Of a DNA stretch of 38,365 bases, positions 1 through 38,365 are shown piece by piece. A model generated the notes under the pieces. The model made no database searches. It was given only the letters and a program-made list of their open reading frames with translations, and was not told where the DNA came from. Position 1 is the first letter of the stretch; every line of letters starts with the position of its first letter. Source of the DNA: Cytophagaceae bacterium (GTDB lineage: Bacteria > Bacteroidota > Bacteroidia > Cytophagales > Spirosomataceae); NCBI GenBank assembly GCA_027486845.1, contig JAIXOL010000055.1, positions 1 through 38,365 on the forward strand. The letters are read 5' to 3'. The translations under genes and the position numbers were made by a program.

Positions 1-23
1 AAGCAATCCTTCACGGTTTGCTC

Positions 24-184
24 CTCCAATCGCACCTTTATGGGATTGATATTAATCTGCATGTTCGGCTATTATTTCAAATAGCACAACTCCAATCGCA
101 CCTTTATGGAATTGAAATTTTTAAAAAATGCGATTGGTACTCAGGAAGGAGCCGACTCCAATCGCACTTTTATGGAATTGATAA
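24..184. CRISPR. Degenerate CRISPR array end, three repeats
   Basis: Three copies of a roughly 29-bp repeat begin at 24, 90 and 156, exactly 66 bp apart, leaving two unrelated spacers of about 37 bp (53-89 and 119-155). The shared core begins CTCCAATCGCAC, continues TTTATGG and ends ATTGA. Each copy carries its own substitutions (GGG for GGA in the first, CTT for CCT in the third), which is usual at the leader-distal end of an array. Read on the minus strand the repeat starts TTTCAATTCC and ends GCGATTGGAG, resembling the 29-30 nt repeats of type I-B/III systems; that assignment is inference. No cas gene is in the window. Bases 1-23 may be part of a further spacer, since the next repeat would fall outside the window. 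Confidence 0.75.
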
Positions 185-280
185 TGAGGTTTTTCTTATA
201 AAAAAGCGAAAAACGACAATAGTGAGTTATTTTGTTTTTGGTCAAAAAAGCGGAATTCAAGTCACAAATGCAGCTTTAAA

Positions 281-2212
281 TTATACCTTCTTACTTCCTG
301 GTTCTTTTAATAATGCAATAAGGTCTGGAAGATGTTTTTCATAGACTTGTCGAGGTGTTGCATCTTTTTTTACACATATCGAAGCAGCCTTCCCTACTAC
401 TTCGCCCATCATTCCGCAAGTTCTCATTACTCTTACTGGCCCGAGTCCTGTTTTTGTTACGCTAATGTTTCTACCAGCCATGAACAAATTACTTACGTTT
501 CGACTATAAAGTGTACGATAAGGTGCCCAATAGAGACCTCCATATTGATACTCTGCTCCTCTGGTGTAGTCAGAGATGAATTCCATTCCTTCTAAACCCT
601 CTTTAAATTCTTTTTTAGGTGTGTGTAAATCCACGTGCCAAGAACATGGAAAAGCACCATCTTCAAATTTGGTTTGTTTTTTAAAATCTTCTGCATCTAA
701 AACAACGTCGCCCATCAATCTACGAGATTCTCGTTTACCGGCAATGTATGCCGACCAGCCTAGACGATGGTTCGGATACATTTTATCAACGTTTTTAATG
801 ACATCCCATGCTCCATACATCGCTCTAAAGTTGTGGTCTCTAATTTGCTCAATTTCCGTAACTTGATTTTGATTGAAACCACTTTCCCAGTACCACATAT
901 TGGCAAAAGATTGCAGGCCTTCTGCACCAAAAGTTTTTACGCCCTTACGGCCAGGGAATGGTTTATCGGCTAAATCTAATGCCCACGGACATCTTGGAAA
1001 TGGTTGAACGAACTCACCTATCTCACACTTCATCGCCAAGGCACTTTTATCTTTACATTCACATTTTAATACCTCTTCTTTATTTGTGGCATCAAGTACA
1101 TTGAATAGATTTGAACTACCCATCAGATTTTCAACTTTATATTCATGGTCAGCCCCTGCCTTAAAACCTACAACTGCATCGCCAGTACAATCCGCAAAAA
1201 ACTTAGCTGTCAATCGTTTTTGATGGCCAGAACGAATATTTTGAATCACAATTGCACTAATTTCATTGTCATTCATGACTACTTCTATTGCTCTATTTTC
1301 GATAAATAGCTTAATATTAGGTTCACGCTTAACTACTTCTAATTTCAATTTATCGTCATAATAATCGGCACTGACACCATTGAAAACTTGTCCAGAACCT
1401 TTTACAATATTGGGTAAAATTTCACTCACAATATCGCCAACGTGAGGATAAGGCTGCTTGTTTGTATGTCCTTCGGGCCATACCCGCACTTCTGAGCTAC
1501 CGTTTCCGCCTAATACAGGTCTATCTTGCACCAAGGCAACTTTAACACCATTCCTTGCCGCAGAAATAGCAGCACAGGTTCCTGCCAAACCACCGCCAAT
1601 GACTATCAAATCAAATGCTCCACCGTCGACAGGTTTTTCGGGTAGTCCTAAAAGGTTACGTCTAAATTTGGTTAGAGCGGCAATATCATTGATTGGTTGA
1701 AAATTGACATCTTTGCAAAATAAAATAGCTTCGCATCTACCTTCAAAGCCTGTTAAATCGTGTAATGCTATTTTTGTCTTTTTTCCTACTTTTACTGTTC
1801 CACCATCATGCCAATGCCAATCCGCACCTTTTGTGCCAAAGGTTTCTTTTAAGGGTTTATTATTGACTAATAATTGAAACTTCCCTGGAGTTCCTGGGGC
1901 ATTCCAATGAGCCACCCAATCTTTGGTTCGTACCCATACACGGTAAGTACCTTCCGAAGGAAAGACTATTTCGGTAGTCGCATCTTCCACAGGAATTCCC
2001 AGTCCGTGAGCCAATAAATATGGGCTACCCATTTTTTCCATTGATTGCTGGTCTATATTCCAGCCGCCAAAATTGGTAAATTGTTCTGCTTCAAGAAAAA
2101 CAAATTCTTTATTAGTTTTTTTGTTTGAAAATGCGTTAGTTTCTGTTAAACCTCCAGCCAAAAGCATCAAACTGGTATTACCCAATGCACCGATAAAATT
2201 TCTTCTTTTCAT
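281..2212 (-). CDS. Secreted FAD-dependent oxidoreductase (FAD_oxidored family)
   Basis: The protein has 643 residues. A twin-arginine-like start (KRRNF at residues 3-7) followed by a hydrophobic stretch suggests export, possibly by Tat with bound cofactor. Residues about 36-170 form a beta-rich domain that looks like a carbohydrate-binding or accessory sandwich. Residues 200-240 carry a classic dinucleotide-binding Rossmann start (DLIVIGGGLAGTCAA) followed by RPVLGGNGSSE, the typical opening of FAD_oxidored proteins of polysaccharide-utilisation loci. The C-terminus has the second FAD-contact segment (NLFMAGRNIS). Substrate unknown; some relatives are annotated as xanthan lyase-like, which is not reliable. 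It is the last gene of cluster 1 and is separated from the preceding gene by a hairpin terminator, so it may have its own promoter in 2213-2332. A decayed relative of its C-terminus lies at 17835-18179. Confidence 0.85.
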   Translation of the reverse strand: MKRRNFIGALGNTSLMLLAGGLTETNAFSNKKTNKEFVFLEAEQFTNFGGWNIDQQSMEKMGSPYLLAHGLGIPVEDATTEIVFPSEGTYRVWVRTKDWVAHWNAPGTPGKFQLLVNNKPLKETFGTKGADWHWHDGGTVKVGKKTKIALHDLTGFEGRCEAILFCKDVNFQPINDIAALTKFRRNLLGLPEKPVDGGAFDLIVIGGGLAGTCAAISAARNGVKVALVQDRPVLGGNGSSEVRVWPEGHTNKQPYPHVGDIVSEILPNIVKGSGQVFNGVSADYYDDKLKLEVVKREPNIKLFIENRAIEVVMNDNEISAIVIQNIRSGHQKRLTAKFFADCTGDAVVGFKAGADHEYKVENLMGSSNLFNVLDATNKEEVLKCECKDKSALAMKCEIGEFVQPFPRCPWALDLADKPFPGRKGVKTFGAEGLQSFANMWYWESGFNQNQVTEIEQIRDHNFRAMYGAWDVIKNVDKMYPNHRLGWSAYIAGKRESRRLMGDVVLDAEDFKKQTKFEDGAFPCSWHVDLHTPKKEFKEGLEGMEFISDYTRGAEYQYGGLYWAPYRTLYSRNVSNLFMAGRNISVTKTGLGPVRVMRTCGMMGEVVGKAASICVKKDATPRQVYEKHLPDLIALLKEPGSKKV

Positions 2213-2332
2213 GTTTTTTAATATTTAGTTCTTATTTCAAGGTTAATAGAATTGAAATCAATAGTAATTGTGTTTCAGAAATATTTGATTTAAGCAAAAT
2301 AAAAGTTAAAACTCTCGTGTGCGGTTTCAATT

Positions 2333-2365
2333 AAACTACTATAGGTTTTGAGCCAATAGTAGTTT
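2333..2365 (-). terminator. Hairpin terminator after the 828-aa paralogue
   Basis: Perfect 10-bp arms, AAACTACTAT (2333-2342) and ATAGTAGTTT (2356-2365), flank a 13-base loop. The hairpin begins just 10 bases downstream of the stop codon at 2376 on the minus strand. The following U-tract is weak (TTTAATTG), so efficiency is uncertain. Confidence 0.6.
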
Positions 2366-2375
2366 GATATTTTGA

Positions 2376-4862
2376 TTATTTGTATGTCAGCCACGTTGTA
2401 GCCTTACAATCTTTATTGGTAGAAAACCTTATCCAGCGTGCCTGAAAGCCTGATGGAAAATTGAAATCTATTGTTTCATTAGGTTTAACGATTACTTCTT
2501 TATATTTCATCCAAGGACCATGGCCTATAGGTTCTATATGAATTGTAAATGTTATTGCTTGTTTTGAGTCATGCGATATTTTAAGATTCTTTTTGTCATA
2601 AAAACCAATCAAATAAGGGTCTGAAGGAGTTCCAGCTTTTACCTGACTGTCCTTCCATGGGCCACCTTCTCCAACAGCTTTTCCCAATTTCCAAAGGTCA
2701 TCAATAGTTCCTGCCCATATTTTTGCTTTGCCATCATCAGAAGTAATGATGTGTTCATTTTTAGAAAATTGATTATCAAGCCCTGTCATGACTAATAGGC
2801 CACGATAAGAGGCATAATCATGAATACTAAGTGAATGTGAAGCCACAGGTCTGATTTTAGCAAATCCATCGGCATTTTCGGCTGGTAATTCATAAAATGT
2901 ACCATGTGCATTAAGCAAGTCTCGCTCTGTGGCTACTTCACGACAAATTCTTAAAGCTGCTTGTTGAGTTTTAGCAGTAAATGCCTGATTTCCTTTTGGA
3001 AGCCTCCATCTTCTGCCGTTGTCATCAACAATTAGCACCGAGGCGGCATCAATCGTAATCACTTCCCGTGGGATTGCAAATTTTTCACGAATGAACTGAG
3101 TCATTTTTGGGTCTTCTTTTTTTGTCAAATGCATAGCACTGTCCAATTCGTAGTAGCCATTTTCTGTAAAATTTTCATTACTAAATTGACCAGCCAAAAC
3201 GCCTAACTTTCTACGATTATTGCCCAAGCCATAAAGAAGTCCACCTGAATATGCGGAGACATTTACAGTGGCCAAACCATCGAATTGTTTGTCTTGAGTT
3301 ACCTGAAAATGAGCAACATCACTATAATTAAAATTAACGGTTGCTTTAGTGGCTCGATTGCTTTTTACACGAATCCACTCTCCCTTATCACTTGATGCGA
3401 AGGTAAGTCCAACGGATTGACCTGCACCCACTTCTACTGACCTTAAGGTTTTCCAATTTCCTTTGCCATCAACGTCGGTTTCAAAGCTGAATTTAACCTT
3501 TTGACCTCCATCATTTACTACCCAAGCCATCCGTTGTTGCCAACCTGCAAATAGAAATGGTTCGGAAAAAGCATTTGCCTCAATTTTTTCAGAAAGCCAA
3601 ACAGCCCCTTGAGCTGTATTAGGCCCTAAATTGTCAGGTGTAGTAAGTGAAGTAAACCAAAGGTTTGAATTGGATTGTCCTGGCCCTTCGATGTTTCCTT
3701 TGGTATTGCGTTTGTTTAAAAACTCTTTTTGTGCGGAATCATCACAACCAAAAACTAAACCATTATTCCATCGGGTGAAGTCGCCAATCACTTTAAGATA
3801 AGCCGAACGTGGGCGAATACCAGAAGTATTTTTTGATGTAAATGTTTGTGGAAAACGCCAAAAAAGCCCGTGCATGGTCATGAGATAATCAGGTTTTTCA
3901 GTAGTACCGATGTCACGAATTCGAGGCCATTCTGTATTCCAACCGTGAGCACCATCGTAGCTGTGACTGGCTTTTGGCAAGCGAAAGAACGACCATTTTC
4001 CGCCGTCACGGACACCCAACAAAACTGATTTGTGGTCCCAGCCTGTTGCCCAGATTGGGTCGGTTGCAGGATTGTTATTACCATAAATTCCTCCTGGACC
4101 TGTTACTTCCACAAATTGATTACGACGTATTACTTTCCAGTCTTTTCCATTCCATTCGGCCAAAACACCTGATTGTATATCAAACTGTTTCAGTGCCAAA
4201 GAACCAGATTCTCCATTATTGGAATACACCATTACTCCCTGACCTGAATACACACCTTTGCCGTGTGCACCAGGAAGGAGTGTTCCATTAAAGTTATTCT
4301 GAGTATCGTCATGCTTTTTTTCTTTAACATTACCATCTTGATAAAGCATTTGGGTTTCGAGATTTTTAACATCTAATTTGTAAAAACCTTCTTCCATGGT
4401 GGCAATTAAAAGCTTGTTTTTAGGGTCAGACAAATCACGAGCTAAACCTGTATAACGGCCAGGTGCTTGGGTATATGGAATGGTACGAACGATACGGTTT
4501 CCATCAATGGCATAAGGCCCTATAAATAACTGATTGCTCTCTTTATGAATCATTCTATTGGCAGGTGTTCCCCCAATACTTTCGGGTCTTATTATTCTGC
4601 TCAAATCTGGTGAAATTTCATATAATTTATCAGAAGAACCGAATGGTAAATGTGGGCCATAGGTTACGACCCATAATCGGTCTGCCCATGGTACTACCGC
4701 ACCAGTACCACATTCACCTTCATTGTTATAATTAGCCAAATGAGGATAAATACCGCTAAATTGGGGGTAGGTTGACTTAGGTTGAGCATGAGCAGCACTA
4801 CTAATTAAATACAAACATGCAATGATGCCTGTTGATAGAGTTTTGGTGATTGATGGAAGCAT
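2376..4862 (-). CDS. Secreted protein of an unrecognised repeat family, paralogue A (two modules)
   Basis: The protein has 828 residues with a signal peptide (residues 1-26, ending AHA). I do not recognise the family. Residues 36-275 form a conserved N-terminal region (SGIYPHLANYNNEGECGTGA, then VVPWADRLWVVTYGPH) whose regular W/G spacing suggests a beta-propeller. Residues about 276-515 and 604-826 are two diverged copies of one module: a W..(F/R)RLPK strand, an HG.F(W/Y)..P motif, then W..DDLW.LG or its counterpart, a SDP or SEP turn, and a WIR....KAT....Y ending. A linker of about 85 residues separates them. It is the third of three tandem paralogues, 47 bp after paralogue B. No catalytic residues can be named. 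Roles such as glycan binding, lyase or hydrolase are possible but not shown. Confidence 0.85.
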   Translation of the reverse strand: MLPSITKTLSTGIIACLYLISSAAHAQPKSTYPQFSGIYPHLANYNNEGECGTGAVVPWADRLWVVTYGPHLPFGSSDKLYEISPDLSRIIRPESIGGTPANRMIHKESNQLFIGPYAIDGNRIVRTIPYTQAPGRYTGLARDLSDPKNKLLIATMEEGFYKLDVKNLETQMLYQDGNVKEKKHDDTQNNFNGTLLPGAHGKGVYSGQGVMVYSNNGESGSLALKQFDIQSGVLAEWNGKDWKVIRRNQFVEVTGPGGIYGNNNPATDPIWATGWDHKSVLLGVRDGGKWSFFRLPKASHSYDGAHGWNTEWPRIRDIGTTEKPDYLMTMHGLFWRFPQTFTSKNTSGIRPRSAYLKVIGDFTRWNNGLVFGCDDSAQKEFLNKRNTKGNIEGPGQSNSNLWFTSLTTPDNLGPNTAQGAVWLSEKIEANAFSEPFLFAGWQQRMAWVVNDGGQKVKFSFETDVDGKGNWKTLRSVEVGAGQSVGLTFASSDKGEWIRVKSNRATKATVNFNYSDVAHFQVTQDKQFDGLATVNVSAYSGGLLYGLGNNRRKLGVLAGQFSNENFTENGYYELDSAMHLTKKEDPKMTQFIREKFAIPREVITIDAASVLIVDDNGRRWRLPKGNQAFTAKTQQAALRICREVATERDLLNAHGTFYELPAENADGFAKIRPVASHSLSIHDYASYRGLLVMTGLDNQFSKNEHIITSDDGKAKIWAGTIDDLWKLGKAVGEGGPWKDSQVKAGTPSDPYLIGFYDKKNLKISHDSKQAITFTIHIEPIGHGPWMKYKEVIVKPNETIDFNFPSGFQARWIRFSTNKDCKATTWLTYK

Positions 4863-4909
4863 ATATATGTTAGTTAGACCTTAAAAATTTGACAAATTTG
4901 TAAATTAAT

Positions 4910-6361
4910 TTATTTAAAAGTAAAATAAGCTGTTCCAACACAATCTTTATCGGCTACCAACCGTATCCATTTAGGGTTAAACGATTCTTTTAAATCAATG
5001 CTTTTACTTTCGTTTGCTTTTACCGTTATAGTTTGAAATGTTCTGTAAACCCCATCACCAACAACATCTGCTTCAAGTGTAAATTTCACATCGGCGGTGC
5101 TTTTATGCCATAAATTCAACGATTTGTTATTAAAATTAAAGGTAAAAAACGGGTCGGAAGGTTTTCCTTTCTTAATTTCTGTATTCAGCCAAACGCCGCC
5201 TTCTCCCTGCAATTTACCAAAGTTCCACAAATCGTCAGTTTTTCCAAACCATAAGCCTGCTTGGGCTTGTCCAGCCAAAGGGTTATTGTCAATACCGCTG
5301 CTGAAACGCATCGGAGTCGCTTGGTTGCCACCCAATACGAGCATACCCCGCCAACTGCAAAAGTCTGGGATAATACGTAGATGGGAAGAAATAGGTTTGA
5401 TTGCCCAAAGTTGATTACCGTAAGTATGGTATCCTATTTCATAAAACAGGCCATGACAATCCATTAAGGCTCTTTCTGTTTCGACTTCCCTGATACGCAT
5501 CCATTCTGTACAGCTGGTTTCATCAAAAGTGCGACTTCCTTTTGGCAGACGATAGCGTTTCCATTCTTTGGTAGAAGGAAAATACACATTCATTAAAACA
5601 GAGGCTTTATCCCAGCCCGTAGCAATCATAGGTTGGCCAAACGAACCGGCACTCCATACTTCCGTAAATGCCGTTTTTTCTAGAATTTTCCAAGTAGCTC
5701 CGTCCCATTCTGCCAAACGTCCAGCCGACCAAGCACCGCTGTAATCTTTTTCGTTATAGCTATTATTTGTCACTACAACTCGGCCGTGCTTTGTAAATCC
5801 TGATTTAAAATGAGGTTTAGAACCAACCGGTTCGTCCAACTCTTTCATTAAATTGAAAAGTTGCTTTGACTCTAAGGTCGTTACATCAGCTTCAAAAAAC
5901 TCGCCTTCCATGGACAAAAAATAGACTTTTTTGTTGGGTTCTGTTAAATGAGCCATTGTTGCGGCCAAACGGTAGTTTTTTACGCCTTCAATCACTCTAA
6001 CATTTCCAAGAGTATCAATGACGTAAGGCCCTATAATCAACTGATGCGTAGAGGCATGAATAAACCTATTTGCATAAGTTCCTACTATGCTCTCAGGTCT
6101 TTTCTTCAACTCCATTTTTTCGTTTATTTCATAGAGCCCTGTTCCAGAACCTGATGGGGACATGTGTGCAACGTATGTAATCACCCAAAGGCGATTTGCC
6201 CAAGGCATTAGACCACCTGTCCCCGCTTCGGTACGTGGACTATGATTAGCGACCATGGCTAAATTTGGAAAGATGCCACTGACGGATGGTGTGCTTTGTC
6301 CGTGTAACTGAAATAGGAACGAACTTACAAATAAAAGCAGGACACTTAAACTGATTTTCAT
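4910..6361 (-). CDS. Secreted protein of the same unrecognised family, paralogue B (one module)
   Basis: The protein has 483 residues with a signal peptide at 1-21 (LFQLHGQ at its end). It shares the N-terminal propeller-like region of its neighbours (SGIFPNLAMVANHSPRTEAG, then GLMPWANRLWVITYVAH) and then has only one copy of the C-terminal module: RYRLPKG, E..R.R...TER, CHGLFYE, SWRGMLVLGG, KTDDLWNFGKLQGEGGVW, GKPSDPF and a final KWIRLVADKDC. It lacks the first module and linker of paralogues A and C, so it is either the ancestral single-module form or a deletion derivative. It lies 16 bp after paralogue C and 47 bp before A, consistent with one operon. Function unknown. Confidence 0.85.
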   Translation of the reverse strand: MKISLSVLLLFVSSFLFQLHGQSTPSVSGIFPNLAMVANHSPRTEAGTGGLMPWANRLWVITYVAHMSPSGSGTGLYEINEKMELKKRPESIVGTYANRFIHASTHQLIIGPYVIDTLGNVRVIEGVKNYRLAATMAHLTEPNKKVYFLSMEGEFFEADVTTLESKQLFNLMKELDEPVGSKPHFKSGFTKHGRVVVTNNSYNEKDYSGAWSAGRLAEWDGATWKILEKTAFTEVWSAGSFGQPMIATGWDKASVLMNVYFPSTKEWKRYRLPKGSRTFDETSCTEWMRIREVETERALMDCHGLFYEIGYHTYGNQLWAIKPISSHLRIIPDFCSWRGMLVLGGNQATPMRFSSGIDNNPLAGQAQAGLWFGKTDDLWNFGKLQGEGGVWLNTEIKKGKPSDPFFTFNFNNKSLNLWHKSTADVKFTLEADVVGDGVYRTFQTITVKANESKSIDLKESFNPKWIRLVADKDCVGTAYFTFK

Positions 6362-6377
6362 CTCACAAAGTATTTAA

Positions 6378-8867
6378 TTATTGATAAGTAAAAATAGCGG
6401 TGGCTTTACAGTCTGAATCGGGTACTAAGCGAACCCAATGTGCCGAAAATCCGTCTGGGAATTGATAGGTAATTGATTTTTCCGCTGGCACTTCTATCGT
6501 TTTGTAGTGATAAAAATCACCGTTTGCTAAGAAGTCAAGTTCGATTCTAAATTTTACAGTCGTTTTTGAATCGTGGTTAAATTCCACTGTTTTTTTGTCG
6601 TAGCCAGTCATTAAATAAGGGTCGCTGTATGTATTGGCTAAAACCTCACTATTTTTCCATGGCCCACCTTTGCCAGTTGGTTTGCCGAGTTTCCATAGAT
6701 CATCAATCTCGCCAAACCATAAGCCATGCGTTTGATTAGTGACTTTAAAAATATGACCATCAGCTTGAGCGTCTGCTGAAATGCCACTCAATACCAGTAG
6801 TCCTCGCCACGTACAGAAATCTTTGATATTCAGCGAATGAGAAGAAACTGGTTTCATTCTGACATAATCGGGCGTACTACTTTGCACATCATTTTTCCAG
6901 CTTGATACCCTTGGCACTTCATAAAAAGTACCGTGAATATTGGCGAGAAAACGCTCCTGAACACATTCCCTTACAGTACGAATATTATTGATTTTATCGA
7001 ATCTTTCGTCACCTTTTGGCAAACGATAAATGATGCCTGCATTTTTTACTATAACAGAAGCCTCATCAACCATTATTTCAGGAACAATCCCATGCGTATT
7101 TTTTAACTCTAAAATACTGGTTTTGTCTTCATTTTTAGGAATAAACGCCATTGTTGAATCTACTTCAAAATAAGAATCGTTGCCTTGTTCATCTGTTGCC
7201 AGGTATTGTAAATTTCGTGTAGGAAAACCTTGACGAATAACAGCCGTTGGTAGATTTTTTTGATTATCAATTTTTGCAAGTCCTTTGAATATTGCATACT
7301 CTTTATTGTCAAAAACTCTGTTGGAATAAGCATGAATATAAGCCGTAGCTTTTATAGATTTATCACTCACCAAACGTATCCATTCTGACTTAAATTGGCT
7401 TGGAATATTTCTTGTTACATATTCTCCTGCATTTAATTTGATAGATTCTACAGTCTTCCATTGGTTATTGCCCTTCTCATCTACTTCAATTTTTATATTA
7501 GCTGTTGGAGTCCCCGTTTGATAAAGGTGTAATGTACGATGCTGAAAACTGTTGATACTGAGGGCGTCACTTGGCTTATTGGCAGAGACATAATCGTCTC
7601 GCCATACGCCGCCCCACCCGATAAGTGGGCCTTTTCGATTTAGTCCATCTAATGAGGTAAATATTAAGTTAGAGTTGGGCTGTCCTGGAACGTACTTTTG
7701 AATGCCATGCCAACTTGTTTCCTGACTTGATAAAACAAGCTGATTATCCCACATGGTATAATCTGTAACAGTGCGAAGCATGGTATTTAATGGTTTCAGC
7801 CCCGCCGAATTTTTATTTGAGAATGATGCTGGAAAATCAAAAAAGCCTCCATTCATAAACATTAAATATTTCGAGGGTACTATTTCTCTGATTCGTGGCC
7901 ATTCGGTATTTGAGCCATTACGCCCCTCCATAGCATAGGTAGGTTTCAGGAAACGGTAATTTTGCCATTTACCTGCATCTCTTACGGTTAAGAGAAGCGA
8001 ACTTTTATCCCAACCCGTAGCCCAAATAGGCTCATCTTTCGTTTTAGCACCTGTTAACCCACCTGGACCTGTAACTTCTACATATTGATGGCGAGCAATT
8101 AATTTCCAAGTTTTTCCGTCCCATTCAGTAAGTGAACCCCATACCTGAGGCCCTTTTGGCTTTGGACTTAGAAAAAGGCTATCTGCCTTAATTTCAATTT
8201 TTGCTACCCCAAATGGGTCTGAATAATTTACACTCCAATAGGGCGTAGGGGCTGATTCTTCGCCATTATTTGACATAATAAACACCCCTTGACTTGTATA
8301 AGCTCCTTTCGCGTGCCAAGCCACCGCTGGTTTTTTAAATAGCATTTTTGATTTGAGCGTATGAACATCAACTTCAAAGATTGCCCCTTCTTGGGTCAAG
8401 TACAAAACTTTATTTTCAGGGTCAGTTAAATCTCGGGTTACTGCTGTTAACCTTCCTGAAAGCTCTTTACGGGGTACTACTCTTACTTTACCTGTTCTAT
8501 CAATAAAATAACATCCAATAATTAGTTGCTCTGACTCTTTATGAATCATCCGACAAGCATGAGTACCTCCTACGCTTTCATGGCGAATTTCGTGCTGATA
8601 TTTTTCGTCAATGGAATGTAATTTATCTTTTCCTTCAAATAAGTCGTGTGATGTATAAGATAAATACCAAAGTTTACCTGCCCAAGGCACTAATGCCCCA
8701 ATACCACATTCAGCTTGTGGTTTAGGGCTATTAGGAGAAGAATTAAAAGCAGCAAATGCAGGATATACTCCCGAAATTTCAAATGGTTTTTGTTGAGAAA
8801 AAGCTGTATTTGCTAGGTTTAAAAGCAGCAATGCGATATATTTTTTCAATCTATTTTTTGATTTCAT
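6378..8867 (-). CDS. Secreted protein of the same unrecognised family, paralogue C (two modules)
   Basis: I chose the ATG at 8867 because it gives a proper signal peptide (MKSKNRLKKYIALLLLNLAN, then TAFSQ); the longer frame to 8933 only adds 22 residues that run against the preceding frame. The resulting 829 residues match the length of paralogue A (828). The N-terminal region carries SGVYPAFAAF, ECGIGALVPWAGKLW and GGTHACRMIHKESEQL. The first module ends near WIRLVSDKSIKATAYIH, and the second contains IYRLPKGDERF, HGTFYEVP, TWRGLLVLSG, LWFGEIDDLWKLGKPTGKGG and WVRLVPDSDCKATAIFTYQ. The start overlaps the last 17 bases of the upstream remnant frame. It is the first of the three tandem paralogues. 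Function unknown. Confidence 0.85.
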   Translation of the reverse strand: MKSKNRLKKYIALLLLNLANTAFSQQKPFEISGVYPAFAAFNSSPNSPKPQAECGIGALVPWAGKLWYLSYTSHDLFEGKDKLHSIDEKYQHEIRHESVGGTHACRMIHKESEQLIIGCYFIDRTGKVRVVPRKELSGRLTAVTRDLTDPENKVLYLTQEGAIFEVDVHTLKSKMLFKKPAVAWHAKGAYTSQGVFIMSNNGEESAPTPYWSVNYSDPFGVAKIEIKADSLFLSPKPKGPQVWGSLTEWDGKTWKLIARHQYVEVTGPGGLTGAKTKDEPIWATGWDKSSLLLTVRDAGKWQNYRFLKPTYAMEGRNGSNTEWPRIREIVPSKYLMFMNGGFFDFPASFSNKNSAGLKPLNTMLRTVTDYTMWDNQLVLSSQETSWHGIQKYVPGQPNSNLIFTSLDGLNRKGPLIGWGGVWRDDYVSANKPSDALSINSFQHRTLHLYQTGTPTANIKIEVDEKGNNQWKTVESIKLNAGEYVTRNIPSQFKSEWIRLVSDKSIKATAYIHAYSNRVFDNKEYAIFKGLAKIDNQKNLPTAVIRQGFPTRNLQYLATDEQGNDSYFEVDSTMAFIPKNEDKTSILELKNTHGIVPEIMVDEASVIVKNAGIIYRLPKGDERFDKINNIRTVRECVQERFLANIHGTFYEVPRVSSWKNDVQSSTPDYVRMKPVSSHSLNIKDFCTWRGLLVLSGISADAQADGHIFKVTNQTHGLWFGEIDDLWKLGKPTGKGGPWKNSEVLANTYSDPYLMTGYDKKTVEFNHDSKTTVKFRIELDFLANGDFYHYKTIEVPAEKSITYQFPDGFSAHWVRLVPDSDCKATAIFTYQ

Positions 8868-9168
8868 ATCTGTAAAAGCCAAAATCGGCAGGGTTTTCAA
8901 TATTAAATTTCGCAAATCTATCTGCATTAACATGTAATATTGTTTCTGTTTGATTACGTAAATTCAGAACCTTTAATTTTTGGTTTTTCAAGAAACTTAG
9001 CTTGATTTCCTTTTCAAACTTCATTTGAGTATAATTCTCTGAAAGGCAATAATTGACCACTTTGGTTATTGCCATTTACGAACTGAAAACCTGTAAATGA
9101 AGCATTGTTGGGTCTATCGCCATATGGTTTTCATAAATATATTTATTTTTAAATGAATGATTTTTGAC
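8851..9168 (-). pseudogene. C-terminal remnant of a secreted protein, frameshifted
   Basis: An open frame of 74 codons (8851-9075, from ATG 9075) ends in RFAKFNIENPADFGFYRYE, which looks like the last beta-strands of a glycosidase or similar secreted enzyme. A stop codon (TAA) sits immediately before that ATG. A different frame just upstream reads convincingly as protein (DRPNNASFTGFQFVNGNNQS, then GQLLPFRELYSNE) and then stops, and the first frame is open again before it. I read this as the 3' end of a gene broken by at least one frameshift, with the bulk of the gene deleted up to the SusD terminator. The frame ends inside the start region of the next gene, so translation of the surviving tail could still couple to it. 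A genuine small protein is the alternative. Confidence 0.5.
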
Positions 9169-9201
9169 ATAAGCCCACCAAAATACAGATGGTGGGCTTA
9201 T
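9169..9201 (-). terminator. Hairpin terminator of SusC1/SusD1
   Basis: A perfect 12-bp inverted repeat, ATAAGCCCACCA (9169-9180) and TGGTGGGCTTAT (9190-9201), with a 9-base loop, lies 9 bases after the SusD1 stop codon. It separates the nutrient-uptake pair from the three paralogues. There is no long U-tract, so some read-through is likely. Confidence 0.65.
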
Positions 9202-9210
9202 ATGAAAGGA

Positions 9211-10917
9211 TTAATACCCGGGATTCTGTTTCATATTGGTATTGATTTGAATTTCAGCCGCAGGTATGGGCCATAAATACTGACGGTCGTCCCAAGTCGT
9301 AAGTACCAAGTTCTTAATCAGTCCTGTCGCTGCCATTGCTGTAAAGTCAGGTGTACCGTCTTGGTCAATTGTAGGTGTACCGGCGAAAAACCAAAGGTTT
9401 TTATCTACAACTTTTGACTTCAAATCAGCAGGGTCGAGTATTCCATAAATTGGACGATTGAGTACTTTACCTGCAATTTTCCAGCGAATGATGTCCATAT
9501 ATCGAAGCCCCTCAGATGCCAATTCCACTCTACGCTCCATGCGTATTTCACGGCGAAGTTCGGCTTGGACTTTCGTTTTAATTGCAGGATAGGTCGTGGC
9601 TGTAACAGCTACTTTATATGCCCTTGCTCTAACGGCATTGATAGCCGCTAGTACAGTATCGTCAATCTCATTGAGTTCTGTTTTGGCTTCAGCATACATT
9701 AATAAAATATCAGCATAGCGAATGATAAAATGTTCTGTTTCGATTAATCTACCATTGAGCAACCAAGAATCATCTACTCTTTTTTTCCAAACTAAACCAT
9801 TAAAAGAAGCAAATTGAGCATTAGCTCGGTTGTCATTATTTGTTACTTTGGTATTACTGCTCAAGCGAGTTACTTGCAAAGCAGTAGGATTTGGGTCGTA
9901 AATAAAACCAAGGTGAGGCGTACCAAATTCAACAATTGTTGCGGAGCATCTTGGGTCTCTATTTGCAAATGGATTTCTTGGGTCATATAAAGAGGACTTA
10001 TCAATCGTTTTACCATCGGTGCATAAATAAGAACAAAATAAATCCCAAGTGGGATTTTGGGCTCCGAATCCACCTGCATTTCTGGTGATAATATCAGAAA
10101 TAGGGCCTACTGTTTGTTTTAATTCTAATGAACGAGGAATGGAGAAAATTACCTCCTTGGAATTTTTTGTACTTTGAAGAAATAAATTCGAATAATCAGG
10201 ATGTAAAGTAAAAGCATTCAAATCTATACAGGCTTTAGCCGCTTCGGCAGCTACTTTAAAATCACCCTCATAGAGTGCAAATCGAGCTTTTAGTCCCATA
10301 GCTGCACCTTTAGTAGCTCTTTTTACGGCAGTAGTAGCATAAGACGTTGGCAAGTTTTTTATGGCAAAATCAAAGTCTTCGTAAATTTTGGTAGTAACTA
10401 TTTTTTTATTTGTTCTTCCTATTGAGTATGCTTCTTCGATAGAAACTACTTGGTCAGTATATACAACATCTCCAAAATGATTCACTAATCGGGCATATTG
10501 AGCCGCACGATGAAAGCGAGCTTCTGCAATGTAAATATCTAGCTTTGATTGTGCTACCTTTGCCTTGGTTTCATTGCTATTTAAAGCAACAATTGCTCTA
10601 TTTGCTCGTGCAATAGCTTTATAGGAATTTCTCCAAAGAGTTGTTGAAAAATCCCACTGGCTTGTTATTGTACCTGATTTGACAGGAGTAAGAGACTGAC
10701 GATAATAACCATCATCTGAAAGATAATTATTACTCAAATCTTCGTCCCATTGCCACCAATCTATGCGGTATAAGTCATTGAGTGCCAACTGAATTTCTGT
10801 TTCATTTGAGTACCACTTTTCAGCTGAAGGTTCTGCCAAAGGATACAAGTCTAAGGAGTTTTGGCAAGAAGCAAATAAAAGTATGCTCAAAACTGCTGCA
10901 AATATTTTTGATTTCAT
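9211..10917 (-). CDS. SusD/RagB-family glycan-binding lipoprotein (cluster 1)
   Basis: The protein has 568 residues. The N-terminus is a lipoprotein signal with the lipidated cysteine at residue 18 (LLFASC). The N-terminal SusD-like segment (SLDLYPLAEPSAEKWY, ALNDLY) and TPR-like helices (YKAIARANRAI, IAEARFHRAAQYARL) are followed by the C-terminal SusD domain with FIIRYADILLMYAEAKTELN, RREIRMERRVELASEGLRY and the closing YLWPIPAAEIQINTNMKQNP. SusD caps the SusC channel at the outer-membrane surface and captures oligosaccharides. It follows SusC1 by 62 bp and ends at a hairpin terminator. The ligand cannot be inferred. Confidence 0.95.
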   Translation of the reverse strand: MKSKIFAAVLSILLFASCQNSLDLYPLAEPSAEKWYSNETEIQLALNDLYRIDWWQWDEDLSNNYLSDDGYYRQSLTPVKSGTITSQWDFSTTLWRNSYKAIARANRAIVALNSNETKAKVAQSKLDIYIAEARFHRAAQYARLVNHFGDVVYTDQVVSIEEAYSIGRTNKKIVTTKIYEDFDFAIKNLPTSYATTAVKRATKGAAMGLKARFALYEGDFKVAAEAAKACIDLNAFTLHPDYSNLFLQSTKNSKEVIFSIPRSLELKQTVGPISDIITRNAGGFGAQNPTWDLFCSYLCTDGKTIDKSSLYDPRNPFANRDPRCSATIVEFGTPHLGFIYDPNPTALQVTRLSSNTKVTNNDNRANAQFASFNGLVWKKRVDDSWLLNGRLIETEHFIIRYADILLMYAEAKTELNEIDDTVLAAINAVRARAYKVAVTATTYPAIKTKVQAELRREIRMERRVELASEGLRYMDIIRWKIAGKVLNRPIYGILDPADLKSKVVDKNLWFFAGTPTIDQDGTPDFTAMAATGLIKNLVLTTWDDRQYLWPIPAAEIQINTNMKQNPGY

Positions 10918-10979
10918 TTTATTTATATTTAGGCAAATGAATGAATAAATTTTTGAAAGAGATTTCTTGAAACCTCATT

Positions 10980-13900
10980 TTAAAAACTGATATTAAATCC
11001 ACCAATCACAGTGGTAACAATACCAAACCCCTCTGGATCCCAGCCTTTCGGGTATTTGTTAATCGTAAAAACATCAGAAGCATTTACATAAAACCTTATG
11101 TTATTAGACATGATTTTATTTGAAATACTTTTCGGAATTGTATAACCTAATGCAATGTTTTTTAGACGAAAATACCCTCCATTGAATAACCAAAAGTCGG
11201 ATAGCGTACGGTTGAAGCCTTTATTTGTTTCAGTATATCTTGGATATTTAGCAGCAAGGTTTTGGTCTGGTGTATTATTTACACTCCAAGTGTTACCATC
11301 TAAATAAACAGGGAATACGCCCCAGTTTTCGGCATTATAATCTGTATAATCAAGGTTTGAAACTTGCTGATAACCTATCCCTTGAAAGGTAATACCCAAA
11401 TCAAAATTGCCATATTCTAAGCGTACATTACCACCATACATCCATTGGGGTAATGAACCTCCTAATAGCACACGGTCGTACTCTGGAGATATTTTACCAT
11501 CGGGAACACCATTTGGGCCACTAATATCAGTGTATTTTAGATCGCCAACTTTGACAGTATTGCTTAATTTAGGCGAATTGTTTAGGTCTTCCTGTGTTTG
11601 ATAAATACCTCCTGACTTATATCCATACCACTCGTCAAATTGGCTACCTTTTTTCTTTATTTTACTGCCAAGGAATTCAGTACCGCCCAAATCGCCCATT
11701 ATTGATTTAAACTGTGATAAATTGGCAGAAACTGAATATTTAAGTTTACCAATATTATCTGTCCAACCCAAATCTAAATCTATACCCTTAGTTTCCATAA
11801 TTCCGGTATTTTGATTAGGGTTTTCAAAGCCTACAAAAATTGGAATCTGTAATGCTAGTAGCATATCTTTGGTTTGTTTATAATAAACATCGCCAGTAAA
11901 TCGTAGTTTATTTTTAAAGAAATAAGCATCAAATCCTAAATCAGTAGAAGCTGTTTTTTCCCAAGAAATATCTTTAATAGCGTACTGAATCTGAGCGGCT
12001 GTTTGCTGAGCAACAGCTACATTGTTTTGATAAAACAAGGCATTTCCAAAACTTATAATGCCGAAAGATGGGTAGTTTCCTATTCTCTCGTTACCCAATG
12101 TTCCCCACGAAGCACGCAATTTCAAGAATGAAATTAGATTCTGTTTTTGCATGAAACCCTCTTCAGATACTACCCAACCTGCCGAAATCGAAGGAAATAC
12201 GCCCCATCGATAATCTTTATTGAACCTCGATGAGCCATCACGTCGTACATTGGCTTGTAGTAGATATTTGTTATTATAGCTATAGGTGATACGACCAAAT
12301 TGTGAACGATAGGCTGTTTCGAAGGCAGTACCAAAATTATCTCTCAAAGCGGCAGGACCTTGGTTTAAGAAAGGATACGTATCAAAAAGATATTGGTCTC
12401 TTGATGCACCCATAGACTCACCTTTGTAGTAATAATTTTCGTATCCAATTAATGCTGTAAAATCACTTTTTCCGATTGTTTTTATGTAATTCCCCAATAA
12501 TTGAGTCGTAAGACTATAGTTTGTTGTCCGATTTTCATCTAAACGTGTCGTAAGCCCACCACTTATCAAAGTTGCAGCCAACTGATTTGGGTTATCGGCA
12601 GAATAAGCATCTACTTGTTTATTGAATCGTTTTTGATTATTAAAATCAAAAATAGGAGCAAGAATAGCCGAAAGTTTTAAGCCATCAATGGGTTTTAAAT
12701 CCAATGCAATTCGGCCTCCTACTTGATTAAAATTATTGTTGTTTGTTCCACCGTATTTAATTTTGGCATAAACATTTTCGCCTGCTTTTCCGTCGGCAAT
12801 TCTTCCATCTGCCCATAGTGCTGGATAAATAGGTGATGAAATTCTTATCCTACCTAATGGATCATTAGCAGTTGGGTCGGTGGTATTTGTTCTTTTGAAA
12901 TTAAAGTCCACAGTTCCACCAATAAATTTATTGATAGTAAAGTCGTTATTTGAGCGTAAAAAGATACGACCATAATCTTTGTTTTCATAGAAACCACCCA
13001 GTTTTTCATAACGAATGGAAGCATTCGATTTTACAAACTTTGAACCACCTATGATGCTAATACTGTGTGCTTCACGTCGTGCCATCTTATTGAGGGTCAA
13101 AGCCATCCAATCGGTATCGGGGAATTTGTTGGGGTCGGTCTGATGTTTTTGGTCATAGTTATTCAACAAATCTTGGCTAAAAGTAGGGAATTTGTTTGCT
13201 CCATTGCCTGCATCATTCCAACGAAGTTCATTGACTAATTCCATGTATCTTGATGCCCTCATATAGTCAGGTAATTGAGTGGGCTTGTCAAAGCCATTTT
13301 CGTAGTTATATTGTATAGAAGCTTGGTCTGTTTTAGCCCTTTTGGTAGTTATTAAGATAACACCAGAAGCAGCACGAGAGCCATATATAGATGCCGATGC
13401 AGCATCTTTTAAGACCGACAAGTTTTCTATATCATTTGGGTTCACTTGGTTAACATCAGCCACAGGAACACCATCTACAATCACCAAAGGATTTGAATCT
13501 CCGATAGTAGTTACACCTCGAATTCTGATAGTAGCACTACCCATCGAACCATTTGCTCCACTACGAGTTACCGTAACGCCCGACATCGCCCCTTGGAGTG
13601 CCTGTGCTACTTGGGTTTCTTTACGTTCTTTAAACATTTCACTACCAATAGACGACACTGCCCCAGTAAGGTCTTTCTTTTTCTGCACACCATAGCCTAC
13701 TACTACTACTTCATCAAGTGCTTTACTATCAATTTTGAGTGAAACATTAATTTTTGTTTGATTTCCAACAGTTATTTCTTGTGCTTGAAATCCAACAAAA
13801 CTAAAAACCAAAATGGATTTACTGTCAGTTACCGCTATCGAATATTCGCCATCGACGTTTGTAGTGCCTCCACGACTTGTGCCTTTAAGGGTTACGCTTA

Positions 13901-14399
13901 CACCTGGAAGTTTTTCGCCTTTTTCGTCGCTTACGGTACCTTTAATGGTGATATCGTTATTTACATTGTTTTCAATGGTAGGCAAAGTCATACTTATTTG
14001 ATTAGAGCCATTTTCTTTTAGGTCTAGCCCCAAAGACTTTGAACGAATCAAAATAATTTGTCTTTCTCCCACGGTTTCAAATGAAATATTCCTTGGCGTA
14101 AGCACTTTTTTAAGTACATCTTCCACCTTTTCGTTTTTTATTTCCAAGGTTAATGGCTCATCATTCGCAATCAAATCTTTTTTGTATGAAAACAACACGT
14201 TTGTCTGCTTTTCTATTGATTTCAACAAAGTTTTTATACTCCCTTTCTGGAGAGAGATACTCACCTTTTTTTGTAGCATATCCTGTGCTTTTGCAGGTAT
14301 TGCAAAAGCATTTGCCGCAAAAACGACTGCTATAATCAATTGTATGAGGTTGATTTTCATAAACAATAGAAAATTTTGTTTAGTACTATTTTTTGTCAT
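10980..14399 (-). CDS. SusC/RagA-family TonB-dependent transporter with STN domain (cluster 1)
   Basis: The protein has 1139 residues. The signal peptide may begin at the internal Met14 (MKINLIQLIIAVVFA). Residues about 42-120 form an STN domain (SISLQKGSIKTLLKSIEKQT), which in this architecture contacts FecR in the periplasm. A carboxypeptidase-regulatory-like beta domain follows at about 150-225 (GTVSDEKGEKLPGVSVTLKG), then the DEVVVVGYG segment, the plug (NPLVIVDGVPV, LKDAASASIYGSRAASGVIL) and the 22-strand barrel ending in GGFNISF. It imports glycan fragments with SusD1. The STN domain and the sigma/FecR pair upstream mark it as both transporter and signal receiver. A 186-base leader lies between FecR1 and the start. 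Confidence 0.95.
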   Translation of the reverse strand: MTKNSTKQNFLLFMKINLIQLIIAVVFAANAFAIPAKAQDMLQKKVSISLQKGSIKTLLKSIEKQTNVLFSYKKDLIANDEPLTLEIKNEKVEDVLKKVLTPRNISFETVGERQIILIRSKSLGLDLKENGSNQISMTLPTIENNVNNDITIKGTVSDEKGEKLPGVSVTLKGTSRGGTTNVDGEYSIAVTDSKSILVFSFVGFQAQEITVGNQTKINVSLKIDSKALDEVVVVGYGVQKKKDLTGAVSSIGSEMFKERKETQVAQALQGAMSGVTVTRSGANGSMGSATIRIRGVTTIGDSNPLVIVDGVPVADVNQVNPNDIENLSVLKDAASASIYGSRAASGVILITTKRAKTDQASIQYNYENGFDKPTQLPDYMRASRYMELVNELRWNDAGNGANKFPTFSQDLLNNYDQKHQTDPNKFPDTDWMALTLNKMARREAHSISIIGGSKFVKSNASIRYEKLGGFYENKDYGRIFLRSNNDFTINKFIGGTVDFNFKRTNTTDPTANDPLGRIRISSPIYPALWADGRIADGKAGENVYAKIKYGGTNNNNFNQVGGRIALDLKPIDGLKLSAILAPIFDFNNQKRFNKQVDAYSADNPNQLAATLISGGLTTRLDENRTTNYSLTTQLLGNYIKTIGKSDFTALIGYENYYYKGESMGASRDQYLFDTYPFLNQGPAALRDNFGTAFETAYRSQFGRITYSYNNKYLLQANVRRDGSSRFNKDYRWGVFPSISAGWVVSEEGFMQKQNLISFLKLRASWGTLGNERIGNYPSFGIISFGNALFYQNNVAVAQQTAAQIQYAIKDISWEKTASTDLGFDAYFFKNKLRFTGDVYYKQTKDMLLALQIPIFVGFENPNQNTGIMETKGIDLDLGWTDNIGKLKYSVSANLSQFKSIMGDLGGTEFLGSKIKKKGSQFDEWYGYKSGGIYQTQEDLNNSPKLSNTVKVGDLKYTDISGPNGVPDGKISPEYDRVLLGGSLPQWMYGGNVRLEYGNFDLGITFQGIGYQQVSNLDYTDYNAENWGVFPVYLDGNTWSVNNTPDQNLAAKYPRYTETNKGFNRTLSDFWLFNGGYFRLKNIALGYTIPKSISNKIMSNNIRFYVNASDVFTINKYPKGWDPEGFGIVTTVIGGFNISF

Positions 14400-14585
14400 A
14401 GTTTTAAATGTTTTTTGAAAGAAAAATGAAAATTCACGCCTATCTCTCCTAAGTATAGGCTGGAAGTATCGGGGGATAAATGTTGACGCATTTTCCCTCG
14501 ATTTTTTTGTTTAGGTAATCATTGAATTCATCTATTATTGGGGTGGTTAAGGTTGAAAATGGTAAACTTTAACTGATTTATTTGA
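14400..14585 (-). promoter_or_regulatory. Leader between FecR1 and SusC1
   Basis: This 186-base non-coding stretch probably holds the sigma-1-dependent promoter of SusC1. It contains a small inverted repeat, GCCTAT (14438-14443) and ATAGGC (14455-14460). The last bases before the start codon (CAAAAAACATTTAAAAC) resemble those of SusC2 (CAAAAACGTTTAAAAG), and the leader is nearly the same length as that of cluster 2 (185 bases). No -35/-10 pair can be assigned with confidence. Confidence 0.4.
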
Positions 14586-15686
14586 TTAATTGCAGCCCAT
14601 TGACTGAATCACTATTTGGGCATCTACTATTTTGTAGCTTGCACCAATTGTTTTACACATAATGTCGAGTTTATTATATAATGATTCGTTGGCGAGTGTA
14701 GTTGTAATGATGCAATGTGATAGTTGCTCGGTATCATAAATAATATGTACACCATAGGCTTGCTCAATGGCTTTCAACACCTCTGAAACAGGTTTATCTT
14801 CAAAACTTTGTTCAGGCAACTGACTTAAATCTTTAATCATGATTGGTCTTTCAACCAAAGATTTGGTAAGCGATTCTTCCTTTCTAGCGAATACAATTTG
14901 CTGATTGGGTGTAATTATTAAAGCTTTCTCTTCTGGGTCAGCGAAAGCGATTTTATTTTGATGAAAAACGGAGACTTTTCCAGTTTTTACACTCACTATA
15001 ACTTCTGGAGAATCTTCGAACGCTTTAATTGTAAAACTTGTCCCCAAAACTTTTGTAATTACTTCATTGGAATAGACATAGAAAGGTTTTTGCGGATTTT
15101 TGGTAATTTCAAAAAAAGCTTCACCACTCAAAAAAACTTGCCGTTTATTAGGTTCAAAGTGCTTTGGATAGCTTAATTTGGCATTCTTTGCCAATGTGAT
15201 TACACTTCCATCTTCAAGTTTTATAGAAAGTGGAGTGTTAAATTTATTCGTTTTTTCAATTAATTTGATTTGTTTTTCTGCTGTAGCTACCAATTCTGAG
15301 TAACTTATTTTTTTAGGATTGTTGTTTGATAATAATCCTTTTAGGCCAATTCCAATCACAAGACAGGCCGCCGCCGCCCAACTAATTTTTGACCATTTCG
15401 TAGCATATAATTTTGATAATAAACTAGGTTTTAATGATTCAGAATCATTATCAATATTGTCGTTTATTAACATCCATACTTTTGATTGATTAATAGTAGG
15501 TTGGTGAAGTTTTTCTGCCTCAGCCACTTTTTTAATAAAGTCGGAGGCTTTACTAATAATGGTTTGCTTATCTGGGTTGTCTGATATAAATGCTTGAAAA
15601 AAAGCATCATTTTCTCCATACTTTACCCAACCGATAAAGGCATCGTCTTTTATAAAATCTTGTACCTTAAAAAACTTATATTCCAT
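14586..15686 (-). CDS. FecR-family anti-sigma factor (cluster 1)
   Basis: The protein has 366 residues and is probably a single-pass inner-membrane protein. The cytoplasmic N-terminus (1-98) should bind the ECF sigma factor. A membrane segment lies at about 101-118 (ISWAAAACLVIGIGLKGL). The periplasmic FecR domain follows (LEDGSVITLAKNAKLSYP, RQVFLSGEAFFEITKNPQKP, VLGTSFTIKAF), and the C-terminus is a DUF4974/STN-like domain (FEDKPVSEVLKAIEQAYGVH). In the known mechanism, ligand-loaded SusC contacts FecR through its STN domain and frees the sigma factor. It lies 58 bp after the sigma gene and upstream of SusC1, the standard order. Confidence 0.93.
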   Translation of the reverse strand: MEYKFFKVQDFIKDDAFIGWVKYGENDAFFQAFISDNPDKQTIISKASDFIKKVAEAEKLHQPTINQSKVWMLINDNIDNDSESLKPSLLSKLYATKWSKISWAAAACLVIGIGLKGLLSNNNPKKISYSELVATAEKQIKLIEKTNKFNTPLSIKLEDGSVITLAKNAKLSYPKHFEPNKRQVFLSGEAFFEITKNPQKPFYVYSNEVITKVLGTSFTIKAFEDSPEVIVSVKTGKVSVFHQNKIAFADPEEKALIITPNQQIVFARKEESLTKSLVERPIMIKDLSQLPEQSFEDKPVSEVLKAIEQAYGVHIIYDTEQLSHCIITTTLANESLYNKLDIMCKTIGASYKIVDAQIVIQSMGCN

Positions 15687-15744
15687 CTTTGAAAAAAGCT
15701 ATTATAATGGCTTTCAACAACACAGATACGAGTCTTTCATTAAA

Positions 15745-16377
15745 TTACTCACTTAATACAAAATATTTTAAAAAAAATATTGGGATTGTCCAACTTTTAA
15801 GAATTGTACGAAGGGTAGCATAAGAACGAAATAATAAATTACTAACGGATTGTTTGTTTAAATCCATGAGTTTGGCTATTTCATCTAACGTAAAATCGTG
15901 GTAATATTTTAGGTTGATTGCCTCTTGTTGGCGTATTGGAAGATGGGCGATTGCCCTTTGTAGTGTAAGTATTTCAGCATCAGATTGTTCTGAATCAATC
16001 TTTTTTTGTTCCTCAGATATACTTATCAAGAAATCTAAATAGGTATCAATATCTTCTGATTTGTCAAAAATGTCTCTTTCGAGTTGTCGGACTATTCTAT
16101 TTTTTAGAGAGCGGAATAGATAAAATTTAACTTCATTTACTTCTGAAAGGTGCGTTCTATTATTCCAAAGACTTATAAAAACCTCTTGAATAGCATCTTC
16201 AATGAGGTTTTCATTTTGTGTAATTCGAAAACCGTAGCTAATTAATGATTGAAAATATTGTTTGTATAAATTTTCAAAAGATTTTTTATTACCCGAAATC
16301 ATATCCTTCCAAAGTGCTTGTTCTTGCTCTTTGGTCAAATTTCTGACCGATTTAATATATTCTCTATTGATTGGCAA
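15745..16377 (-). CDS. ECF RNA polymerase sigma factor (cluster 1)
   Basis: The protein has 210 residues. Sigma region 2 is visible at about 24-95 (FENLYKQYFQSLISYGFRIT, EDAIQEVFISLWNNR, VKFYLFRSLKNRIVRQLE) and region 4 at about 145-195 (LPIRQQEAINLKYYHDFTLD, EIAKLMDLNKQSVSNLLFRS). It belongs to the sigma-70 family used by Bacteroidota SusC loci and should drive the SusC1 operon when released by FecR1. Its promoter shares a tandem-repeat architecture with that of the second sigma gene and of the hydrolase operon. The cationic or hydrophobic tail after region 4 (WTIPIFFLKYFV) is similar to the tail of sigma 2. Confidence 0.95.
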   Translation of the reverse strand: MPINREYIKSVRNLTKEQEQALWKDMISGNKKSFENLYKQYFQSLISYGFRITQNENLIEDAIQEVFISLWNNRTHLSEVNEVKFYLFRSLKNRIVRQLERDIFDKSEDIDTYLDFLISISEEQKKIDSEQSDAEILTLQRAIAHLPIRQQEAINLKYYHDFTLDEIAKLMDLNKQSVSNLLFRSYATLRTILKSWTIPIFFLKYFVLSE

Positions 16378-16409
16378 TGTCTTATAATTTACAATTTAGT
16401 ATTTTTCAA

Positions 16410-16480
16410 TGCAAAAGTATAATGATTTAAAGTAAGAAAGTATTGAAATATTATTAAATACTGGTGAAATATTATCAAAA
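16410..16480 (-). promoter_or_regulatory. Promoter of sigma 1 with tandem 13-bp repeats
   Basis: On the minus strand a -7 element TACTTTTGCA (TAnnTTTG form) lies at 16409-16418. Upstream of it are two direct repeats, written on the plus strand TGAAATATTATTA (16444-16456) and TGAAATATTATCA (16465-16477), exactly 21 bp apart. The far edge of the pair is 70 bp from the near edge of the -7 element, the same as in the promoters at 27195-27265 and 37930-38000. The repeats are likely a binding site for a dimeric regulator on one face of the helix; this is inference. Confidence 0.6.
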
Positions 16481-16500
16481 ATATGAGTAGGGTTTACTAT

Positions 16501-16580
16501 TTTCATAAAAAATCCCCAAAAGAGCCTTCTGGGGATTTATTCTTGTATCCTTAACCATTACTATTTCCAAACATTTACTC
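16501..16580. repeat. Direct repeat unit, copy 1 (pairs with 38021-38100)
   Basis: I count 73 of 80 identical bases against 38021-38100 with no gap. The unit covers the terminator, the 3' untranslated stretch and the stop codon of the MFS gene. Weaker colinear similarity continues left to 16410 (the sigma-1 promoter), still at the same offset of 21520 bp. Confidence 0.85.
16503..16538 (-). terminator. Intrinsic terminator of the MFS gene
   Basis: Arms AAATCCCCA (16510-16518) and TGGGGATTT (16530-16538) flank an 11-base loop, and a run of U follows on the minus-strand transcript (ATTTTTTA). It lies 36 bases after the MFS stop codon. Nearly the same terminator occurs at 38023-38058. Confidence 0.85.
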
Positions 16581-17801
16581 CTCTAAAAAATCTAAGTCTC
16601 TATTATGCGTTTCTGAGATGGTAGCAATTGCCAAAAATCCGAGCATAAAGCAGATTATACCTACACTTGCTCCTGCATAAATTACTCCATAACTTGGCTT
16701 TATGAATCCGAATAAGGCAGTCATTCCTACCACTGTTCCTCGTACCATATTTGGTATCGTAGTGGCGGCAGTTGCTCGTAGGTTAGTACCAAACTGTTCG
16801 GCCCCAATGGTTACAAACATTGCCCAATAACCTATCCCAATTCCCATGAATAGGCAACCGCCGTATAATTGGGTACTGGTTTCGAGTCCATAGAATAGAT
16901 AAAGGCAGGCAAAAAACAAGGTAAACAACATCATAATACCAACCGCTTTTTTGCGAGAATGAAGAGTATGGCTAAGAAAACCGCTTAGTAAATCGCCAAT
17001 TGATAAACCGATATAGCACCACATGATAGCTAAACCAGGTTTAATGTTATCAATTCCAAACGCTTTTCCGAATTCGTTACTAAAGGTTGTTAGAATTCCA
17101 ATTACGAACCACGTAGGCAAACCGATTGTAATACATTGTAGGTATCTTTTCAGACGGTTTGTATTGGTAAAGAATGAAAAAAAGTTGCCCCGCTGGATAT
17201 GTTTTTGCTCTTTGATAGCTGCGAATGCTCCCGACTCAAAAACGCCTATTCTGAGCAAAAGCAAAGAGATGCCCATACCACCGCCAATAAAATAGGCAGT
17301 TCGCCATGCAAACATTTCTACTGTAAAATAGGCAAATACTGCTCCGAGTAGACCAATTCCTGCTACTAAAGAGGTTCCGATGGCACGTAAATGCTTTGGC
17401 AAACTCTCGGAAACGAGTGTAATGCCTGCTCCTAATTCGCCTGCTAAACCGATGCCCGCTACAAAGCGAATGACCTTATACATTTCTGGATTTTGAACAA
17501 ATCCACAAGCGATATTGGCAAGTGAATAAGTAAGGATTGAGCCAAAAAGCACGGAAAGGCGACCTTTTTTATCTCCTAAAACGCCCCATAAAATACCACC
17601 TAACAAAAGGCCAGTCATTTGCCAATTTAAGATAGAGGCTCCAATACTTGAAACCTCAGATTCGCTCAAGCCTAAATCTTTTAGACTTGGCACTCTTACG
17701 ATTCCAAAAAGTAGCAAATCATAAATATCTACGAAGTAACCTAAAGCAGCTACGATTACTGGGATGCTGAAAAGATGTTTAATATTTGATTTATTTTCCA
17801 A
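16575..17801 (-). CDS. Major facilitator superfamily transporter, sialate/organic-acid:H+ symporter-like
   Basis: The protein has 408 residues and about 12 membrane segments. The first helix carries YFVDIYDLLLFGIVR, and MFS motif A appears in loop 2-3 (GVLGDKKGRLSVLFGS). RFVAGIGLAGELGAGITLVS in helix 4 and SESLPKHLRAIGTSLVAG resemble SHS-type symporters (sialic acid, aromatic or short organic acids). It should move a small product across the inner membrane by proton symport. It sits 33 bp after the FAD oxidoreductase remnant and ends at a strong terminator. As the last step of cluster 2 it fits uptake of a monomer released in the periplasm, possibly an acidic sugar. The substrate is inference. 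Confidence 0.88.
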   Translation of the reverse strand: MENKSNIKHLFSIPVIVAALGYFVDIYDLLLFGIVRVPSLKDLGLSESEVSSIGASILNWQMTGLLLGGILWGVLGDKKGRLSVLFGSILTYSLANIACGFVQNPEMYKVIRFVAGIGLAGELGAGITLVSESLPKHLRAIGTSLVAGIGLLGAVFAYFTVEMFAWRTAYFIGGGMGISLLLLRIGVFESGAFAAIKEQKHIQRGNFFSFFTNTNRLKRYLQCITIGLPTWFVIGILTTFSNEFGKAFGIDNIKPGLAIMWCYIGLSIGDLLSGFLSHTLHSRKKAVGIMMLFTLFFACLYLFYGLETSTQLYGGCLFMGIGIGYWAMFVTIGAEQFGTNLRATAATTIPNMVRGTVVGMTALFGFIKPSYGVIYAGASVGIICFMLGFLAIATISETHNRDLDFLEE

Positions 17802-17834
17802 TTTTTATTTAAATTTAATTCATCAAATTATTGT

Positions 17835-18179
17835 TTACACTTCATTCCATTTTATTTCCTTCGGCAACCGCATTTTCAAAGCAGCTTTAGCAGCTATTTT
17901 ACCCGCTGCCTCACCCATTGGTACGGCATTGCCTGTTACTCGATAGCTGGCATGAGCATAGAAATCTCCGCTGATGCAACGGCCTGCCATCATTAAATTA
18001 TGCACATCTTTCGCTATCAGCGAGCGAAGAGGAATTTGATAAGGTTTCATTTTGACACCATTATTACCATATCCACCTCCTTCGCCTTTAACTAATGAAT
18101 GGACATCAACAACAAAGCTAAGTGCATTGCAGTCCAATCTTTTAATCCAAAATTCCCTGAAGAATTTGGATTTTGACAT
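17835..18179 (-). pseudogene. Truncated FAD-dependent oxidoreductase, C-terminal remnant
   Basis: The 114-codon frame matches only the C-terminus of FAD_oxidored-type proteins: IPLRSLIAKDVHNLMMAGRC, then AHASYRVTGNAVPMGEAAGK and AALKMRLP, the second FAD-contact region. The Rossmann nucleotide-binding start is missing. The reading frame stays open upstream of the ATG to about 18240 (GRQRNATLLGSQLMSKSK) before a TAG stop, which shows that the ATG is not a true start but lies inside older coding sequence. A complete relative (281-2212) is in cluster 1. It probably lost its 5' part by deletion between here and the toroid gene at 18600. Any product would be non-functional. Confidence 0.8.
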
Positions 18180-18240
18180 TAATTGGCTTCCTAAAAGTGT
18201 AGCATTACGCTGCCGCCCGATTCTCTTTAGTCTGAAAGAA

Positions 18241-18599
18241 CTTTTCTATACATATTTTTTAAACTTCATAATTAAGCCATTACACTCCTATCCATTACTG
18301 GAAATTCATAAAATGTAGTTTAATTTAATCCGGCATTTGGTAGTCGTCTTTTTTAATTGATTTTTGATCTTACTACAAAACAAAGTTATTGTATTTTTTC
18401 ATTTTATTGGGTCAAAGGTTTGATTCTATACGTACCAAAGAAATATCCATTGGCACGGTTGTATTCCTAATAAACTGTTAAGAGCTAAAACAAAACTTCT
18501 TAGTGTGTAAGTCTTGATATTCTATAAATTTATCCATTTTGCCAATATGCAGAAATCTTTTTTTTTAATTTTAAAAATAGGGATTCTGAATAAAGAAAA
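18241..18599. other. Non-coding gap between toroid gene and FAD remnant
   Basis: About 360 bases are AT-rich, with stop codons in the minus-strand frame that continues the FAD remnant. I see no hairpin terminator, no insertion-sequence ends and no other coding signal. The gap is probably decayed sequence left by the loss of the oxidoreductase 5' end. Confidence 0.5.
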
Positions 18600-19889
18600 C
18601 TATTTATGAGACTTGAAGTAATAGGCATATTCCGCATAAAAAAACTCCGAAAGGAATAATTTCGAGTAGTCGTAATGGGCTACCACTTCATCTATAAGTT
18701 TAAAATCTTCGGGGTTCTCAGCCAAAGCCAGAATCGAGGCAGCTGCCAGCGGAGTAGTCATATAATCCCTTTCGTAGTTTTTCCTTAATCCCGCTTTAGC
18801 GTCATTTCGTAATTTTGAGACCGCAATGGCTTCAACAATTGTGAATTGAGGAAACCACTCCGTATAACATGCTCTCCAATCTGTATTTCCGAAGATTGTC
18901 GAATCCTTGTTGTCAAACTTTGTGTAACCCTTAGCGACTTCTAGCACAAAGTCTCTGTTTTTCTTTATTCCTTCTTTGTAATTTGCTTTGATGTGAGCTT
19001 CCTTCTCTAAACTTGCAAGTTCTACCAATGATGCCTGCTTCATAACATAAATCCAGAGATATGAATTGTTTTTCCGACCTTTCCAAAAAGCAAGATCATA
19101 AGGTATTCCTTCTGCACAGACTTCAGACCGAGTTTTTATACCGCCTTTAGGTACTTCAGAAGCTGCTCTTTTGTACCAGTTGAGCCATTCTACATTACCA
19201 GTAAGTTCATACATTCCCCTTAGAAGATATAAATAGCAAGGGACTTCTAGAAAGCGGTTGTCTTTTAGGTCATCACGGGTCAAGCCAGTAAACAAGCCAT
19301 CACTCGGAAACTCCCAGTCCTTAAGCCTGAGTGCATTAATAACCTCAACCATTTTGGCTTTGATGATTTCTCTTTCTTTAACTGAAGGAATATCAGTTTT
19401 GAGGTATTGGAAGAGACCATAAAACCAAGGAACTGTTTGATCATTCGAGCCGTTGGGGTAATGAGTAAGACCGTCAGTACTCACTCCCCGAGAAATAAAT
19501 CCTGGCACATCAGAAACCATAGAAAGTTTAAGAAGCCCCTGAGCGAGTATTCTGGCCTTGTCTTTGTCAATATCTGATCTTGTTTGCTTAAATTTTTCAC
19601 AAGTTGCAGCTAAATACAATCCCGTAAAAAAAGCACCGTCTTCAATTGGTGTCCACCACCCAAAAGCATTGGGCCGGGACAAACGGCAATCCATTGCTGT
19701 AGGAATTTCACCAACAAAATCATTGACGATGCCATATTTATCGATAAACTTATTCCAAAGTTCATGATTTGCCTGATCTGCAGCCGATTTGGCTTCGAAC
19801 TGAGCATTTATAGAAGGTACCGAACAAAATATCCCTAGAAAGATGAACAAAACGCACCTAACTTTACTTTTTATATGATTTATTTTCAT
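18600..19889 (-). CDS. Secreted alpha/alpha-toroid-like protein of unknown activity
   Basis: I chose the ATG at 19889 over the one at 19916 because it gives a clean signal peptide (MKINHIKSKVRCVLFIFLGI, ending SINAQ). The mature part, about 400 residues, is helical with a repeating pattern of short aromatic loops: AFGWWTPIEDGAFFTGLYLA, VPGFISRGVSTDGLTHYPNG, TVPWFYGLFQYLK, WEFPSDGLFTGLTRDDLKDN and FLEVPCYLYLLRGMYELTGN. This is the appearance of an (alpha/alpha)6 toroid, the fold of many glycoside hydrolases and polysaccharide lyases. Conserved Asp, Glu, Trp and His residues in the loops could form an active site, but I cannot assign a family. It begins 38 bp after SusD2 and is probably co-transcribed with it. 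Confidence 0.75.
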   Translation of the reverse strand: MKINHIKSKVRCVLFIFLGIFCSVPSINAQFEAKSAADQANHELWNKFIDKYGIVNDFVGEIPTAMDCRLSRPNAFGWWTPIEDGAFFTGLYLAATCEKFKQTRSDIDKDKARILAQGLLKLSMVSDVPGFISRGVSTDGLTHYPNGSNDQTVPWFYGLFQYLKTDIPSVKEREIIKAKMVEVINALRLKDWEFPSDGLFTGLTRDDLKDNRFLEVPCYLYLLRGMYELTGNVEWLNWYKRAASEVPKGGIKTRSEVCAEGIPYDLAFWKGRKNNSYLWIYVMKQASLVELASLEKEAHIKANYKEGIKKNRDFVLEVAKGYTKFDNKDSTIFGNTDWRACYTEWFPQFTIVEAIAVSKLRNDAKAGLRKNYERDYMTTPLAAASILALAENPEDFKLIDEVVAHYDYSKLFLSEFFYAEYAYYFKSHK

Positions 19890-19927
19890 TGTATTTTGAA
19901 TATTAAAGAGTATCAAAAAGGCTGGTG

Positions 19928-21739
19928 CTAATTTCCCCAGCCTGGACTTTGTGTTAAATTTTTATTGATAACCAATTCTTCAATAGGAATAGGAAAATAA
20001 TATTGCTTGGGCTCTTGAAAACTCCGACCATTAGGTAAGGAAACTTTATATGGAGCTAGATAGCCTTCATTATCAAGGAAAATATCACGATTAACCACTA
20101 CACCTGGGTATTGATATTGTTTAAATTTTATACCTCTGGTAGCCTGTGGTGTATTTAACAATTTTCCGGCTTTCCAGCGAACAAGGTCGTCCCAACGAAA
20201 ATTTTCCATTACTAATTCCACCCTTCTTTCCCTCCTTATTTCCCGGATAAGTGAGGATGGTGTATAACCGCAAAATTTAGCATATTTTTCATCCATAACA
20301 GGATCTAAAGGTAAATTACCTAATACCATATCTGGCATTCCTGCCCTTTTACGTAGTCTGTTTATGGTAATATCCAGAATAGCCTGGGTACAGGTTCCAA
20401 GTTCGGCATTGGCCTCAGCATTAATCAATAGTGCTTCAGCATATCTGAAAATAGGGCAAGGCATAACTCCATTTTGGAAGGCATTAACTTCTGTTTGGTC
20501 ATTCTTCCAATACTTAACAGGCCAATACCCTGTTGGTGAAGGATACTCCTCCCCAGTACCACGTATCCCTGGCATTAATCCGTTATAGCCTTTACCTCTG
20601 GAAACAAACGATCCAGTTATAGATTTATCCAGTGCGTACTGACCAGGTAAGCTAATTGTTTGAGACATTCGAGGGTCTCTGTTCATAAATTCGCTTTGTA
20701 AACTGTCGTCTCCCATGTAAAGTTTACTTTTGCTAATGGGCAACCCATCTGTGCACAAATATTCCTCTACAAATGACTTTGAAAAGCCAGCTACATTTTC
20801 GCCTTGATTCCAAAGAAAATACCTTAAAAATGCATGGCCAAGGACGCCACCACTATATTCTTTCCAAAGTAAGACTTCTGAATTAGTCCTGTAATTGCTT
20901 TGAATAAAAATGTTATGATAGTCATTTTTAGTATCCCCAGTTGACCAAATGGCATGAGCTCCTGATTTAATAAGCCTATCCGAAGCAGCAGCTGCTTCTT
21001 GCAAAAATCTTTGGGCTGGTAAGTTAGCCTCATTATGGTATTTACGGTATGTTCCTTCATAAAGGCACACGCGAGCCTTAAGTAATAATGCCAGGTTCTT
21101 GTTTAAACGGCCTGTTGCTTCCTTACCTTTTTCAGGTAACCAGGCCACTGCCTTGTCAACTGTTGCCAAAACAGAGTCCATCAAGACCCCTCTTGGTGTT
21201 CTCGGATCAAACAATTCACGAGAGTTTGTCTCAAGAGGTTTGCTGTACCATGGTACCTCACCGAAAAGCCTTACTTTATTAAAGTACTCCATTGTCTTAA
21301 AGAACATCACCTCCCCAGCATATACATTTTTAATCTCTTGCGATATATTTGCTTTTTGGTAGTTGACAAGGAAATAGTTAAGAGCTCTTACATTAGCCCA
21401 GTTCCATCCCCCGCTCCCTGCTGCCGAGGGTTGCACATACAATCCATTGATCATTCTGACTGTAGATACATCCTGTGGAATGGCATTATCGGAGTGGAGG
21501 TCTCCATAGGGAATTGAGGAACCTTTAAAGCCAAAAGGTTCTCTTACTCCAAGGGCGTTGTCAAAGCCCTCAATATAAATACCGTAGAACGAATTGGTAT
21601 AAAGTTTAAGATCGGACTCGGTTTCCCAATAGTTCTGGTTAGAAATACTATCAAGTGGGTACCGTTCCATAAAGTCATCGTTACAACTGAATATGAACAA
21701 AACGGTTAGAACAAGAATCGATATATTTGTAGCTTTCAT
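19928..21739 (-). CDS. SusD/RagB-family glycan-binding lipoprotein (cluster 2)
   Basis: The start at 21739 gives a lipoprotein signal with cysteine 19 (LTVLFIFSC), and leaves 25 bp to SusC2; the longer frame to 21787 would overlap SusC2 and bury the signal. About 603 residues. SusD features include DDFMERYPLDSISNQNYWET, ALNYFLVNYQKA, a TPR-like region (YAGEVMFFKTMEYFNKVRLF), CPIFRYAEALLINAEANAEL, REIRRERRVELVMENFRWDD and the ending YYFPIPIEELVINKNLTQSP. It captures glycan at the cell surface for SusC2. The sequence is well diverged from SusD1, so the two clusters probably bind different substrates. Confidence 0.95.
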   Translation of the reverse strand: MKATNISILVLTVLFIFSCNDDFMERYPLDSISNQNYWETESDLKLYTNSFYGIYIEGFDNALGVREPFGFKGSSIPYGDLHSDNAIPQDVSTVRMINGLYVQPSAAGSGGWNWANVRALNYFLVNYQKANISQEIKNVYAGEVMFFKTMEYFNKVRLFGEVPWYSKPLETNSRELFDPRTPRGVLMDSVLATVDKAVAWLPEKGKEATGRLNKNLALLLKARVCLYEGTYRKYHNEANLPAQRFLQEAAAASDRLIKSGAHAIWSTGDTKNDYHNIFIQSNYRTNSEVLLWKEYSGGVLGHAFLRYFLWNQGENVAGFSKSFVEEYLCTDGLPISKSKLYMGDDSLQSEFMNRDPRMSQTISLPGQYALDKSITGSFVSRGKGYNGLMPGIRGTGEEYPSPTGYWPVKYWKNDQTEVNAFQNGVMPCPIFRYAEALLINAEANAELGTCTQAILDITINRLRKRAGMPDMVLGNLPLDPVMDEKYAKFCGYTPSSLIREIRRERRVELVMENFRWDDLVRWKAGKLLNTPQATRGIKFKQYQYPGVVVNRDIFLDNEGYLAPYKVSLPNGRSFQEPKQYYFPIPIEELVINKNLTQSPGWGN

Positions 21740-21764
21740 TGAAATCTTATTAAAGGTTTTGTAA

Positions 21765-24700
21765 TTAAAAATTAACCTGTACACCAATAGTCATGTTGCG
21801 TATCATTGGATAAGCATCATTCATATTTTCAGGATCCATAAATTTAGGCACTTTGGAAAAAGTCAAAAGGTTAAAACCTGATGTAAAGACCCTTAGCCTT
21901 TCCAACTTCACTTTCTTACTTAAGTTTTCTGGTAACGTGTAGCCTAGCGTTATATTTCTAAGCCTCAAAAATGCAGCATTGAGCAAATATCTGGATTGCA
22001 CTTGCATGTTCTTTATTGCTGGCTTAAAAGCAGGGTAAAATGCGTCATTACGCTCAGGAGTCCATGAATTATAATACACTTCAGGTGTTCCAACTCCTCC
22101 ATTGATATTAGTACCATTAATAAGTCCCCAAAACAGAAAGCTGTTAGTCCAATAATCTCTTTTTCCAGTACCTTGCAAAAACATATTGAAGTCGAAACTT
22201 TTCCAGCTCAAGTTTGCATTAACTCCAAATTGATATCTTGGAATGGAATTTCCGATGATTTTGCTATCTCCAGGATTACCCAAAGTTGAATTTCCAAGGG
22301 TTATTTTCCCATCTCCATTCAGATCAGTATATCTTACATCTCCTGGCCTCCATACTCCACCAGCTATTTGGGATTGTACAGGTGCTGCTTTAATTTCATC
22401 GCTGGTTTGGAATATCCCTGCAGTTTCAAAGCCCCATATTTCTCCCATTTGCTTACCTTCATACAGGGAAGAGTAAAGTTGTTGTGGGTTACCCGAGAAT
22501 TTGATTACTTCTGATCTTGAATCAGAAACCACAATCGAGACATCGTAGTTTAATCCATTCTCAAGAGCATCCATATATTTTGTGGAAAACTCCCATCCTT
22601 TGGTTTCTAGACTGCCAGTATTTTTGTTTGGGACGCTGGTACCTAGCACCGAAGGAAGTTGTTCAGCCGTTGTTAAAATATTTCGGGTAATTCTTTTATA
22701 CCAGTCGAAAGTTGCACTTAGTTTGTGCTTTAAAGAAACATCAAGACCAAAATTGGCAGTAGTTGAAGTTTCCCAAGTCAGATCTGAACTTACCAAACCA
22801 GGTGGATTTATACCGATTGGCCTTACGCCACCTAAAAGATATGCCACTTGCGGTGTAAGTCCATAATTGGAAATATAAGCGTAATTAGCTACGTCTTGAT
22901 TACCAAGGCTTCCATATGAAACCCTTAGCTTAAGGTCGGGTAACAAAGACTTTAGGTTACTCATAAAATTCTCCTCAGATATTCTCCATCCGGCAGAAAC
23001 AGATGGGAAGAACTTAAACCTGTTTTCCTGAGGAAACTTTGAAGTTCCATCATATCTAGAATTTACCTCTAGCAAATATTTGTTATCAAAAATGTAATTA
23101 AACCTAGCAAAAGCTCCTCGAATAGCCCAATGCGACTCATTGTCTCCAAAAATCTTGGCTCCATTTGCTAACTTAAGAACCGGAATAACGTCAGTAATCA
23201 AGTCATTGCCCTGAGCGGTAAGATCTCGATATATAGAAAGCTCTTGGTTATAACCCATTACCGCAGAAATGTCGTGCTTATTATCTATGGTTTTAAAGAA
23301 ATCAAAGTAACCATTATAAACAGTGTAATCACTTTTCGAAAATGTCTTACTTACAGTACTGAAGCCTTCTACGAAAGGAACCCAAGTTCTTTCTACTCTG
23401 TAAACCAGAGGTAAATGCATTTTCTGATTTTCGTTGATTGTTTTGTATGCAAAATTAGTTTTAAAACTTAGTCCATCAAACAGTTTTATAGTCCCTTCAA
23501 TTTTCATCAGAAGGTTGGAATTTTGCATCGATATGTTACCATCATTCAAAAAGGCATTTAATTGTGAATGGGTAGGCATTACACCCACAGGTGAATTTTC
23601 AGGTGTAAATCTTGGAGTCATCAAGCCCCTCCAACCGATTCTTGAAAGAAATTGAAAATAGTTATCGGAATAAGCTGAATACCCCCCTTGGCCATGAGGA
23701 CGCTTTGAATTTGAACCAGTATAAATCACTTTGGTATCTACATTGAGCCATTTGTTAATATCAGATGAAAAACCCAGCAAAGCATTATAAGTTTTTCTCC
23801 AGTCATCGCCCAATGCTATCAACCCCTCCTGATCCCTTATGCCTAATGATGCATAATATGTACTCTTTGCAGCTCCACCAGAAACAGATAAATTGTGGCT
23901 TTTGAGAGGTGCGGAAGATTTGAGAAATTCTCCCCAAGGGTCAACATTAGCTACCCAAATATTAGTAACACCTGAAATATAATAACTAGGTGCCTTGTCT
24001 GGGTTTTGGTAATAGTTTTTTACTTGTTGCAGTTTGAAAAGATCATCTGTAGAAGCAGTGCCACCTTCTAAAATTTGAGCATTAATTACAGCTTCTTGAA
24101 ATTCAACAGAATTAAGTTGCTTGGGTCTATTTATTGGGCTTTGATCCTGATAACTATATGAATATGAAACCTTTGGGGCTTTATCTTTACTACCCTTCTT
24201 GGTCGTAATAAGAATAACGCCATATGCTGCACGAGCTCCATAAATGGCAGCGGATGCTGCATCTTTTAATACTGATAAACTTTCAATATCGGAAGGATTC
24301 AAGTTATTAATCTCCATTGGAATACCATCAACTAAAATGAGGGGACTACCGCTTCTAAAACTTCCGCCCGAAAATGAAGTCCCCCCCCTGACATTGAAAG
24401 ACGGATCTTTGACAGGGTTACCATCTGAAAATGTGATGTTAAGGTTAGGAACCACTCCCTGAAGAGCTTGTCCAATATTAGCCACGGACTTAGTTTCAAT
24501 TTGTTTAGCTGTAACCTGATCCACAGCACCGGTCAAATTAACCTTCTTCTGTGTACCATATCCAACCACTACCACTTCATCAAGGGCTTTGCTATCCACT
24601 TTGAGGGTAATATTTATGTTAGTTCTATTACCAACAAGCACTTCTTGTGGCAAATAGCCCACAAAACTAAATGCTAAAACTACCTTATCATCAGGAACAG

Positions 24701-25244
24701 AAATAGAATACTCTCCATTGGCATTGGTAGTACTTCCTCGTGTTGTGCCTTTAACAGTTACACTTACCCCTGGAAGTTTTTCACCGTTTTCATCAGTAAC
24801 CGTACCTTTGATGTTTATATCGGCAGGCACCAGTATTTCGATTTTGGGTTTCTCAATACCTTGAATTAACCCTAATTTAATCGCTTTAGGTGTTAATAAT
24901 ATGCCATTATTTGTACTTCGGTATGAAATATTTAGAGGATTTAAGAAGGCTTCAAGTACTTCACCTAAAGATTGATTTTTTACATTGATTGAAGCGATTC
25001 TATCCGCTTGAATTACTTCTGCACTGTACATAAACTTTACCTTAGCTTCCTTCTCTAATCTCGATAGAATCGTTTTTACAGATTTATCTTCGAGACGAAC
25101 ACTAATGCGTGTTTCAAGCATTTCTTGGGCTTTTGCATCATGAGCATAACAGAGGCCTACAAAACAAACCGCAAGCATCATTTGAATAATTGAAATTTTC
25201 ATGATTTTAAGGCATAAACCATGGTCGAATAGTTTTTTTTTCAT
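21765..25244 (-). CDS. SusC/RagA-family TonB-dependent transporter with STN domain (cluster 2)
   Basis: The protein has 1159 residues. The signal peptide probably begins at internal Met15 (MKISIIQMMLAVCFVGL). The STN domain lies at about 45-120 (ISVRLEDKSVKTILSRLEKE), then a carboxypeptidase-regulatory-like domain (GTVTDENGEKLPGVSVTVKG), DEVVVVGYGTQKKVNLTGAV, the plug (PLILVDGIPMEINNLNPSDI, LKDAASAAIYGARAAYGVIL) and the barrel ending IRNMTIGVQVNF. It should import glycan fragments with SusD2 and signal to FecR2. The barrel differs strongly from SusC1, while the N-terminal regulatory domains are close to it. Confidence 0.95.
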   Translation of the reverse strand: MKKKLFDHGLCLKIMKISIIQMMLAVCFVGLCYAHDAKAQEMLETRISVRLEDKSVKTILSRLEKEAKVKFMYSAEVIQADRIASINVKNQSLGEVLEAFLNPLNISYRSTNNGILLTPKAIKLGLIQGIEKPKIEILVPADINIKGTVTDENGEKLPGVSVTVKGTTRGSTTNANGEYSISVPDDKVVLAFSFVGYLPQEVLVGNRTNINITLKVDSKALDEVVVVGYGTQKKVNLTGAVDQVTAKQIETKSVANIGQALQGVVPNLNITFSDGNPVKDPSFNVRGGTSFSGGSFRSGSPLILVDGIPMEINNLNPSDIESLSVLKDAASAAIYGARAAYGVILITTKKGSKDKAPKVSYSYSYQDQSPINRPKQLNSVEFQEAVINAQILEGGTASTDDLFKLQQVKNYYQNPDKAPSYYISGVTNIWVANVDPWGEFLKSSAPLKSHNLSVSGGAAKSTYYASLGIRDQEGLIALGDDWRKTYNALLGFSSDINKWLNVDTKVIYTGSNSKRPHGQGGYSAYSDNYFQFLSRIGWRGLMTPRFTPENSPVGVMPTHSQLNAFLNDGNISMQNSNLLMKIEGTIKLFDGLSFKTNFAYKTINENQKMHLPLVYRVERTWVPFVEGFSTVSKTFSKSDYTVYNGYFDFFKTIDNKHDISAVMGYNQELSIYRDLTAQGNDLITDVIPVLKLANGAKIFGDNESHWAIRGAFARFNYIFDNKYLLEVNSRYDGTSKFPQENRFKFFPSVSAGWRISEENFMSNLKSLLPDLKLRVSYGSLGNQDVANYAYISNYGLTPQVAYLLGGVRPIGINPPGLVSSDLTWETSTTANFGLDVSLKHKLSATFDWYKRITRNILTTAEQLPSVLGTSVPNKNTGSLETKGWEFSTKYMDALENGLNYDVSIVVSDSRSEVIKFSGNPQQLYSSLYEGKQMGEIWGFETAGIFQTSDEIKAAPVQSQIAGGVWRPGDVRYTDLNGDGKITLGNSTLGNPGDSKIIGNSIPRYQFGVNANLSWKSFDFNMFLQGTGKRDYWTNSFLFWGLINGTNINGGVGTPEVYYNSWTPERNDAFYPAFKPAIKNMQVQSRYLLNAAFLRLRNITLGYTLPENLSKKVKLERLRVFTSGFNLLTFSKVPKFMDPENMNDAYPMIRNMTIGVQVNF

Positions 25245-25429
25245 TACTTTTAAACGTTTTTGTGATTTTGTGAAAAATTGAGCAAAACAGTTCCCTATAC
25301 ACTTTATTTGAAAGGTAAATGCGTTTGGGATTTCGAGTCGGTGATGTTGAGACCATTGCCGACTCTCTTTTTTTGTAAAATGCTTATATCATAGGCATAT
25401 ATTAGGGTTTGAAAATTGATTTTGAGTTA
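25245..25429 (-). promoter_or_regulatory. Leader between FecR2 and SusC2
   Basis: The 185-base leader contains a hairpin GAGTCGG (25335-25341) / CCGACTC (25359-25365) with a 17-base loop. On the plus strand it is followed by a T-run (TCTTTTTTT), the form of an intrinsic terminator for antisense transcription; on the minus strand the run lies before the stem. The sigma-2-dependent promoter of SusC2 is presumably here but cannot be pinpointed. Confidence 0.4.
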
Positions 25430-26494
25430 CTATTGACATCCTTTTCCATAAATCATTATTTCGCCATCTATGACTTCGAATTTGGCTTGTATGAGTTCAC
25501 AAATCAGGTCAAGTTTTTGGTATAAAGTTTCATCTTGTAAATTTGCTGTAATTGAGCATTTACTAAATACTTCTTTATCGAAACCTATTTTTACGCCGTA
25601 AATATTTTCAAGGGTAGTCAAAACTTCCAAAATCTTTGTTTCTTCAAATACTAAATTTGTGTTTTTGGGTATTTCATTGAGCTGTACTGGTTTATCTACT
25701 AATGTTTTAACTAGTAATTCTTGGTCTTTTTCGAATACTGCTTTTTGGTTAGGAACTAACACAATTTCGGTAGAAAGTGATTGGCTATTTTTCGATTTAG
25801 CATCTTGTCTGTAAACCGTAACTTTACCCGTTCTTACTGATACCGAAATATCGTTGTCTTTTTCGTAAGCTTTTATGCTGAAACTTGTACCAACCACTTT
25901 CGTTACCAATTTTCCTGTATAAATCAAAAAAGGTCTCTGAGTGTCTTTTGTTACCTCAAAAAATGCTTCGCCAGTCAAAAATACCTCTCTTTTTTCTTTG
26001 CCGAACTCATTGCCATAGTGTAATTCGCTTTGTGGCTCTAATGTAATTTTACTGCCGTCTGATAGTTCAAAAATTATTGCTTTTGTCCCGTTATTGAAAT
26101 GAATAGCTTTTTGCTCCTTTGAAATGATATTATCCAAACTTAGTGGATTCCTGTTAATGAACCACCAAGTAGCACCGAGTATCAAAGTAATTGATGCTGC
26201 TATCCGAAGCCAATTGCGACTAATAATTTGGAAATTAGCATGTTTAGGTTGAGTATCGTTTAAAATATCAAGTATGCCATCACTGATTTCTTGTTGTGTA
26301 AATAGGTCTAAATTCTTTACTTTCAGAGCAATAACTAAAGATTTTGCTTCTTCAATAATTGCGTTTTTTTCAGGATTTAATTGAACCCAATTTGTCCAGA
26401 AAGTATCGTTTGGAGAAAGTTCATCGAATACCCAGTTACGAAAGTAGGAGTCTTGAACAAATTCTTCAACATTGTATTTGTTGTAATTTTTCAT
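25430..26494 (-). CDS. FecR-family anti-sigma factor (cluster 2)
   Basis: The protein has 354 residues. The N-terminal cytoplasmic part is followed by a membrane segment at about 94-113 (NWLRIAASITLILGATWWFI). The periplasmic FecR domain has LSDGSKITLEPQSELHYG, REVFLTGEAFFEVTKDTQRP and VVGTSFSIKAYE, and the C-terminal DUF4974/STN-like domain has FEETKILEVLTTLENIYGVK. It should hold sigma 2 inactive until SusC2 signals substrate binding. It lies 71 bp after the sigma gene. Confidence 0.93.
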   Translation of the reverse strand: MKNYNKYNVEEFVQDSYFRNWVFDELSPNDTFWTNWVQLNPEKNAIIEEAKSLVIALKVKNLDLFTQQEISDGILDILNDTQPKHANFQIISRNWLRIAASITLILGATWWFINRNPLSLDNIISKEQKAIHFNNGTKAIIFELSDGSKITLEPQSELHYGNEFGKEKREVFLTGEAFFEVTKDTQRPFLIYTGKLVTKVVGTSFSIKAYEKDNDISVSVRTGKVTVYRQDAKSKNSQSLSTEIVLVPNQKAVFEKDQELLVKTLVDKPVQLNEIPKNTNLVFEETKILEVLTTLENIYGVKIGFDKEVFSKCSITANLQDETLYQKLDLICELIQAKFEVIDGEIMIYGKGCQ

Positions 26495-26565
26495 ATAAAA
26501 ACATGATTATTCCGTGTCTTCATGGTAAAGAGACAGGGAATTGGATTTGGTACTGAAAAAAATTA

Positions 26566-27165
26566 TTAAAAAAATAAAAAACTTGAAAGTAGCAATATAA
26601 ACCAGTTTTGACGGATAGTTTTGATTGCTTCATGGATAAGGTTGACTACGGAGCGGTAGTTGATTGACATGATGTTGGCAATTTGTTCGTAGGATAGGTC
26701 TTGGGTAAATCTTAAGAAGATGGCTTCTCTTTGGCGTTTGGTTAATTTAGCAAGTTCAGATTGTAGTTTTTGAAGTGATTCGTTTTCGATTTCACGAGAT
26801 ATTAAATAGGTCTCAATGTTAAATTCAACATTAAAATCATGGTCATCTGAAATTTTATCCGCTTCTCTAAACCATTTCAATCTACTGCTTTCTCGGATAA
26901 TATTTTTACGGAGTGCTTGCATTAAATAAGATTTCACCGAAACAACATCACCTAAGTGTTCACGACGATTCCAAATTTCTACAAACAAATCATGTACACT
27001 ATCTTTGACAAATTCTTTGTCTCGATAAAAACGAACACCATAATTTAGCAATAAAGGGTAATACTGGTTCAGTAAGGATTCAAAAGCGGCTCTTTCGCCT
27101 CTTTTAAAGGCTTGCCAAATCACAGAATCGTCTGGAGTTTCAGTATTTACTTGCTTTATTAACAC
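26566..27165 (-). CDS. ECF RNA polymerase sigma factor (cluster 2)
   Basis: The protein has 199 residues. Region 2 (FESLLNQYYPLLLNYGVRFY, DSVHDLFVEIWNRREHLGDV, VKSYLMQALRKNIIRES) and region 4 (LTKRQREAIFLRFTQDLSYE, QIANIMSINYRSVVNLIHEA) are clear. The hydrophobic tail (WFILLLSSFLFF) resembles that of sigma 1. It should direct transcription of SusC2 and SusD2. Its promoter (27195-27265) is closely similar to that of sigma 1, including the early leader GAAAAATAC. Confidence 0.95.
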   Translation of the reverse strand: MLIKQVNTETPDDSVIWQAFKRGERAAFESLLNQYYPLLLNYGVRFYRDKEFVKDSVHDLFVEIWNRREHLGDVVSVKSYLMQALRKNIIRESSRLKWFREADKISDDHDFNVEFNIETYLISREIENESLQKLQSELAKLTKRQREAIFLRFTQDLSYEQIANIMSINYRSVVNLIHEAIKTIRQNWFILLLSSFLFF

Positions 27166-27194
27166 ACTTTAATTAGTTTTTTGGTATTTTTCAG

Positions 27195-27265
27195 TGCAAA
27201 AATAGTATAAAATTTAGACAGTTTTTGTTGAAATATTATTATTAACTGGTGAAATATTATCAAAA
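27195..27265 (-). promoter_or_regulatory. Promoter of sigma 2 with tandem 13-bp repeats
   Basis: On the minus strand the -7 element is TATTTTTGCA. The direct repeats, on the plus strand, are TGAAATATTATTA (27229-27241) and TGAAATATTATCA (27250-27262), 21 bp apart. Both copies are identical to those of sigma 1 and lie at the same distance from the -7 element. This copy has no terminator attached. Confidence 0.6.
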
Positions 27266-27308
27266 TATTTGTTTGATATATATTTAGAAAAAACAGTTTA
27301 CTTTTTAG

Positions 27309-28745
27309 CTATTCCTCAAATAGATTGTCCATTGTCACTTCATTTTGAACCAATTGATTGGCGTACTTATTTTTATCAACGCCGTAGCTCGTTATCATGG
27401 TTAAATACACCGCTTTTTTAGTGTTGGTTGCGGATTTGAATATGGTCATTTTTGACCTCAATTTTTCTGAATATAATTTATCTATCGTGAAGGTGTCCAA
27501 TGAAAACTTGCATTCATATAAGTTTATTACTTGGTCTCGCACATCAATCAGCAAATCAATTTGTGCAGATTTTTCTTCTATTCCGCCACGCCATGAATGG
27601 TTCTGTGATTGAACCCCGCTAATCCCCAAAGCTTTCTTTATGGAATTTATATGGTCTATACAAACTTGTTCAAAAGTAAATCCTTGCCAATCACTATGTG
27701 CAGGATTATCAATCATATTTAGCCAAGTATTCTGTCCAAGTAACTTGTTGCCTTTCAAAAACTTAAAATAAAAATTAGTGTAATAGTCTGACAGTCTGTA
27801 TGTTATATTTTTTAACTTATCATCCAGCGAATGATAAGAACTTATAAATCCACTTTCTTTTAAATCTGATAATACCTTTGTGAGCGTTCCGCCTGATGCT
27901 ATTCCTGAATGTTGAATAATCTCGTTACGTTGCATTCCTGTGGTTTTTGTAGAAAGTACCTCAACAATTTTTTCGTATATTTCATGTTTCCGATATAGGG
28001 AACGGTACAAATTAAAAAATTCATTTCTCAATAAGCTTCCTGTCTCAAAAAAAAGTTCCTGTATATTTTGTGTTGCACTTAAATGAGGCTGTACTGCTTC
28101 CAAATAGTAGGGAATTCCCCCCAATGCCATATAGAGTTGGACAATCTGATAACGGTCAAAGACACCGTTTTTTGCTAAAAGCATCTCCTCCGTTTCTTGT
28201 AAATTAAAAGGACTAATTTTTATTTTTTGTGTGATACGATTGTGTAGCCCTCCTGTATTGTTGATAAGCTCGTTAATCATCCAAGAGGCTGCCGAGCCAC
28301 ATACTATCAGTAAAATATCTTTCCGATTTGTAGCCCAACTATTCCAAAAATGCTCTAAGCCCATCATAAAATCAGAGCCGACGGTATCAAACCACGGAAG
28401 TTCGTCAATGAAAATAATTTTTTTTTCTTGATGCGTGTTACTTTCGATGTGGCTAATTAATCGTTGAAATGCGATTAGCCAGTTTTTTGAAGGTGATTCA
28501 AAAAAAAGGGGAGACTGTCGACTAATTTCGGTGTCAAAATTGAAAAGCTGCTGATGTGTATCTGCATTTGCAAGTCCTGTCATGTGGAATGCAAATTTTT
28601 GACTAAAATATTCTTTGATAAGAAAAGTTTTACCCACACGCCTTCTTCCATATAAGGCCAAAAACTCAGATTTTTTACTTTCTACAATCCTTTGGAGCTT
28701 TTCTTGCTCTTTTTTTCTACCAATAATTTCTGAGATTTTTTTCAT
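27309..28745 (-). CDS. AAA ATPase with C-terminal DUF234 (PD-(D/E)XK-like) domain
   Basis: The protein has 478 residues. A P-loop at 33-40 (GRRRVGKT), Walker B at 111-115 (IFIDE) and a sensor-like VCGSAASWM identify an archaeal-type ATPase (ATPase_2). A winged-helix region follows (MQRNEIIQHSGIASGGTLTK), and the C-terminal DUF234-like region has EKSAQIDLLIDVRDQVINLY and ECKFS, a D...E.K nuclease-like signature. The biological role of these proteins is not established; some may be selfish or defence-related. It lies between the hydrolase operon and glycan cluster 2 without functional connection to either, and directly follows a twin operator and a MITE, which suggests a transferred module. Confidence 0.88.
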   Translation of the reverse strand: MKKISEIIGRKKEQEKLQRIVESKKSEFLALYGRRRVGKTFLIKEYFSQKFAFHMTGLANADTHQQLFNFDTEISRQSPLFFESPSKNWLIAFQRLISHIESNTHQEKKIIFIDELPWFDTVGSDFMMGLEHFWNSWATNRKDILLIVCGSAASWMINELINNTGGLHNRITQKIKISPFNLQETEEMLLAKNGVFDRYQIVQLYMALGGIPYYLEAVQPHLSATQNIQELFFETGSLLRNEFFNLYRSLYRKHEIYEKIVEVLSTKTTGMQRNEIIQHSGIASGGTLTKVLSDLKESGFISSYHSLDDKLKNITYRLSDYYTNFYFKFLKGNKLLGQNTWLNMIDNPAHSDWQGFTFEQVCIDHINSIKKALGISGVQSQNHSWRGGIEEKSAQIDLLIDVRDQVINLYECKFSLDTFTIDKLYSEKLRSKMTIFKSATNTKKAVYLTMITSYGVDKNKYANQLVQNEVTMDNLFEE

Positions 28746-28746
28746 A

Positions 28747-28838
28747 ATCAGCCATTTTTCTGTAAAAATACAAGATTTTGGCTGATTAATAAATATTTAT
28801 CAGCCAAAATGTATAAATATTATATAGTTTTGGCTGAT
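28747..28838. promoter_or_regulatory. Twin 40-bp dyad operator upstream of the ATPase
   Basis: Two similar 40-bp elements, 28747-28786 and 28799-28838, each begin ATCAGCCA and end TTTGGCTGAT, and are separated by 12 bp. The two facing half-sites in the middle form a perfect 12-bp inverted repeat (ATTTTGGCTGAT and ATCAGCCAAAAT), and all four half-sites are symmetric about 28792.5. The near element ends one base from the ATPase start codon, so a bound protein would cover promoter and translation start. Autoregulation is a reasonable inference. Confidence 0.65.
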
Positions 28839-28890
28839 TTATTAAGAGAATAATTAGAAAACTAAATTTTAACTTACGAATTTATTTACT

Positions 28891-29158
28891 TAGGGCTTGC
28901 TGAAAAAGTATAAGTCATTGACTATAAACAAGTTAAGTTGATTTTTCTGTACATAAGTGCAAGGTTTTTTAAACATTTCCTTTGTTTTCCTTGTACTTAA
29001 TATTAATTTCTGTTGAATCTGATTTGATGAATTTCTTGCCATTATATCAAAAAGAATATTTTACAAAATATAACTTACTCATTATCAATAAGTTAAAAAA
29101 CACAAAAAACAATTCTCAAAATCTATATTTTAGAGAAACACTTTTTCAGCAAGCCCTA
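28891..29158. mobile_element. MITE-like element with 19-bp perfect terminal inverted repeats
   Basis: The ends TAGGGCTTGCTGAAAAAGT (28891-28909) and its exact complement (29140-29158) enclose 230 AT-rich bases with no transposase. If the element is read as starting at GGGC, both ends are flanked by TA, a possible target duplication. An internal inverted repeat, TAAGTGCAAGG (28954-28964) and CCTTGTACTTA (28989-28999), matches at 10 of 11 positions. The ends resemble those of Bacteroidota insertion sequences that begin GGGCTTGCTGAAAAA, so it is probably a non-autonomous derivative; the family is not certain. Confidence 0.75.
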
Positions 29159-29159
29159 A

Positions 29160-29304
29160 ATATAACCTGTGTACCAAGGAACGGGCACATTACATTTGGT
29201 TCATAAGTCAAATGGAATCTTCTGCAAATCCTACAAATTGGAAAATTTGTGGAGGGCTAAAAAGGATTTTTGTCAACCTTTATACCATTCAGGTTGACTT
29301 TTTT
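29160..29304 (+). ncRNA. Candidate small RNA with terminator hairpin
   Basis: Three successive plus-strand hairpins are visible: CATTTG/CAAATG (29193-29198 and 29209-29214), ACAAATT-GGAA-AATTTGT (29233-29250, with a tetraloop) and GTCAACC/GGTTGAC (29272-29278 and 29292-29298) followed by six T. The last has the form of an intrinsic terminator for plus-strand transcription, yet no plus-strand protein gene is present. The last hairpin also sits 35 bases after the stop of the minus-strand dehydrogenase and could end that transcript, though with only a poor U-tract. No promoter was identified. Confidence 0.3.
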
Positions 29305-29332
29305 GGAGTCCTTTTATTCTATACGTCCAGTC

Positions 29333-32194
29333 TTATTTTAGGCTCAATAAATATCCAGTTAAATCCGATAAATCTTTTTCTTTTAACCCCATCGAGGTTG
29401 GTTCTGGCATCAAACTGTTTTTTTGCTGTACCCTCGACCTCACGTCTGAAGCTTTGATATTTATTCTTTTTCCCGTTAAATCTTTTATGATAATTTGTTT
29501 AGAATCAGCCATTAAAAATCCATAATAACTGCCTGACTGCGTGCTAATCATCCAAGGCTCATAACCAAAAGCTAGGCTTGCCGAAGGATTAATGATAGCG
29601 TCAAGCATGCTTTTTTTGTCAAATTTCTTTTTGATTAAAGTTAAATCAGGACCAATATCAGCTCCTTTACCAGCAATTTTGTGGCAAGAAATGCAATTAG
29701 TTTCAAAAATATTTTTACCTTTTTTGGCATCAGAAGGCATGTTCATGGCCAAATCAAGTGAAAGTGATTTTCCTCCTGGGCGTTTAAAATAATCGGCCGC
29801 CAAACTGCGAATTGAAATATCTTTATTATTAAATATATGAAGTTCAATTAATTGCCTAATCTTGGGCTTGATTTTTCCTTTTGCTGCATCAACCATCAAT
29901 AATCTAGCACCGTAAGTATCCAATGCTAATTTTTGAGCTAATTCTTGCCTTTTTTCAAGCACTAATGTAGTATCATTTAATAATAAATTTTCAGATTGAA
30001 TCATCCATTTTTGTTCACGACTTAATTGTTGCTCTTCCTCTTGTTTCCAGGCAATTATATTTCCCCATGTATTTGTTTTACGGAAATTAACCCAATAATC
30101 CGCTTGTTGGGCTACGTCGGCCAGTTTCGATTTTGTTAAATCAAGCATCGTATGTGCAGCCTCTGGAGTGCTCATAAATGCAATGGTTGTTATGGCTTCT
30201 TTTCTTTGATTGACCGTTAATGAAGGTGATTGAGCTCTTTTTTTAATTAAATTTATGCTGGCATTGGGGTGTAACTCCCACAAAATTGAACTTTGAGATG
30301 CTGTAAAAGTAAGCGGATTTGTAGGCAATTGCTTAACATAATCCGCATAGAATAATTCTCTTTTTTCATCCACACCGATACCCAATGCAGTCAATAAATA
30401 AGGATCCTTAGAATTAACTTTATTTGCTATTTTCAATAAATCTTCTTGGCTATTTTGGTAGCTTAGGTCTCTGAGTCCTATCGCTATTTCTCTTAATAAG
30501 GCTGAATTCAAGGAATATTTAAAAAGCGTGTTATTAATCAGGTGAAGATTTTTTCCAGACTTACGCAAAGCACGGTAAGCAGTTACCCCAATTTCGGAAG
30601 AGGTTTCGGTCTTCTTTGCGGCGTTTTTTATGTTTTCGATTAAAATATTTTCGACTTTTTCTAAACCTTTATTGCCCAAAGCGGCTAATAACCAAATAGC
30701 CCTGGCTTGAATATAGGGATTTGGGTCTGCCAACAGGGGCTCAATATTTGGGATTATTTTTTCACCAGTATTCTTTAATTTTTCATAGGCTACAGCTCTT
30801 ACATTGATGGCGGGTGATTTTAATACGCCAATGAGTCCATTAGTGCTTGTAAAATCTAAAGTTGGCACTTTTAATTTTTTACCTTTTGGTGCAATGCGAT
30901 AAATTCTACCGTACCCTTTTTTATCGTTCATGGCATGGCCACCCACGACCGCATCATACCAATCGGCTACGTAAATGGCTCCATCGGTACCTGTGACGGC
31001 GTCACTGGGTCTAAACCATTTTCTTTTATCGGCTTCAAAATTATCATTCCAAATGTAGTAATCATCAGAGACTGGAAACGAACTTAAAAAGTCAAATCTT
31101 TTCATATTGAATCCCGCACCTTTTGGACTTGTCTTATATCCAAAGACTAAATTTCTTCCTGCTTCGCAACTTAAAAGCATGCCCCTATATTTTTCTCCCA
31201 ATGCATCTCCTTCATAAACGGTCACTCCAGTAGGGGAACCAGCACCTGTTTTATCGCCAACTTTCAATACACCGGGGTCTTCTTGGTGCCAGTGTGCCGT
31301 AAAAATATCTTGGTCTAACCTTCGATCTCCTTGCCAATATCTAGTTCCGTCTTTGGAAAAATATCCTGCATTACTTCCTTCCATTAGCCAAGAAGTTCGG
31401 CAGGCAATGACTTGGTCATCGTTGTCATTTTGCCACATATTGCCATAAGAATCCATGGCAACCTCATAACTATTTCTAAAATTATGTGCCATAACTTTTA
31501 ATTGGCTTGCATCGGGAGCAATTTCTAAAGCCAAACCCCCTACCCACACTCGGCCATCATCGCTTTTTTGATTTCCCTCATTGTTTTTATTGTAAGGAGT
31601 TCCACCCGAATATAGACTACCTGAACGTAAGGTCCAACCTGTTTTATCTTGTACCACATGAGGACCAGCATTTCCTACATTAAATATAAATTTTCCATAA
31701 GGAGTGGCTAAAAATGAGTGCAAAGAATGATCATGATCAAATCCACCAAATCCTGTTAAAAAGATTTCCTTTTTGTCGGGTTTATCGTCGTGATTTTCAT
31801 CTGTATATACAATTACGTTAGGCGATGCACTTACAAAAATTTTATTGCCTATAACCGCAATGCCCAATGGGGCTTTTAAATCCATATCCTGTACAAAGAC
31901 AGTCGACTTATCCGCTTTGCCATCTTGGTCAATATCCTCTAAAATAACGATTCGATCACCTTGGTTTTTGTAGTTAAATCGGGTTTCTGGTTTATTATTA
32001 AAATCTCGATATTCAACGGCTTCGGTCACCCAAATACGTCCTCGGGCATCCACGTCCATGTTGGTCGGGTTGTACAACATTGGTGATTCCGCCCAAAGTT
32101 CAATCTCCAAACCCTCGGGAACAAACAATGTGGTTCCATCATTTATGAAAACCAATGGAAATAAAAACAGGAGAATGGTGCTTATAATTTTCAT
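29333..32194 (-). CDS. PVC-type dehydrogenase with HEAT repeats and cytochrome c CxxCH site
   Basis: I use the ATG at 32194, since the longer frame begins at a TTG. About 953 residues with a signal peptide (MKIISTILLFLFPLVFI). Residues about 20-430 form a six-bladed propeller of the sorbosone/glucose dehydrogenase type (NPTNMDVDARGRIWVTEAVE, GFDHDHSLHSFLATPYGKF, GAIYVADWYDAVVGGH). Helical HEAT-like repeats occupy about 450-800. The C-terminus is a cytochrome c-like domain with CISCHK at about 834-839 and a candidate axial Met in SLMPEP. It probably oxidises a sugar or polyol in the periplasm and passes electrons to a cytochrome chain. It follows the isomerase by 39 bp, a pairing often seen in Planctomycetes and Bacteroidota. 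Confidence 0.88.
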   Translation of the reverse strand: MKIISTILLFLFPLVFINDGTTLFVPEGLEIELWAESPMLYNPTNMDVDARGRIWVTEAVEYRDFNNKPETRFNYKNQGDRIVILEDIDQDGKADKSTVFVQDMDLKAPLGIAVIGNKIFVSASPNVIVYTDENHDDKPDKKEIFLTGFGGFDHDHSLHSFLATPYGKFIFNVGNAGPHVVQDKTGWTLRSGSLYSGGTPYNKNNEGNQKSDDGRVWVGGLALEIAPDASQLKVMAHNFRNSYEVAMDSYGNMWQNDNDDQVIACRTSWLMEGSNAGYFSKDGTRYWQGDRRLDQDIFTAHWHQEDPGVLKVGDKTGAGSPTGVTVYEGDALGEKYRGMLLSCEAGRNLVFGYKTSPKGAGFNMKRFDFLSSFPVSDDYYIWNDNFEADKRKWFRPSDAVTGTDGAIYVADWYDAVVGGHAMNDKKGYGRIYRIAPKGKKLKVPTLDFTSTNGLIGVLKSPAINVRAVAYEKLKNTGEKIIPNIEPLLADPNPYIQARAIWLLAALGNKGLEKVENILIENIKNAAKKTETSSEIGVTAYRALRKSGKNLHLINNTLFKYSLNSALLREIAIGLRDLSYQNSQEDLLKIANKVNSKDPYLLTALGIGVDEKRELFYADYVKQLPTNPLTFTASQSSILWELHPNASINLIKKRAQSPSLTVNQRKEAITTIAFMSTPEAAHTMLDLTKSKLADVAQQADYWVNFRKTNTWGNIIAWKQEEEQQLSREQKWMIQSENLLLNDTTLVLEKRQELAQKLALDTYGARLLMVDAAKGKIKPKIRQLIELHIFNNKDISIRSLAADYFKRPGGKSLSLDLAMNMPSDAKKGKNIFETNCISCHKIAGKGADIGPDLTLIKKKFDKKSMLDAIINPSASLAFGYEPWMISTQSGSYYGFLMADSKQIIIKDLTGKRINIKASDVRSRVQQKNSLMPEPTSMGLKEKDLSDLTGYLLSLK

Positions 32195-32233
32195 GAATAA
32201 CAATGGTTGGAATATTAATCAATAGTAATTTTT

Positions 32234-33106
32234 TTAGGATACTAAATCTCTGACAAATCGATTGTTTTTTAAATAGCTTTCTAGCATCGTTTTTCCTGGA
32301 GGAACGGCTCCTTCTATTTGAATGGCTCCAGAATATCCAATCTCATCGATACAATTTTTTACCCGTTCGAAGTCAACCTTTCCTTGCCCCAAAAGAGCGT
32401 CATTTTCTTTAAAATGAAATTCACAGATTTGATTTTTTTTACCAAGCCATTTAATTTCTTCATAGATGTTGTAACCCATTTTTTCTGAATTAGCCACATC
32501 ATAATAGACCTTTAAATTGGACGAGCCCACTGCGTCGATGATGTGCATGTGTTCCTCTGCACTTAGCCAAGATTCTATACCCAAAGTAACACCCGCTTTT
32601 TCTGCGATTGGCATAATATCTTTAAATTTTTGAATGACAACATCTTGTCCCTTTGAGTCATTTTTCAAATCCCCTTGATTAAAAAAGGCAATTAATACGG
32701 CTTTAATATTGAATTCTTTGGCAACTTGAATGCTATCAGCTACCCATTGGTCCGTCTGTTGGTCTGATTTAAATGGGTAATTGTTGAGTTCGCCAATACC
32801 CAATCCGGTAAAACCGACTTTAAAGATTTTAGCTAAAGATTTATAGGCTTCTTGTACATCCTTTCTTCGTAAATGCATATTGTTTGCCTTTAAGCCAAGG
32901 CTTAATTGGACACCATCTAAGCCTATTTCTTTGGCCATTTCCATAGCCCCTAAATTAGAGGTATTGGAAATCGACCAATCGCAGGCACCGATGAAAAAAC
33001 GTTTGCTCTTTTCATTGGTTTGAGACTCGGAAAACCATGTGTTTCTATGTGGCATGGTAGCAAAAATCCCCAATGCACTTTTTTGCAAAAATTCCTTTCT
33101 TTTCAT
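32234..33106 (-). CDS. Sugar phosphate isomerase/epimerase-like TIM-barrel protein, exported
   Basis: The protein has 290 residues. An N-terminal MKRKEFLQKSALGIFATMP suggests an export signal of the type common in Bacteroidota AP-endonuclease-2-like (xylose isomerase-like) proteins. The barrel carries FFIGACDWSISN, GLDGVQLSLGLKANNMHLRR, AGVTLGIESWLSAEEHMHII, LKVYYDVANSEKMGYNIYEE, CEFHFKEND and YSGAIQIEGAVPPG, with His, Asp and Glu at the usual metal-binding strand ends (E in GIESW, D in YYDVAN, H in EFHFKE, E in QIEGA). It probably isomerises or epimerises a sugar, in partnership with the downstream dehydrogenase. The upstream region holds a perfect 17-bp inverted repeat 16 bp before the start. 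Confidence 0.88.
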   Translation of the reverse strand: MKRKEFLQKSALGIFATMPHRNTWFSESQTNEKSKRFFIGACDWSISNTSNLGAMEMAKEIGLDGVQLSLGLKANNMHLRRKDVQEAYKSLAKIFKVGFTGLGIGELNNYPFKSDQQTDQWVADSIQVAKEFNIKAVLIAFFNQGDLKNDSKGQDVVIQKFKDIMPIAEKAGVTLGIESWLSAEEHMHIIDAVGSSNLKVYYDVANSEKMGYNIYEEIKWLGKKNQICEFHFKENDALLGQGKVDFERVKNCIDEIGYSGAIQIEGAVPPGKTMLESYLKNNRFVRDLVS

Positions 33107-33122
33107 AGGTTTATTTCCTTTT

Positions 33123-33177
33123 CATCTTTACCCAACTTTTTTAATTTTTTAAAATTTAATAAAGTTGGGTAAAGATG
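33123..33177. promoter_or_regulatory. Perfect 17-bp inverted repeat upstream of the isomerase
   Basis: Arms CATCTTTACCCAACTTT (33123-33139) and AAAGTTGGGTAAAGATG (33161-33177) are exactly complementary and flank a 21-base spacer made only of A and T. The near arm lies 16 bases before the isomerase start codon. It could be an operator, a 5' leader hairpin or a terminator ahead of the operon. A U-tract is absent after it on either strand. Confidence 0.7.
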
Positions 33178-33822
33178 CGTTAGAGTTGATCACAATTCAT
33201 TCATTTTATTTACTACCTTAAAAACTGAGTGAGCTGCCCTTTATTTTTGACATAGGTAAATAGTGGTATTGAAATGGCCAATTTTCTATTCACTTTTTGC
33301 TTAATAGTTGAGGGATGATACAATTAGAGAAAAGTTCTAAAAGTGGTTTTATCGCCCAAATTTATATTGTTTTTGAAATTGTGAAATATCTCAATAATTG
33401 TATAGCGTCCGAGCCATAAGGATTAGCAATTAAGCACTCACTTTGTTTAAACCCTTATATGGCATTTGGTTTTCATCATAAAGTTAAAACATTTCTTTTA
33501 TTAGTGCAAAAATTTACTCAATATTAGATTTTCTATATTTATATAGGATACTGAGCTTGAGCTGTTCTAACCATATCATTATGACAAATTGCTATTTTTT
33601 AAATAAAAGATTGATCAAAAATTTTATTCATTTGTTGAAGTACTAAAAATTGTCAAATTTATTGTCTAATTCTATCACTTATTAAAACTACCAAGCTTTG
33701 AAGAAAGATAAACTCAACTAACTTAAAAGCTTTTCAAGAGTTTGATTGGATTGAATATCGAACTTCGGAAGCGAATTGATAATCATGTATATATTTTTGC
33801 AAATCTTATAGGTTTTTGGTTT
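33178..33822. other. Long AT-rich gap between fucosidase and isomerase
   Basis: No coding frame worth reporting lies here. A -7-like element on the minus strand (TAAATTTG, near 33356-33363) could serve the isomerase operon. No convincing terminator for the fucosidase was found. There are no insertion-sequence ends. Confidence 0.5.
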
Positions 33823-35217
33823 TTATAAGACCCCTTCCAACTTAAATACCCAAGCATAATTACTAGGACTATTGGCTGGTGTGACCACTGGTGGCGTAAT
33901 TGTTAATTTGTTATTTTTAAATTCGGTTTTCACTGCGGACTTTAATCCCAGCATAGTTACATTGAATGGCTTACCAACATTACTAACCACAATTTCTTGC
34001 GTAGGGAATTGCGTGCATAAGATATATAAATCCTTTCCTTTTTTGGTAAAATATGTCTTTGTTTCTTTGGTAACAACTGGTGCATTTTCCCATTTTCGGG
34101 TTTCATAAATCGCTTCTCCATTCACATCAAGCCATGCACCCATGTCGGCCAATCTTTGTTGCATGATTTCGGGAATGCGTCCATCGGCAGTTGGCCCAAT
34201 ATTTAGTAAAAGGTTTCCGCCACGTCCCACTTTGTTGATGAGAATATGTACTAATTCTTGTGAAGTAGAGTAATCATCTAACATTTCATTTCGATTATAA
34301 CCAAACGAGCCAGCCATACCTCTACACTCTTCCCAAGGGCGTTCAAACTTTACTCCATCAGCATTACCTTCATGTACTAAGTCGTACTCGGTTGTAAAAA
34401 ACCCACCATGTTTACCACGAGTTTCTTTACCCCAACGGTCATTAATGACTACTCTATCTTTAACAGGTGATTCATTGTATAACCAAGATAAAAATTCTGT
34501 ACTTCTCAGTTTATCTGAGGTATAGTCCCATTCGCCATCTGTCCAAAATACATCAGGTTTGTAGGTATTAACCAAATCTTTCATTTGTGGGAACATGTGC
34601 TGGTCGATGTATTGATTGATAGTTTCCTTTTTATACAAAGGATGATACCATTCTAAAAGAGAATAGTAGTAGCCCATTTTCAGGTTACTTTCTCGCACTG
34701 CATTGGTTAAATCTCCCAATAAATCACGATGCGGTCCAACGTCCATCGCATTCCAATTCCATGAATGTTGAGATGGCCACAAAGGGAATCCCTCATGGTG
34801 TTTTGAAGTAAGCACTACATATTTGGCTCCTGCACGTTTGAAAAGTTTAGCCCATTCGTTGGGTTGGAACATTTCTGCTTTAAAGTCATTTGCAAAATCT
34901 TGATACTTAAAATTAGCACCATAGTTTTTATTGTGAAAATCGGTAAAATAGCGTTGTGTTTTGTTTGGCTCATTCCAACGTCTCCAATAGTGTTCGGCAT
35001 AGCGGTCGTAGATACCAACATTATCTCTGACTGTTGGACTATACGCAGGGACAGAGTAAACACCCCAATGGATAAAAATACCAAATTTAGCATCTTCAAA
35101 CCATGCTGGTACAGGGCGGCTATCAATCGACTCCCAAGTGGATTGGTAAGTCTTTTGAGCAAAACTCACTTGGATTGTGAGTAAAATCGATAGAACAGAA
35201 AGAAGTTTTTTTGTCAT
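33823..35217 (-). CDS. Alpha-L-fucosidase, GH29
   Basis: The protein has 464 residues with a signal peptide (MTKKLLSVLSILLTIQVSFA). GH29 hallmarks are FGIFIHWGVYSVPAY at 45-59, YVVLTSKHHEGFPLWPS at 133-149, LKMGYYYSLLEWYHPLY and the catalytic nucleophile Asp227 in PDVFWTDGEWDY. GRGGNLLLNIGPTADGRIP is the conserved stretch at the barrel end. It removes alpha-linked L-fucose (or a similar sugar) from glycans such as xyloglucan or pectin side chains. It follows the GH10-type gene by 56 bp in the hydrolase operon and is probably its last gene. The length is typical for a GH29 without extra binding modules. Confidence 0.93.
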   Translation of the reverse strand: MTKKLLSVLSILLTIQVSFAQKTYQSTWESIDSRPVPAWFEDAKFGIFIHWGVYSVPAYSPTVRDNVGIYDRYAEHYWRRWNEPNKTQRYFTDFHNKNYGANFKYQDFANDFKAEMFQPNEWAKLFKRAGAKYVVLTSKHHEGFPLWPSQHSWNWNAMDVGPHRDLLGDLTNAVRESNLKMGYYYSLLEWYHPLYKKETINQYIDQHMFPQMKDLVNTYKPDVFWTDGEWDYTSDKLRSTEFLSWLYNESPVKDRVVINDRWGKETRGKHGGFFTTEYDLVHEGNADGVKFERPWEECRGMAGSFGYNRNEMLDDYSTSQELVHILINKVGRGGNLLLNIGPTADGRIPEIMQQRLADMGAWLDVNGEAIYETRKWENAPVVTKETKTYFTKKGKDLYILCTQFPTQEIVVSNVGKPFNVTMLGLKSAVKTEFKNNKLTITPPVVTPANSPSNYAWVFKLEGVL

Positions 35218-35273
35218 TTTATTTAAAACTAAATTTTATGATGAATTATATAAAGTACTAAGTTAAAGGTTAA

Positions 35274-36419
35274 TTATCTGCCCTGTAATGCTTCAAGAAT
35301 ACCATAATATGCAGGCTTTCTTTCAAAGTTTTTATCATAAAGTAAGGGAGCGTGAAATGGGTACCATCCTTTATCTACCTCGTCGGCTACTCCCCAAAAG
35401 AAAATTCCATCGGCTTTGGCTATTAAAGCTTCTTTCATCAATAACTTATAGGCTTCTTTCTGTTTATTAGCCAATTCAATTGGTAAAACAGTGTCTTTGA
35501 ACTTATCTAAAGATGAGATATCAACTTCAGTTAAATACACTTTAAGTCCCAAATCTTTAAATTTCTTGATGTTATTTCTGAAATTCACAAAATTTCTACT
35601 CGCTATATTAAACTCTTTGAGTTGATTAATATGACATTGGAAGCCGACAGCACCCACCGAAACCCTTTTATTTTTGAGGTGTTTGGCTAATTGAAATAAA
35701 GCCAACAATTTTCTATCAGCAGGGCCTGAGAATTCAAACATATAATCCCGTAGTTCTAATTCAGCGTTTGTATATTTTCGAGTATATTCAAAAGCTTTTC
35801 GGATATATATGGGGATGCTGTCATTTATTTTTTCAGAACCCGTTAGCCCAGATGCATCCGCCTCCCAGCCCATTTTATTCCAGACACAAGCACTATCAAC
35901 TCTATATTTACCAGCCTCAATTCCTGTAGCTTCCCAACCATTAAGAGATTCATTCACTACATTCCAAATATCGACCTTATCGCCAACAGATTGCACCACT
36001 GTTTTAATATGAAATTCAAGCATTTCATCCAGTTCTTTTGCCGACCAATTGCTATTCAAAAACCACTTATTATAATAGTGATTCCAGCTCACAAGTTGGT
36101 GCATCATTATCGTTTTGTTTTGCTGTTTACCCCAATCCACCCATGCTTTAAAATTAGTAAGATTGTGGGTTGTTTTAGAAGTCCAGATAAATGGATATGC
36201 AGTGGGTTGAATAGCATTAAATTCAGTACGGCATATTGCTTCATTTTTAGGATTACTTATTGGGGAACCTCCAGCATCGGGTCTTGTTCCTATCAGAAAA
36301 GTAGTGACATACGAAGAAAGTTGTTTATTTTCAGCAATGGAGGATTGAGCAATAATTTCTACTTTTTCACAAGAAAAGAGCGAAATAAAAGCCATTAGGA
36401 AAAAAAATATTTTTTTCAT
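35274..36419 (-). CDS. GH10-type endo-1,4-beta-xylanase-like lipoprotein
   Basis: The protein has 381 residues. The lipobox ends at cysteine 17 (ISLFSC), so the enzyme should be membrane-anchored and perhaps surface-exposed. GH10 signatures are HQLVSWNH at 107-114, WNVVNE with the acid/base Glu157, VGAVGFQCHI at 255-264 and YLTEVDIS with nucleophile Glu298, plus FFWGVADE at 340-347. Both catalytic Glu residues are present. Family members cleave xylan backbones, but the N-terminal barrel strands are divergent (FNAIQPTAYPFIWTSK in place of the usual ENEMK..), so the specificity could differ. It lies in one operon with the GH28-like protein and the fucosidase. Confidence 0.88.
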   Translation of the reverse strand: MKKIFFFLMAFISLFSCEKVEIIAQSSIAENKQLSSYVTTFLIGTRPDAGGSPISNPKNEAICRTEFNAIQPTAYPFIWTSKTTHNLTNFKAWVDWGKQQNKTIMMHQLVSWNHYYNKWFLNSNWSAKELDEMLEFHIKTVVQSVGDKVDIWNVVNESLNGWEATGIEAGKYRVDSACVWNKMGWEADASGLTGSEKINDSIPIYIRKAFEYTRKYTNAELELRDYMFEFSGPADRKLLALFQLAKHLKNKRVSVGAVGFQCHINQLKEFNIASRNFVNFRNNIKKFKDLGLKVYLTEVDISSLDKFKDTVLPIELANKQKEAYKLLMKEALIAKADGIFFWGVADEVDKGWYPFHAPLLYDKNFERKPAYYGILEALQGR

Positions 36420-36459
36420 TACAAGTGTTTTTTAAGATAAAACATTTTTTGAGGATACC

Positions 36460-37893
36460 TCACTCTTTCTTCAACCCCTTCAAATCTGAATCTATTGTTA
36501 TTAGACCATTACTATTTTGAATTTTAGCTATAAAACCATCGTATAAAGCAATGTTACCGAAGGTTTTTAGATGAATAACTTTACTTGAAACAGAATTATT
36601 AATTAGTTCTAATTGTCCGTTGTAGCCAAATGAGCATCCATAAATATTAATGCTCGTTTTCAGATAATCGGTCATTGCTTTGTTGCTTACGAATTTGATA
36701 TTATTATTTCTAATACTCGAATTGCTGATTGTAACCAAATCTACTGGAGTTGCAATCAAAAGAAAAGGAATGGATTTGTCGTGCAGTACCCGAATGTTAT
36801 CAAAACTCAATTGTTCTTGTAAGGGAATAGGGGCGTTTGGATAGTAAGAACGGCTATATTTATCATTGTCGAAATGTATAGATAAACCGATACGGGGCTT
36901 TTCTAGGAAGATATTTCTAAAAATAACATTACGAACGCCCGCTGTATAGGTAACATCGTTTTGAACAACTCCCCAGTTTATTCCATCAATAATTTGACTT
37001 CCTTTTTCATGGGTTGGGGGCGTTTTAGAAATGTATTTTGTACCATCGGGCTTGGCTTGAACTCTATATATTTTTCCATTTGAAACAACTGCATCAGATT
37101 GCTGTACTTCCATCTCTGATTTCCAGTCTGTCCAAGCTCCTGCCAAAATTCTGCAAAAATAGCCTGTTGTATTTTCGGCATTCAGGTCATGGCAGTTTTC
37201 AATAACACCGTTTTCAATCCAACCGAGTTCGGGGTTACTGGTGGCGTAATCATGGGCATTTAATGCAATGGCATCGTCAAATGTTTGAAAGACGCCATTT
37301 TTTATTGTAAAACGTTTACCTCTGCCCAAATGCACTCCGTCCTTTTCGCCTTTGATGATGACATCATCAATAATTAAATCTTCAAAGGTGCAAACGTGAA
37401 TACCAAATTGCATTTTTGTTAAATCATTACAACGGAAACGTTCGATACGAATATCTTTGGCGTAAAAAAAGGCTAATTGTCCACGTAAACCATAGACTTC
37501 TGAAAAAGGTTTATCAATGCCATTGACCATAATATTGAGGCCTTTGACGACAATGTTTTTGTCATAAGTTTTAGTTAAAGCACCTTTATTGAGCAATACG
37601 TGGGTAAATAGACCTTTTTCATTGACCTTTTGAATGAAAACGCCATTACCAAAATCTAAAGTAGTATTGCTGCCAATGTAAACGGTTTCGGCAAATTTAT
37701 AGGTACCAGGTTTGCTTATGGTGATTGTACCAGCATAGTCTAAGGCTTTCTGTAAGGCTGCGGAGTTTTGTAATCCAGATGCTTCAGGAGAAAAACCAAA
37801 ATAGGCAGCATCTATAAAACCTCCTTTTTGGCAAATGCCTTCGTTTATTTGTAAAAAAAAGATAATTAGGGCATATAAAATTGTAGATTTCAT
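36460..37893 (-). CDS. Secreted right-handed beta-helix protein, GH28/pectinase-like
   Basis: The protein has 477 residues with a signal peptide ending near residue 21. The N-terminus (NSAALQKALDYAGTITISKP, GTYKF) is typical of pectate-lyase superfamily helices. Repeated coils follow: DLIIDDVIIKGEKDGVHLGR (about 172-191) and FTIKNGVFQTFDDAIALNAH (about 195-214). The KDG and FDDA motifs recall the catalytic Asp groups of GH28 polygalacturonase and rhamnogalacturonase enzymes, but the GHG motif is not seen, so activity is uncertain. It is first in the hydrolase operon and is preceded by the shared promoter. Confidence 0.8.
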   Translation of the reverse strand: MKSTILYALIIFFLQINEGICQKGGFIDAAYFGFSPEASGLQNSAALQKALDYAGTITISKPGTYKFAETVYIGSNTTLDFGNGVFIQKVNEKGLFTHVLLNKGALTKTYDKNIVVKGLNIMVNGIDKPFSEVYGLRGQLAFFYAKDIRIERFRCNDLTKMQFGIHVCTFEDLIIDDVIIKGEKDGVHLGRGKRFTIKNGVFQTFDDAIALNAHDYATSNPELGWIENGVIENCHDLNAENTTGYFCRILAGAWTDWKSEMEVQQSDAVVSNGKIYRVQAKPDGTKYISKTPPTHEKGSQIIDGINWGVVQNDVTYTAGVRNVIFRNIFLEKPRIGLSIHFDNDKYSRSYYPNAPIPLQEQLSFDNIRVLHDKSIPFLLIATPVDLVTISNSSIRNNNIKFVSNKAMTDYLKTSINIYGCSFGYNGQLELINNSVSSKVIHLKTFGNIALYDGFIAKIQNSNGLITIDSDLKGLKKE

Positions 37894-37929
37894 TCTTTAG
37901 TTATATATTAAAATTGTACAATATATTTA

Positions 37930-38000
37930 TGCAAAACTACAAGTTATGTCGATTCTGCTTTGTTGAAATTTTATAGAATACTGATGATATATTATCAAAT
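37930..38000 (-). promoter_or_regulatory. Promoter of the hydrolase operon with tandem 13-bp repeats
   Basis: The -7 element on the minus strand is TAGTTTTGCA. The repeats on the plus strand, TGAAATTTTATAG (37964-37976) and TGATATATTATCA (37985-37997), are 21 bp apart and at the same distance from the -7 element as in the two sigma promoters, though they are more diverged. This would place the hydrolases under the same regulator as the sigma genes. Confidence 0.5.
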
Positions 38001-38020
38001 TAAGGAGTAAAGTTTGTGAA

Positions 38021-38100
38021 TTTGATTAAAAATCCCCAAAAGAATCTTCTGGGGATTTATTGTTGTATTCTTAACCATTACTATTTCAAAACATTTACTC
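38021..38100. repeat. Direct repeat unit, copy 2 (pairs with 16501-16580)
   Basis: Same orientation as copy 1, 73 of 80 bases identical, no gap. It covers the terminator and 3' untranslated region of the LamG-like gene, stopping 2 bases before its stop codon. Colinear similarity continues left into the hydrolase promoter. Confidence 0.85.
38023..38058 (-). terminator. Intrinsic terminator of the LamG-like gene
   Basis: Arms AAATCCCCA (38030-38038) and TGGGGATTT (38050-38058) with an 11-base loop are followed on the minus-strand transcript by ATTTTTAA. It is almost identical to the MFS terminator at 16503-16538. Confidence 0.8.
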
Positions 38101-38102
38101 TA

Positions 38103-38365
38103 TTAATTCTCTGCTAATCTAAATAACTCATTCTCGCTTAAAGCTCTATCAAATACGGCTAAACCTCCAATTTGTCCTTTGAAAAAATTGCCCATACCAC
38201 TTTTAAGCAGCACTGCCCCGACTGTAAAATCAGAGCCGTTATTGCACATGCCATCAGGAAAATGATAAGGATTTTTAGAGTGCACTAAGCCATTCGGAAA
38301 GCCTTGAAAACCTTTGGTATTATTGATTAGTTCTGGTTCTCGTTTTTCAAAAACACCATTCATAT
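38103..38365 (-). CDS. LamG/concanavalin A-like protein, C-terminal part (runs off the window)
   Basis: At least 87 codons are visible. GKGQ-like strands FKGQIGGLAVFDRALSENE and the ending LFRLAEN are the characteristic last beta-strand and helix of LamG/concanavalin A-like lectin domains in Bacteroidota and Planctomycetes secreted enzymes. The 5' part lies outside the window, so the ATG at 38363 is not a reliable start. It could be the C-terminal module of a sulfatase, glycosidase or oxidoreductase; this cannot be decided here. It is followed by a strong terminator. Confidence 0.75.
   Translation of the reverse strand, partial: MNGVFEKREPELINNTKGFQGFPNGLVHSKNPYHFPDGMCNNGSDFTVGAVLLKSGMGNFFKGQIGGLAVFDRALSENELFRLAEN

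Follow-up and report, generated by a model that had tools for sequence, protein, structure and literature searches.

An apparently secreted protein family with an internally duplicated module beside SusC and SusD genes in Bacteroidota

The slot right after susD is often occupied by surface glycan-binding proteins (SGBPs), namely SusE/SusF and the other SGBPs of PULs, which diverge fast. The β-propeller polysaccharide lyases and hydrolases are a second group of described glycan-active proteins, represented by PL22, PL25, GH145 and similar families. ApbE-dependent extracytosolic flavin systems form a third point of comparison (PMC8238504, PMC11334425). The main text of PMC8238504 does not use the words Bacteroid- or polysaccharide.

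The window, meaning the whole 38,365-nt stretch of Cytophagaceae bacterium DNA analysed here (host genome G000, 5.36 Mb), carries on its minus strand the gene order SusC1, SusD1, C, B, A and FAD oxidoreductase (FADox; Table 1). All three tandem paralogues are intact reading frames, placed as in the preliminary description, and the tight spacings given there between C and B (16 bp) and between B and A (47 bp) returned the same values on recomputation; the outer gaps are 343 bp (SusD1–C) and 163 bp (A–FADox). The frame of C opens at 8933 (851 aa); we set its start at 8867, which gives the better signal peptide by eye. SusD1 matches all 61 hits of the SusD cluster, the best being that of locus L040 (97%). 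GH29 and GH10 genes are also found in the window (Pfam).

Table 1 Positions in the window of the three paralogues, their domains and the adjoining genes
Feature	Position	Strand	Remarks
FADox	281..2212	-	PF12831, E = 3.4e-68; extra N-terminal part; Tat-like start by eye
Paralogue A, 828 aa	2376..4862	-	Signal peptide, N-domain, module 1, linker, module 2
A module copy 2, residues 601–828	2379..3062	-	hhalign, module cut
A module copy 1, residues 272–514	3321..4049	-	Last ~85 residues weakly β-sandwich-like in some relatives
A N-domain, residues 31–271	4050..4772	-	Carries invariant positions of the A/B/C alignment
Paralogue B, 483 aa	4910..6361	-	N-domain and one module; smallest family unit seen
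B module, residues 250–483	4913..5614	-	Module cut, tree
Paralogue C, 829 aa	6378..8867	-	Layout as in A
C module copy 2, residues 598–829	6381..7076	-	Module cut, tree
C module copy 1, residues 280–511	7335..8030	-	Module cut, tree
SusD1, directly upstream of C	9211..10917	-	PF07980 above cut-off at 9214–10116
SusC1, SusC-type TonB-dependent transporter	10980..14399	-	Assigned by likeness to the SusC cluster, not by Pfam; 99.6% to L040

A and C are 37% identical over 843 columns, and B matches the N-terminal half of A at 32% (E = 6e-75) and, likewise, the first part of C. Residues 241–483 of B also match A 595–828 (35%, E = 2e-43), and residues 270–483 match C 614–829 (38%, E = 1e-43; all by blastp). 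Within A, residues 272–514 and 601–828 align with an hhalign probability of 99.9% (E = 9.5e-33), and the final ~85 residues of either copy, aligned alone, reach 99.7% (E = 7e-27, profile comparison). Module-to-module scores of 186 in A and 207 in C lie far above the best of 1,000 shuffles (57 and 60, respectively), placing the duplication in both proteins beyond chance. The preliminary description, working by eye, had proposed a module present twice in A and C and once in B; hhalign, blastp and shuffling agree on this layout, with the two copies of A homologous to each other and to the module of B. The motifs it listed are true of B and of the second copies, but two of them, DDLW..GK and SDP, do not occur in copy 1 of either A or C.

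The N-domain (A 31–271) is common to A, B and C and occurs once in each; no second copy was found within A, and the domain has no match to A's modules. We rejected duplication of a whole half of A: the linker (512–606) against the N-domain gave noise (probability 2%, local alignment), and a global alignment of the two halves reached 99.95% but was carried by the module. Duplication is demonstrated for the module only. As judged from these alignments, what the family shares is one N-terminal domain followed by a single module, which is all of B, a feature that emerged in the present analysis.

The preliminary description knew of no named family with this layout, and library searches bear it out: no Pfam or NCBIfam model lies over the core, there is no PDB sequence match, and no described enzyme family was found over the full length. 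Pfam-A returned only Tudor_4 for A (E = 0.3) and NCBIfam only BSAP5i_fam, again for A (E = 0.15, 12 bits against a cut-off of 150), with nothing for B or C in either library. PDB sequences, searched with A and B singly and with the family profiles A2 and A3 (C being a row in both), gave only E = 0.15 or worse. We found no description of the family in the literature on PULs, flavinylation and fucosidases, where coverage of subscription papers was thin, so this is not proof of its being unpublished. One relative, carried by a Spirosoma plasmid, bears the annotation hypothetical protein.

The 54 relatives of A in alignment A2 (C included) matched 22 Pfam families at E ≤ 1. Weak β-sandwich matches recur among the 54, to CBM_35_2 (24/54), PLipase_C_C (17/54) and F5_F8_type_C (15/54), with a best E of 8e-6. 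Ten members were scanned singly; seven have a match to one of these three families (L104 being counted by PLipase_C_C), each in the closing part of one of the two modules, and three have none, L061 lacking any match at all and the paralogue in L073 having others. The likeness is weak and partial, and one of the ten passes a curated cut-off there: L118, with a partial CBM_35_2 match at the end of module 2 (26.3 against 23 bits); cut-offs were checked on these ten members, and further partial passes among the 54 are possible. This further paralogue in locus L073, of 1200 aa, has a T9SS sorting tail (Por_Secre_tail, E = 1.7e-8, passing the cut-off) and a weak CBM_4_9 match. The family resembles PL22, PL25 and GH145 proteins in its apparent secretion, in having ~400 residues ahead of a sandwich-like part and in the invariant His, Arg and Lys of its core. 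Unlike them, it matches no propeller model of these types at E ≤ 1, either in A, B and C themselves or among the 22 Pfam families of the 54 aligned members. A propeller fold for the N-terminus of A, B and C is a guess.

Judging from signal patterns, the proteins look secreted, as first proposed, and may in part be lipid-anchored. Signal peptides can be recognized by eye at the start of A, B and C, that of A being type I-like. A simple pattern applied to the best 80 of the 156 loci described below finds a lipobox-like N-terminus in 31/80 and a type I-like signal in 37/80; at least two of the 31, L051 and L052, are doubtful, and a looser pattern gives 40 lipobox-like N-termini.

A match to A occurs in 100 of 200 genomes of the window's family (host and partial matches counted) and in 5 of 395 genomes of a phylum-wide sample, host included. 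The genome scan gave 156 coding places, the best 80 of which are 61–97% identical and all Bacteroidota by title, from Runella, Spirosoma, Larkinella, Chitinophaga, Flavobacterium, Parabacteroides, Phocaeicola, Alistipes and Bacteroides. These 80 hold two near-identical pairs (L049/L080 and L093/L094), and 35 of them are cut by a contig end within ~10 kb of A. The plasmid collection held one record with a family member. Other SusCD loci, where the preliminary description had advised looking, do contain the family: in 37 of the best 80 of 156 loci, A is immediately preceded by main-cluster SusC and SusD. The initial sequence finding is right. The family is new, bearing no name in the libraries searched, and the loci that hold it are of a known kind. 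The gut genera Parabacteroides, Bacteroides, Phocaeicola and Alistipes carry it nameless in those libraries, though in the best-studied type of sugar-uptake locus.

Among the loci examined, the C–B–A triple occurs only in the window and in its close relative L040, whose A is 97% identical. Across the best 80 of 156 loci, B lies beside A in four (L040, L049, L051 and L080) and C is present only in L040. Outside those 80, C–A is found in L140, a lone C-like gene follows SusCD in L135 and L191, and L136–L139 have a B-like gene with no adjoining A, near SusCD genes and/or sulfatases. The triple is a local expansion, and A is the widespread member. A separate arrangement in Parabacteroides (L105, 9983–22467) has three A-type genes, one shorter and one open-ended, together with repeated susD, which suggests either that the genes duplicated locally not long ago or that the assembly repeats them.

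A shows clearly higher conservation than the SusC and SusD of its own loci, another result new here. Over the 37 loci, drawn from the best 80 of 156, that have all three genes, median identity is 66.3% for A, 48.2% for SusD and 47.8% for SusC (666 pairs, which are not independent); A exceeds SusD in 581/666 pairs and SusC in 632/666. In the 13 loci with FADox (78 pairs), A stands at 65.3% and FADox, an enzyme, at 48.6%, so high conservation is no mark of enzymes as such. These figures bear on the possibility that A, B and C are non-catalytic SGBPs that pass glycan to SusCD, a reading that we hold to be the main rival of an enzyme, possible but not favoured. The gene next to susD, the secretion, the lipobox-like signals in part of the family and the sandwich-like or CBM-like C-terminal parts all suit an SGBP; the conservation of A above SusC and SusD, set against the fast divergence of SGBPs, and charged invariant positions that resemble an active site speak against one, and no SGBP model was matched in the Pfam scans.

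The invariant core was mapped on 23 aligned A/B/C relatives. Although A, B and C of the window are only 32–37% alike, at least 22 of the 23 agree in 70 columns, many of them charged; A proteins make up about half of the set, and conservation between groups is more telling. Residues of the N-domain identical in 23/23 are (A numbering throughout) E50, H71, R103, H106, R136, E157, H200, K202, N215 and N216. At the level of at least 22/23, the N-domain also includes Y68 and Q111, and module 1 contributes D276, K297, T310, E311, R314, R316, D361 and R498. Because the invariant columns sit there, and because copy 2 is without the T-E-W part, the N-domain plus module 1, which is the makeup of B, looks like the working unit as far as alignment can indicate.

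A module tree was built from 35 copies, cut at matching places from 14 two-module and 7 one-module family proteins. One-module (B-type) copies fall between first and second copies, with support of 100 on the branches to both sets; placements within the B group are weaker (52–73). Counting positions that at least 80% of the copies of a module type conserve, 18 are common to all three types, 20 are limited to B and copy 1, 25 to B and copy 2, and 4 to copies 1 and 2. B and copy 1 keep T-E-W before R-I-R; B and copy 2 keep E...E-R, Y-E, H676, D721, W724 and K728. Copy 2 has lost the T-E-W part and retains R620, R638, R641 and D682. Since the B module sits between the two copies and shares 20 and 25 positions with them, against 4 shared by the copies themselves, the simplest reading is that a B-like single-module ancestor duplicated once before the A/C split, its signature becoming divided between the copies. 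We infer this direction from the tree and the counts, both new here, and B may be merely a slower form. The one-module form, the two-module form and the split signature offer a ready comparison for division of labour after duplication.

In 11 of the 37 SusC–SusD–A runs no same-strand gene of at least 120 aa follows A at a distance of up to 300 bp, which makes A the sole candidate enzyme of those runs. Such solitary runs would also suit proteins that bind or sense a non-carbohydrate ligand or play a structural role. We regard this as highly improbable, given the SusD-type partner and the glycan-active genes in the window (GH29 and GH10) and around the second copy of A in the host (GH95 and GH29-like).

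The strong constraint on A, the charged invariant core, the sandwich-like ends, the one T9SS tail and the runs where A is the sole candidate lead us to favour, with a rough probability of 0.5, a surface glycan-cleaving enzyme family working beside the SusC/SusD importer. The proteins would be secreted, partly lipid-anchored and active at the cell surface next to the importer. Their functional unit would be the N-domain with one module, as in B, from which A and C would have arisen by one old internal module duplication, after which each copy would have kept a different half of the ancestral signature. They would cleave a glycan, as hydrolase or lyase, at an active site formed by the cluster of invariant Glu, His, Arg and Lys residues in the N-domain and module 1, with the C-terminal parts serving as putative binding modules. 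The cleavage product would be imported by SusCD and, in part of the loci, may be oxidised by FADox outside the cytosol. Several observations run counter to this reading: A, B and C match no named enzyme family in Pfam or NCBIfam, FADox is missing from the sequence compared in 52 of the best 80 of 156 loci, the neighbouring hydrolases differ among loci, and the place right after susD is a frequent one for SGBPs. If they are enzymes, they constitute a new carbohydrate-active family.

Exported FADox is the clearest partner of A, a further association new to this analysis. An FADox of the PF12831 type lies within ~10 kb of A in 28 of the best 80 of 156 loci against 0/40 controls (p = 2e-6), the controls being 40 SusD places hand-picked away from A and from contig ends in nine genomes of the window's family, host included, with taxonomy unmatched. 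Ten neighbour families were compared, with p uncorrected, and only FADox stands clear. A close form of the gene (at least 73% identity) is present in 21 of 200 family genomes, 16 of which have A (p = 0.02); the 73% limit was set in hindsight, from the gap that separates 73% from 49%, the latter being the highest identity of the distant form in the same 200-genome sample. The preliminary description saw in the neighbourhood a role in handling one glycan. In that form the proposal finds no support and stays conjecture: neighbour enzymes vary, and FADox alone is clearly enriched.

Other families near A in the best 80 of 156 loci are cl7 (9/80 against 0/40, p = 0.03, uncorrected), ApbE (5/80 against 0/40, p = 0.17, the near-identical pair L093/L094 included), GH2 (8/80 against 0/40, p = 0.05), GH29 (11/80 against 3/40, p = 0.38) and GH95 (4/80 against 0/40, p = 0.3). 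The product of cl7 is probably an exported protein; the one member scanned has no Pfam or NCBIfam family. A D/N...[ST]GA[TS] motif is present in 7/10 cl7 members against 2/897 other neighbours, and cl7 also has a C-x(3-5)-C pair. Five loci (L077, L087, L093, L094 and L100) have the run SusC–SusD–A–cl7–FADox–ApbE, followed in L087 by a second cl7–FADox pair; cl7 is found beyond these runs in L041, L068, L102 and L107. The ApbE of L093, one member, was confirmed by Pfam. The [ST]GA[TS] motif of cl7 resembles the ApbE flavinylation motif given in PMC11334425. ApbE-dependent extracytosolic flavin systems (PMC8238504, PMC11334425) are like these five loci in that a single run joins ApbE with a [ST]GA[TS] protein and an exported flavoprotein, and unlike them in that the A-locus run also includes SusC/SusD and family A.

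With the enrichment of FADox, the five runs, the uncorrected excess of cl7, its flavinylation-like motif and the confirmed ApbE in view, one can picture a single oxidative route in which FADox oxidises a sugar outside the cytosol, electrons pass through a flavinylated carrier, and A, B and C work on the glycan once it is oxidised, or offer it to FADox. We consider it rather improbable: no FADox is seen in the sequence compared for 52 A loci out of the best 80 of 156 (35 of the 80 being cut by a contig end), ApbE is near A in only the five loci above, and the single cl7 query found nothing in the host, an empty result that proves little. The host does have two ApbE genes elsewhere in its genome. 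A broader version joins the favoured glycan-cleaving reading to these partners, as an oxidative branch of SusCD uptake in which A, B and C would cleave the glycan together with exported FADox, a flavinylated carrier and ApbE, the sugar would be oxidised outside the cytosol, and the duplicated module would divide two halves of one ancestral site; taken whole, this is unlikely. Through its tie to an exported flavoprotein, the family would make an oxidative step in SusCD systems accessible to testing.

A nameless secreted family of ~550 aa, cl55, lies close downstream of A in two gut genomes (L092, 14553–16208; L106, 12416–14038); its member in L092 has no Pfam or NCBIfam match.

The host has a second copy of A on its contig 40, 91% identical to A, in a locus at 7770–54698 (L134, L189 and L190). 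The run before this copy includes L-fucose dehydrogenase (NF052481) and FucP (TIGR00885), both above cut-off, as well as an FAH-type hydrolase (NF053535) and a lactate-dehydrogenase-like gene, both below cut-off. A mutarotase-like gene was recognized by eye on the same contig. After A come a GH95 relative, a GH29-like gene, two SusC/SusD pairs and more GH95-, GH29- and GH2-like genes, and the locus also has two oxidoreductases like the FADox of the window. Because of these fucose-catabolism, fucosidase-type and oxidoreductase neighbours, together with GH29 and GH10 in the window, a fucosylated glycan would be a fair first guess at the substrate in this host. Fucose as a general substrate was set aside and kept as a lead only, with GH29 or GH95 genes neighbouring A in 12 of the best 80 of 156 loci against 3/40 controls (p = 0.38). 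Fucose genes were found near A in 0 of the same 80, and L-fucose dehydrogenase is present in 197/200 family genomes, so its mere presence is uninformative. A sulfated glycan was likewise rejected: sulfatases make up 11 of 75 neighbours scanned (chosen out of 203 in gene runs with A), and one occurs in 14/80 A loci (best 80 of 156) against 5/40 (p = 0.6).

Elsewhere in the window, a decayed 75-aa fragment with internal stops (17817–18041, minus strand) is like the C-terminal part of FADox (E = 7.5e-4); it may be what is left of a second oxidoreductase gene, or a chance match. It adjoins a nameless gene at 18600–19916 (438 aa), which, like that at 36460–37893 (477 aa), has no Pfam match at 1e-5; the product of the latter has by eye the look of a right-handed β-helix pectinase. 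At 29333–33106 (minus strand), a cytochrome-c-bearing DUF7133 protein adjoins an AP_endonuc_2 sugar-isomerase-like protein, a pair reminiscent of oxidative keto-sugar pathways.
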